NCBI GenBank assembly: GCA_026874595.1
Contig: CM049316.1
Coordinates: 69,303,676 to 69,367,675, forward strand
Origin: Sipunculus nudus
Lineage: Eukaryota > Annelida > Sipuncula > Golfingiida > Sipunculidae
Length of the DNA stretch: 64,000 bases
Direction of reading: 5' to 3'
The position numbers and the translations under genes are program-made. The notes beneath the pieces were generated by a model that saw nothing but the letters and a program-made list of their open reading frames with translations, had not been told where the DNA came from and searched no databases. This document shows, piece by piece, positions 1 to 64,000 of this stretch; position 1 is the stretch's first letter, and each line of letters begins with the position of its first letter.

Positions 1-2550
1 GCATATATAACAGGGTAGTTTGCGGAAGTTAATAATGGGGACATTCAAACTAGATGTGCTTGTAATGCAAGGACAGAAAAATAGTTTTTCTTTCTTAAAC
101 CTGGTCTTGAATGTATTGCATCTCACTACTAAAAATCTTAAATCTAAGGAATGCAAGCCTTAGTCATGTGGGAGGTTCCTATTGTTGGATGCTCTCCAAC
201 CTGTGTTTCCAGTCACTTATTCATCCAATACTCCTTGGTACATTGGTGTACAAGAGCCTATGCATGTGTGAATATTCGTTGGTGACGTTCCTGGATCCGG
301 ATCATATGCCAAATCCAAACCAAAACATATACGATTCTTCTTTGTGCCATTCCCAAAGTGCCCTGAACAGGGATTTCGTTCACGATTGCGTGAGTTACGA
401 TTATGTTATGAACAAACACACCAACACACACACACACACACACACACGCTGAACGCATACCCTCCTATAGCGGAGGCAATAACCATTAATATCAGTTGTG
501 CCTAATTCCCTAATGATCATAGCATCTTTTATGGTGATAGCCAGTCAAGGTGATAGAATCGATTTAAGTCAGTGGTACGGTAGGTAAGATAGATTTCAGG
601 GAATGAGGCCCAGTTATGTGTGAAATATCGCTCACCCGGTGACTACATTGTCTCAGGCGGCTGTGCATGATATGATGCCCTCCGACTTATGCCAAGTCAA
701 ATAGAACCACGAAAATTAGCTGACTGCTGGAAACAAAGTTTTGTCCAAATCAGTCACGGTTGTGTTGCTATAAGGGCTCCGGGCTGCACCCGAGCACGCA
801 GACAAACACATGGATGATACACTTGCATCCATCCCGCTATAAGACCCTGACGACCGAGCAGGGTAACGTCACCTTTGTCATTAATGACTGGCCGATAAAA
901 TCAGGAATTTATATTTCCGCTTTTCAGAATTCATTTCTACAATCTTAATTATAGTAAGGTTCCGTACATCGCTTGGCTTAGACGGGGTCTAACGTGAAAA
1001 TAACGAAGATAGCAAATATTTCTGTTTTAATTTATTTAATAATAGATTGACAAAGTACGTAAGACATACAATGAAATACTATTTAAAATTAACTTGAATA
1101 TAATGCTATTTGAATTAATAATGTATGAAATTATATCTTAAAAAAATATTTTCGGTGTAGGTTCCGGCAGTTCATACCATCGCAATGAGGTTTTTGTAGC
1201 AAATGGTTCAAGGTCAACTTTAAGATGTAATAAGATTATCTCGTTGACCTGTAATAATCATAAATATACCAGTTCCTATCTATCTCAAATGAAACGTCAA
1301 ATGCAATTCAGCCCCCTCCACTAAGCAAATGGAGGTAGGTGTTTAAGGTTAATTAGAAAAGCAATTACCAAATGCATTTGTTCGTGACAAAAGAATAATA
1401 TGAGTGATATCTTCTGAAAACAAATTTTGAGAACCAACCAAAGTGCATGCATGGTAACTTAGATGCTTTGTTCATTAGTCTAAAAATGCATAGGCATTAA
1501 ATAAAATAACCCATGTATACACGTAGAACACGTTTGATTATATTTTTATTGATAAAATGGCAATTCCGATAAGGCATCCTACGAGACTTTGCAGAATCGT
1601 AAAATGCATATCATGTATGCTTTCATTTAAAAGTGAGTCTGAAACCCGGATGTCGCAAGTCGCATGTCGGAAATGAGAGTATAATGCTCTACAAATCACT
1701 GTCATTCTTTAGCCTTCTTGTAGATGCTAAAATTGTTTTGTCTCCCCTTTGTTCTAAAGTACTAAAGTTTTTTTGTTTCTCATCGGTAGCATATTATTAT
1801 CTAAACTGTCACACGTATCTCTTAGGATTATGCTCCATACAACTTCTACAAGATAACCATTGTCCCATCACTTTTCACGATGTGAATTAAGGTGTCTTAG
1901 AACTGTATATAATATAAAAAGTCTGTAAACTTTCCTGCTCATTCCGCTGTACTTGGTAGCAGTCTTTGCTTTTTGCAAATGTCGAAGATTATACGTGCTA
2001 CATATATCTAAATATGGGGATATGCTAGTATATATAGGCTATGGTTAAATAAAATATCTTTAAAAAAAGCATCAACTTTAGAAAAAAAAATGGTCTGTAT
2101 ATGGTTTTTCTGATTAACATAAATGTTTGTAATATAATATGTTTATACTTCAAAAGCTGGACACCAATGTATATGTACAATTGCTTATTTATTGATTAAG
2201 TACCGAAATATAAGCGAAAGTGCTATACACCGATATATTTGTATATATAATAGAAACATTACATGCAGTTATAAAATAGAAACATTACAGTTAATGTTTA
2301 CTGTTCTTGCACAACATTTGTATTTTAGATAAATAAATTTGCCTTAAATGCCTCTTACTAGAGACATGGCATCACCAAGCAAGGTCCCATGGTAAAACAA
2401 TTCACTCAGATATGATCCTGCCGCTGTTTTCTTTCAGTTCAGAGTTTATATACCAATCATCACTTCCAAACATAAACATGGTCTAACTGACACTTCACTT
2501 ATGTGGACAACTGGCTATAACGGACAAGATATCAAAGTCCCTTCAAAATT
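1..2550. other. No gene recognised
   Basis: Both strands hold only short reading frames with no recognisable domain and no convincing splice-site pairs. A short (AC)n tract lies near 420-448. The AT-rich sequence looks like ordinary intergenic DNA downstream of the Toll-like receptor. Confidence 0.6.
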
Positions 2551-2558
2551 CACTGTAT

Positions 2559-2564
2559 TTTATT
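2559..2564 (-). promoter_or_regulatory. Candidate polyadenylation signal of the TLR gene
   Basis: The minus strand reads AATAAA here, about 170 bases past the TLR stop codon and beyond a (TA)n tract. It is the nearest canonical signal in the correct orientation. Use is not demonstrated. Confidence 0.35.
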
Positions 2565-2577
2565 AATAAACGGGAAC

Positions 2578-2656
<79 letters not shown>
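2578..2656. repeat. (TA)n microsatellite
   Basis: A nearly pure TA dinucleotide run of about 78 bases with one TTTA interruption. It lies in the probable 3' UTR of the TLR gene. Confidence 0.95.
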
Positions 2657-2658
<2 letters not shown>

Positions 2659-2732
2659 TCAAATCCTGGATACGCCACTGACTCCAATGACATTATCCGT
2701 AAAAGGTTGGGGTGGTGAAACAGACGCTTTTG

Positions 2733-5093
2733 TTACTGCTGACTGTCATTTCTTGTTGGGACCTGACGAAGCGCAGACCGAAGCCTGGCCCAAAAGGCAG
2801 GTACTTTGTCAATCATGGCTTCCCCGGGCCAGATGAGATACGTATGTCGTCTCAAAATGGCCACCAGGGTGCGCGGCATGTCAGTGGTGGACACTTCCTC
2901 AAGTATAATAACAATAAGTTTATCCACACCCCTTTCCATCATGTGGATGCGAGCCATATGCATTTCAAATTTACACCAACCACTGCGTATAAAATTCTGT
3001 GAAAGGACAATAATAGTTTTACGGCTGGTCGATATAGCGCGAAGAATGTTTTCCTCAATGGGCCATCCTATTTCAAAATCCCTGTCGTGTATACATAGAC
3101 GAAAGGGAGGGTCGCTTTCTTCAATTTGGGGCACTAGTTGATCAGAGACCCACTGAAGATCCCGCTCATTGTGGGCTACAAACGCATCAAACTGAAAAGC
3201 TCCGGTTTCCTCAAACAGTTCATTATAAAGCTCTCGACGAATCTTAAGTCGAAGGCAAAAGTATCTGATATCCCACTTATGGCGGTATGCTATCCCATAT
3301 ATCGTCAGACATACGAAAACCGTCCCAAGGAGTCCAGCGACAGCATACAACCACTGTAGACTGATACAGCGTTTTTCAAGCCGAGGTAAAATTTCTTCAT
3401 GCAAGCGGGAGAAAGTCATACCATGTCCAAACAAATCACATTCCAGCTCTTCAATGTTTGCCAAATTACGCCGAAACTGATACGCCCATCGGAGGAAATG
3501 AATCGAGCGACATGTACATTCTAAAGGGTTACCTCTCAGATCCAATACGAACTGCCGCCCTGCTCGCTCATTTGCTTTTATTATTTCACTCAATGACATC
3601 ACAAAGTTTGCTTTCAAATATAAAATCCGGTTGTTTGAAACATCCAAAAAGGTCAGACGACCCAGCGTGGCAATACCAGCAGGAAGGTGAAGCAAATGAT
3701 TGTTTTTCAGAATTAATGTTTGTAACTTCTTGTTCGTGCCATTGAAAGCCATCGGCGATAGTTTAAAGATGGAGTTATCTGTGAGATCCAAATATTCCAA
3801 ATTGTTAAGTAATGGCAACGGGCCACCATTTTGTTCAAGCATTTTACCAAACCTATTGTTTGTCAGATTTAATGAAACAATTGCTGACCTTAAGTGTTTT
3901 CCAAACGCGAATCTTGAAATGTTTTTACAGCTGTTGTCTGTAAAATCAATATGGAAGTCACTTGCTGGATGACACAGTTCTAGCGTACCCATATAATCCG
4001 TCACTTGGTTGTTGGAGAAGTAAAAGTATGCATCTCTGACGTTCTCGCTGTTCTGGACATAAAGGCGGAAACTGGAGGGCACTTTCCCCATGACACAAAC
4101 CTCCCGTGCATATAAACGGGTTAGATTGGTTGGCCAGGCGAATACTGGAACAGGGCGGGAATTATTCTGAAAATTTTCCCGAACAGAAGTCACGTGGCCT
4201 GAGACTAAATCATGTTCTGCACTCACTTGGCAATCCTGATTAACCAACTTCTGCTCCGGCATTTTACGCCACGTATAATGGACATCGTTGGTAGATTTAA
4301 TGCTAACAGCCTTGGACCGAGGGCCTGTTTTGAGCTGATAACTGATATTTAAAATTTTAAGGCGCTCCAGACCAAGAATGGCCTCAAAAAGATGCAGACG
4401 GTTACCACCAAGATATAATTCTTCCAGGTTTGGCGTATATTTATAAATAAAATCGTTAATATATCCGATTCCATTGTTACTGAGATCCAATTTTGTCAGG
4501 GATTCTGTCTTTATAGATTTTAAAAGTGCAATCGTAATATCATTTTTTGAGTACACAGGACTTGTTGTTATACCCATGAAATTCAAGAATTTCAATTTCG
4601 ACTTCGGCAGGTATCGGATTGTGGATAGGATATAGTGATATTTAGACTCTCCAAGTCTTGTATTGTATGACAAATCAAGCACTTCTAAGTTTGAGAGTTT
4701 GTTGAAAATATTTGATTTATTGGGGAATTTTCCATAATCTCCAAGTCTGTTGTAACTTAAATCAAGATAACTTAAGCTCGACAGGCCTTCAAATGCGCCT
4801 GGTTCAATATATTTGATTTGGGATCGATCGAGTTGAAGTGCATCTAAGTGGACACACTTTAGAAACACGTTTGCTTCAATTTGGCTTATTTGGTTCCCGG
4901 AGAGCACAAATTTCGTCACTTCCTTATTACATATATCCGGGACAGACTTCAGTCCTTTGTAGCTACAGTCGACAGTAATCGAACCCTCTGATCGTGTACA
5001 GTTACATGGAGAGCAACTGGAAGTCGGAGAAACAGTAGCAGCAATTGCAGAAATCAAAATAAGAACAACTGAAACAGACAGAATGCCTTTCAT
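2733..5093 (-). CDS. Toll-like receptor, intronless coding region, 786 aa
   Basis: Type I membrane receptor of innate immunity. From the chosen ATG (5093) the protein shows a signal peptide (about 1-25), an LRRNT with clustered cysteines (27, 30, 32), leucine-rich repeats over about 45-520, one LRRCT with a CxC pattern (526-566), a transmembrane helix (about 579-603) and a cytoplasmic TIR domain (about 633-771). TIR box 1 reads FDAFVAH, box 2 RDFEIGWPI and box 3 FW. One C-terminal cysteine cluster makes it the vertebrate-like single-cluster type. The frame stays open upstream to 5195 but only through a TTG. The ATG at 5093 places the signal peptide at the terminus, so it is preferred. Oddity: the BB-loop proline found in most TLRs is isoleucine. 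Several NxS/T sites lie in the ectodomain. Ligand unknown. The downstream partner would normally be a TIR adaptor such as MyD88 (family knowledge). Confidence 0.95.
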   Translation of the reverse strand: MKGILSVSVVLILISAIAATVSPTSSCSPCNCTRSEGSITVDCSYKGLKSVPDICNKEVTKFVLSGNQISQIEANVFLKCVHLDALQLDRSQIKYIEPGAFEGLSSLSYLDLSYNRLGDYGKFPNKSNIFNKLSNLEVLDLSYNTRLGESKYHYILSTIRYLPKSKLKFLNFMGITTSPVYSKNDITIALLKSIKTESLTKLDLSNNGIGYINDFIYKYTPNLEELYLGGNRLHLFEAILGLERLKILNISYQLKTGPRSKAVSIKSTNDVHYTWRKMPEQKLVNQDCQVSAEHDLVSGHVTSVRENFQNNSRPVPVFAWPTNLTRLYAREVCVMGKVPSSFRLYVQNSENVRDAYFYFSNNQVTDYMGTLELCHPASDFHIDFTDNSCKNISRFAFGKHLRSAIVSLNLTNNRFGKMLEQNGGPLPLLNNLEYLDLTDNSIFKLSPMAFNGTNKKLQTLILKNNHLLHLPAGIATLGRLTFLDVSNNRILYLKANFVMSLSEIIKANERAGRQFVLDLRGNPLECTCRSIHFLRWAYQFRRNLANIEELECDLFGHGMTFSRLHEEILPRLEKRCISLQWLYAVAGLLGTVFVCLTIYGIAYRHKWDIRYFCLRLKIRRELYNELFEETGAFQFDAFVAHNERDLQWVSDQLVPQIEESDPPFRLCIHDRDFEIGWPIEENILRAISTSRKTIIVLSQNFIRSGWCKFEMHMARIHMMERGVDKLIVIILEEVSTTDMPRTLVAILRRHTYLIWPGEAMIDKVPAFWARLRSALRQVPTRNDSQQ

Positions 5094-5247
5094 CTTTGAT
5101 CTTACTACTTTCAGACGCACGTCTCTTACGAGGGGTGAAGATTCTGAGTGGTGTATGCTGGATATTACAGGGTTGACTGAAAAATGATAGACCAAAATTT
5201 CTTAGGTCTCTTTAACGATTATCTTCTTTACATATTTGTTTCTTTTT

Positions 5248-5776
5248 CTGCAAGAAAACAATATTGTTAAAATCCCTTTGTCAGTTGTATTTATACAAAT
5301 GCGATAGGCAAGTCAGTTCAGGTATTTTAATTATCACATATTTTGCATGAAAGAAATATCCGTTTTACAAAACGTTTAATATTTATTTCAACCTTTTCGC
5401 CTATATTTGCAAAGCCCAGAAGTTCTAAGTTACAATATTTCGTAATTTACTAAAACTCTGAATTCCCAATATATAATATCAATTTTTAGTTGTATAATTT
5501 GCTAAATGTTTAAATTTGCGTTCTTTTTTACCACTGCTATTTTCCAAACCGCGAATTGTTGCGTGGGAAGATATGGTATATAATCTCGGTGATTTAGTCA
5601 AAAATGTATGATATTATTATCATATGATCTCTAGCATATCGACCAGAATCAATATTTCACTGTGGAAATCGAAAAATTTGGTGATCCTCGGTCTTCACCT
5701 AATACAATTATTTCCTTGTCTTAAAGATTTGAAGAACAAAACAGATTAAACTATTTATGTAAGATTATGAACTTAC
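5248..5776 (-). other. Candidate 5' UTR intron of the TLR gene
   Basis: A strong donor, CAAG followed by GTAAGT, sits at 5777/5776 on the minus strand. A good acceptor, TTTTCTTGCAG, ends at 5248. Splicing would join a noncoding first exon ending at 5777 to the exon that starts at 5247 and carries the TLR start codon. Intronless coding regions with a 5' UTR intron occur in invertebrate TLR genes. The transcription start was not located. Confidence 0.5.
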
Positions 5777-5777
5777 C

Positions 5778-6450
5778 TTGGATAATTAACGCGTGCAGCT
5801 TATTTGGAGACCTGCATTTATGCAGGGTTTAACTGTACACATTTTATAAAGGGGGTAGAAAACAACTTCCTTGATAAGTGCTTGTAGTTGTTGGGTTTCA
5901 GGTTGTACGTGTTATATTACTATAAACAATCACATGCTCACGTATTTCTCTTTCTCTTTGGAACGGTAAACGACCATGTTCAGTGATCCATTTGACTTGG
6001 ATTGAGATCTCTATAGCTACAGGTTCGACAGTACCCACATTTATGGTCCCGGGTTTATCTCAAGATCAAGATTTTTATATACTATCGTGTTGATAAATGG
6101 TGCTACTATGACGGTTTTTGCGAGTAACCATGCTAATGGTTTGATAACGATCTGTGCAGCCTGGATAAAAAATATCCTGCACACATGTGACCTCATGCTT
6201 ATCTGTAAGTTTATCTAGTTACAATATTAAATAAGACGTATATTCACCATTGACCGGTTTGTCAGCATGTAAAAAGTAATGCGTGGATAGAAATGAAAGG
6301 ACTGGAGCACCGAATCAAACGCGTTATATTGGTGACCAGGCGAATATTACTTATGATATATCGTGCTAATTAATCTGACACATTCCTGGTTACAAGGTCA
6401 CAGGACTCGAGATCAAATCATGTTCTGGCTGTAAGCAACCCTGATTAATC

Positions 6451-6456
<6 letters not shown>
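5778..6456. other. Upstream region of the TLR gene, nothing else recognised
   Basis: This stretch should contain the first noncoding exon and promoter of the TLR gene. No TATA element or other site could be assigned with confidence. No coding potential was seen. Confidence 0.3.
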
Positions 6457-6503
<47 letters not shown>

Positions 6504-6518
6504 CATATATAAATATAT

Positions 6519-6580
<62 letters not shown>
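6457..6580. repeat. Compound (CT)n-(TA)n microsatellite
   Basis: A pure CT run of about 28 bases is followed directly by a TA-rich run broken by ACACACAT. The same CT-to-TA or TA-to-GA compound pattern recurs elsewhere in the window. Confidence 0.95.
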
Positions 6581-6582
<2 letters not shown>

Positions 6583-6928
6583 GTCCAAAATACAGAATAT
6601 TTATAGATTTTATATAGAAATCGTACCATAGCTTCGTAAACTGATACGCCGATTTCTACATGTCTTGATTTCCTCCTTTTTTCACCGGAAGCGTTGAAGA
6701 ACTACGGAAGCAGATTTATTTCCAAGAATACATAGCTCAAGCCCATGTCCTAATGTCCATCACCAGTCAGTAGCCGGTATACAGAACACACACACGGCTA
6801 CAGTGGCGTCGATTTATCTCCAAGGGTAGGAGTCTGGGGGTTGATGATTCAGAGACGTAGCTTAGGGCACCTTTTTTAAAAGACATACGAATATAGAAAT
6901 AAATTAATATATATATATGTATATATAT

Positions 6929-7012
6929 AGTAAAACCGTGCTTAACGACCACCTCGGTTTAGTGATCACCATAAAATAACGACCACTCTTTCACGGTCCC
7001 GATTATTTATTG
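6929..7012 (+). mobile_element. Left end of a pogo/Tigger-like nonautonomous DNA element
   Basis: The sequence starts with GTAAAACCGTGCTTAACGAC after a TATA flank and continues through ACGACCACT and GGTCCCGAT blocks. The same blocks occur in the reversed element at 12386-12543, which shows they belong to one family. The right end is not visible. The assignment to pogo/Tigger rests on the CAGTAAAACC-type terminus and TA flank. Confidence 0.55.
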
Positions 7013-7436
7013 GCTATTCTTATAAGAATCCACTTAAGCTGCGTTACACAAGGCGCGCGGTATGCTATAAGCGGTATGCATCATGAAACACGCGGTAAAA
7101 TGGAATTCTATTATATATTCCATTCCCTTTTTGTAAAAATCATTAATAAATGCTTCAGACAATATCTTCAACCACCATTTTTAACTGTTGTGCAAGATGG
7201 AAAACTCTTATTGCCAAGCTTCGGATCAACGGTCATGTTACTAACTCCCTTATTGGTTGACAACTGTATGAAGAACTGCATGTCGTTCACTATAGGTTAT
7301 GTCGTACATATGAAACAAATGGCATTCAGAATACAGGTATGACAACTTTAATATCAACCCTTTCTAGGGAGATATTATAAATTGTATTTATTTTAAATGG
7401 ATATTACAACCAGTTATAATAATTAATATGAGGCAC

Positions 7437-7618
7437 TCTCCAGGCTCGGATGTTGGCGCTCGGTAGTCGATAAGATTGGAGGAAACCGGAGAACCCGGAG
7501 AAAACCACCGAACGTGGACCGGCCACTACAACCCACTCTCATTGACATGTCGGGAATCGAATCCGGGTCGCCAGCGGGGAGAGCCGAGCGTTTTACCCCA
7601 CATCTGTCCCGACTTAGC
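7437..7618 (-). repeat. tRNA-derived SINE, copy 1
   Basis: On the minus strand a tRNA-like head contains GGGGTAAAACGCTCGGCTC and a box B-like GGATTCGATTCCC. A conserved body follows, with GTAGTGGCC and GGTTTTCTCCGGGTTCTCC. The copies at 19978-20165 (plus) and 32022-32205 (minus) share head and body in the same order. The RNA polymerase III head plus shared body is the SINE hallmark. It lies between the TLR and the first CARD/CAP-Gly gene. Confidence 0.75.
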
Positions 7619-7619
7619 A

Positions 7620-8890
7620 TTACGTACTAGTATTTAGATCAGACGAAGAGTTTCCATGTTTGCCGACAGGTGCCGATAGATGTCTTTTTCGTCATTATAA
7701 TATGTACATTTATGGGTCAAATTGATCGAAGATTGTAGGATGAGTTTCTGTATTTGTTTGTTAAAAAAGGTTTAATTCCTCTGTAAATCTTTCTTTTATT
7801 TCACGAGTTTTGTCTATTTTCCTGCAAAAGAAAACCAAATACTCCAGATTCGCCCATTATGATTAAACCCAACCACCAATTCACATATACAATGTAAACA
7901 GTAATAAGACTACAACCAGACAAGCGCTCTCATCACTCCAAATGGCACCACTTCCTCTCATTTTATGCGCTCTTTAGTTTGTTCCGAATGTTACACAACC
8001 ACGCTTCCTAGAAAATCCTTAGAGATTTTCCTTCTTGTTGTCAACCAATACATTCGGTTGAATGTTGCAGGCAGTTAATGTCACGTACCGGTATATAATA
8101 GATCGAATACTCATGGATATACGCCGTGTCAAGCAGAATTAGTTAAAGAATCGTTAAAAATGGATCGTTTAATGAGAATGAATACTAACGTCATTATTAT
8201 ACGTATCCCCCCCCCCCCCGCTCCGGCATGTTGACGGAATTTTAGTCTCTTACACAGACACACGGTGGCGCTCCGCAACCCCCAGGTGGCTGAGCCTGTG
8301 GAAGAAGCAAACGGAACCAGTGTTACCAGTTATGCGTGGAGCACAGTTATTGGAAGAGCCACGAAAAGTTCAGATGAAGACACTTTAAACATCTGCATGC
8401 GTTGCACAAGAAAAAAAAAAAAAAAAAAAAAAACGGAACAGCCACATTAAACACCGGAGGGGTTTTTATGGGGAACTGCAAAATCCCTCGCCGTGATTCC
8501 GACTAAATTCATATTATGATTTCGCGTGCGTCACATATCTCTGTGGCATCTTCACATATTTCTTATACACAATCCTTTTACTGACGATGTTTTCAACAGC
8601 GTTCTCAAGTGGTGGTGGGTATATTGTTTCGACGTGTTGTGATGAGCTTTAGTCTGCCCAGTAACAACGCCTGACGTTGATATCATTTCATCCTGTCCTG
8701 TACTAGTTTACTTCATTCTTGGTCAAGACAATTGCTCATTACTATTTATATGAATCATGTGTACACCGGTAGCCATTAATATTATGAAACGTATCATAAT
8801 TCACTTATTATCAAATATAAGACTAGGATCTCCAAGAATATAAAGTCCCTCAAATTATTCCCTGTTTTTTTTTCATTCTACAACAGAGGA
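7620..8890. other. Gap between TLR and first CARD/CAP-Gly gene
   Basis: No gene is seen. A C11 run lies near 8209-8220 and an A22 run near 8411-8432. The A-rich tract could be the tail of an old retroposon. The 3' UTR of the minus-strand CARD/CAP-Gly gene must extend into this stretch. Confidence 0.4.
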
Positions 8891-8901
8891 ATTACATATC
8901 T

Positions 8902-9558
8902 CTAAGTTAAGACTGTCAGGTCAGTGAGACGCTGGAACAGTTCAGGCTGATGTGACTTCAACACGTTGAAGAACTTTCCTTTGACTTTCATTTCTGATGT
9001 TACGAGGATGTCCAGGACGTAGCGGATTTTCTCTTCTCTGTTCGTAAGTTCCTTCACGCGATGTACATGGTAACTGTTCAAAACGCCAGCTTCTTTGAGT
9101 GGGTTTAGTAAATCTTGGATATAAAGCTCCTGTATAAAAAATTCCTTATGTGTGTCGAGACTCCTCATGAGCCCGGGTTTACACTGACGCGGCACGGGCT
9201 TGGGAGCTGGAGATGTAAATAAAATGCTTATTACGTCCCGATAACGTGTTTTTATGTCACGATTACATGATTAGATGTAAACAACCACCCATTTTAACAA
9301 AGTTATTTTTTAAACATATGCCGATTGGGCTTACGACAAAGAATCTGTAAATAACGGCATTTTGAGTGAATGAAAATGCCGTTAATAATTCAAACGCGAT
9401 AAAAGAACATTTATATGCTCCATAACATCCGACCTGATATCAGACATGTTATCAAAAAGTATTCATTTGTTTGATTCGCGAAAATTTAATATGGTAATCA
9501 CATTTTTTGGTTTTCTTTTGGAACACACATATAAATATATATAAATATATATTTATAT

Positions 9559-9599
<41 letters not shown>

Positions 9600-10687
9600 G
9601 ATTTACATATATGATTTACCTGTAACCGGTGGGCGCTGCGGTGAGGGTAGACTTGCTGACTCAGCATTATTCAGCTTGCACAAGCAAACAAAGATCGTCT
9701 TCCCCTGACCGGTGGTGAGCACTCTGTGACCGAAAAACGTCCCGTCGGTGCCTTCAGGATGGGGACTGGTCTGAATAATAATAAGATTCATAATTTTCAT
9801 AATTTTGATAATAAACAACATGCATTATATTCTTAATATAATTAAATGGGGAAACCCTCTCAGTCAAAAATTTATAAATAGTTAAATATAGTGTATAATA
9901 AAAATAGCGCAAGCTAGGTTGGCACCCATATTGTCAATACTAGGTAGAGTTAGGGCATTCACTCTTATAATTTTATCTAATGACATAAGAAAATGTATAT
10001 CTATATAATAGTAATATCAACAATTGAAAATTAATTTCTTCACAAATTTATATAAATGTGGTCCAGCAGATATCCATAATCTGTGGTTAAAAATCGTGTC
10101 TAATAGTGCAAAAACGATGCTGTCCGACAAATTTACAGCCGAAGACCGATTGTATTAAAATTATATAAAAGTATATATGAATGAAGAACTGTGTGTACAT
10201 TTTCCAGTGTTTCCTAAGGTCTTGAAGTCACGATTAGATAAAAAAAATGTCAGATCGTAGAAAAATTGAGAAGTTAAATTAGCATGTGTTACCAATTCCA
10301 CCCCCGCCATTGGTTGACAGACATCGCTGATTTTCCCTAGCCATCGGAACTTCCCAAACATGCCATCCCCGAGGTCGACTTTTACTTCTCCTCCAAGCTT
10401 TAAATTCGTCCAAAGGTGGGTTGGCCTGAGTTCACGCAGCTGAATATTTCCCTCTTTTGTTGAGATTGAGCCAACTTTGGTGGGCCCCTTGCTTTCCCCA
10501 GCAGGTATCAATGTCGTCTGCTGTTTATTGGGTGTCGTCTGCTGTTCACTGGGTGTCGTCTGCTGCTCTCTGGGTAACGTCTGGTCTGACGTAACTTTTG
10601 GGTTCTCCTTTTTGTTGATTTTATTTCGTCGAGCTTCTGCTGATATTGTATAAATTAAAATATTAAAACCCAAACAGTTAATGAATT

Positions 10688-10746
<59 letters not shown>

Positions 10747-13700
10747 ATGGAGAGAGAGAGAGAGAGAGAGGAAGAGAGAGAGAGAGTGAGAGAGTAGCTA
10801 AATTCTTTTCAATTGCCTTTCGATTCGATTCTCAATTTAATTATTGCAAAACTCTACAGTCCGTCAGATGAGTTTATGTTATAAACGTTTTCTTCCTAAG
10901 GTTGCTAATATGAACATTGTACAATAACATTTATATATTCCAAATAAAAATAACAACTCCTCATCCTATTCTGAATCTGATGTCGGGAACGAGGAAAGCC
11001 TCTTAAAACATTATATTTGCAATAAATTTTGTTCATCTCCCCATAGGTTAGAAAAATAAATTTAAAATGTAACAATATAATTTTTCAATTATTCCATTAG
11101 CGAGTATTATTAGTTACTACCTTCCGTTCAATACATCGATTATTCATTGTATTATTGCAACCTTACTTACGAGTAAAGCATTTAGATATTTCTGTATTAA
11201 GAGAAGAATGTATGTCTCTGTTAGGATACATAATTGTATTTTCTCTGAATTATTAGTTGATTGCATACCCTTCTTATTGCTGGTCGTGGGACCCGGGTCT
11301 ATCCTACACACAGCAACGGGAACAAATATAGCCCTTTTTGGCGGACATATGAACAATCGTTTGCCCTCGTATGTTCCATCCGACCCGGCTTTGATATCCT
11401 CGTTCTTTAAGTGAACAACCAAACCAATATTAATAATTAACAATGTAGTGGTGTAATGTATAGGGACACAAATTTATGGAAATACTCAAGACCTATAGAA
11501 ACTACAGTTGAACAGAAAATGAAATTCACGTCATTGACCGCAAAAATCTAGGCGCACAGGTGCAACGTAGTTGATACAATTTAGGTAAAAAAAACAGTGG
11601 TTACTATTTTAGTACTAAAGCATTTAGCATTTTCTTGCCTGCGGTAATTTCATCTCTTATCCCTTTAAGACTAATATTTTTTTCTGATATTGACCATTTT
11701 CCTATTCCCTTATAAGTGAAATTAAATATGATAGCGTCATGGTTATTTTTTATTTAACTTCAAGTCATCAAATCTACAAGCAGGAATTACCTCTTCAACT
11801 GTTATATATTATTCCTTGGTGCCATATTTCAAAACGGCAATATTTATAGCACGTAGACGTTCGACTCTCCTATAATTATATTATGGTCCACATGTATGAA
11901 TCAACCTAAATCAAGTCACGGAGATCAAATTCATAAAATTTGACATCATTCGATTAAACAACAAATTAAGTAACTATCTAGGGATATTTTCGAATATATC
12001 ATTCACACTTCACTGGTATAGCGATCGAATACCAATGTGATAAAAATATCGTTTTCACAAATGTTCTACCGGTGTGCGTTCTACTTTTATTAGTTATGGT
12101 TTCACAATGACCTTGTTGAACTGTTGTAATCAAACTATTTGCTCACCAATTCGACGCCTACTATTGGTTGCTTAGTTTCCTCTGTTCTACCGGTCCACCG
12201 GACAGTACCATGAATGTCGTTACCCAAACTGACCACAACCCGCCGACCTGGAATGAAGTCGGCCAAATCGACAGCAGGTGGCACTTCTGTTTGTTTGTTA
12301 CCTGTCTGAGCAAATTTAATGTTTACCTAAAGCTTGATGATGTTATGGGTATTAAATTTCATTATTATGATGCAAATTGGATTTTCAGTAAACCCCTGAA
12401 ATTACAACCACCGAAGTGTTCGCTTTCCAGGTGGTTGACTAAGAGGAGTCTTAAATGAAGATAAACCATCGGGACCCGGAACCAGAAGTCGTTATTTTAA
12501 GGTGGTTGCTTATCACAGATGATCGTTAAGCGAGGTTTTACTGTAGTATAATTATATTACGGATGGTTTAAAGTATTGTATTTTTCCATTTATCTGACAT
12601 ATAGTTAATAATTTGTATTAATGTTACTGTTAACACAGGGAATGAAAGACTTTCTCTTGCATGTTACCATGGAAATTGTGTTACATGAAATAATAACAAT
12701 CACATTAGGTATAGTCATAATCGTAATCATAAAGAATCAGCAACGATTTTCTGATCTGTTACATGTCCACATTGAAAAATAATTTAGTTTCAAGCTAATA
12801 CACAAGAAAATTGGACTCTTTAGAAATATTCTCAATACACTTGATTTCATGCCCTATAAGTGACTAGTAAAAATGACTGATAAGCAAGTTTGAAAGCAAA
12901 TGAGAATTAAACCTATCAGGTATTCTTTTCGTAAAAGTGTCGCTGACTTTGTTTGACTGCGTTCAATTTGACCTTTGATTTTTATGTTACACCATGTTTC
13001 TGATTCAATTACTTTTAATTAGGGCCTGTATGCGTAAGCATTTATTTATTGACAATTGAAAGGGAAAAAAATTACCCTTGGTTTGTTTGCAGCAAATACT
13101 GTTCAGGCATTTTCACTTTACCTATGTAAGCTCCGGCACCATCAGCTGGACCCGCTTTAGAAATACCAACCCCTTCCTCTTTGGATAGCATTTCTGCATT
13201 TAACCACTTTTCTTGCAAATGTTCATGTAAGTCCTTGTTGCCAGTCACTTTCAGGGCATCCATGAACGCAGTAAATTCTCTCTTTCCCCTGGTGGACATG
13301 AGTTGAACTAAATGTTCAGCTCCGTGTTTCGCAACATCCATGCCAGCCTCTTGCGACAATACTTGATTTTGCAGTAGGCAATGCAAAACTTTACGTAAGT
13401 TTTTCAGATCTCGGACGATTCTTCTAGAAGATTCAACAATTATCTGTCCGTACATCATGTGATTAATAAAGGATGTCATTGATGGTTCTGCTGAAAAATA
13501 TGAGTATATTTTTAATTATCTAAAGACCGAATAACTTCGAACAAATATGATGACTGCCTCATTTTAATGTTTTCTAAATAAATAGCGTTAATATAGTCCT
13601 GTGATCGCGTGAGATTTAAGTATACTTTTCATTTCTGTTCTTACCAAGAGTTATTAAATAGTAATAATATGAATTACATAATAATAATTAAAATTAAATA

Positions 13701-15138
13701 ATGCTAGTAATAAGAAAAAAAAGAGGAAGAAGGAGATGGAGATGGATATTGCTTTCATTGGTTTCTGGAAAATTATAAACAATATTCAAGTTGCACATGA
13801 TACGTAAAAAGAAACACCATCTGTTTACTTTGGCTGCAGTTCGGTTAAACTATATACGGGTGTTACAAATGGTATGTATCAACAGTAGGACTGCAGGAAA
13901 TGTCTAGTCGTCATCATGGTATAACATTGATATCATTTAAATGCTCTCACCTATTTTTTCTTGTTCCCCCTTATCTTGTGGTAGTTCTTTCCCTATTCGA
14001 TCTCGTGTTCGTCTTGTCGTTTTCTTCCCACCTATAGCTCGGGCACATTCGGCCTCTATCGCCTTATCTTTAAGCAAGTTATACAATTCATCATTATCTG
14101 TTTCTTTCAAAGCTTGCAAGAGTCCGTAATATGTTCTTCTGCCTCCAGGGACCAGAATATTTTGACATTTTTCGAATTCCGATGTCATATAATGTGCCGT
14201 GAGATTTTCATCCAGGATCTTGTATCGGACAAGGTTAAAAATGACGTCATCCTTTTCTCTTATCTTTTGTATAATCACAGGACTGCACTCAAGCCAAAGT
14301 CGGTTGTACAAATTGTCTGAAACGAAATACGAGTGAGAAATACTTTTAATTGATTTTAAATGTTATATATTTCTTTTAAACGTTCCGAATTCTTACCTGT
14401 AACTTAACTTTTTGGTAAAAACACTTTAGATTAAGGTAGTTCTAGCAAGAGAAATATGAATATCTATTATTTGAATATATGATTAATCAAATAGCAATTC
14501 ATAAGATAACCATTATATAAGACTAGAATGGAATAAATAAATAGAAAAAGATAACTATTAATAAAAACAAAAAAGGAAACATTCTGCATGCAAATAAAAT
14601 ACTTTGTCTATAAAATAAAAAATGATTAACTTTTTATAAAAAACGGTAACCAATGTCATATTGTTGGTTCAAATGGACGCTTCTGTTCAACATATATTAA
14701 AAGAAATTATAATTTTATACGTTTTCATTTAAAAATTCTACACGAAATGTGAAACGTGTCGTCAAGTGATATTTCATGCATGCTGATAATACAAACAAAT
14801 AAATAACAATTTCATTAAATAACTTTACCTTTGATTGGTCGGTCTTGGCCCAGTTCTGGTTGAATAATGGCATAGACATCCGGTTCCAGTCGGTGTAATA
14901 CAGTGAGAAACTTCTCAAATCGCGAGTCGTCCAATTTATTAATGATCTTTTGTAATATCTTAGTTTGATTCTCCTCAGATTGGCATAACGTAATGCCCGT
15001 AGAGTCGGCCTGCGATATCACCTCTGCTTCTGAGAGCTGCTTGAGCAGGATCTTTATATCTACATATCGCAAGAATTCCCCCGCCTCGTCTTCAATTTTT
15101 CTTCTGACGTCACCAAATCTGTCACCCTTTCTCTCCAT
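8902..15138 (-). CDS. CARD/CAP-Gly scaffold protein A, 8 exons, about 707 aa
   Basis: Gene model built from splice sites. Exons: 15138-14829, 14316-13951, 13490-13122, 12286-12147, 11404-11269, 10639-10293, 9770-9620, 9206-8902. All junctions are GT-AG and all phases agree, giving 2124 bases from ATG to TAG. Domains: CARD-like folds at about 10-95, 105-200 and 230-315; CAP-Gly domains split over exons 4+5 and 6+7; a final CARD in exon 8 (about 615-700). CAP-Gly marks are a GxVRW or GKFRW strand, AGVEL or VGVEL, then SDGT or TDGT and GKR or GHR. The GKNDG loop of tubulin-binding CAP-Gly domains is altered, as in CYLD. No ubiquitin protease domain is present. Exon 6 has a repetitive EQQTTP linker. 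A likely cytosolic adaptor joining CARD assemblies to a CYLD-type ligand; the role is inferred. Paralogue at 51851-62220. Confidence 0.85.
9541..9598. repeat. (TA)n microsatellite in intron 7 of gene A
   Basis: TA-rich run immediately 3' of the donor at 9620/9619, inside the last intron of the CARD/CAP-Gly gene. Confidence 0.9.
10688..10796. repeat. Compound (TA)n-(GA)n microsatellite in intron 5 of gene A
   Basis: A TA run of about 50 bases, a short GTGTATG bridge and a GA-rich run with minor interruptions. It lies in the intron between exons 11404-11269 and 10639-10293. Confidence 0.9.
12386..12543 (-). mobile_element. Pogo/Tigger-like MITE in intron 3 of gene A
   Basis: A 158-base element. 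Read on the minus strand its end is CAGTAAAACCTCGCTTAACG, and the opposite end starts CAGTAAACCCCTG, so the ends form imperfect inverted repeats. Internal AACCACC, AATAACGAC and GGGTCCCGAT blocks match the element end at 6929-7012. A TA flank follows the TACTG end. It is too short to encode a transposase. Confidence 0.6.
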
Positions 15139-17204
15139 TTTGTGGGCAGTAGGTTCCTGAATGTACGTATATATCGCTAAGACTGACAGTTTCAAGCAAA
15201 AAAGATCGATTAGTTTTTATTATGGATCCCTGATCATTTAGAGAACTTGTTATTTATATTCTTTGTGTGTTTGCTATCTACAGAATCCAGATGTTGTATC
15301 GTGTCTGGCTGCAGAGTAATCCGACGTCAGATTAGCGCTTTCTTTCCAATTTTTTTTATTAACGATAAGCACTAACAATTCTAAGCAATGAGTTCGAGGT
15401 AATTTCCGATTGTCCGTCACAAATAGATTATCAGTTAGTATTTTATATCTAACGTTTATTTCTTATCTATAGAAACCCAGGTGTATACCCTGTACAGCTG
15501 CAGCTAAGTCGGAGGAGTAGTTTCAAATCTGAATGCGGCTGATATCAGAATCTAACATTAAGTGGGGGACCTGGCTATTGCATTCGTCACAGGCTTAATT
15601 TTGGTCATCGGGTATATGTTGCATTAGACTGGAAATGACAAGATTTGTGATTAGCATTGATTTGTGGAATGGAGGAACTGTTATGACTTACAAGTGTGTC
15701 TAAACCAGGATTGGGTATATATCGGAGTGTCTGGAAGGTACAAAATTGCCCAATTGTAAAGGGACTTTGACCGAAGAGTGCGTACTCTCGTTGACGCATT
15801 AAACGAAACTCACGATTATATCCACCATAATATTCAAAATAAACTTGTGATGTTTCTTGAACTGCATGGTATTATTTTTTAACAAATATTTATACACTGT
15901 GACATGTTCAGGCATAGCCTGATTGTCCACAAGGTCCTGGTTAAAATGACAATAGTTATAAAACAATCAAATATATGACATGAGGTAAAATGGATATATG
16001 CATGCAATAATGTAATTTAAGATGTAAAATATCAGATGATTTCACTTAAAAATCTTAACGTCATATGTCTGGCATTGGTCCTCTGGGTATAAAGTGCTTG
16101 AGGCGTTTCTTAAATGTATATAGGAAGACTCCTTGGTTTTAGCGGCTAATTAAACACCGCTGTTCCCACAATACCCTCATCGATTAATTAATTGATTTGT
16201 ATATGTATGAGGGAAATTAAAATAGATTATTATATAATGTGTTTTCCTGCTTATGTTCTATGTTGCACACAGAAAATATTTCAAAAACCAAATTTGAGGA
16301 GCATCAACATGTCAAGTCAGTATCATCAAAGTAATATTATTTTTAATGTGATGGCAAGAATTCTCAATTCTACATTCCACAACACTACGCATTATGTGAC
16401 CACGCTTAGCTACGGCACAGACGAAACCTTACAACGTCATAAGACCATTACCCCCAAGATAGGCTGGAAGCTTGCAAAGCGCAAATAAATATTTTTACAC
16501 TGCAATTAAAACAGTTTAATTGCCAAACCGTGAACATTAATTGGACCCACCTGAAAATGAAATGCCTGTGAAACACTTAAAGGGTGTATCCCAGCAAAAG
16601 AATTATAGCCCGAGCATATATCGGGTATATGTACACGCGTAGTACTACCCTTGTAGCAGCTGGGGTCAACGTCTATACCACTTCATACACTGGAATGTGG
16701 CCTCCTTGTTCTGGACCCCTGAGCACACGCACTGTACATAAGATAAGCCTAATATATCAGATCGGGCATCGAATGGGGCAGGTGTCACCTGAAAGGGAAA
16801 TTTATACCAGCGATGGGGTCTGGCAGTAAACACTTAACATAAAGATGGTCTGCCTGTTGATTTTCTAAAAGCTGACGCAAAATACTTGTTTCGGGTAATT
16901 TACTCCAAATCCCTGCGAAATTTAATATTTTTATCACTTTCTTCGCTGTTAATTGACTTCTTGTAGAGGCTATCAGGTATATTTAGGTATTAATAGAATT
17001 GCAGGAAGCTATGTTACCCTTTAAAGTACATGACTATGTTTAATTACAAATTAATTTTCTTATTAAATGAACTTACTGAAGTCCCTCCTTACTTTTTGTT
17101 AATATGGTCTGTTAATAATAAATTGACATTTGTTAATTATTGGAAAGTAGACTTAGTTATTTCACTATTTTTTTTTGTTACTGTTAAACATGAACGTTAC
17201 CTTT

Positions 17205-17205
<1 letters not shown>
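15139..17205. other. Upstream of gene A, no gene recognised
   Basis: This stretch must contain the 5' UTR and promoter of CARD/CAP-Gly gene A. The open frame extends above the ATG at 15138 only to a TTG at 15195. The other reading frames are short and match no known domain. Confidence 0.4.
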
Positions 17206-17208
<3 letters not shown>

Positions 17209-17270
<62 letters not shown>

Positions 17271-17272
17271 GG
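17209..17272. repeat. (TA)n microsatellite
   Basis: Nearly pure TA run of about 64 bases with a single TTTA interruption. Confidence 0.95.
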
Positions 17273-17344
17273 GTAGATATGTGGCTGGTGACACAAGTAA
17301 AAACAGAACAGTACTCAGTAGAGCGCACACCTCCGCCTAGGTAA

Positions 17345-18110
17345 AACAGTACTATTACTACGACTCTCTCATTCTTATTTACACAATTATTGAATGAAAG
17401 TATCTAGTAGAGGTATGTTTGACGGTACAAGGAATAGTTATGGGTTTGTTATGATCCACTGATACTTTTAAAATCGTTTGTCCTAACGATGACCTTACGC
17501 AATTATGAAATATGCAAATTAAGGCCGTTATTGAGGAAAATTTTATTTCCTTTAAAATCTCAAGAATCAGCCATGTTAATTGGTCAGACATGGTTTTCAA
17601 GGTCAAAGATTGAAATGAAACAAAGGTTGAGTATGTATTATAAATTTTAATATGCAAATTTGGGTCACTATTGATGACAATTCTAATTTCTCCATATCTC
17701 TTGCATTGGCCAGGGTAATATGACTAGCTTTTTGTTTATTCCTTGGTTTCCATGGTCAAAGCTTTAAATGAAGCCAAATCGAAAACGTTGCATTTCTTAT
17801 ATTAAACTTTGAAAGGGAAATTAGGGTCAACAAAAGCTTTTTTCTTCACTTACGGATTAACTCGAAGTGACCGGAGGAGGCTTAATGGGTTTTCCTTTCA
17901 TTTTCAAAACTTTTTATCCAGAAAAGGATACAACCTAATCTGATGCTCAAATAAATATCCAAAATTATATTTTCATTTAGTGGTAATGGCGGTTTGATTA
18001 TGGAAAAGACAAATAAATATAAAAATATCTAAGAGATAACTCTTCTTTATGAATGAGTGTGTGTTTTTTGTCCATGCGTGTAAATGATTATGCTAGTCTT
18101 TTCTAGAGTT
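17345..18110. other. No gene recognised
   Basis: Contains loosely repeated phrases of the type ATATGCAAATT and TGGTCAAAG spaced by about 130 bases, which suggests an old dispersed repeat. No coding signal is visible. Confidence 0.3.
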
Positions 18111-18113
18111 GAT

Positions 18114-18114
<1 letters not shown>

Positions 18115-18150
<36 letters not shown>
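18115..18150. repeat. (AC)n-(TA)n microsatellite
   Basis: An AC run followed by a TA run. It directly abuts the TIR element that starts at 18152. Confidence 0.9.
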
Positions 18151-18151
<1 letters not shown>

Positions 18152-18466
18152 CAGTAGAGCGCCCTTTTTTTCCGAAAGCGTCGGGGGACAAGCTTTTCTT
18201 TCGGAAAAACGAATTTTCGGAAAATCGGACAGGGTTCAAGTTTGTAAGACAGTGAATGATTAATTTAACGCCATTTTACTGATAGAACACCGTGTTTCTT
18301 TTCGACCTACGTAATTGACATATAAGTTAGTTGTAATTACATAAAAATCATTTGCATGCTTGAAAAAATATTTCGTAAATACGAATTAATTTTCGGTTCC
18401 CGAATTTAAATTTCGGAAAAACGAATTTTTTGGAAATTCGACATTCTGAAAAACGGCGCTCTACTA
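18152..18466. mobile_element. Nonautonomous DNA transposon (MITE) with terminal inverted repeats
   Basis: About 315 bases long. The left end is CAGTAGAGCGCCC and the right end, read inward on the other strand, is TAGTAGAGCGCCG, each followed by T-rich sequence. TA lies at both flanks, as expected for Tc1/mariner/pogo-type target duplications. The interior is rich in TTCGGAAAA motifs in both orientations. No transposase is encoded. Confidence 0.7.
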
Positions 18467-18479
18467 TATATCTATAGTG

Positions 18480-19320
18480 AGTGAAGAAGGCCATAGTTCC
18501 GAAATCGTTCACGTATACATCTCACCACATAATCTTTTTTTATTTTAAATAGACAGGATTTAGGGTTATTTATGAATTAGCTCGAATATTGAGATACAAA
18601 GATGCACTATATATAGGCACAACAGAGGTGTACGAACCAAATAATAAAGGGGCAGATTATTTCGTATAATTAAACTATAGACAATACCATGATTTGGGAA
18701 TTACAACCATCTGATGTTAAAGGAACGACGTCATGTTGGTATGTAACAGCATTTGATAACATGACTGTCCGCTTTTGATACGTGCAGCATGATGTTCAAA
18801 ACGGAGACCATATAGTCCATGGGCCCAGAGCTAATTTTCCACATATCGGTACCACCCAGGGTGGCAAAACTTAAATAGTTTTTTTGTTTGTTAAAGGTCT
18901 ATGTCTATAGATGATATTTTTGTATGATGACTGATCCAGAGTGTAGCTTAGTCATAGTTATCTGCTATTGAATGTAGTGACCCTACATGAAATTTAAACT
19001 TTAAGCCGCATCAATTTTTCCATAGTATTTAGATAATTAAACAAATTTAGTCTCAATAGATAGCTATGACCAAGGGCTTTCTGGTGGTGTGTCAAGTGTG
19101 GCAGTTTTATACCTTGATCGTCAGTGGCAGATACAAATAATTACGCCTACCCCTTAAAATTGCTGAAAATTTGGTATGTTTATTCATTTAACTCAAGATT
19201 GCAGGGACAAACGACAGTTTTTGATTAAATTTTAGATAACAGCTTGGTTTTTCTTGACTCTTTTTTATTTTTATGGATATTAAGGCTAACATTTTAATTG
19301 AGTATGGGAAGTAATTTACT
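18480..19320. other. No gene recognised
   Basis: AT-rich sequence without coding signal or clear repeat structure. It lies between the TIR element and the decayed gene at 19330. Confidence 0.3.
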
Positions 19321-19329
19321 GAATTTTTA

Positions 19330-19960
19330 TATGCAGCGTCAGGACATCTACCAGGCACTCATCGGGTTACACGCCTTCACTGACTCAGTGCTTTTGCTGG
19401 TCGTGGAAAACTTAGTGCATTGAAGCATCTTAAACAGAGCACTATATACTAGCAGACTTTCAAAACTCTTGGTGAACTTTTGGATGTATCTGCACAGCTT
19501 TGAGAAATGCTAGAGGACTTTGGTTGCAGAATGAACGCATCCCCTTCAATTACGCATGAAGTCAATGAGCATCGCTATCATCTGGTTTCTGCAAAAAGTG
19601 GAGTCTTTAGAGTCTTCTCAGCTTCCTCATTGCAAAGAGTGTCTGCACAATCATGTTCTTCGTGTGAATTATCAGATTAAAGGTGCCATGTCAGCTAGCT
19701 ATGCCAGACCCTAAAGAGCATGTTTGGACTGCAGATGAGAAAAGCACATAAAGCAGTCTCCCATTGGATGATGGGATCACCGGCACCTGAATATGTGTAG
19801 GAGTTGATGTTGTGCAAATGTCCACGTACCTGTAAACTTCCTGACTGCACATGACTGGCGAAAGTACATATATGTGTAACCTACAGACGTGCGCAAGCCA
19901 AAGGAGTGAGGATGCGGAAGAGAACGAGGAAGCCCTGGAGGATTCGGATGCTGATGATTG
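19330..19960 (+). pseudogene. Decayed Cys-rich transposon-like gene, C-terminal part
   Basis: Conceptual reading needs at least two frameshifts and several in-frame stops. The pieces in order are LIGLHAFT, then SAFAGRGKLSALKHL in a second frame, then SQLPHCKECLHNHVLRVNYQ, then GSPAPEY, CKCPRTCKLPDC and a terminal acidic SDADD. From memory these match an uncharacterised protein family that is common in cnidarian, mollusc and fish genomes and behaves like a transposon passenger. The exact family could not be verified. The Cys-rich C-terminus (CxC, then CxxxC) suggests metal binding. No intron is apparent. It is almost certainly nonfunctional. Confidence 0.6.
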
Positions 19961-19977
19961 AGACAACGGATTATGAC

Positions 19978-20165
19978 CAGGGGGTGTAGAGAGTAGAGGG
20001 GTAAACGCTCGGCTCTTTCTGCTGACAACCCGGGTTCGATCCCCGGCGTGCTATGGGAGTTGGTCGTAGTGGCCCGCCCAGGGTCGGTGGTTTTTTTTCC
20101 AGGTCCTCCAGTTTCCTCCACCTCCAAAGACTACCAAACACTACAACCCGAGCCATGGAGAATGC
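19978..20165 (+). repeat. tRNA-derived SINE, copy 2
   Basis: The head contains GGGGTAAACGCTCGGCTC and the box B match GGTTCGATCCCC. The body has GTAGTGGCCCG and GGTGG followed by a T-rich stretch and CCAGGTCCTCC. Same family as the copies at 7437 and 32022, here in plus orientation, ending near AGCCATGGAGAATG. Confidence 0.75.
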
Positions 20166-20564
20166 TTCAGATTAGTTATTAATAACTAGTTTTAAAATCA
20201 ATGTGAAATAAATAAAGTTCATATTTAACGGACTATGACTATGGAAGGTAGGCTAGAATTAGATTTTACGGGAATTCTCTTCATTATAATTTGTTTGAAT
20301 TTCTTTGAAAAATATCGAAGCTACTGTCTGCATGGCAAAAGTGTCGATAATATTAGGAGCGGGGTGAGAAAATTCATGCAATATTATGGAAACTATAGTA
20401 TCTATCGTGTTATTTCTACTGGTAGTATATACCTAGCAAAAAATGTACTAATGATTGGTTTTAGGAAAGTAGAGGTTGTTAATATTTTCAGTTATGGAGA
20501 CTAATTTTTTTCCTTTTCCTTTTCAAAATTTTGCCATAAATATAAAAAAAATAAGACCAGATAA

Positions 20565-20825
20565 GCACTGTGGTCTGGTGGTAGACCAGCACAGCAGTCA
20601 GAGCCGGTAGGTCATGAGTTAAATTCCCAGCTGAAGAACGTAAGATTTTTTACCGTCCCCCCCCCCCCCCATACAGGGTGGACGCTCTGCAGATTTAATG
20701 GTAAGGCTATGCCTTATAGCAGTGTTTAGGTCACAAACGACTTCGCCTATGAGGATTCCTCGTTGTTATGCAATGGGGTTGATTACAAAATCAACGACCT
20801 GCAGGTGCGGTAGACACAAAGCCTG
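20565..20825 (+). repeat. Candidate second tRNA-derived SINE family
   Basis: It begins with a tRNA-like TGTGGTCTGGTGGTAGACC (box A-like) and about 45 bases later AGTTAAATTCCC (degenerate box B), followed by CAGCTGAAG. The body contains a C14 run. No second copy was found in the window, so assignment rests on the pol III-like head only. Confidence 0.4.
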
Positions 20826-20829
20826 GGTG

Positions 20830-23540
20830 ACAACTGGATACAAAATAACATGCTAGTCCTAAATAAGAATTATATAAGATATCATAAACCAGGCCTATAC
20901 ATAAGATATAATGCTTATGATAATATGCTTAACCATTACTTTTCAGGTGCATGTGTGACATGTATATGTACAGTGCATGTACTAAACATTTTTAACCTGA
21001 GTACAATCACCAGTTACAAAAAACATCACACCTGAATAAGCAGGAATAAGGAATAAGCAGGGACATACACTGTGCAAAAATCATTGTAGGTGGCGGCATC
21101 AGTGTACGAGAAAGCCATCAAAGATGGATGGACAGGCAAAAATTTCAGGAAGATACACCAAACTTCTCTTGAGTCATGTGCACTAGGCTGACCAAGCTCA
21201 GCTAAGGTAGGCAGCTGTCAAGCAAGTCAAGCGAAGCTAATTGCCAGGTGCAGCTACTGCACTGAGTGAACTCTTGACCTATATTTGGCCTGTACTGAAT
21301 GGACTTTTGACCTGTTGCCTAATCGGATACATTTGGCAGTCTGCCAAAGTTTTAAATAGACAGACTGAAATTTCATTTTTTTATCAAAATATTTAGGATA
21401 ATAGCAGATGCCTATTGAATGCTAAATCAGAATACAGATATATTTTATTCACATCTAAAATAGTTGGTAGTCTGCCAAGTTATTTATAGATACAAAATCT
21501 TGGCCTGTTGCCAAATCTGTTTTTTTTTACATACTGAAAGACTTTGGTTTCAATCCTTTTTTTTCAAGCTCACATATTCATAGGATTTGTAATATCAAAA
21601 TGTTTGGGAAAATAACATATGTCTATTGAAAGCTAAATCAGAATACAGATATATTTTTATTCATGGATATAGCTCACACATAAGTTGGATATGAACACCA
21701 ATTATTTATGTTGCCTGCACATCTCTGCTTAAATACCCACACAGCTTAGTCTGATAATACAAATCTACTTGCTTTGTTTATCAAAATATCTCACATTCCT
21801 TTCATTGTAAAAGGTGCAATTCAGGCAAAAATTATTTAAACAAACTTGAACAAGGCCACCTATTTATGCAATGATACAAAATTTGAAACAACAGTTTTGC
21901 AGAAAAGACTCGGCCACAAGACCAACTTCAGCTTTCTATGACTCAAGAAATCAAAAAACCAGATCTGTTCTTATACAAATGAGACAGCCCTACAGAAGGA
22001 TAACTTTTGCGAATAATTAAAGCATTCGGTTGACAGTTTCTAATGTAGTGGCTGAAATATACACCTCAATTTCAAATATGAGTCATGTGACCAACATGAG
22101 CACACCACTTGGTGATTCTAGCTACTGCCGTTTCTTAGATTGTAATGTTGGTATGTTGACTTAGCCAAATGACTAAGTACAAATTCTGCTAACTCGGCCA
22201 AGATTCATTAAAAACCCAAAACATTTTAACAAACTTGAGAGGGCTCATTTCTGGGATAATTTCTGTAAAACATTGAACAATTGGGCTGAATGATTTCAGA
22301 GGAGCATAATTTCAAGCTTTCCCCAGGGAAATTGTAAGTCGATGCAGATGGAGCTACAAAAAGCTCAACTCCACAACATTTAACATGAGACTGATTTTTG
22401 CATACGATTTGGTGATGCTAGCTCATGTTGTTCCTATGACACTATGGTTAGTGTACTGATGCCCGATGACCAACGTACAAGAAAGGTCGATGCAGGTAGC
22501 GTAACCAATATCTCAGTTTCAAATATGACTCATGTGACCAACATTTGCATTAAATTTGATGATGATAGCTCCTGTCGTTTCCGAGATTTTAATTTTTGTA
22601 TGCTTATTTGGCCATATGACTTAGTTCAACTTCCTTTAACTTGGTCAAAAATGACTGAACTGAAACTATTCGAACAATCTTGAGAGAGATTGTTTCTGGG
22701 ATTATTTCTTTAAAATTTCCAAAAAAAATAAAATCGCTGAACAGTTTTGCAGAAGGCTTATATTTTTTTTTCTCTATAAAATCTAAGTTATGCAGATAGC
22801 AAAAAAATAAGTTCAATCCAATAAAGTTTGACATGTGACTGTTTCTTCCACTTCATCATTCTGTCTGTTCACACGCCATTGTCTTTTATGGTAACACACA
22901 ATAAAAACAATAACAGTCTGACTGGAAGAGTATGACTACAGGGTCATACTCAGAATTTGACATTTATATTGTTATTTCACTTTTTTCGCTCTCTCACAAA
23001 TAAGTGTGACCACATTTCACTGAAATTATTTTGCATGATAAAGTTGACGATCCGGCGCATCTAATGATATCATATTTTTGTAAGTTAAATATAAATATAT
23101 TTTGTTACAAATGTCGAAAAAAGGGTAGTTTGCTTAAAATTCCCAGAATGACGTCGTGTCAAAGACTTTCTCAGCCTCCGTCATGAATCCACAGTAATCT
23201 ACATACATTTTACCACTATAAATATTGAAAAATAAATTGTGACCACATTTTATTAAACCAGCCATATCAGTTACTATTATTTATAATATTATAAAATGTG
23301 GTCACATAATATTTTTCGACGATAATATTTTGAACGAAATTTATCGTTCTGTCCACCGGAGCCGGAAGACGAAGAATGCGTGATGACTGCTATATGGTTG
23401 TACACTTTTACTCTGGAGATATTATGTTTCCAGTACAAGTAATTTCTAAATCAAGTCTAGTTATAATATTTCATAGTTAACTCATAGATTGAATTAATTA
23501 TTCTATTTATTAATATATTTCATTTGCAATATTTAAGTAT
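20830..23540. repeat. Noncoding region with diverged repeats about 444 bases apart
   Basis: The phrase TCATGTGACCAACAT followed by GATGATAGCT- or GATTCTAGCT-type sequence occurs at about 22082 and again at 22527. Each copy is followed by similar text ending in ATGACT plus AGTTC or AGTAC. An AATACAGATATATTTT phrase also repeats near 21431 and 21642. These are old dispersed or tandem repeats. No gene is seen. Confidence 0.45.
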
Positions 23541-23544
23541 TCTC

Positions 23545-23901
23545 TTAATAGTCGGGGGGGGGGGGGTGATTACATTGACCATCCCAACTTACAAAAGAGT
23601 GGAGTGGGGGATTTTCCCCCAATATTGACGCCTGGGGAGAAGACGGTTGGCATTCCACGCCCTGGTCTTCGCAGTTGATCTTGCTCACTTTGCACGGTAT
23701 TTTCCAGTACACCATCATCGAGTACTGGCTTGATGTCCCCGCACCAAATAGAAATTCTCTGTCAGACCAACATGGCTCACACAAGCCATACATTTGATTT
23801 AGGGACAAAAATAATCCATTGTCTCCATGGTTACAAATCAAGGTCTTATATACATGAAATATGACTACATTGGAATTGTGCTGTTCTACGGATTTTACCA
23901 T
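23545..23901 (-). other. Unidentified open frame, about 118 codons
   Basis: The minus strand is open from 23901 (start codon not certain) to 23545. The protein is rich in Cys, Trp and Ser (for example NQMYGLCEPCWSDREF) and ends in a Pro run made by a G-rich tract on the plus strand. No family was recognised. It may be an exon, a repeat-derived frame or chance. Confidence 0.2.
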
Positions 23902-23904
23902 ACG

Positions 23905-24800
23905 GTAAAATATAGGAGGATAAATTGAACAGTTTGTTTTGCCGGTGACAAAGCATCTATATTCAGGTGGTCAACAAAATAGCAAATCACCTCAGAGCCA
24001 TGGGCGATTAATTAGCCGATTGAGGGTTAGTTTGTTATCAATCCAGGTCGAAGTAATATGCTATATTCATACATTACTCATATATACCCAAATAGTAAAT
24101 ATTAGACCGGGGTATGGGATTTGTGAGTCACCCTATACAGTTTATCTATATAATTAATCAGATTTGACTCACATGAGTCCCTCGTGACGATAGTCCTTAT
24201 GTGTGGTTATATATAAGATAAGTATGCGCAAATATTGAATGACGTCACAGTTTGCATATGAAGTAGTTTCCACGTGACGACACGAAGTACTTCTGTCTAG
24301 CATGACTGGTAAGGAGACAAAAACACGAAAATACATTGCGATTAATGACCCTAAGTCAAAGCTGTGTCACGTAAATATGTACTTCACCTAAGGATAACTA
24401 AGTGCAACACAGGAGGTCCGAACCGAACCTGATTAATCACTCTAAACAAATAGTTAATAGTTAACAAGATCTGGCACATCTGATTAACTATCCATATGTG
24501 TATGTGTACATGCATATGGAGCTACTCTGAAGATTTTGACACAGCCAGCAAGGTTTTAGGCCGTCGTGCTGTGACATTGTTATGAGCAGTGTGAATATTT
24601 CCAAGAGGCTATCAATAGTCTATTCGTTTGTTTGCTTCGGCCCTACAGGTATTATATTGCCATGTCAGGCGTTCATTTAGAGCGGCAATTTCCAAGCCTT
24701 GACACACTATTCTACAATCAAAGGTAAGTCACAGAGCAAATAATTGCATATTTTATCTGTTAGGGTAATGATGTCCAATTAAGTTGTACTATAGCGGGAA
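23905..24800. other. No gene recognised
   Basis: Ordinary AT-rich intergenic sequence with short frames only. Confidence 0.3.
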
Positions 24801-24848
24801 CGATGTTTATATAATGGTAAATGATCAATCTGTTACAGCGATTTCTGT

Positions 24849-24850
<2 letters not shown>

Positions 24851-24902
<52 letters not shown>

Positions 24903-24956
24903 ACAATCAACAGGGTGTTTTGAATTTATTTTATATGAAAAACATGTGTATATATT

Positions 24957-25012
<56 letters not shown>
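24851..25012. repeat. Compound microsatellite cluster, (TA)n, (TA)n and (GA)n
   Basis: A pure TA run (24851-24898), about 55 bases of unique sequence, a second TA-rich run (24953-24975) and a GA run (24976-25010). The frames open through these runs are artefacts. Confidence 0.95.
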
Positions 25013-25015
<3 letters not shown>

Positions 25016-25306
25016 CCTTATCAAAAATGTCATTCCTCCTACGGTAGTCAAAGTGCACTTAAATTTATTGTCATGTCACAACCTGCACAACTGGCACACT
25101 TTAACTTCTGTCGAAAAAGTGAGCCATGTGCTTAATATTTAACTTCCCCTTTGGCCCCACATTTTTACTCGGCACTTAGTTATGCTAATACGCGTCGGTA
25201 GAGTTACATAACAAGACCGAGTACCGTCTAGCAGAAGGCATAGTACATCTAATACACACTAAACAAAAAGCTTCACTCGGGAGCTGTTAGATTCAGCCTC
25301 AAAGGC

Positions 25307-25312
<6 letters not shown>

Positions 25313-25367
<55 letters not shown>
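25313..25367. repeat. (TA)n at the 3' boundary of the Penelope-like element
   Basis: Pure TA run. On the minus strand it directly follows the tail of the retroelement, about 96 bases after the ribozyme cleavage site. It is either the insertion target or an added terminal repeat. Confidence 0.9.
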
Positions 25368-25369
<2 letters not shown>

Positions 25370-25458
25370 AGATTGTTACAAAACCATGGGGTTTTAAAGT
25401 GCTCAACTAATACAAGGAGCTGTAATACATATATTTCAGGACTTAAACACACTTACTT

Positions 25459-25515
25459 GTGTTCGACAGCTCTGTTTCGTAAGGGCCCCTACGGGCCCTC
25501 ACTCGTCAGGAACAC
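25459..25515 (-). ncRNA. Type I hammerhead ribozyme of a Penelope-like element
   Basis: All elements of the fold are present on the minus strand. Stem I is GTGTTC (25515-25510) paired with GAACAC (25464-25459), 6 of 6. The core CTGACGA occupies 25509-25503. Stem II is GTGAGGGCCC (25502-25493) with GGGCCCTTAC (25488-25479), 10 pairs including one G-U, around a GTAG loop. The conserved GAAA occupies 25478-25475. Stem III is ACAG (25475-25472) with CTGT (25469-25466) and an AG loop. C17 is at 25465, and self-cleavage is predicted after it. Hammerheads are known from Penelope-like element terminal repeats, and this one sits at the end of such an ORF. Its U4-G5-A6 is also the stop codon of that ORF. 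Confidence 0.9.
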
Positions 25516-26366
25516 TGAGTGGTCTTGTCGGGGCTCCTAATACTTGATCCAGGGGATTTGTAGTTGGTCAGCAGGTGCTTTGACCTGTGCCTGCATGTCG
25601 CTGCGATTTCATTTCTTTTGTTTAGAGTGCCTAATAGGGGGCGATGAATAATAAAGTACTTTTCTTCCAAACAAAGGTTACAAGATTTAGATGATATGGA
25701 GTACGCTCTGGCTTTGCTGATTATCTTCCATTGTATGGTATATTTCACATTTAAGTCCTTTATTTTCCAAATGTATTCGCTTAGTGTGGTGGAATTTCGT
25801 CTCTTCTCGTTTTTGAAGCTAGATTTGTGGGCCGTGTAGCGTGTTTTGAATGTGTTTTCTGTTAGGCCGATGTAGGTTTCTTGTCTCAGATTGTCTAGAC
25901 GTGTTACGGTGGCTTGGTACACAATGTTTTTTATTAAACAGTTACCCTCTAATGGGCAAGATTGTTTGTCTCTACAGTTACATTTCTTCGGTTCAGTTTG
26001 TTGCGCACTGAATTTGTTCAGTATCTCCCTGTTGTGTCCTGCTATTATTTGGCCCATGTTTGGCATGCAGCTATAACTTAGCTTCACTGTATTTTTATTC
26101 AATAGTTTGTGGAGCTTGTGCTGGGGTGGGAAGCATTTGTCAAGAAGATTAAAAATTTTTTTTCCGATGTTTGTGGTCACGTTATCGCTAAATGGTGGAT
26201 TGAACCAGGTTATATTTCTCTTTCTATTGTTAATAATATTTATATATAGATGAATCTGATATTTTTTTTCACTTTCAGTATGTGTTAAATTTCTTTTAAG
26301 TAGAACTATACCCAGCTTTAAAGACGTCTTACTACCTGTGTATGTTTCATCTGTTTTAGGCAAAAT
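25506..26366 (-). CDS. Penelope-like element, 3' part: RT tail and GIY-YIG endonuclease (5' truncated)
   Basis: About 285 codons are open, with no ATG at the 5' end, so this is a truncated pol. Residues 40-115 match the region following the reverse transcriptase in such elements (WFNPPFS, IGKKIF, SYSCMPN). A cysteine cluster, CNC with further Cys at 136 and 142, precedes the GIY-YIG-type nuclease: YQATV, then TYIGLTEN, Arg 175 and the glutamates of CLEEKYFI. The nuclease would nick target DNA for reverse transcription. The domain itself is uninterrupted, so the insertion may be young. The polymerase core is missing. The stop codon overlaps the hammerhead core. The 5' break lies about 40 bases from the start codon of the divergently oriented BTB gene. 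Confidence 0.85.
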   Translation of the reverse strand: MLPKTDETYTGSKTSLKLGIVLLKRNLTHTESEKKYQIHLYINIINNRKRNITWFNPPFSDNVTTNIGKKIFNLLDKCFPPQHKLHKLLNKNTVKLSYSCMPNMGQIIAGHNREILNKFSAQQTEPKKCNCRDKQSCPLEGNCLIKNIVYQATVTRLDNLRQETYIGLTENTFKTRYTAHKSSFKNEKRRNSTTLSEYIWKIKDLNVKYTIQWKIISKARAYSISSKSCNLCLEEKYFIIHRPLLGTLNKRNEIAATCRHRSKHLLTNYKSPGSSIRSPDKTTQCS

Positions 26367-26405
26367 GCAGATACAGAAAGTATAAGAGATAACATATGTC
26401 GCCGC

Positions 26406-28430
26406 ATGAAATTCAAGTGGTCAATGGATGAAGCCCTTAATCAACAAAGATCAACCAACCAGTTCTGTGATGTTAGATTTCGTGTAAGGGATGGAACTGT
26501 CTCCGCCCATCGATGTGTCCTGGTTGCCGCTTCAGATTACTTTGACAGACTACTTTGCAGCGACTTCAAGGAAAAAGAGGAAGCTGAAATTGATTTCTCT
26601 ACCATATTCTCCTCCATTGTGCCTCTTGTTTGGGTCATTGACTATATCTATGGAGTAGATCTATATTTAAATGAAGATTATATGTTGGAGATTTTGAATG
26701 CTTCGAGACTTTTTCTCCTCGACCACCTAACAACGGAAATTACCTCGCATCTGTGTAATGAATTAACTCTAAGGAACTGCGTGTGGACTTGGGCCGTAGC
26801 AGACTTGTATGATCTTGCATTTTTATCCAAAATATGCCAGCATATTGTTACCTGTCGCTTTCAAGATGTATTGCAACACACGGACGAAGCTCTGTCAATA
26901 CCTATTGCCAACCTTGTTCGTTTTGTCGATGCAGGTATGACGCAGCACTGCTACAGTGAGGAAATAAAAAGATTCCTGGATAGTTGGACAAACAGAGGAG
27001 GTACACCGGAACACGAAAAAACTAAGAGTTACATTTCTTCTTGCTTAGTAAATGGAACAAATCAATTTTCAACGTTCGTGAAATTGGCCGAAAATGCTAC
27101 TATTCCTAAAAGTAGGAAACGAAACTTTGGAGAGACTGGTCAAAAAGAACTCAATGATAAAAGGATAAAAACGTCTTCAGGTTCTTTTTGTAAAGAACCG
27201 CAACATGTTGTGAGCCCTGCTAACCAAATGATTCAAGATTTCGCCCTCCATCAAAACGCGGTTTCTTTTAATAGACCGCCTGAAGATGAACCGAACGTCA
27301 GTCTTTTTTCACCATCGATAAAATACTGGAAAAAATCTTGTTGTGCAGAAATGACCAAAGGCCCGTGCGAAGAGATTTTGATTTGTAATCGTAAACACGA
27401 CTCGATTATTTATCGCCCTCAATCAAATAAATGGCTGGCTGTATCACATACGTATGAGCCAAATTGGTCAGACAGAAAAATGTTACTTGGTGTCGGGAAA
27501 TCGTGTTTGTATTTGTTCAAAAATACTTTCGCTGGCGGTGTATTAGAAAATATAGTAGACGGTGAGCGGATACAGCTGCGTAGTCATAAGATGGTGGAAT
27601 GCCCCAAATTCTTCTCCCTTAAAGGAACACTGTTTTGCGTTGGAATTAGACGAAGAAGACCTGAAATGTTATCTTATGGATTGGACATTATGTGTATGTT
27701 CAGGATCGCGATACAAGTATATATAGTGAGTGAAAATTGCTGGGAAAACGTTTGCCAATCAGATGAAGAATGGCATAACATTTCGAGTAGGTTTTATTTA
27801 ATTCAACCCAAGTCTGACCAAGTCGATATACTGCTAGATACATCCGATGATGACAATATTGCTATCACTGTTTATACGTTCAACTTTAACCTTGGTTCAT
27901 TAAATAAAAAGAGTGCTGTGTATTCTGAAATCAAACAAAATCCTTACCCACACGAGCTCATGTCAGTCCAACAAACAGCTGAAGGATACGTTTGCAATTA
28001 TATATTTTTGGAAACCCCAATGTTGTTCACCCATTCAAAGAATGAGTTGACGCCTATTTTTTCAGAATCAAGGATACATTCAGTTGTTGGCAATGACGAG
28101 ACCCCCACCAGGCAATGCTTTATGAACACATATGAAGCAGAAATACTCTCTCTTTTTCCTGAGAGGGAAATGTGTTACGGTACTCTCTGTGCATACCGAA
28201 AAGAGGAGAACAAATACTACGAAATCATTCCATGTCCAGCAGACTGTGCTCAGTATAAAATTCGCGGCCAGTTTGTTGCATCTGAGTTTTTGAATCAGCT
28301 TGACACAATGAAAGTTGATTTTGATTTGGATGTTCCTTTTATTAACAGGTCAAGATGGCTTCGGCGAAAATTGCTCCATTACAGTGGTTCCTCCGAACTG
28401 TCCATATTGTTCAGGAAGCGGACAAAATGA
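26406..28430 (+). CDS. BTB-BACK protein, intronless, 674 aa
   Basis: Starts at an ATG with no in-frame upstream alternative that looks better. An N-terminal BTB/POZ domain (about 8-115) contains FCDVRFRVRDG, SAHRCVLVAASDYF and an AxxLxxLLD-like helix. A BACK-type helical region follows (about 117-195), then a basic linker (SRKRNF, DKRIK, about 235-256) that could be a nuclear localisation signal. Residues 305-640 look like a beta-rich kelch-like domain, but canonical GG and paired Tyr/Trp positions are weak. Family knowledge: BTB-BACK-kelch proteins are Cullin-3 substrate adaptors, so that role is inferred. The 3' end is probably shifted: another frame (about 28340-28539) carries a better-looking C-terminus. 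No introns. It may be a retrogene. Confidence 0.8.
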   Translation: MKFKWSMDEALNQQRSTNQFCDVRFRVRDGTVSAHRCVLVAASDYFDRLLCSDFKEKEEAEIDFSTIFSSIVPLVWVIDYIYGVDLYLNEDYMLEILNASRLFLLDHLTTEITSHLCNELTLRNCVWTWAVADLYDLAFLSKICQHIVTCRFQDVLQHTDEALSIPIANLVRFVDAGMTQHCYSEEIKRFLDSWTNRGGTPEHEKTKSYISSCLVNGTNQFSTFVKLAENATIPKSRKRNFGETGQKELNDKRIKTSSGSFCKEPQHVVSPANQMIQDFALHQNAVSFNRPPEDEPNVSLFSPSIKYWKKSCCAEMTKGPCEEILICNRKHDSIIYRPQSNKWLAVSHTYEPNWSDRKMLLGVGKSCLYLFKNTFAGGVLENIVDGERIQLRSHKMVECPKFFSLKGTLFCVGIRRRRPEMLSYGLDIMCMFRIAIQVYIVSENCWENVCQSDEEWHNISSRFYLIQPKSDQVDILLDTSDDDNIAITVYTFNFNLGSLNKKSAVYSEIKQNPYPHELMSVQQTAEGYVCNYIFLETPMLFTHSKNELTPIFSESRIHSVVGNDETPTRQCFMNTYEAEILSLFPEREMCYGTLCAYRKEENKYYEIIPCPADCAQYKIRGQFVASEFLNQLDTMKVDFDLDVPFINRSRWLRRKLLHYSGSSELSILFRKRTK

Positions 28431-28539
28431 GGAACCTAGGCATAAATACGTCTGTCATTGCGTCTCTCCTGCATTTGTAAGCAGTGATGAAGATGAGTCT
28501 TGGAACAATTTTGGCTCCGATGATTATAGTGATGATTAA
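28340..28539 (+). CDS. Alternative C-terminus in the +1 frame of the BTB gene
   Basis: The +1 frame, overlapping the last 30 codons of the 674-aa reading, encodes GQDGFGEN, then PPNCPYCSGSG, YVCHCVSP and an acidic tail (SSDEDESWNNFGSDDYSDD) before a TAA-type stop at 28539. The CxxC plus CxC pattern and acidic tail look more protein-like than the basic end of the main frame. Either an indel broke the gene, the assembly has an error, or splicing uses AACAG at about 28345 as an acceptor. The sequence alone cannot decide. Confidence 0.45.
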
Positions 28540-29040
28540 TTTAACTCCTAACTAAAGACTGGCTAATGATGAATATGTATGTAGACTGCACATATACTAT
28601 GTGCATACTTTGTCATAATGAGGAATGTCATACTTTGGACTACTTATATATCGCCCGTCTGACAGATAATTTAACAGCAGCTAGAGCATCATGGTTAATG
28701 GTGTGTTGTCTTTGTGTTAAGTTAAATTCCAGTTTCACGAATTATTTCATGTAATTATTTCATGAATCAGGGTTTCAGCACTTTCGTGTAATACTAAACC
28801 CTTGCCTATTGATGGAAAGGCTTGCAAAAAAAACAGCATTATGCTTCACCCATGAATTAATATTATATGTCACGTTTATATATGCGATGTAGAGTTAATC
28901 GAAGCTGTTCAGTTTATAAACTGGTGTCAAACATTATACGTGTTTTATAAATGTGATTTTTTTTTTACATTGTGTATTCTTCGAAAACCAACATCTTGCT
29001 TGTCAGTGGAAAACGTGAGGTAAAGAGAAGACATGTTTCT
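28540..29040. other. 3' flank of the BTB gene, no gene recognised
   Basis: AT-rich sequence with short frames. No canonical AATAAA lies within the first 300 bases past either possible stop. Confidence 0.3.
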
Positions 29041-29050
29041 GTTATTGTTA

Positions 29051-29119
<69 letters not shown>

Positions 29120-29137
29120 CATATAGAGAGAGAGACA
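29051..29137. repeat. Compound (CT)n-(TA)n-(GA)n microsatellite
   Basis: A CT run, then a TA run with one TTTA break, then a short GAGAGA segment. It forms an imperfect palindrome. Confidence 0.95.
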
Positions 29138-29139
29138 GA

Positions 29140-32020
29140 TATATATAAACTATGATAATGTTCAGAAAAAAGAGACAAAGAACCTGATAAGGCATATTCA
29201 TTGACTAATAAATGTCTAGTAATTTTGTCATTATCTCGACATTAATGGCATTGGTAAATTTTAACGTTCATGATACTGACCGAAAAGACTTGTATTCAAT
29301 AGGTAGCATCTTTAAAAAAAATGGAAAGAAGAAGAGAGAAAAAAAAAACTCATGAGGATATGTAAATTTACCATTTAAGGAAGCGGCTTACTCTCTGTCA
29401 GTTACTGTTGATTTGTTGTATAATTACACTGCCTGCACACATGCTAAGCACCCCCAAAAATTGTAAAGAGCTGACAATAAATAAAATATATCGAATTAAT
29501 CTGGATTGAATTCTGAGGAGTTTGCCTTTGACTTTTATTTGCAATAAGCATATAGGGTATATTTGTAATAAAACTTTTCACCTCCTCTGCTTCAGGTATT
29601 TGAATCCATTACTTAAGGTTCATACTCAGTTAACTTTATTACTCTTGATCTGCAGAATGCTATGGAACACATGTACTAACCAAATTCTGTATAATGACAG
29701 TTGGGAGAACAGCTATATTGAAAATGGTGGTAATAATGTCTAAATACCAAAAATAAAATCTCTGGGTCGTAATACCCCATAAATTATGCACTGGATGACC
29801 CTCTATGTCAAATGTTAAAGTAATTATGGCATTTTGTTTTGCTATTTACGCTTTATTTTGCCGGCCATTTTGTTTAATGCTAATTAGCAAAAATTGCCAA
29901 AGGCTGACAGCAGGCCAATCACCATAATTTCACACCTGTTATGTGGGCAAACAAAATCCACAAGGAAAAAAACTTAAGACCATAAAACAAGGTTATAAAA
30001 CAATTTACTTTTGGCTAGGGGACTAAAATCATCAAGAAATTAACAAAAAGAACTACTGGAAGCTGAAAATTCCTGATTTCTGAAGTGACGCTGCAACCAG
30101 GTGATTTAGTTTTGCACCTGGACATGTTGTAAAGGATAAAGGTTTAAAACGAAATACATGTATACGTATACCATATATTATCTTAAGGAGAAACGCAATA
30201 CAAGTAATTTATATTAACCATACATGTTATGTGAATAAATTGGTTCGACCTGACAATGCCCAGATTTCAAACTTGAAAATAGCGAGACGCACAATTATGA
30301 GGTATGTTTAAGACACATGTTTAGCATCACATATTCCATTGACACATATCTGACGCCCTTCTATATGCTCTCCTTGAATCTACTGCTCTACAAAATATAA
30401 ATAGATAAAGAACGATTGTTATAATCAAACATAATTTCGATTTGTGCTTAGATTACATATTGCATTTCCTAGTTGTGTTGGTCGTGGAATATATGGACAA
30501 TCTCCGCAAGCCGAATTTTAAACGATTTATCTTGAGCTATGCGTACATATGTAAACATCTTTTCCATAAAGAAACAATTTGCTACAGGTATATTTGATAG
30601 ATAATAATGGTCACGACCCACGGTGTTATATAAACTTGAATTTGAACTTGAAGTCTGATGGAATCAAATGGTTACTCTACGCTTTGAATATATTTACTAC
30701 GATCTAGTAAGCCCAGGCTATATGGTATTTGGGATCGAAGAAATATCCAGTTTTTTACAAGGCACCTTATCTTATTATCCATAACTCTCAACTACTTACA
30801 GAAAGATTTGGATGAAATGGTATGCACTGGAAAGCATGGATTATTATTGCAATACATTTATATCGAACTAAGTCTAACAGAGATCATATGCCCCCATTAC
30901 AGGTAAACGACGCGGGAAAAGTTAGTCAAGCGGTATTGATGATTACTGAGCTGATTAACTTTGGAATGTTTTCAGATAAGGTAGAAATTATATGTTACGT
31001 TCATGGGGATGTCATCTAGGGATACTCAAACTATAAAGAGTAGAACTTATATTAACTTTCTCTTGCTCGCCCAAGCTGCTTTGTATTTAACCAGGCGTAA
31101 CCTACGTTAGCTCTGCTTTATATTTACAGCACACAGGAAAACTTGAATCTTGACCGCTGTTCATTGGCCGGACAGAGTGGAAGAAACTTGCACGATCATT
31201 AAATAGGCACGGTTATCAGTAAAGACATAAGCAAGTAAACCATGGGCAATGACGCTCAGCTGAATTACACTACTAAAGGCCATAAAACATCAATTTCAAA
31301 ATACAGTGACATTATTGTGTTATAACAAAGATTTTATATACTCGCTACGATTTGTGTCCTAATCAGCTTTACATTGACAGATGCAGTCTTTTATGATAAT
31401 GCTAAAAATACCGTTTCAGTTCCTACAAATATATGCCCAACTTTCACTTAAGGTACCAAACCTGGCAAAATCTCCCTGAGTAAAAATCAGCACAAAAGTC
31501 ATTAAATACTAATATTAGGTCCATGTGGCATTAATTAGTTTCCACCTGGGTTTTATCAATGGGGTTTCATCAGTAGTGGTCCCTTAATACCTACTTAACT
31601 ATTGTTTAAATGATTTCGAATCTTTGACCATAAAAACAAACTATTCGACCAGTTATCATGGTCAGTTCTTGACTCACTAAGTAATTATAAATTTCAACAA
31701 TTGCAGCGCTAATTTGGATATTAAAGTTTCCATTATGCTTGTCAATCGATAACGTTAACCCTTACTGGTGGACCGGTGGACCGAGTTGCCTTTTGTTTAA
31801 CGTGGTAAAGTAGAGATGATGTGTTTTTTGATGGCACACTCATCGTATCGTCACTCGTTTACACAAAAAAACACATGGCAGCGGCTAAGCATTTTAATAT
31901 TTGAGCTTGAAAACCTAGCTGTATACACAATGTTAGCCAAATAATTATTGGAAAGTTCATGAGATATCGGAAATTGTACATTGATTGTACAAATAATTAT
32001 TATAAATAATTGCTACACTG
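29140..32020. other. No gene recognised
   Basis: About 2.9 kb of AT-rich DNA with only short frames. No splice-flanked coding segment or repeat could be supported on either strand. Confidence 0.35.
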
Positions 32021-32021
32021 T

Positions 32022-32205
32022 CCATGGTTGAGATGGTGGCGTTTGGTAGACCATGGAGGTTGAGGAAACCTGAGAACCCGGTGAAAAACTCCGGCCTTGG
32101 ACGGGCCATTACAACCACACTCTCAAGGCCACGCCGGGGATCGATCAAGGTTCGCCATTGGAGAAAGCCGAGCGTTTTGCCCCTCGACTGTCCCGATTTT
32201 CATGA
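32022..32205 (-). repeat. tRNA-derived SINE, copy 3
   Basis: On the minus strand: GGGACAGTCGAGGGGCAAAACGC-like head with GCTCGGCTTTCTCC, a degenerate box B (CTTGATCGATCCCC), then GTAATGGCCCG and CACCGGGTTCTC. It aligns end to end with the copies at 7437 and 19978. Confidence 0.75.
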
Positions 32206-33017
32206 TTGGTGACCCTATTTTGCATATTTAAATTTTTAATGCGAACTAAGCCCTTGGTGATACGGTGTCATTGGATTCTTTGACCATGAAAGACTAGGTC
32301 TAGACACAATGTTTGACCAATTATCATTAGTTGTTCTTGAGATATTTAAAAAATGAAATTTTCATCAAACTAATGTTTAAAAAATATCAGTGGGGTCATA
32401 ACAAATCCATAAAAAAAAATTGTACCTCAATAGGTATATTAAACTGGAATATGGATATGGGGGAAATGTTAGTAGGACCGGTTTCCATTGGCGGAGGTAT
32501 ACGTACTACTTAGTGATATTCTGTTTCTACATTTCTCACCAGTCATATGTCTACCTTATACATAAAACATTAATGTTTAACAATAACAAAAATAGTGAAA
32601 TAACTATGTCTATGTTCCAGTTGTTTACAGTTGTCAAGAATTGAACGTGGACGTTGTATTACCTGCAAATGAACATTACGAAATTATGACCAAACACAAA
32701 TATATGTGTATATATACATATCGTTTCCATTATATTCTGCAAATGACATGGTGTATTAATTATATTTGCCAATTAAATAGTGTATGATACTTCAGTTTCA
32801 TTAGATCTGTAAAATAATATATGGCAACAATTTATGATACACTATAGCGCAATTCCTACTGGCATGGAAAATTCAGATGTTGCAATGAGTACATTGTCCA
32901 TTGTAAGATTTTCTTACATAAATTATGAACATATTTAAAACAGTTAGGTTAAAATGTAAACTTAAAACTGAGCCAGACAGACAGTTGTAGGAGGTTAAGA
33001 TGTTTCAGTTTGTTTTG

Positions 33018-34978
33018 AATCTGCGTACATACTGAGCAACAGCCTCCTCCTTGTCAGGTCGCTCCTTGGATGCTTCAAGTGGTTCAGGCACTCTCAGCCT
33101 TTCCTGTGCAAATGAATCTTTCAGTGTCCTTGGGCCCTCTCTGAATTGTCTGATCAGGGTTGCCAAAAGCTTACCTGTATAATCTGAAATATTCAGTGGA
33201 AGTCAATAACTTGTTTGACCTACGTATTTAAATGTGTATTTAAATAAAAATTACAATTGAGCTCTTTTACTTTGAAGCTTGCAAATGAAAAATAAGTATA
33301 CCATATGTGAGGTTTTCATCTCTTTTCGTACAATATGGCCACTTTTCTTGTACTTGGGAAATCGTATGAAGTACCGCAGCAGGCCATAATTTCTGACAGC
33401 ATGTATTCGGTGGCTGTTTTCATTGCAGTGATTTGCTGCCAGGTACATCCTGCAAAGAAGACTTATCTTCTCGGATACTTTTTATAACTTCAATTATTGC
33501 TGAATTACTGCTCATGATTTAGTTTAAGAGATAAATAACATTTTGATATTTTATAACAAGTACATGATATCAGCACAAGATCCAATTTGTTTTCCTTAAC
33601 TCGTTTAATCGGCTGCTCTTGTTGCTGTTCCCATGTAAAGAAGATTACTGGTTGTAAGTTGTAATTTTGATGCCTGAAAAAAAGGTGCTTCTGTGACAAA
33701 CTGCCAGTTTGTAAAGACTCAACATTCTGAGGACCTTAGTGGGTATGCAACCGCTACAAAGGATGACTACAGACAATAACAAATAGGCAGGAGGTACTGT
33801 TCTATGTACGGTTGGTTGCGCCATTTCCTTTGAAACTTTCCTTTGCAGTTGTCACAGGTCTGGATTACATGTGATACCTATCCTTTGATAGCTGCCATCC
33901 GACCTCGTGTCTCTGCTGTGCAGTTAGGGCAGGTTGTGAATAGGTCCATCAATTGTGTGTAAAACACAATATATTTCTCTTCATGAAGAGGCATCTCCTC
34001 GACTCCTGGCAACCTACAAGAAAGGAATATACCTTAGAAAATAGATATTATAAATTTATTAATAGTAAAAAAATTCACACGTAACAAATGAAAAGTATAC
34101 TTGTCAAGTCATGCAGTAGAAAGGACCTGTGAATAACACAACATGATTTGGTGCTGTGTCCTTACAATATAAAATAAGGTATGGATTGCAGAGTAAAATA
34201 TGAGCGAATAAAATATATATGGAGAGAGCGAGTGAGAGCTGAAAAAGGTATTATTATTATTATTTCTAGCGACTAATAAACTTATTACCAAAAACCACTG
34301 TCATTGTAAATGTAATTCAGGCATTGAACCAGTCTGTGTCTGCTCTGAAGATTTGGTCATTCTATGCACGTGTCACGGATTAAATACACACTGGGGTGAC
34401 GCCTCCGTGGAATCAACGTCAGATGAATCAGAATCTGTCTCTTCTTCATCAGAAGACGGGAAATACTCCTCATCGGCATCTTCCAAAGGATATGCATCGT
34501 CATCATCCTCATCAGAGATGTAGCTTGTGGTATCTGACGGCTTGTGGCTTGGTAGGATTTCAGCATCCCCGACCAGTGTGCGATGCTTCCTGGTAAATTT
34601 CACCTGACAACCTAGAACATATTGGTTATCTATTTATACGTTTCAGGTCTAAAATCTGTCAATCTATGAGATTCCGGTGCGTAAACAAAGTTATAATAAT
34701 ACATGTATGTCGTAATATATATTTTTCCTTCCTTGGTGAATGTTAGTTTCAAACAAGAGAAATAGCCTATTAGAGCTTGATAAAATATCTTAAATATTTT
34801 ATAACACCTAAGTATAATAACTAAATATTATGGAGAATCACCTTTACTTCTCCTTTTGTTGTACCTTTTACTGCACTGCGTGCCTTTATCCACCTTGATC
34901 CTTTGAGGGAATGGTCGGCAGGTCAGTCACAGCAGTAAAACTGGTGTCGGAAGGACGAGACTGCGACATAACCAACAA
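33018..34978 (-). pseudogene. Decayed multi-exon gene with CxxC zinc motifs, transposon-like family
   Basis: Several coding-like blocks lie in order on the minus strand. First is IKVDKGTQCSKRYNKRRSK, with a donor at 34842/34841, preceded in frame by a stop. From 34611 comes GCQVKFTRKHRT and a long acidic run (YISDEDDDDAYPLED) to a stop at 34373. At about 34018-33830 are CPNC and CDNC pairs (MDLFTTCPNC, IQTCDNCKGKFQRKW) interrupted by TAG. A frameshifted VPPAYLLLSVVILCSG follows. At about 33700-33505 is FFRHQNYNLQPVIFF, at 33450-33300 RYFIRFPKYKKSGH, and at 33185-33018 a final exon-like block ending QYVRRFKTN. From memory the CPNC and FFRHQ blocks match a widespread uncharacterised, possibly transposase-derived family; this was not verified. 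Stops and a frameshift argue for a dead copy. Confidence 0.5.
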
Positions 34979-35589
34979 CTGAAACATTGAGGAATTTCTG
35001 GTTATTTATTTTGGTGACCGATAAAGCAGTGATAAAAATACGTTTCTATATGAAGGAACGACTGTTTTTTTTTTACAATGGTAACAATTTTTCAACACCT
35101 GACTTAATGAGCCTGACAGTTTGAGTTAATAAAACGACTAATACGTGCATGCATCTGTTGAAGTAGGCAGGTAACGTCCCATTTCGTGTTTTTTGGCGAC
35201 GTCAGTGTTTACATGGACGATAAAGGGATGGATTACGATAATATTATGGCTTAAAAACGGTTTTAAAAATTATATTTATTATTTATAAAGGCTTACCCTT
35301 TTGGCAGTAAGTGTACTAATAGCTATCGAGGTCTTACTAGGAGTTCGCTTCAACATTCTTGGTGTCTAGCCAAGTTTGATCCAGATGCCGCAGGTTCCGG
35401 CGATCGAGCATCGGTACTGACAACGCTGCGTTTACTCTGAGTTGACCGGTTGCTTTCATATTTCCCAGAACCTTTATCATCTGGATTGATGCTGGGGATC
35501 GCCCCAGATACTAAGTCCAACGGTTTCTTATATCAAGCTTTCCATTTTAAATAGATCATAAAGTCATCTGGAACAAGAAAATGTGATAG

Positions 35590-36000
35590 ATTCGGATGAG
35601 TATAAGCGTCAGTAATAGGTTTAGATGAGTATAACCTACAGTGATAGGTTTGACCGAGTAAAACCGTCAGTGAAAGGTTTGGATAAGTATAAACGTCAGT
35701 GATAGGTTTGGAAAAGTATAACTGTCAGTCATAGGTTTTGATGAGTATAAGCGCAAGTGATAGGTTTGGCCGAGTTAAACCGTCAGTGATAGGTTCGGAT
35801 AAGTATAACTGTCAAGCATAGGTTTGGATAAGTATAACCCTCAGTGATAGGTTTGGCTAAGTGTAAACGTCAGTTATAGGTTTGGGTAAGTATAACCGTC
35901 AGTGATAGGTTTGGAGAAGTATAACCATCAATTATAGGTTTGGTCGAGTATAACCGTCAGTGATAGGTTTGGACGACTATAACCGTCAGTGATAGCTTTT
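35590..36000. repeat. Minisatellite, period about 29 bases, about 14 copies
   Basis: Tandem units on the pattern GATAGGTTTGGATAAGTATA plus ACCGTCAGT, with scattered substitutions and occasional length changes. The array begins near 35590 and fades at about 36000 (GATAGCTTTTACAGC). Confidence 0.9.
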
Positions 36001-36427
36001 ACAGCTTTAGCCCATGAAATGTTGACGGTTTAAAAACATTGATCAGAGTACTAGACACTTAAATATATATTCATGTAATATATATCAGGCATCACAAAGT
36101 GTTCTTGGATGACACCTATTGATTTATGCATTAGATAATAGCTCTATAACATTGTACACGTCAGTTTGACATCAGCAGTGAGTCGCGGCAATGAGTATCC
36201 AAGCTGTACTTTATAAATGTATCAGAGTCATCTGTGTGGAACTAAGCGCTCTGCTCAATCTTAGTGCAATGACAGCCTGGTACCTGCAGTTAACAGTGAT
36301 TGCCAACACTTCCAAGTGATCAGTGATGTTCAACTCTACTGACGAGCAGGTATCCGTTGAAGGTAAATTCTTATTGTCGGTACTCAGCCGCGTACACCAA
36401 TGTTATCACGAAACGATATTTTTTCAA

Positions 36428-36429
<2 letters not shown>

Positions 36430-36465
<36 letters not shown>
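36430..36465. repeat. (CT)n microsatellite
   Basis: Pure CT run of about 36 bases. Confidence 0.95.
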
Positions 36466-36470
<5 letters not shown>

Positions 36471-36516
36471 GTATACTTTAGGTATAACAAATATCTTGAA
36501 TATAAATTTGGTTATA

Positions 36517-36660
36517 CAGTAACTGCAATCTCGTTAAAGCGATCACCACGAGAAAATGACAATTTTTCATGGTTTTTCATTTATTCGCTCTTTATATCAT
36601 ATATTTATACCTCGGAATAGCGTGCACCTTATACAAACGGCCACTTATTTTGGTCCCAGT
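36517..36660 (+). mobile_element. Left part of a pogo/Tigger-like element
   Basis: After a TATA flank it starts CAGTAACTGCAATCTCG and continues TTAAAGCGATCACC, then has ACCTCGGAATAGCG, GGCCACTTATTTTGGTCCC. The terminus and the GGTCCC block parallel the elements at 6929 and 12386, though as a distinct subfamily. No right end is evident. Confidence 0.45.
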
Positions 36661-37725
36661 GCATTACACCGTTACACCATTAATTAATAAAATTAATAAA
36701 GGAAGAGGAAACAAGTGCAGCGGGCATAATTCTATGTGTGTTCTCGGATGATCACAGCAGGCCAGGAACAGCTTAGTAACGGCTGCTTAACCTTTCATGA
36801 GGCCTGCCGTTAATTGTATGCGTGATACGCGGGCCACCAGTTTCGATTAACTCGCTAACTAACCGTTAATAAATACTTATGATTGGCTCACATTAAATCA
36901 GTATATGGCTGTTTAGAAACGTTATCGGCTTGGGAAAGCGACCGAGTACCCCTTGAATAAATCAGTGATAAAAATTTCTGGTTTGAAGGACATGTTGCAG
37001 GAGCGAGCTGTGGACGCCAAGTGTCAAAATCGGTAAGCCTAGGTGGACCAGTTTCTGAGGAAATAGAATTTATCAGGGTAAATGAGAATGAACCTCGTTG
37101 ATTTGGAAATTTACTGGTTGGTACTGATGAATTGGTGTTCCAATAATTGTTCGTTAATTTCCGATATACCATTGTTCAATGGCAAATAAAATTCGCAAAG
37201 TAGGCTATGGAATGTAAGGAATATATATATATTTTTTTAATTTGGCCGGCAGGAAAACTGGAGTTTGCAATAAAGCGTATGAGTGTTACTATCCTTCACA
37301 ATGAAATAGGTGAATAAGGAGTGTCAGTGGAGCACGTGATTTGAAAATATAAGTTTAACTGACATTTTAACCCCGGCTGGTATGGCATCGGTATTCTGTT
37401 GAAAGAAAATTCAAATACCTTTTTAAACCTTGTACATATATGTATCAAGTAAAGCATACCAAAAGTTTTATGTTTATCAAGTCATTAGAATCTACCATAA
37501 AATTTCACAATACCTGGCCTGAATCCTCTTAACTTTGTTTTTTACTGAGTGATATAGAAAGTGGCGCTGCTGTGGTAGCGACAAGTTGTTAATATTGTTT
37601 TATCTGTGTGTATTGCGTCAGCAGCACAACGAGTTCCTGTATTTCATGGACTCAGTTATTTTATCTTATCTTATCTAAAAGCATTACTTTAGAATAAAGA
37701 ACAGTGATTGACTGGTGATGAAAAT
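36660..37725. other. No gene recognised
   Basis: Contains a 94-codon minus-strand frame (37172-36888) without a recognisable domain. Nothing else is supported. Confidence 0.3.
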
Positions 37726-37727
37726 AA

Positions 37728-37730
<3 letters not shown>

Positions 37731-37764
<34 letters not shown>

Positions 37765-37781
37765 TTATATATATATATATT
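37731..37781. repeat. (TA)n microsatellite
   Basis: TA-rich run with two TTTA interruptions. Confidence 0.9.
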
Positions 37782-38497
37782 AAATGTATTTAAATTGTAT
37801 CTATATCATGCGCTGATATTTTATTACTAGCTTAATAAATATTCGTGACAGAGTATCATGGCTTTATGTATTATAAAAAAAGGTGTATTGCCCGGTCAGA
37901 TTAAACAAAGTTATGACCGCTGTGATTTGCCAGATCGACCTGAGAGTAAAGTTCAACCCTATCACAGTCAGCCTTTCATCCAATGTGTCAGATGTAAATG
38001 ACATATCATCACGCAAAACTATAATTACACAAGCCTTTATAACTCCCATAGCTCCTGACTTTAACTGCACCAGACTTTCAAGATCTGAAGGACCGCTTTT
38101 TTGTAAACCATGATATGTTTGTGTTGCCAGGCAGGTTCATTGATTTCTTCTTAATGAAGCAGGTGCTCGGTTTTCACTGTACATCTCATATTACTTCATC
38201 AAGGACCGTTTAAGGTGCTGCAATAAAAAAAAGACCAGGAGTTTCTGATGCGGTGGTCTGATTACCGTGATCCATTTGATCGATTAATCTTCTAACTAAA
38301 AGTTGTTTACAGACATCGGATAACCAGTGACAATATCAATATATTATGTAACACAAAAGATTGAGAAAAATCCATATAGAAGAGGCCAAATGATTACCAT
38401 ACTCTTAAGACAATGGAAAACATTAAATTGAGAAAAGTTACACTTTTACACTAACTTGAATACTAGTAACACTTCAGACAAAGGTTAATCCTCAAAA

Positions 38498-38805
38498 AGG
38501 ATTTTACTCCATTTGAGGATAATAAATGGAATACTGAAAGCCAAGTACAATGGTGTATCGGTGAATTATGCACAAATTATTGATTCCTAACTACACAGTA
38601 CTATAATGTGGACAAGGCACTTTTTATTGATTCCGGACTACACAGTGCTGTTTTACTCCATTTGAGGATAATAAATGGAATACTCAAAGCCAAGTACAAT
38701 GGTGTATTGGTGAATTATGCACAGATTATTGATTCCTAACTACACAGTACTATAATGTGGACAAGGCACTTTTTATTGATTCTGGACTACACAGTGCTGC
38801 AATGT
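38498..38805. repeat. Tandem duplication, period 149 bases
   Basis: A segment starting TTTTACTCCATTTGAGGATA at about 38502 recurs at 38651 with a handful of substitutions and runs through ACACAGTGCTG in both copies. It is followed by shorter diverged repeats to about 39060. Confidence 0.9.
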
Positions 38806-39060
38806 GGATTAGGCACTAATTATTGATTCTGGAATACACTGGGCTATAATGTGGACGGGGTACTAATTATTGATTCTAGACACTTTTTATTGATTCTTGA
38901 CAACACAGTGCTATAATGTGGATTAGGCACCAATTATTAATTCTGGAATACACACTGCTACAATGTGAATAAGGCACTAATAAGTGGTACTTGATTACAA
39001 AGTGATACTTTATGGATTAGCCATTGAATATTGATTCCGGACTATGCAGTGCCAACGCTT
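38805..39060. repeat. Diverged minisatellite, period about 57-60 bases
   Basis: Units built on ATTGATTCTGGA, ACACAGTGCTATAATGTGG and AGGCACTAATT recur four to five times with decay. The same unit forms the second half of the preceding 149-base duplication. The array ends about 120 bases before the GPCR start codon. Confidence 0.8.
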
Positions 39061-39185
39061 GTTTTTGATAATTGATTACGCGTTGACTATCGATTCTGGA
39101 TTATTTTTTATCCGAGTGAGAACAAACACCATTGGGTGCGCGATGTCAGAAAACCCATATTCTGCAGAAAAAGGCAAACATCAAA

Positions 39186-40322
39186 ATGAATATAAATGAA
39201 ACATACAAGTATCAAAACACAACAGTGTTGATGGATATAAATATGACAATTCCAAAATCAGCGCCATCGTCCGTTGTATTCAACACAACCCATAAATGGA
39301 CCAATGTTCCAATTAACCTAACAAATAGTCCAGCAAAAAAGGACTATTATGAAGAATTAGCAAGTCAAATATACGATAATTTCTTAAACTGTTCAATCAT
39401 ATTTGGGTGCATAGGAAACATATGTGCAATTATTATAATGCTTACCTCAAAGAAAACCAGAAATAGTGTATATGGACTTCAGATTATATGTTTAACATTA
39501 TCTGATTCACTATATTTGTTGTCCGTCCAACTAAGGGAGAAAAGCACTGACGCATTACAGTGTAAAATATTTTGCGCAATAGGATACACTGCAGCAACAA
39601 CCACGAGTTTTCTCGTCGTGTGTATCAGTATCATCAGATATTTAGTCGTTCGTTTTCCGCTACGCAATAAGCTGCACTCAAAATATCAAAACAGTGTCTT
39701 ACTTATTATCTTGATGTTTATATTGGGTCTTTCAATTGGGATACCTAAATCACTGATCGCAGTTGATTACGAAAACGGCTGCTGGTTAAAAACAGCAAAC
39801 TATGATCTGTACTTTAACATTTTCATTGTTGCTTATTCAGCAATCTTCGATTTTACTTTTAGCGGCATAATTTTTATGTTTTCTTTGCTTACAATTCGTA
39901 CACTTTTGTCGTCGTCTCGTCATCTGTACGAAAATGGAGCTCTCTCCACCCAAGAAGTCAGAAGAAATCGTCGGGAGAGAAACATAACAAATACTTTGCT
40001 TGTAATTGCCCTGTTTTATGTTGCAACACACGTGCCTTATGTAGTTGCTTATATTGTTTACATAAAATACCAAACACCGGTGAATTTCCTCGTCATGACA
40101 ATAACTAAATGTTGGTACACGATGACCTATTCAGCAGATATATTGCTCTATGCCGTCGGCAGCTCATCATTTAGAAAGCAGGCACTACACTTGGTCAAAT
40201 GCCGAGAGTGTTCCAGTGACACAAAAACGACAAAAACCTCAAATTACGGCCACAGCCAAAAAGAAAAAAGAGAAAGAGTGGACACTGAATGTGAACCAGA
40301 GTACATCGATACATATATGTAA
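39186..40322 (+). CDS. Rhodopsin-like G protein-coupled receptor, 378 aa, intronless
   Basis: Seven hydrophobic helices: about 66-87, 96-114, 129-154, 168-188, 205-236, 268-292 and 302-324. TM1 has the class A GN motif (GCIGN) and TM2 LTLSD. The disulfide pair is probably Cys 126 with Cys 199. The DRY box is IRY (150-152), TM6 has HVPY in place of CWxP, and TM7 has DILLY in place of NPxxY. The long N-terminus carries several NxT glycosylation sites, and the tail is charged. The ATG at 39186 was chosen because the upstream open frame begins only with TTG; a TTCTGCAG acceptor-like site at 39161-39168 may mark a 5' UTR intron. The ligand is unknown. Relatives at 41277-41751 and 48253 suggest a local expansion. 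Confidence 0.9.
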   Translation: MNINETYKYQNTTVLMDINMTIPKSAPSSVVFNTTHKWTNVPINLTNSPAKKDYYEELASQIYDNFLNCSIIFGCIGNICAIIIMLTSKKTRNSVYGLQIICLTLSDSLYLLSVQLREKSTDALQCKIFCAIGYTAATTTSFLVVCISIIRYLVVRFPLRNKLHSKYQNSVLLIILMFILGLSIGIPKSLIAVDYENGCWLKTANYDLYFNIFIVAYSAIFDFTFSGIIFMFSLLTIRTLLSSSRHLYENGALSTQEVRRNRRERNITNTLLVIALFYVATHVPYVVAYIVYIKYQTPVNFLVMTITKCWYTMTYSADILLYAVGSSSFRKQALHLVKCRECSSDTKTTKTSNYGHSQKEKRERVDTECEPEYIDTYM

Positions 40323-40577
40323 CATTCATTTAAACAAAACTAATGATGTCGATTACGACAATTGAGGTCAACTCTGGAGATATGCACACAGCCTGCCTAT
40401 TTTGCAGTTTTTATGATGTCATAGTTGTAATAGAAAGATATCACATGGTTAAGTCCAGACACTTCAATAAGCCGACCTATATACATATACCTATATAGAT
40501 GAGTATGTCTTGTTATAATATATTTAATATAGCTTATGTATGTGGTCAATAGCAAATATATTGCGATTTTTATCAGA

Positions 40578-40583
40578 AATAAA
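40578..40583 (+). promoter_or_regulatory. Candidate polyadenylation signal of the GPCR gene
   Basis: AATAAA in the sense orientation, about 255 bases downstream of the GPCR stop codon. Confidence 0.45.
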
Positions 40584-41276
40584 TTATTAGTTCAAATTCC
40601 ATAACGTGCATTTTAAAGCATCGGGTGTAAAAGAGACATTAAATGGTGTGTTTTATTTTATAATCATTGTGTCCTCCCGGTTTATATTTACTGTAGTATG
40701 TCGCAACATGTTAAATAAAACAGCTCCCTTCTTGCGATTGTATATTGATTTTTTCGTGTTTTTTTTTTTATTATATTGTTTCTATGGCCCATTTATATAG
40801 AATTGATGAATATAAGGGAACAAAGCTTTGCAACAAAACACAATTTAGATGTATGAATCTCCAGATGAAAGCATCGCATCAATTAGTTAAATTGATAGTT
40901 TAACAATCTGAATTCATATCAATTATCCTAACATATTCCGTTCCAAGGGATTGATGAGATACTGAGAAAGAAGCGACGTTGTGGCATCTTCTATATCGCC
41001 TACATTTTATACTATTGGTAGGACATTTTGCCGTATTAAGAGATAACTTATTCACAGTAAATATGCCAGTAATTTTTTGAGCAGGTGTTAGCAAAAATAA
41101 TTCTCATGTCATGTTATCTAGATAATACCACATTAGGAGGTTTTCTCAATCAATTCATACATCACAAAAAAATTGATATCAAATTAAATTGCGTCATAAA
41201 TTCCATGCATGAAATCTTAATCTGTCCTGCTCAATTATAAATATTCCACACTTCTGTTTGTTCTATATGCCTGTGT

Positions 41277-41751
41277 CTACAAAAGCTTCGTACACAGCTG
41301 TTGCCCGTAAATGTAATCCTTGAATAGGTGAAGAAATAAAAAGTCGCGCCGAGTCTTTCCAGAAATATATAAGTAACCGCAATGCAAGACATATTCATGA
41401 AATACGACAACATATAAAATCTTGTGATTTTTCTTTTCCTGTTGTTTTCGTTTCTGTTTATGCAACAGGGACAAAATAATAATTGTACCGCTGAACACGA
41501 AAATGCATATTGTAAAACACACAAACGAGACAACATGAAACTGGACGGGATCATAGTTTTCAAACGAGCAACAATAAGAACCGTTTAAAGTCAGTTGTGA
41601 TAGACATTGGAGCACCAGTACCGAGGCTCGTCACATATGTGAATACAATGCATGCAACAACGTATCTGTATTTAGATATCCACATGGAGCGCAATGGATA
41701 AACGACAAGCATAAACCGCCTGATGCTTATAAATAGGACATTAAACTTGAA
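41277..41751 (-). pseudogene. Frameshifted rhodopsin-like GPCR fragment (TM3 to TM5)
   Basis: From 41751 the minus strand reads FKFNVLFISIRRFMLVV, then YPLRSMWISKYR, a TM4-like helix and GAPMSITTDFK to a stop at 41560. The next frame, from about 41590, continues NGSYCCSFENYDPVQFHVV, a TM5-like helix and HKQKRKQ. The blocks align in order with TM3 to TM5 of the intact receptor at 39186 (ISIIRYLVVRFPLRN, SKYQ). TM1, TM2 and a convincing TM6-TM7 are missing. One frameshift plus missing ends means a dead paralogue, in inverted orientation. Confidence 0.7.
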
Positions 41752-41831
41752 TCAACTTGTCGCCATGGATCAAGGGCACTAGACCGTGCGAAAATGAAAC
41801 GATAAAACCGACATCGTAGAAGTTGAATGTC

Positions 41832-41874
41832 AGTCACCTGATGTGCCGATGAGGCGAAACCGGCGGTAGTTACT
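41832..41874 (+). ncRNA. Candidate degenerate hammerhead ribozyme
   Basis: Order on the plus strand: CTGATGT core (41838-41844, A9 changed to T), stem II GCC/GGC (45-47 with 53-55 of 418xx) around GATGA, GAAA (41856-41859), stem III ACC/GGT around GGC, and A at the cleavage position (41868). Stem I pairs GTCAC with GTTAC, with one mismatch. About 95 bases downstream a (TA)n tract begins, the same spacing as at the intact ribozyme at 25459. It is probably a decayed Penelope-like element end. The A9 change would be expected to impair cleavage. Confidence 0.45.
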
Positions 41875-41961
41875 CAGACCTTTATATATACCATGCTCAG
41901 TTACTTAACATAGAGCACTGTGTGGCCGCGGAGGAAAGACTGCATTCTCGCAGATCATTTC

Positions 41962-41963
<2 letters not shown>

Positions 41964-42005
<42 letters not shown>
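41964..42005. repeat. (TA)n microsatellite
   Basis: TA run interrupted once by ACA. It lies about 95 bases past the degenerate hammerhead. Confidence 0.95.
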
Positions 42006-42008
<3 letters not shown>

Positions 42009-43930
42009 CTGCTTTTACAGTCAGCGAGGTGTTGAAGATATAGACCAGATTGTAGATTAATTATTCCCCTTGAATATTGCGCGTTGCCGTTTATAAAATC
42101 CCGTTATTAATAGAAAAGGAACGGCTATTTAGGAACTTACGCTGCACGTGTTACTTTTAGTTTAATTAGAATGTCCCGTACCGTGTAATTTCTTTGCATA
42201 ACAGTTGCTCCTTGGCCACACTGGCGTCATTATCGATCATGTCAAGCACAGCTACCCATCCATGTTAGTTCTGTTCCACCAAGTCATGGTGGCTTTGTTG
42301 TCAAACTACTCATTTGCATCAAGGTAGCTGTTGCTAACAGAACTTCCTTATTTCGGTCGCATGGTACAAGTTAAAGGAGGTAACTTTAATGGACGCACTA
42401 CTACTTTGCTAGCGAATTTGTAAAATGAGCATGCACAGACATCGATCTAACAACTATTTTCTCATTGCGACACGTTTCACTCATCTATCCATAAATATGA
42501 AAAAAAAGTAAGAACGTTGAATACAAGAATCATAAAATATATTGCATGGCAGACAAACAAAGATCATCCATAAATTGATTTTTACAAATTTAAAGATAGG
42601 GTAACAACCGTTTTAGAAACAAAATTTACAAAAATTCAAATATGGAAATAATAATAAGTGTACATACTGTACATTTGACTATATATTGCTTTTTTAAATA
42701 ATTTCATTGAGTTGAAAAGTTTAAAAATATTTTTCCAGCTTTGTTTATTTTTACATAAGAACTATTTTATATAGATACGTATATCAGGAAAAAAATCAAA
42801 TTAATTAAAAAACAAAATTAAATAACATTATCTGATAACTTATACAGTGCAATTTGATTATCTTAAAAGAAATCAATATGGGCTATTAAAGTTCTTTCTG
42901 TGCAGGCAAAAGTGTGATCAAAATTAGCCCCATTTCTTTACTTCCAGACTGGAAAGGAACTGCCTGGCGGGGCAGGGTTAATTAAGCTGGAGTTGAGTGG
43001 GGTATGAATTGAGTATTAGTCAATGAGAGATGGGTGTGGTAGTGCCTAGGGCTGTTAAAAAAAATGTGTTTGAATATGTCATCACAGCATGTAGATTACT
43101 CTTAATTAATCATGTGACACGTGATATGAAATAGCAAATTTACTGATAAAAATTATATCACATTTTTTTAACAGACATATGTAACATACACTATCGTGAT
43201 ACTGTCTTATTATTTAAAATTGTAAGATAGTCAAGGGCCGTCATTTTTTCTCTATTTGAATGGAGCTCTGCAAATTACATAGTTTTGTATAACACACTTG
43301 CCACCTGCAAGAACACTAATAAACACCTGTTATTATTATCATCATTATTATAACTGTCATTAAATGTAGTTGAATAAACAGGTAATAAAACTAACATTGA
43401 TTATTATATGATTTATCATAATATTCATAAATAACGTATGTTTGATTAATAAATATAAGCCGTGTAATCATTATATTAATGATGCAAAGGATAAAGTATT
43501 TGTCACAACAACAAAGACATCAATCATTGCCAAAATTGCGCGCTTCATACTAGTTTATCGCTCACATGACGACTACAGGCATGACTTATTCAATAGCGTA
43601 CGAATGTATAATGTCATATATTTCATGAGCTCTGCGATTTGAGATGAGAGGGACAAAATATGTCAAAGTCTGGATCTTCTAGATCGTCTTGAATCATTTG
43701 GGGTATGCGGGGGCGCTTTGAGGATTACCATTATTCGTCACAGTCCCGATATTGGGTCCCCATACCCTAAAAGTATAGTTTGACAAACATTTGTATATCA
43801 TACAGTTTAACATTTTCTCAAAAGACAATATTATATTTGTACATGACTGTCTTGCTTGAATGAAAAAAAAATATTTTCAAACAGCCCTCGAGAAATTGTA
43901 AATGGTGGCGCCCATGAGCTTAGGGATGGA
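42006..43930. other. No gene recognised
   Basis: AT-rich DNA with short frames only. A small imperfect inverted pair, AGTTCTGTT and AACAGAACT, flanks about 60 bases near 42268-42342; its significance is unclear. Confidence 0.3.
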
Positions 43931-43938
43931 TTGTTCAT

Positions 43939-43984
43939 TAAGATAAGATAAGATGAGATAAGATAAGATAAGAGATAAGATATA
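43939..43984. repeat. (GATAA)n microsatellite
   Basis: Repeated AAGATAAGAT units with minor interruptions over about 45 bases. Confidence 0.85.
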
Positions 43985-44519
43985 CTGTATGAATCCCAAG
44001 CTTGGAAATTACATTGTGTCCGAACAAATATATAAATAGAAATCAATTACTATAATAGGCCTAATTAAAATATACCAAAATTCACCCTAAAGCACTATAA
44101 AAAGTACAAAACATGACTGGATACAAGATACAATAATTACATATATGATATACGTAAATAAATACAATACCTATCATGCACGGACTAACACATGAACAAT
44201 GCACATAATGGGTAGTCACAGGAAATGGGCCTAAAATCTGTCCAGGCACTGACAGCCCTGCCACCTGGCGGTTTCCTGTATACCTAATATAATTAAATAA
44301 AATATGTCTATGCACGTTTCTATAGGCGGATGGTTTACGTGTGACTAAAATTCCATCCAGGTTAGATACGCAACCAAATAAACTAAGCTAAAGAAAGACT
44401 CGCAAAGTAAAACTTAAATAATATTATTAACAATTTATATACTAATTATAATAATGATTCCTTTCGGTTACATGAAAGACTGTAAAGGTGAGACACTCAT
44501 GTTTAAAAACAAATAAAAT

Positions 44520-44976
44520 ACTAAGCTTTGAAGTAGGTGTGTCTTCAAATCAAGAAAATCGCCAAGTTCCAGATAAGTACGATCTCTGGGGCTGCAGAGG
44601 AGCCGTTCATTACATAATCAAGTCCATACTCAATAAATGACAGGATAATATCCTAAACCAGGCAAGGTGAGCATCATTAAAGTCCGAAAGATAAGTGCAA
44701 CCCATACGGGAGTTGGCGGTTGGGGCTTTATACGGGAAATTCGTCGGGACGTCAGAGTGTTTATCCAATTCAAGTTTAATAATACAACACGACTTATCCG
44801 CTGCATAATAAAAGTCAGGGTTCTTCTTCTTGGATACCACTGTTGATCTGTTGTTCTCTGTGCTTGTTCCGCCTCACTTGTCTCCGCTCGAGCCGACTCT
44901 TGTGTCCCTCTAGCTTTGTTGTAGCCACTCGGCCTTTGCATACGGAGTCACAATGGCACCATCACACCATCCCCCT
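44520..44976 (-). mobile_element. Candidate gypsy 3' LTR with polypurine tract
   Basis: On the minus strand a polypurine-like CAGGGGGATGG (44977-44967) is followed by TGTGATGG, a plausible LTR start, at about 44966. An ATTAAA signal lies near 44780. The segment lies about 430 bases downstream of the gypsy RNase H remnant in the same orientation, which supports the call. The 3' end of the LTR is a guess because no second copy is present. Confidence 0.4.
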
Positions 44977-45403
44977 GAAAATAAAAAGAAATTTTATGAC
45001 ACCAATATGAGTAAAATTTTGTTACTTTAAGACAAGTAGGCATTAAGATAACTCCGTTTATCACATAGACAAAAAAAATCATCAGTTAAATAGGATAAAC
45101 ATACATACTTTTAAATAAGATCGCTTATGTTTAACTATTAAGTTTATCAATACTTTCACATCAATAGACATATATAGTTCATAATCATTCCTCTATCCCT
45201 GTGATCGACGCACAAAACCTCCGACGCATCTACCTCCCCAAACATTACTGTGATTACGCATATCAAAACGTACTCCACTTGCAGTTTATGCACACAATTC
45301 ATACTAACATCTTTCACCGCTCTAGAGCTACTGCACTTATTTGCAAATCTCTCAGTATCCATCTCCAACAACTGAATACATCATTAATACAAATCAACAT
45401 CAA

Positions 45404-45890
45404 TTAATAGCATCTGGAAAATCCGTCAGCTGTGACATTAACCCTTCCTCTCACGTATGTCACAATGATATTGTACTCTTGTAAGAACAGACTCCAATTT
45501 GATAATCGTCTGTTCTTTTTTTTCAAGAATACCAATAGATTGTGATCTGTATAGACCACTAACGGACGTAAAGCTGTTCTGACATGGGCTTCAAGATACA
45601 GTTTTGCTAAGATAAGTGCCAATAATTCTTTCTAAGTGATTGAATTATTCCTTTGACAATCTTTGAATTTCTTTGAGAAATAACATACAGGATGACCAAT
45701 ACCTTGTTCCTCTTCTTCAATCATGATAGCTCCATCAGCCTGTTTACTAGCATCAACAGCTTATTTTAAATCTTTATCAAAAGCGGGTGCTTTCAGTACG
45801 GAAGTGTTGATCATCATGGATTTTTATTTTTCAAAAGCATCTTTGCATTCTTGAGCCCAAAGAAACTCCCTCAAGTTGAAGGAGCCCTGT
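45404..45890 (-). pseudogene. Ty3/gypsy pol remnant: RT end and RNase H
   Basis: One frame on the minus strand contains FLWAQECKDAFEK, LKAPAFDK, DASKQADGAIM, GHPVCYFSKKF, KELLALILA, PLVVYTDHNLLVFL, LFLQEYNIIVTYVRG and DGFSR. This is the classic end of gypsy reverse transcriptase and the RNase H domain (YTDH and ADxxSR motifs). Three in-frame stops interrupt it. No integrase follows. It is a dead transposon copy. Confidence 0.85.
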
Positions 45891-45894
45891 AATT

Positions 45895-48250
45895 TCAAGG
45901 ATGTGTTTTAACTCCAAAATAAACCCAATGAACAGTGGTTTAATAGAAATTCTCATGCACAATCTGAACATTATTATTCAACATTTCTAGATCATGTGTA
46001 TTGTAGGGGCGTGTGATATAAATTGCTGAATTTCATTTAAACATTATTTTCCTCAATGAATAAACAAAATTTACCTCGGTAGATCTTGACATTGAAGGAT
46101 TTAGTAACATTATTAACTTAAACTGAATCTAATATCAAAATGCACTATGTATTTAACCTAGGCAACTGGATAAACTTTATTATATCTTATATGAAAAATT
46201 AATAGAAAAATAATATTCAATTTGGATTAATCAAACCGCTTTGCCAACAATGCTTCTTTTCCACTAGATACACGTCAGGAAATATAAGGTTAAAGTCCCC
46301 AGCCAATGTATTCTCATTGTTCCTCAAAGCTACTCCTTTTGTTAAGATTATGAAAGATTCCGGGAGCACAATTGTGAGCTGGATATTATTGGAAGCACCA
46401 ACTGATATCACTATTGATTGGACAGGCAATTAATAAAAAGTAAGGATAAATAGAAGTCACATTTGTGTGTATATTCTTCTTTATAGTACAACTTCTGAAT
46501 TTGAATCACGTAACGCATAGGTCTCCGATCGCGAAAATACCATCAGGTAAATACACAGACTGTTCAAATACACTCCTTGTTATAGGATATCTAAAGTAAG
46601 CCGCGGTGATTAACATCCAAGCGAATATTCATATAAAGCATCAAAGTCCTTTGTCCTACATTGGCCGAGGCCCCTTAATTCTGGTTAATGCACAGGGAAC
46701 TGACAAGTATTAATTACTACCACTCTGTAATGATTCATGGCACTTACCTCTGCTGACTCCCAGTGATACGTGACGGACTTATGTGTTAACTTCCTGGACT
46801 CCGCTGTATAATGGGACGTTCTCAGGTAGGAACATTTCAGTGCTGATCATAAAGGTTCGACAAACACGTTTAACCTCCTGTACCTCCCACGATATCTACA
46901 ATATCATCCTCTCTTTGTTGAATTTATATCAATTATTACATCAGGAGTGTTATAGACTTTTGCTAGAAATTTAGATTAGGTTATATTGGTTTGGATTAGT
47001 CCTTCTCAGAGCAACTGTCTGGTTAAATGTGTCCATAACAATAACGCCAGGGATCTAGGGAAGCAAAATTGTCAGATTGTCAGAGACACTCCCCGTTGAT
47101 TGAATGGTACAGCAACTCGAATTACATAAACACAAAGCAAAGAAAATATACGGATACAGTCCATGTACAGTGCATTAAAACCAAATTATCGTCAACGTCA
47201 ATCCCAAAATTTCGGAGTTATTTAAAAATATCAATGCAGCCACTTACATTTCCCCCACTTTACCTGTATAATAACATTAAGGCATGAATTATTGAGACGT
47301 ACATTTCCTGTAACTTCCAACCCATAAACATAAAGCAGTTACCGATACGATTCTAGGATCTACAAGTTTATAGTAGCATAAAACCCCGGGATCCGATGCT
47401 TCCCCTCCTCAACACATGAAGGAGAAGAATAAGAGTACAACCAGGACGATATTTGTAGTATCCTCATCCATAGCCTTTTAAAGGTAAGCCGTTATTTTTA
47501 GCCCAGCTAAAAAAATATGGATACACTCAATTTATAACACTCAATTTGTATACTAAGATTTTATTCTGAACTTTTGTTAATATTGCACCATTGGTCATTG
47601 TAGAAACTGTTTAGAAATGACAGAAAGCCGGATTCCTCGAAACCAGAAAACTTTTTCGAGACTCAGGAAGGTCAATTCAATAGGACAAAACACTTGCCAT
47701 TCAGTTTATAATAACTTTACGCATTTATCAATGTTTCATAATTAAGTTCTCTCTTACGCATTTCCGGATTTGGATATACCATTTAGGTATAAATGCTGAA
47801 AAAAAACTTACATTTTCCTTGTCTGAAAGATAAGCGTCTGAATAATATGTTAATTGCGGAAGACTTACGTTCCACAAGACGCAAAGCCTAAATAAAATGA
47901 AATGAAAGCTAATTGATCTGAGAGCATGTGCCTATAGTGGTTATTTTAAATATTTACATTGACTTTATAATGGCTGCCATACTACTGCCCTAAATTTTCT
48001 AATAATTCAAATAACTAATCAAGTGCAATCATTGTTCTAGGAAAAAGACCACATTATTGATACCAGGATATATCTCACAATTTTAAAATGTCAGGACTTT
48101 TCAAATTTTTCTTTCTTTATCATCAGCCTGCATTTGTGTACGATTTTAAAACCAATACTGTTTACGGAAATGTAAAAGAAAAAGCAATATTTTGAAAATA
48201 CGACGCTAAGATATCATTCAAATTTGTCTCAGATTTGGCTTTTACAAAGG
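45895..48250. other. No gene recognised
   Basis: No upstream gypsy RT, protease or gag could be followed on the minus strand beyond 45890, and no other coding signal was seen on either strand. Confidence 0.3.
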
Positions 48251-48252
48251 CG

Positions 48253-48498
48253 ATGAATTCAACTCCTGACGTCACGTCCAATAACACAACACCAACAGTG
48301 AAAACCATCAGTTACATGAACATCATGGCCAACTCGCCTATAAATGATCAACGCTTTGAAATTTCGCAAACTGTTTTCGAACATTTCTCACTTGGAGCAC
48401 TCGTGTTTGGTTGTCTAGGAAACGTTTTTGCTTTGATAGTAATGATTTACTCAAAGGACATCAAAACAAGCGTGCATGGACTTCTCGATTCAGCCTAG
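48253..48498 (+). pseudogene. N-terminal fragment of a GPCR paralogue (through TM1)
   Basis: From an ATG at 48253 the frame encodes a glycosylation-rich N-terminus (NNTTP), then FSLGALVFGCLGNVFALIVMIYSK and KTSVHGL before a stop at 48498. The TM1 block FGCLGN plus xSVHGL matches FGCIGN and NSVYGL of the receptor at 39186. The similarity ends abruptly after TM1 and nothing downstream restores it, so this is a truncated duplicate. Confidence 0.75.
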
Positions 48499-48499
48499 T

Positions 48500-49410
48500 C
48501 TACAAAAATGTCAATCTGAGAAAAACATATTTTTGTGTTTTTCTGTCGCCAAGTGCAAGCAGCAATTTATACTAACCAATCGAATTAATTAGAAATATGT
48601 GAAGTGAATTGCAAGCATATTACTGAATGACTTTGGTCAGTATTATCATATCATGCGTGTAAATATATTCATGTAGATACTGACCAAATTAGAAGACATC
48701 GAAATAAATTCAAGTAAACATGGAAACGTCGATTATATATGTGTCAACAAGGCAGATTTTGCCAGTAATATCAAATTAAATTAAAATCAATTGTTTTTAT
48801 TATTCAGGTCGGAATTTCTTTGCCAATGCATGTTGTATTAAGCAATGCCTATAATATAAAGCATGTAAATGTCTACCAATGAAACACTACTCTTTTGTGC
48901 TAATATAATAGTCCAATTTGGTCATTTCATTTTATATATCACAAAAATATCAGAGGTATGAAGCTTTTCTATAAATTGAAAACATTTAAAAGACAATAAT
49001 GAATTGTAAAGCTGAGCTAAAAATAGCTTATCGTTAGGGCATAACTTGTGTATATCGGAGATACATGTATATACCATGCCTTATATCATGTCGGATCCAA
49101 ACCTGAAATGTAGGTGTCTTTATTAGGGTAAACTGCAAAGTGGTAAATCAGAATGAAGGGACGACGGTATGAAGAGACATATGTTTTCCCAAAACATTTA
49201 TTTTTATAAAACAAAACAAGTTAAATAATATAGGTTGTAAATTTATATAGTTTTATGATTACTGCAAGCACTGCAGCTGCAATTTCTAAAGAATTAAAAT
49301 TAAAATAACGATTCGATTATTTAACCGTATGGTTTCATGTGTAAATGTTGATTTAATGTGACAAAACAATTACTTTTATATCCTGCTAAAACCAAACAGC
49401 CCCCAAAAAT
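48500..49410. other. No gene recognised
   Basis: AT-rich sequence. No remaining GPCR helices could be found in any frame after the truncated fragment. Confidence 0.35.

Positions 49411-49413
<3 letters not shown>

Positions 49414-49474
<61 letters not shown>
49414..49474. repeat. (TA)n microsatellite
   Basis: Pure TA run of about 60 bases. Confidence 0.95.
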
Positions 49475-49477
<3 letters not shown>

Positions 49478-50254
49478 CATAAAGACCTACAACAAAAATG
49501 TTTTCCCTGGCTCCCCAAGTATGGCCTTTGATTTGGTAAAGTAAGTTGACGTTTGATTCATTATTTTGTAGGAGACATTGCGCGTCAAAGCAAATAACAA
49601 TTGAAATAAGGAATGGATGGAACTGTTTAATCACTGATCTTATTCATCGGCTGTATCACTAGCAGTTCCGATAGTAGCTTAACTAGATTCAGGATTTAAC
49701 ATAAAACTGTTACAGTGTGAGTCACCTCACTCACTGGCATTACAGCAAACTATTATTTAGTCATGTTAAAATCCATATTTATTTTCATATATATGTGTGT
49801 GCCTGTGTGCGTTTTAACAATTATTGCGGGTTAGGGATTTTAGAAAGGGGGTTAATGTTTTCGAATGGCTCTTTCTTGGCTTCAAAACATTAAAACGCAT
49901 CCCTAAAGTTCGATATATGAATTTACTTTCAACTGCTGAGTGATGTGTGACTCGAATTGTGTTGCTGAATTCAAATGTTAATAAAAAAGTTTTTTAAGTT
50001 TTAATAACACACGGAAAAACTTTCTTGTTGAAGACATTGAACAATCCCTGATACTCTTAATACCCTACTTGTGGTATACATGCACTATGCATGTATACCA
50101 CGATTTCTTTCCTATCACAAAGAATTAATTTACAACCGTTAAATCACAAATCGCAAATGTAAATGTATATTGATGATAAACCTTCATGTGGAATAAATAT
50201 TTTAAGAAGATGCAAAGGTGAGAAGGGCTAATTAAATATTATTATATATATAGT

Positions 50255-50350
50255 AGGCAAAGAGAAAAAGTGACGCCTTTTAGGTAGACTAACTTGTTTA
50301 TTAACACATGAGCTTTCAAAGCGCACGGGCTTCTTCGTAAGGTGGTCTGT
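50255..50350 (-). mobile_element. Penelope-like element tail with hammerhead-like motif
   Basis: On the minus strand: CTTACGAAG, then AAGC/GCTT arms around CCGTGC, then GAAAGCTC, then a tail with ATAAACAAGTTAGTCTACC and AAAAGGCGTCAC ending in a (TA)n stretch near 50250. The order core-stemII-GAAA resembles a hammerhead with G5 changed to T. The tail is nearly identical to the inverted arms at 62501-62604, so it is a dispersed repeat end. Confidence 0.5.
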
Positions 50351-50838
50351 TTATAAAAGATGACAGTGAATTTTGCTATGAATACCTGTCATGGCTTATT
50401 TAGTGACCTTACTCTTGACATATTTTCTGACTTTATTTATGAACATAACAAAGGCATAATAATATTGTATTGTGTATGGATTTTGATGTATGGATCGTCT
50501 TTAATGTATTTATAATTTGTTACACCATGTTTGAATGGTTTCAAGAGTATGATATAAGATATGCAGGATGAAAGAATAAAATATGTAAATTATATTGCGA
50601 TAACCATATCATGACAGATATATTCCAAACATTCTCAGAGAGAGTATGAATGAGTATTTGCTGAGTATTTGCAGAAACTAACTATCTCTAAGCTTTTGAT
50701 CTTTTATAATGTTTATTCATGTTTTTAGAGATCACAGAAAAATTATATTTTGGTGATGTATCTTACTTATACTATATGATATCAAATATTATTATATAAT
50801 ATTGTATAACACACTATAAACATAATATAACGCTTCCA

Positions 50839-50845
<7 letters not shown>

Positions 50846-50893
<48 letters not shown>
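50846..50893. repeat. (TA)n microsatellite
   Basis: Pure TA run of about 46 bases. Confidence 0.95.
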
Positions 50894-50900
<7 letters not shown>

Positions 50901-51366
50901 TATTATTATATAAATATATTGCTGTTCATCGTTAGGCAGTGAACCATAACACTTTTTGTGGCAATATTCATCTCTAACATGCAGATCAACTCTGTGTAAT
51001 GATATAAAGAAATGGCTAGCTTTAGTCAAATTAAAAAAACGATCAGACCCCATCACAAACAACATATCCAGTCTGGCCTTATCAGATGTTCAGAGAGACA
51101 TATTCCCACTTTCCTAATTTGTCCAATTTATATACTTTTATATTTTTTTTCACAATTTATTTTGTGTAAAATGTCACCAATGTTTATACAAAAGGTAAGA
51201 ACGGATTATACGCTCGCCAACTGAAGGTTATGCATGATACCGAGTGGTGTCGCCACTGTTCTGTGAACCATGTGCCTTTATGCGGTCGCACCATTACCAG
51301 AAAAGAGACCTAGGTGCCACTCCTAGAAATCAGCAATAATCAAACTAAATTTAGGAAAGCCGTAAA

Positions 51367-51372
51367 TTTATT
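51367..51372 (-). promoter_or_regulatory. Candidate polyadenylation signal of gene B
   Basis: AATAAA on the minus strand, about 480 bases downstream of the stop codon of the second CARD/CAP-Gly gene. Confidence 0.4.
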
Positions 51373-51850
51373 ACATTTTATTTCATTATATTTTCAGAAT
51401 GAAAACTAGGAAGCGTCACAATACAAACAAAATATATAGTTATACTCTGGGATAAAAATAATACAAACAGTTTAAAACTGAAAACGAATGTCATCTTGGC
51501 TCTTTGTTGTCGCGTCAGATTACATTGTCTGGTAAATGTTCAAGTAGGCAAACATAATCCTGCATGCGCATCTGGGCGAAAGGCTGAATATTACGGTCCT
51601 GGAAACACTGTATGTAAACTAATGATGGAGATAGCAATACTATCATAGTATTGGATAATGATGGCCTGTCGTTATTAATCCTCATAAATATTAAGTTTTT
51701 ATGTACATGGCTTGTAACAACCTGTAAATGTGAATACGACGCAAAAATGTCGAGTTTCTGCTGATATTTCAACATTATATATGGATATCATTTAATGTTC
51801 CAGTCGGATTCAAGTCAGCGCTTTACCTGTATCGTTTGGGTATGTTGTTA

Positions 51851-54800
51851 TCAGCGCATGGCTGGCATACCAACCAACTGCTGGAACAGCTCCTTCTGGT
51901 GTGTTTTAAGCACATTAAAGAACTTCCCTTTTGATTTCATTTCCGCTTCCGCCATGATATCCATAATGTAACTGGCTTTATCACGCCTATCAGTGAGTTC
52001 TTCTACGTGCTCCACCTGGTGAGTGTCCAGGACACCAGCGGTCTGCAGCTGGTATAACAGATCCTGGACTCTCAGTTCCTGTATGAACAGACTACGATGT
52101 GTACTAAATGAGTCCATGAGGCTGGGTCTTCCCTGGCCACTGGATGGTGTGGTCGCCGGGGGTGCTGAAAAAATGGATATATACACAGTCTATGAAAACG
52201 AGGGGCCCGGGGTATTCTTTTACCGTTTTATCGTTTACCAAATATATAGCCAACATTGGTATATTGGTGTGCAAATATCCATTAGTTAGATATAGGTGTG
52301 CATGTGGGTGTGTGAGTGTATGGAAGGATACGGTTCAAATTCGACTTGAAGCATTTAAATGTAAATGCAAATGTTTTAGAAGAATCAAATGTGATTTAAT
52401 TTCACCAGTGATACAGTTTGTGTGGTTTGTGAGTGTGTGGGGTTTTTGAGTGTGCGTGGTTTGTGTGTGCGAGTGTGTGTATTTTGTGAGTGTGTGTGCA
52501 TGTTTTGCTTGTGTGTGCGTGCTGCTGTACCTTGTATCGCTGGGGTTCTTGAGACTTGGTGAGAGGAGATCGGCACCGCCTGAAGCTTACACAGACACAC
52601 CATGACCGACCTTCCTCGATCAGATGAGAAGAGTCTGTTACCGAGGAATGATCCATCAGTTCCGTCAGGATGAGGCTTCGCCTTAATAAATAAGGTTGTC
52701 TCATCAACATTATAAAAGAATTATGTAGTATAATATTTGTAATATTTATTACTATTACTATTACAGGTTAAAGTTTATTTTCTATTACTAATATTATTAC
52801 TTTGAAAACCTGTAATTTACAATTACTTATTACATATTAATATTACTCCATCCCTGATTTACATAATTGAATTTCCAATCTAAAGCATCACGGCTTATGC
52901 TTAAATACAAGTTTTTCTCATAACGATGAGATTGAGTTCGTTGCATGAATAGTGTATCTAATGGATACCAGAACAAAAATAGTTGTTGGTATTTTAGTTG
53001 TAGATATTTTAAGCGACCGAACTACATGTATAATTACACAAATAATGAGTAACATTTGTTCTCATTTCTCTGTTTTTACAATTTCATAGGCAAGAAGTTA
53101 CACTCTGAGATGTTTAGAACATATTTACGAGACCAGCCCCCTTAAAATAATCATCATATATCCGCGCCTGTTCAAGATCCTGCAGAGGGCGTTGATGACC
53201 GGTACTTACTAACTCCACTCCCGCCAGGGGGTGACTTATAACGCTACATCTGCCGTACCAGCGGAACTTCCCATGTATGTCTTCTCCGATATCCACTTTA
53301 ACTAAAGTTCCATAGTTCAACCCACTGCTGAGGTAGGCTGGATCCAATTCCGTTACCTCCACATCCGGGTACTTATGGCCACCTGCAGGGATCCCTCGTT
53401 GGATGTCTGGAGTTGTTCCCATCGTCCCAAGGTTTGTAGTAGTTTGAATTGTTTGTCTGAACGGCCCACCCCTATCGAGGCCTGGTGAAATAAATTAACA
53501 TATATATCAAAACTACAGATACGCGTTACCTATTACATATTTAATTAGTCATGTCATGTTTCATTTATTTTTTTTATTCGAGCTTTAGATCTTGTGTTTA
53601 TTGTAAGTACTGAGATAGCACTTAATTCAGAAAAGTCTTGGGTGTTGTATTTAAATGTAACTACAAAATAAGTTCAAACGGACTGTCATTGTTCTTTCAA
53701 GATTAATAGACCCCCCCCCCCCCTCCCCTTTCTCGGTGTAATCTGTTTACACAGAGAAACATATATATTTACTAACAAAGGAAATTTTTTAATGATGAAA
53801 AACAGCATATGCATGTAAAAGCAGTCCTGGTCCTTCGCAATTTATTTACCATGTAAAAGAAGACTACGTAAACAAAACCATTAGGATGTGATCTAAGCTG
53901 TGACATAAAGACGAATATTTTTATTCACATCAGATTTAAGGCTAAGTTCATACCAGGGTCGTCCATGGTAAGCTGTCCTTTTTTGCACATGGCCGCAGGA
54001 ACGAAGAGAGCTCTCTTTGGCGGGCAGATGAACAGTTTCTTTCCTTCAAACGTTCCGTCAGAAGCAGCCTGGTTTTCTTCGTCCTTATGAGAGAGATAAG
54101 ATTACCTTTACCAACGCACATGAGATGAAATTGAGCGTTGGTGCATGCTAGTGAAATATATATGAAAAGTTAGAGTCGGTCCCCAAGTCAAGCAAAATCA
54201 TCTTTGTTTACACTAGTATGATGAGACACATGCGTATGCCTTTTTAACGCTTATGATATCTGAAGCAGGAAATAAAGATACTGGTACAATGTAAATTCAT
54301 TAATAAGTGGCCATCCTCTCTCCCTCCCTCTCTCATATTTAGCAAATAATTTAATTAACTCACCAACTGAACGCCCACTATCGGCAGATCTGAATTTCCT
54401 CCTCTTCCTGTCCATCTGACCACTCCATGTAAATTTCCGCCGAAATTCACGGTGACAGGCGTGCCTGAGATGTAGTCAGCCAAAACATCTTCAGGTGGCG
54501 CTGCGGTCCGGGCTTTAGCTCTTTGAACACTTTGGACTCTTCCTTTAAATGTACGATACAATGCATAATTTTACGTGTGAATGTTGAATTTATAAGGTAT
54601 TAGAAAGGTAGTCCAACATTACATGTATACCTAAGTCAGGTTTGTGTTGGGAATTTACCAATGCGAACACATAAAAATGTTTGTCATGGTCCAAAAAACT
54701 CCGTGGCTACATCAATCAGAACAAAGGCCCCTAAAGGGCTGCTCAAAACGAGTGAATGGTTCTGGTCAAGGCCAAAATAAACACGTTTGACTTGATTCAT

Positions 54801-57143
54801 CATGTTTATCACGGTTACCTGAAGATTAGCATTTAATCGATTGTTCCTTTGGTGGATCCATAAGTCTCGATAAGATATAAATTTTCAGATTATTTGCTAC
54901 CAGCCAAAGTATCAAACAAACCAACGATGATTAACACATTTGTTAATCAGATACACCATGGGCTAAACACAGGTTTGTAAAAAATGTATTTTTAATCTAG
55001 CTTTAATTTCTATTGTCGTTCCTTATAACAATATTGATGTGTGTGTGCGTGTGTAAAAGCCAAACTGTTGGATGCATCGGAGTCATTCATGTCGGATTCT
55101 GTGTCATCGACTCATGCGGTAGAAGAATTTCAAGTACTGAGAAAATGGTAATATCTTTTCTTTTTTTTGTCGGTACCACTGTAGTTAAAATTCATTAAAC
55201 CTACCGCATAATATGACAAAGTTATGTTTATCAGGCCTAATATAAAAATACTGTGCGCCATAAGCCCGAGATGAAAAAAAAATGCATTTCCCTCAGATCA
55301 CGTGATTGAATTCTTTTTCAAATTTTAATGAAACCGGCTGTTGCCTATATCATCTCATTTCAGGAAATGCTACATATATTTGGAGATTTAATTAACAATC
55401 TACCTATGATTTCTTCCTCGGGATTTGGAGCAAAGCGTGGGTCCGGTCTACAGTTTTGAAGAGGGACGAACAGGGCTCTGTTCTGCTCACATTTGAACAC
55501 TCGTGTACCTTTATATGTGCCGTCGGTTGCCTCTGGAGTTGCAGTTTCCTGAAGACAAAACATATTTCCAATTAGTAAACAACTCGATATAAATGAGCGG
55601 GCATAAGAGAGAAGGCACGAGGGAACAAATTATAAGAATACAAAGAAAAGCGCAAAATGTCGCATGCACTCCAAAGGGCCTGGTAGTTATTGAGGTTAAT
55701 TTTTAAATTTACTTCTGCAGAATTCAATTGCAACTAAATGACGGAAGTATACGCTTCCTTTTATAAAACATAGAGTCTTCCAGACCCGGTAACTACCGTG
55801 CATACGCGTCATGGATGGGTAATCATCACTGCTGCTTTATAATAAAACCGAAGGCGATGAACCTTCCAAATTCGCACTCATTTGTGAGTGTTACACGATT
55901 GTAGGTAAGGTTAGCCCATTAGGCCTGCAGAACGCTCGCTCTTGGTTGGACTAGACCGTAAAAGTCTCACCGCTCCCAGGCTGGAACTCACTATCTCCCG
56001 GCTTCGAGTCCTGTATTCTATTCCTAGTCCACTGTTCAGAGCCAGTCCGTCCGTTATTGTGTTATGACATTTTAATCAATGTGGCAGTTCTTAGTAGGAG
56101 GTAAAACGTTTTGACTGCTGAATGAATCAACTTATTGTAGAGTTTATACATTGAAGGGTTACATTGTAAGTTTCATAGAATGACTGACAGTGTGGTGTCT
56201 AGGCATCATGATCAAAATATATATTCACTACATTTTTATGTCACTACATACCCGCAATATTCCTATTACGCAGGGATCGTCCTTTCTATAACTCTCGCGT
56301 TTCTCCAGTCAAATCAAAATCATTTAAGATGTGGCTGATTAAACTTTATTATTATGGGCCCCGATTCGGTGACCTCTTACCAGTTATCGTAAATTAACCT
56401 TCGATGAAAAATCAGAATAAATCTGTTGGCAAAGAGTTAATTATTAATTGAACAATAATAAAAGAATCACATTTTTTAAGGTGAACAAATGCTTAGCTCT
56501 TTTGAATTATCTTAATTTACTTAAAATGTATCTTTTGAAATCATAATTGCGATATCTCTGAACAAATAAGAATGATCTAAACCTCTGTCCCTTTGTAGGA
56601 ATATATCTTAGTTTTTATGTTTTCGATAGTTTCCAGATTATTTGATTATCTTAAACTAATATATGGGTATCGAAACCACGACAGGGCCATTGGTAATCGT
56701 GTTAGTAATTTAGCATCATTTGATACATATATATTTCGATTTATTGCGCCCACCGTATAAGTTAAAGAGGCTACTAAATCAACATGTCTTTCTCATCTGT
56801 CGTGTAACAAAGAAGAATTGAGATACAAAGACTTACCACTTCAACTCCTGCAATAGGTTTGGTTCTGTTGTCATAGTAACCGATCCACCTAATGACACCA
56901 TTTTCTTTTCGTCTGATGCTGACTTCGACCAAGGATCCAATATCAAGGTCCGTATCGAGGTCACGTGTTCGGAGTGCCTGCGGTTTTCGTATCGGTGCTT
57001 TCTTTTCAAGTTTCTTGGGCAGAACAAATGTTGGTGCATCCCGCGGAGCTGCTTCAGGTAACCATGGCAACAACTCTTCTTCCGGTTCTTGAAACATTCT
57101 ACGAACAGTCCTTTGTCCTAGTAAGTCTTTAACTACAAAATAT

Positions 57144-57231
<88 letters not shown>

Positions 57232-60200
57232 GTACATGAAAAATTACATAACAAACGTTTTACCATAACATCAAGTCAATTCAATAAAACACGACATATA
57301 TAATCATTACTCAAATATATATTTCGCAATTTTTGCACCTTAATTTATCAGAAATAACGCATGTAAATATGTCTATTTTATAAATTTTATGATAACATGA
57401 ATTAATCATAACGCACATTATTACATTTCAAATTTCTAATTTACCATTCCAGCCATAACATATAAGATATAATGTATATAATTACATGCTAACAAAGGTC
57501 TTTGTTCGTCAATCTGCCTCGCTTCAGGAACATTTCTTCCTTCCTTCTTCAGGTTCGCTTCGGCTTCCACCATTTTCTGTTTTAGCATTTCATGCAATCT
57601 TTCATTTCCTGTGTTGCTGAGAGTCTCAAGGAAGGCTGTAAATTCTGTCTTTCCCCTGGTGGACATGATCTTAACTAAGTGGAGTGCCCCAGAATGCATT
57701 ACGTCCTCCATTGCTTTCTGAGACAAAACTTTTGATTTCCGCAACTCCGCCGCTACTACCGCTAAATTCGTAAGCTCGTTGGTAATAAGGGTCGACGATT
57801 CCATGATTATTTGTCCATAAACCATGCTAGCTTGAAGGAACGCCCCAGCCTCTGGAAAAAAATATGATAAAGAAATAAGAAATCTGATTAGTAAATTTTC
57901 ATTTGGAAGAAATCGTTTCTGCTTACCTCATCAACTATTGTATAAACATTTTTTTTTATTTCAACACCTTTGGAAAGAACACCTGTGGCAAATTAAAGAA
58001 TTGAGTAATGAAACCTAATGTAAATATGACCGAATTTTCATGTATGAAAATAATTTTTCCGTTTTATTTCACGGTTAAAGATATAACATATCTGAGTTTT
58101 ATCACAATAATAAACTAGATGTGTCGGTACGACACGAATGCCCCCGCCTGGGGAAAATTAGAAACATTTGTTAAATTTGTAAATTTTTTTTTAAGTTCAG
58201 GATGTGTTGTATGGTCAAAAGTAGGTCAAGAAGGGCAAAATGCAAACTCAATCTGTAACGGGTCATTATCAAGGAACACACCAAAAAGCAGGCCAGTATA
58301 TTGCAGGCATTGTGAAAAAAGTCCATACATGTGCATTTTTAATATAAATTTCTGTCTTTCATGAAATGTTCTATGTTCAGGATCTGTCATATGGTCAAAA
58401 AAAGGTTAACTGGGACGAAACGCGAACTCGACCTGTAAGTGGTCATTATGCGCCCACAGACCAAACATTGGGCCAGTATCTGTAAGCATTGCATTGCGAA
58501 ACTAGAATATTATCAAAAGCTGGTAATCAGTTATAAATTTAAATTGGAGAGGTATGTACCATGTTTTATAACAATCCACCAAATGCTTCCTGAGAAATAT
58601 CCCCCTAAGTTTTTTTCTATACTAAGCTCTGTGACCTTGAAAAGTAGGTCAAGACCACCCATCTTTGAACCTGACCAAGATTTTGTAAATATGATGCAAA
58701 AGCACTGAAGTAATGAAGTTCCTTAGTTGAATACCTTTGGAGATATCCTGCACAAAGGCCAAAATTGAAAAATCCGATAAAATTTCATTAAAAAGATCAG
58801 AAATAGATCTACTCCGGAACTGTCCACTAATGAGGGCCATCTGGCAGGTTAAGCCTGCTGGTGGTACAAACAGTGCTTGCTCCAGCACTGCCTGGTCATA
58901 TTATATAGCATTTACCCTGTTTATAAAAGTCAGCTACTTTCAGTGTAATCGCCTCTTTTTACACTATTTTTTCAACAAAATGAGTGAAGGAATTCCTGGA
59001 TAATTTGTAAGCAGATGGATTGCCTCTGTTTGTTGGAAAAACGGCCTGTTATCATCACTGGTTATTAAAAAAAGGTCTATGACTTATGTTTTAATGGCTA
59101 GTGTACCTTAATCTACAAAAACTTGTCTAAACTATGTTGAAATTTCTTTAAAATTACAATTTATATTTTAAATCTGCCAATCAGGTTGATTTAAACTAGA
59201 TAAATCTTCAACCACAAGGCTAAGTCCTATACTCAACATGTACACACTTTATTTTGGTACCATTTGCCATACTGGTTAACAACACAGTAGTGTTGGGGAT
59301 GATGATCGATTATAAACGATGACTGGTCGACTGACGCAGACCATCCGATGATTGATCTTGCATTGCGATAATCAATTACGGAGTTTTTTAAAGGTTAGGC
59401 TTTATAGTGGCAGAAGGAATTATTTCATAAATTAATGTGAACAAATCTTTGTTTCTTGATAGATTCACACTGAAGTTTACTATATTTCAGTGTAATCGCG
59501 TCTTTTTACACTATTTTTTCAACAAAATGAGTGAAGGAATTCCTGGATAATTTGTCAGCAGATTGATTACCTCTGTTTGTTGGAAAAACGGCCTGTTATC
59601 ATCACTGGTTATTAAAAAAAGGTCTATGACTTATGTTTTAATGGCTAGTGTACCTTAATCTACAAAAACTTGTCTAAACTATGTTGAAATCTCTTTAAAA
59701 TTACAATTTATATTTTAAATCTGCCAATCAGGTTGATTTAAACTAGATATATCTTCAACCAATCAGGTTGATTTAAACTAGATATATCTTCAACCACAAG
59801 GTGAGGTCTTAAACCTCAGGGAGAGAGGAGCCAACACATTATAGGAACCACCCCATCAGAGACTGAGTTACATTCGAACATTTTACATATGAAATATATT
59901 TAATACATTTGAAATGTCTGTGTTGTGTCCATTTGGTGCCATCATATGACCCTAAGTAATCACTGGTGTAAAATCCTTATTAATTTTTTGGTCAATGCCA
60001 GTCAGTAGGAAATGGAACTTAGCTGTTTCATAAATGTTGAAATCTTCAGTAAATGTTAAATTTATTTTTCACTATGACTTAGTGCAACAATTTAATAATA
60101 TAACTTCATTATGTGGACCATTTTTTTCTATCTTAATTTATGCTTATGGCTTATTTTATTATCTTAATATGTTGATTGTTTGCAATACTTTTACAACAAG

Positions 60201-62220
60201 TGGTTTAGGATCCAGTGCTAAAAGCTCAACAGGTGTTAGGCAATTAATCTTTAAAGGTCATTATGTATGAAAGATATAACTGATACTTTCCAAAATTCTG
60301 TCATTAATCCAAATAATTCCCTAACTGATAGAAAAAAATAATCTAGTTAAAACATTAGGCATGATATATACACTGTCTCTGTCTTGTTTACATTCATGAG
60401 GTGATAAGCACATGTATCCAGTCTGATCTATTTCTCCTGTGATATTAATTTGGGATTTTATTAAATCTCACGGCTTCTATGTGTGGTTTCAGTAGTTGCC
60501 TATGTTATCCATCTGGTAGCATTTGATTCTAATTATCCATGGTCATTTACATATTAATCTAAGTGATAGGGACCCTAGATCATACACACAGCCATATGTC
60601 CAGCCTACTGCTGTGAGTCACAGCCTCTGGTCACCAGACACTGTTTGTACCACCTGCAGGCCTGTGGTCAGTTGGCAGGGAGTTCCGGATAAGGTCTATT
60701 GCAGGTGACGCCACCAAAATTGTGCAGCACGTACAGACCATCAGTCCCAATGATCATAGTAAGTTTTGTGAAAATCCACACAATGGTTCCTGAGCTATAA
60801 GCTTCTGATTTTTCTATAATCAGCTCTAAAATGTAGAAAAATGGGTCAAGGTCACCCATCTTCGAACTTGACCGAGATTTTATCGATATACATCTTCACT
60901 GATGAAATAAAATTCCAACGGTGAATCCTTTTAGAGATATCCCGCTCACAAGGTAAAAGTTAACAGACGCGGAACGGACGGACGGACGGACACCCGACAG
61001 ACAGATGGACGGATAGACGGACAGCTTGGGTGACGACAATAGCCCATCAGCCTATGAGCTGACCGCTAAAAACGGCTGTACATGTACATTTGTCATGAAA
61101 ATTTATATTTTTCATGAAATTTTCTATGTTTAAGAGCCATAAAACAATCAAAAGTAGGTCAACCGGGACAAAACGCGAACTCGATCTGTAACTGGTCATT
61201 ATCTGCATACACACCAATATCTGCAGGCATTGCGAAAAAAAGTCCGTACATATGTATTTGTCATGAAAATTACTTTTTTTCATGAAATTTTCTAAGTTTA
61301 GGAGCCGTAAAACGGTCAAAAGTAGGTCAACCGGGAGGAAACGCGAACTCGATCTGTAACTGGTCAATATCTGCATACACACCAAAAATCAGGCCAATAT
61401 CTGCAAGCATTGCGAAAAAAAGTCCGTACATGTGTATTTGTCATGAAAATTTCTATTTTTCATGAAATTTTCTAAGTTAAGGAGCCGTAAAACGGTCAAA
61501 AGTAAATCAACCGGAACGAAACGCGAACTCGATCTGTGACAGGTCATTATCTGCCCACACACCAAAAATCAGGCCAATATCTGCAGGCATTGCGAAAAAA
61601 AGTCCGTACAACTGTTTGATTTCGGAAGGACGGAAAGACGGAATGACGGAAATGGGTAAAACTATATGCCCCGGCCACTTTGTGGCGGGGGCATAAGAAA
61701 TAAATCAATAATGGAAAATGAAAGTTCTGTGTGGGGCGAGAATTGCTGCAGCACCCCTCAGGCTACTCATTTTTAGAAATACTTCAGATCCTTTCGGCAC
61801 ATTTAGTTTGATCCATTTTCTGTCGCAATAAAGGCATAGATAGCACCTGTAAAGCATCACCTTCTAATGCGGCTTGTTTCTCCTCATCTTCAGCCTCCGT
61901 ATCTTCAGCACCAACAGCCTCCGCACACTCCGCCTCTATGACCATGTCTCTCAGAAGATCAAACAACTCCTTGTTGTTGGTGTCTTGGAGAGATTTCAAG
62001 AATCCATAATATGTCTTTTTTCCACCTTCAAGCAGGATATTTAAACAGTACCGAATTCCCAGTCCCAAACACTGGTTCAGTTGATTGGGCTCTAAGATAC
62101 GGTACTGACCGAGTGTAAGTGTGACCTCCTGCTCATTTTTAACTTTGTCCAGCACTAAAGGGCTGCACTTGAGCCAGAGTTTGGTGTACATATCTTGTTG
62201 ATTGCGAGATGCTGGTCGGT
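51851..62220 (-). CDS. CARD/CAP-Gly scaffold protein B, 5' incomplete, about 736 aa visible
   Basis: Paralogue of gene A. Exons found: 62220-61861, 57851-57486, 57132-56837, 55548-55404, 54542-54364, 54083-53954, 53481-53210, 52681-52531, 52164-51851. Phases agree throughout and the stop is TGA. The donor at 57486 (CAT then GTAATT) is the weakest site. Domains in order: CARD-like ([15 protein letters not shown]), CARD-like ([21 protein letters not shown]), three CAP-Gly domains each split over two exons, then a CARD ([23 protein letters not shown]). The first CAP-Gly ([26 protein letters not shown]) is strikingly like the NEMO-binding third CAP-Gly of CYLD, recalled from memory. Compared with gene A it has one extra CAP-Gly. 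The phase 1 acceptor at 62220 demands further 5' exons, probably including a CARD beyond the window edge. Confidence 0.85.
53700..53724. repeat. C-rich homopolymer tract
   Basis: A run of about 12 C and nearby C-rich bases in an intron of gene B. Similar C runs occur at 8210 and 20658. Confidence 0.8.
57149..57226. repeat. (TA)n microsatellite in an intron of gene B
   Basis: TA-rich run of about 78 bases. It starts about 17 bases upstream (minus-strand sense) of the acceptor at 57133, close to the splice site. Confidence 0.95.
58941..59762. repeat. Direct duplication of about 275 bases, offset 547
   Basis: The segment 58941-59215 (CAGTGTAATCGCCTC to ATCTTCAACCA) recurs at 59488-59762 with very few changes. 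A further 35-base stretch (AATCAGGTTGATTTAAACTA and following) is duplicated in tandem at 59761-59795. Confidence 0.9.
61070..61615. repeat. Tandem repeat, three units of about 175-183 bases
   Basis: Each unit contains TTTGTCATGAAAATT, TTTTCATGAAATTTTCTA, AAAAGTA, AACGCGAACTCGATCTGT and GCATTGCGAAAAAAAGTCCG. A diverged unit lies at about 58340-58500. The 112-codon minus frame here is only the repeat translated. Confidence 0.9.
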
Positions 62221-62500
62221 CTACAATGAAATATTGAATATTTTTTTTTCATTAAATTTTTATTAAAACCAGTAACAGTAATTTTACTGTGAAAAATGAT
62301 AAATGACAGATATTTTGATAGACACAAAATAAAAATATAAGATTATAATATAATTTGAACAATTAAAAATTCATTTTATAATTATTACAACTATTATTAT
62401 TATTATTAATATTATTATATACGATACATGTATGAACGGCCACGCTGGTGCATTGTCAAGAAATGGAACTGGTAAACACAGAAAAATATATATATATATA

Positions 62501-62604
62501 AGCGGAGGTAAAGATAAAGTGTGACGCCTTTTAGACAGACTAACTTGTTTATTTAACTAGTTAGTCTATCTAAAAGGCGTCACATTTTATCTTTACCTTC
62601 GCTT
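62501..62604. repeat. Inverted repeat of retroelement tails, 45-base arms
   Basis: The left arm (AGCGGAGGTAAAGATAAAGT continuing to AGACTAAC at 62543) and the right arm (GTTAGTCTATC at 62560 to CGCTT at 62604) are reverse complements with about three mismatches and a 16-base spacer. Both arms match the tail of the Penelope-like repeat at 50255. (TA)n lies outside each arm. Confidence 0.85.
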
Positions 62605-62633
62605 CTACTACAGACTAACACGGCTATATCACT

Positions 62634-62635
<2 letters not shown>

Positions 62636-62676
<41 letters not shown>

Positions 62677-62714
62677 TATATATATATATATATGTGAGTG
62701 TGTGTGCGTGTCTG

Positions 62715-62802
<88 letters not shown>
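62636..62802. repeat. Long (TA)n cluster in gene B 5' intron
   Basis: Two TA runs separated by a GTGAGTGTGTGTGCGTGTCTG bridge (62694-62714). The long frames of Tyr-Ile repeats here are artefacts. Confidence 0.95.
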
Positions 62803-62807
<5 letters not shown>

Positions 62808-62846
62808 CGTGCGATGTGGACAGATATATATTATAGCCATGCTTAC

Positions 62847-62893
62847 CAGGACCAAAGCCGAACATCGGTAAAGGTACGCCTTCTTCGTCCTCC
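62847..62893 (-). CDS. Candidate short upstream exon of gene B
   Basis: A 47-base segment between acceptor TTCTGTCTTCAG and donor CCTG/GTAAGC on the minus strand. It encodes about [15 protein letters not shown] and ends in phase 1, as the acceptor at 62220 requires. Length and both splice sites fit a microexon. It has no counterpart in gene A. Confidence 0.45.
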
Positions 62894-62994
62894 CTGAAGA
62901 CAGAACCAAGTGATTTGTAAACAGAGAAAAAAGAATGCAGAGTACAACAAAAGTGCAAAATACAAAATCGTATCTCTTGCCTCCTTTCAGGCCA

Positions 62995-62996
<2 letters not shown>

Positions 62997-63061
<65 letters not shown>
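62997..63061. repeat. (TA)n microsatellite
   Basis: Pure TA run of about 64 bases, upstream of the candidate microexon of gene B. Confidence 0.95.
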
Positions 63062-63064
<3 letters not shown>

Positions 63065-64000
63065 AGGAGGTTGTATACATAATTCGTGTGATGTGATATC
63101 TCTTTTATCACCTGTGGATTGTTTTTTGTTAAAGGTACGTGTCATATAATATATCAGTTACTTACACTGCAATGGATGAAAATGTGAAATATACCGAGGC
63201 ATAAGCGGCGATTCACTTTATATGCCCGTCTTATCCCTTATGACCTTTAACCTCGTGAAATATGCATGTTTTTGTAGAGAACTGAACCCAGGAGAATGAG
63301 TTACTTTGTTGGTTTAACATTCATAACTAGAAATTTCTGGCATAGCCCCATCTAAAATAGGCACCCTTCTTCTGAAGTACATATTGACCCGTGACAAGGC
63401 CAAGGCCAGCAGGGCCAGGGTCAAAAATGTTTGAACTTGTCCAACATCCTGTTGGAGATTGTTGTGTCAAATTTGAAGGAAACAGATGCAGTACTTCAAA
63501 AGTATGGGGTTGACCAAAATCCTGTTTTCACAGATTTGAGAACAGATGGCTCCTGTGACACTGACCTTTGACCTTGTGACCCAAAAAGTGATAGGAATTA
63601 TCGCTTATGGGCAGGTGAATAACATTTGCAAGAGGGCAGGCCTGGGATGAAAAGCGAGATGTGTGATGTTCACCAAATATATAAATATTCAAGGACAAGG
63701 CCACTCTCATATTAAAGGCCATGACCCAAATTTAAATGAACCTCATCCAATAACCCATCTTTGTGCATGTGCATAATATAAAAGAAATCTGTCCATTAGT
63801 TTTTTACTTATAATGCTCACAGTACTGTCAAGTTGCTATTATTGGGATATTAAAAGGCGTGAAAACAAGAAAAGGATAATAGGTGGCGCCACCACTTTCC
63901 GGCACATCACAAGGTTATCTAAGATCTTTTGTCACTTTTATTTTTGGACCAATCCTTGCAAGTTTTCTTGAGATATTTAAGAATTTGTGTGATTTTCAGC
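63065..64000. other. Right edge, repeat-like sequence without a recognised gene
   Basis: Phrases such as GACCTTTGACCTTGTGACCC and ATCCTGTTGGAGATTG, and the frequent AAGGCCA style, look like an old dispersed invertebrate repeat. The missing first exon(s) of gene B could not be found here on the minus strand. Confidence 0.35.

Follow-up and report, generated by a model that had tools for sequence, protein, structure and literature searches.

CYLD, a deubiquitinase, combines a USP protease with three CAP-Gly domains, and CARD9 and CARD11 are CARD-coiled coil scaffolds that belong to the BCL10-MALT1 complex. In NF-kB control, CYLD and the CARD scaffolds are normally distinct components that oppose each other. 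Here we describe a locus of Sipunculus nudus at which modules of both kinds are predicted to lie in a single protein. The window (i.e., the whole stretch analyzed) comprises 64,000 nt of the forward strand of CM049316.1 (assembly GCA_026874595.1, 69,303,676-69,367,675), and feature positions are relative to it. Its gene 1 probably belongs to a small family of CARD scaffolds that derive from CYLD, have no protease and would combine CARD assembly with CYLD-type docking. Among titles, abstract starts and term counts of the literature, no CARD plus CAP-Gly protein of such a kind was found, and the accessible part of PMC2575513 does not mention CYLD.

Gene 1 runs on the minus strand from 15138 to 8902 in eight GT-AG exons that join in phase (Table 1), giving a single frame of 707 aa which ends with a TAG at 8902 and has the predicted domain order CARD, CARD, CARD, CAP-Gly, CAP-Gly, CARD. 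This agrees with the initial annotation, which had proposed eight in-phase exons and a complete protein of about 707 aa. The nearest in-frame stop lies 27 codons 5' of the ATG (15138), with no intervening in-frame ATG. The exon 3-4 junction is ambiguous: an acceptor at 12301, or one at 12305 with another donor, yields 712 or 715 aa, altering the linker only, and the homologous exon of gene 2 starts one codon off the acceptor originally annotated for exon 4. One further model (model D, donor 13076) was rejected, its frame being broken by 16 stops. Exon 6 contains a 21-base tandem repeat (10512-10583).

Table 1. Exons of gene 1 and gene 2 in the window, with supporting matches.
Feature	Position	Strand	Remarks
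Gene 1 exon 1: start codon (15138-15136), CARD 1	14829..15138	-	
Gene 1 exon 2: CARD 2, basic linker	13951..14316	-	
Gene 1 exon 3: CARD 3	13122..13490	-	Pfam CARD E 1.5e-7; 46% identity to gene 2 over 119 codons
Gene 1 exon 4: CAP-Gly 1, first half	12147..12286	-	Alternative exon starts 12301 or 12305
Gene 1 exon 5: CAP-Gly 1, second half	11269..11404	-	Exons 4-5, CAP_GLY E 1e-15
Gene 1 exon 6: Gln/Thr/Pro-rich linker, CAP-Gly 2 first half	10293..10639	-	
Gene 1 exon 7: CAP-Gly 2, second half	9620..9770	-	Exons 6-7, CAP_GLY E 1.4e-5
Gene 1 exon 8: CARD 4, stop TAG	8902..9206	-	Pfam CARD E 5.2e-11
Gene 2 CARD exon, exon 2 counterpart	61861..62220	-	tblastn E 1.5e-27; alone no Pfam match
Gene 2 CARD exon, exon 3 counterpart	57486..57851	-	Weak donor CAT/GTAATT (slash, exon end); Pfam CARD E 4e-5, at cut-off
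Gene 2 CAP-Gly a, first half	56837..57126	-	Alternative exon start 57132
Gene 2 CAP-Gly a, second half	55404..55548	-	CAP_GLY E 2.3e-13 with first half
Gene 2 CAP-Gly b, first half (gene 1 CAP-Gly 1 counterpart)	54364..54500	-	
Gene 2 CAP-Gly b, second half	53954..54083	-	CAP_GLY E 5.8e-13 with first half
Gene 2 CAP-Gly c, first half (gene 1 CAP-Gly 2 counterpart)	53210..53481	-	
Gene 2 CAP-Gly c, second half	52531..52681	-	CAP_GLY E 2.3e-5 with first half, slightly sub-threshold
Gene 2 terminal CARD, stop TGA	51851..52164	-	Pfam CARD E 2.9e-10; tblastn E 2.8e-33

A diverged copy, gene 2, is found on the minus strand of the same window (62220 to 51851); it lends gene 1 its strongest support and had gone unmentioned in the initial annotation. 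The two proteins are 46% identical over 557 aligned codons; exon phases are the same, order and orientation are kept over 10 kb, and the exon for the second half of the last CAP-Gly has 151 bases in both, while gene 2 carries three CAP-Gly domains. The tblastn matches to its three CARD exons (E 1.5e-27, 2.0e-27 and 2.8e-33 in the window) are not due to chance, since the best E-value among 20 dinucleotide shuffles of the window was 0.04. Differences between the two genes by codon position (0.42, 0.30 and 0.61) are of the pattern that constraint at the protein level would produce. No counterpart of gene 2 CAP-Gly a was found in gene 1, and profile searches of 180 kb around the window (reaching 66 kb past its end) recovered no first-CARD exon for gene 2.

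Against Pfam CARD, the whole gene 1 protein scored E 1.4e-19 in three stretches. Of the four CARDs annotated, those of exons 3 and 8 were recovered above the cut-off by single-exon searches and those of exons 1 and 2 were not: exon 1 stayed sub-threshold (E 1.6e-3; 18.9 versus 23.9 bits needed) and exon 2 alone had no match. Exon 2 resembles exon 3, though, both in blastp (E 2e-7, six-sequence set) and in tblastn (E 6e-7 and 2e-5, window). AlphaFold2 models of exons 1 and 2 are six-helix bundles whose structure matches are mostly CARDs, suggesting that these helical exons adopt CARD-like folds; the Foldseek E-values are weak, and for exon 2, where pyrin domains rank close behind, structure comparison alone cannot separate a CARD from a pyrin domain. 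Among PDB chains, the profile of the exon 2/3 CARDs was closest to CARD9 (E 9e-5) and CARD11 (E 5e-4) and also matched a CARD chain of MDA5 (E 1.4e-3). The terminal CARD is present at three places in the genome. Exon 3 contains an MSTR-G stretch that gene 2 retains and that resembles a paracaspase site; it was dropped as a candidate because it lies within a common CARD motif.

The two CAP-Gly domains differ in Pfam score, the second falling slightly below threshold (25.3 versus 26.5 bits). The top PDB matches of CAP-Gly 1 were chains of CYLD CAP-Gly3 (E 2.4e-8), and eight of the nine aligned CAP-Gly domains of the family grouped with human CYLD CAP-Gly3 in a tree (split support 0.885); gene 3 CAP-Gly2, whose second half was not located, was left out of this alignment. 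Both lines support the annotated CYLD likeness of these domains. The union of four death-fold domains with two CAP-Gly domains is likewise upheld by the agreement of Pfam, the folds modeled for exons 1 and 2, and gene 2, and at the level of genomic sequence we regard the CARD plus CAP-Gly architecture of gene 1 as confirmed.

According to the accessible part of PMC8511506, CYLD CAP-Gly3 is the CAP-Gly that binds NEMO and ubiquitin, and a Leu-to-Arg change in the human domain abolishes ubiquitin binding. At the corresponding position (Leu475 of human CYLD), one gene 1 domain has Arg and the other Glu, so ubiquitin binding in the manner of CYLD CAP-Gly3 appears unlikely for gene 1. The NEMO or TRAF-linked partners proposed in the initial annotation are putative. 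Leu occupies the Leu475 position in domains a and c of gene 2, and Met in domain a of gene 3. Gene 2 CAP-Gly a retains the Leu, Val and Glu of the human domain, and gene 3 CAP-Gly a similarly retains residues resembling the human ubiquitin-binding ones.

Two relatives, genes 3 and 4, lie about 40 Mb from the window on CM049316.1. Gene 3 encodes a CYLD-like N-terminus, a CYLD-like CAP-Gly1 (best PDB match CYLD 1whl, E 1.9e-13), more CAP-Gly domains and then the terminal CARD of the family, which occupies the place of the CYLD protease. Its N-terminal extension aligned locally to a human CYLD sequence with a score of 58, reached by none of 1000 shuffles (best 46), and a blastp comparison of this pair alone gave E 3.4e-5; the second half of its CAP-Gly2 was searched for and not found. 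Gene 4 reads CARD, CARD, CAP-Gly. Local alignment of CARD 1 of gene 1 with the first CARD of gene 4 scored 55 (reached by 0 of 1000 shuffles), while one blastp search gave no match and another only an out-of-register one (E 6.5), so that their status as counterparts rests mainly on position rather than sequence. Together, genes 2 and 3 would turn gene 1 from an oddity into part of a CYLD-like family.

The absence of a protease, also annotated from the start, was borne out for gene 1: its coding frame stops after the terminal CARD, and a Pfam scan of the predicted protein returned CAP_GLY, CARD and a sub-threshold CARD_2 only. Querying 180 kb around the window and 130 kb around gene 3 (310 kb) by tblastn with human CYLD revealed no credible USP match, all five matches having E-values of 1.7 to 9.9, and no USP domain was found by motif 3' of gene 3.

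These features suggest that the family arose from a copy of CYLD in which a CARD took the place of the protease end; genes 1, 2 and 4 carry additional CARDs N-terminal to the CAP-Gly domains, and gene 1 appears to be without the CAP-Gly that keeps the ubiquitin residues of CYLD CAP-Gly3. In such a protein the CARDs would join or seed CARD assemblies and the CAP-Gly modules would dock peptide ligands; gene 1 might therefore serve as an adaptor at CARD assemblies. More tentatively, and as a possibility rather than a probability, the change may be lineage-specific: a CYLD that lost its protease and gained CARDs, the docking half of this negative regulator of NF-kB becoming a building block of CARD signaling assemblies, with gene 3 (CYLD-like N-terminus and CARD) as the intermediate and genes 1, 2 and 4 as derived forms.

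Unlikely, yet the likeliest of the alternatives, is that gene 1 acts as a CYLD antagonist or decoy: at CARD assemblies it would take the docking partners of CYLD and, for want of a protease, prolong signaling. A coding frame with CYLD-type CAP-Gly domains but no protease would suit this role, as would the ubiquitin-binding-like residues that gene 2 and gene 3 retain in CAP-Gly a; moreover, the available part of PMC5978004 reports cleavage of human CYLD by an oyster paracaspase at R324, which makes a paracaspase-CYLD link plausible in molluscs. However, gene 1 has itself lost those ubiquitin residues. Very unlikely is the classic CAP-Gly role, by which CARD assemblies would be tethered to microtubules or to plus-end proteins: the fold family is present, and human CYLD CAP-Gly1 and CAP-Gly2 facilitate microtubule binding (PMC8511506, accessible part), but where the two CLIP-type rows of the alignment have the stretch GKNDG, gene 1 has GSDG or GTDG, which is similar to CYLD CAP-Gly3, and the domains group with that binder of NEMO and ubiquitin. 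Least likely of all is that exon picking wrongly merged separate CARD and CAP-Gly genes: the models derive from genomic sequence alone, the exon 3-4 junction is ambiguous and only variant poly(A) signals (no AATAAA or ATTAAA) occur within 600 bases past the gene 1 stop, but gene 2 repeats the order, orientation and phases with CAP-Gly exons flanked by CARD exons over 10 kb, the order CARD, CARD, CAP-Gly recurs in gene 4, and CAP-Gly then CARD recurs in gene 3.

In other searches, nine pattern matches to gene 1 CAP-Gly 1 in viral contigs yielded none confirmed, PADLOC returned no family up to E 1, and Rfam gave no match in the window at gathering score. If the CARD scaffold reading is true, fused modules and a likely intermediate on the same contig would represent a signaling network rewired by domain exchange. 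Two separable hypotheses follow, scaffold and CYLD competitor, and the CAP-Gly domains of the family provide a natural series in which ubiquitin-contact residues are kept or lost.

Gene 1 shares features with three known systems and departs from each. As to CYLD, the CAP-Gly domains of gene 1 are closest to CYLD CAP-Gly3, and gene 3 adds a CYLD-like N-terminus and CAP-Gly1; unlike CYLD, its frame is without USP, and it has four CARDs and only two CAP-Gly domains, neither with the ubiquitin-contact Leu. Its tandem N-terminal CARDs and the MDA5 CARD match recall MDA5/RIG-I, whereas the Pfam scan showed no DExD/H helicase domain. CARD9 and CARD11, the nearest PDB chains to its exon 2/3 CARD profile, are likewise enzyme-free scaffolds, from which gene 1 differs in its CAP-Gly domains and in having several CARDs, placed at both ends.

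Joined in silico, the exons of gene 1, the minus-strand gene with CARDs at both ends and two CAP-Gly domains between them, encode a single 707-aa product; the eight-exon gene of the initial annotation was borne out, as GT-AG ends and phases match in all eight. Upstream of the ATG, the nearest in-frame stop lies at 27 codons, with no in-frame ATG in that interval. Alternative exon 3-4 junctions would yield 712 or 715 aa, affecting the linker alone, and the gene 2 homologue of exon 4 starts one codon off the start originally chosen.

Gene 2, a diverged second exon set on the minus strand, was detected when the gene 1 exons were used as tblastn queries on the window: counterparts of CARD exons 2, 3 and 8 were matched at E 1.5e-27, 2.0e-27 and 2.8e-33 respectively (best E over 20 dinucleotide shuffles of the window: 0.04). 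Its spliced model has entry phases 1,1,1,0,1,0,1,0,1, with the exons common to both genes matching the gene 1 phases, and a weak donor (CAT|GTAATT) after the second CARD exon. Since it comprises counterparts of gene 1 exons plus one additional CAP-Gly exon pair, its order is CARD, CARD, three CAP-Gly, CARD; no first-CARD exon was found upstream in a search reaching 66 kb past the window end. Over 557 codons, the two proteins are 46.0% identical and the differences at codon positions 1, 2 and 3 are 0.42, 0.30 and 0.61, a pattern that fits protein-level constraint. In genes 1 and 2, a phase-0 intron interrupts each of the five CAP-Gly domains at one common position, after a GVEL-like stretch, and this shared site is a useful marker of common origin.

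In the genome (1.43 Gb, 153 contigs), the terminal CARD (the type encoded by gene 1 exon 8) occurs at three places at E 0.001 or better, the third being gene 3, on the window's own contig (C11). In its N-terminal part, gene 3 resembles human CYLD, a deubiquitinase with three CAP-Gly domains and a USP protease: i) the top PDB match of its CAP-Gly1 is CYLD CAP-Gly1 (1whl; E 1.9e-13); ii) the region preceding CAP-Gly1 aligns locally to the same human region with a score of 58, which none of 1000 shuffles equalled (best 46); iii) the N-terminal region matched human CYLD at E 3.4e-5 in a one-pair blastp search; iv) in a wider tblastn, the human N-terminal query matched the second coding piece at E 9e-14, the first piece being unreported. 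CAP-Gly1 is followed by half of CAP-Gly2, a CYLD CAP-Gly3-type domain, a further CAP-Gly, the terminal CARD (E 1.8e-7) and a stop. The predicted gene 4 opens with a CARD that has a Met of its own (E 8.7e-8), continues with an exon 3-type CARD (E 5.6e-3, under the cut-off) and closes with a single CAP-Gly (E 9.2e-15) and a stop. In the 130 kb surrounding gene 3 and the 180 kb surrounding the window, no CYLD-type protease was found. A CAP-Gly match elsewhere on C11 is perhaps a further relative or a remnant.

The CAP-Gly alignment held nine domains of the family (genes 1-4), three human CYLD domains and two CLIP-type rows; gene 3 CAP-Gly2, of which only half is known, was omitted. Eight family domains (all but gene 3 CAP-Gly1) sided with human CYLD CAP-Gly3 (support 0.885), including both gene 1 domains, whose description as CYLD-like is supported. 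Compared with human CAP-Gly1, gene 3 CAP-Gly1 lay closer to the CLIP-type rows (0.838), a placement that counts against the CYLD reading; human CAP-Gly1 shares 42% identity with it, and the two CLIP-type rows share 38% and 43%. The eight domains fall into three sets: set a, loosely grouped, comes from genes 2 and 3, set b from genes 1, 2 and 3 (with the gene 4 domain nearest) and set c from genes 1 and 2; among the nine aligned domains, none of set a was seen in gene 1.

In human CYLD CAP-Gly3, the residues that hold ubiquitin include Leu475, Val487 and Glu507; substitution of Leu475 by Pro or Arg abolishes the hold, the Pro form still binding NEMO (PMC8511506). At these positions set a retains Leu or Met, Val and Glu; of the two gene 1 domains, one has Arg, Thr and Asn there and the second Glu, Lys and Thr. 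The Leu475 position was placed via its flanking sequence. This placement agrees with Val487 and Glu507 of PMC8511506; the arginine numbered 488 there counts as 489 with that flank, and nothing rests on it.

The nearest PDB chains to a five-row profile of the exon 2/3 CARD type (CARDs 2 and 3 of gene 1) were CARD9 (E 9e-5) and CARD11 (E 5e-4), and the terminal CARD profile had a designed protein as its best match (E 5e-4), with CARD9 a weak second (E 0.027). In the simplest mechanism, the product would be an adaptor carrying no enzyme, with the CARDs at both ends serving assembly and the CYLD-type CAP-Gly middle serving as the docking part; such an adaptor may promote signalling or compete with CYLD. 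Human CYLD CAP-Gly domains bind peptides, their ligands being partly own to each domain and partly shared (PMC13376213). An oyster paracaspase can cleave human CYLD (PMC5978004), and therefore a CARD-paracaspase-CYLD link is plausible in molluscs.

Among other features of the window, a 304-aa frame resembles, by eye, the end portion of a reverse transcriptase from a mobile element.

Coordinates of the family genes and of other features (window positions unless C11 is given)
Feature	Position	Strand	Remarks
Gene 1	8902-15138	-	ATG at 15138, TAG at 8902
Gene 2	62220-51851	-	TGA at 51853-51851; 721 residues, split first codon included; start not known
180-base tandem unit	61088-61610		2-3 copies, within gene 2 intron
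Gene 3	near C11:29.88 Mb		
Gene 4, short CARD-CARD-CAP-Gly	C11:29906571-29903382	-	predicted from domain matches; in tandem with and just upstream of gene 3
CAP-Gly match	C11:68491120-68491227	+	E 5.4e-4; one internal stop codon; 0.8 Mb from window
Toll-like receptor, single open frame	2736-5201	-	LRR_8 E 1.3e-34, TIR E 2.5e-18; about 3.7 kb downstream of gene 1
304-aa open frame	25509-26420	-	overlaps BTB frame; no Pfam match at 0.01
BTB frame, 702 aa	26322-28427	+	N-terminal BTB E 3.2e-19 (199 aa from Met scanned); kelch-like in length
Tandem array	35583-35999		29-base unit, about 14 copies
Rhodopsin-type receptor frame	39120-40319	+	7tm_1 E 1.4e-15
Shorter frame	48196-48495	+	by eye similar to the rhodopsin-type receptor frame

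We know of no described protein with the domain order of gene 1, and none was apparent in searches of open-licence papers; the same architecture may sit unnamed in public proteomes. CARD and CAP-Gly are already known as kinds of domain, and what is new is their union in one protein and a CYLD-like family that likely retains an intermediate, the gene 3 form.
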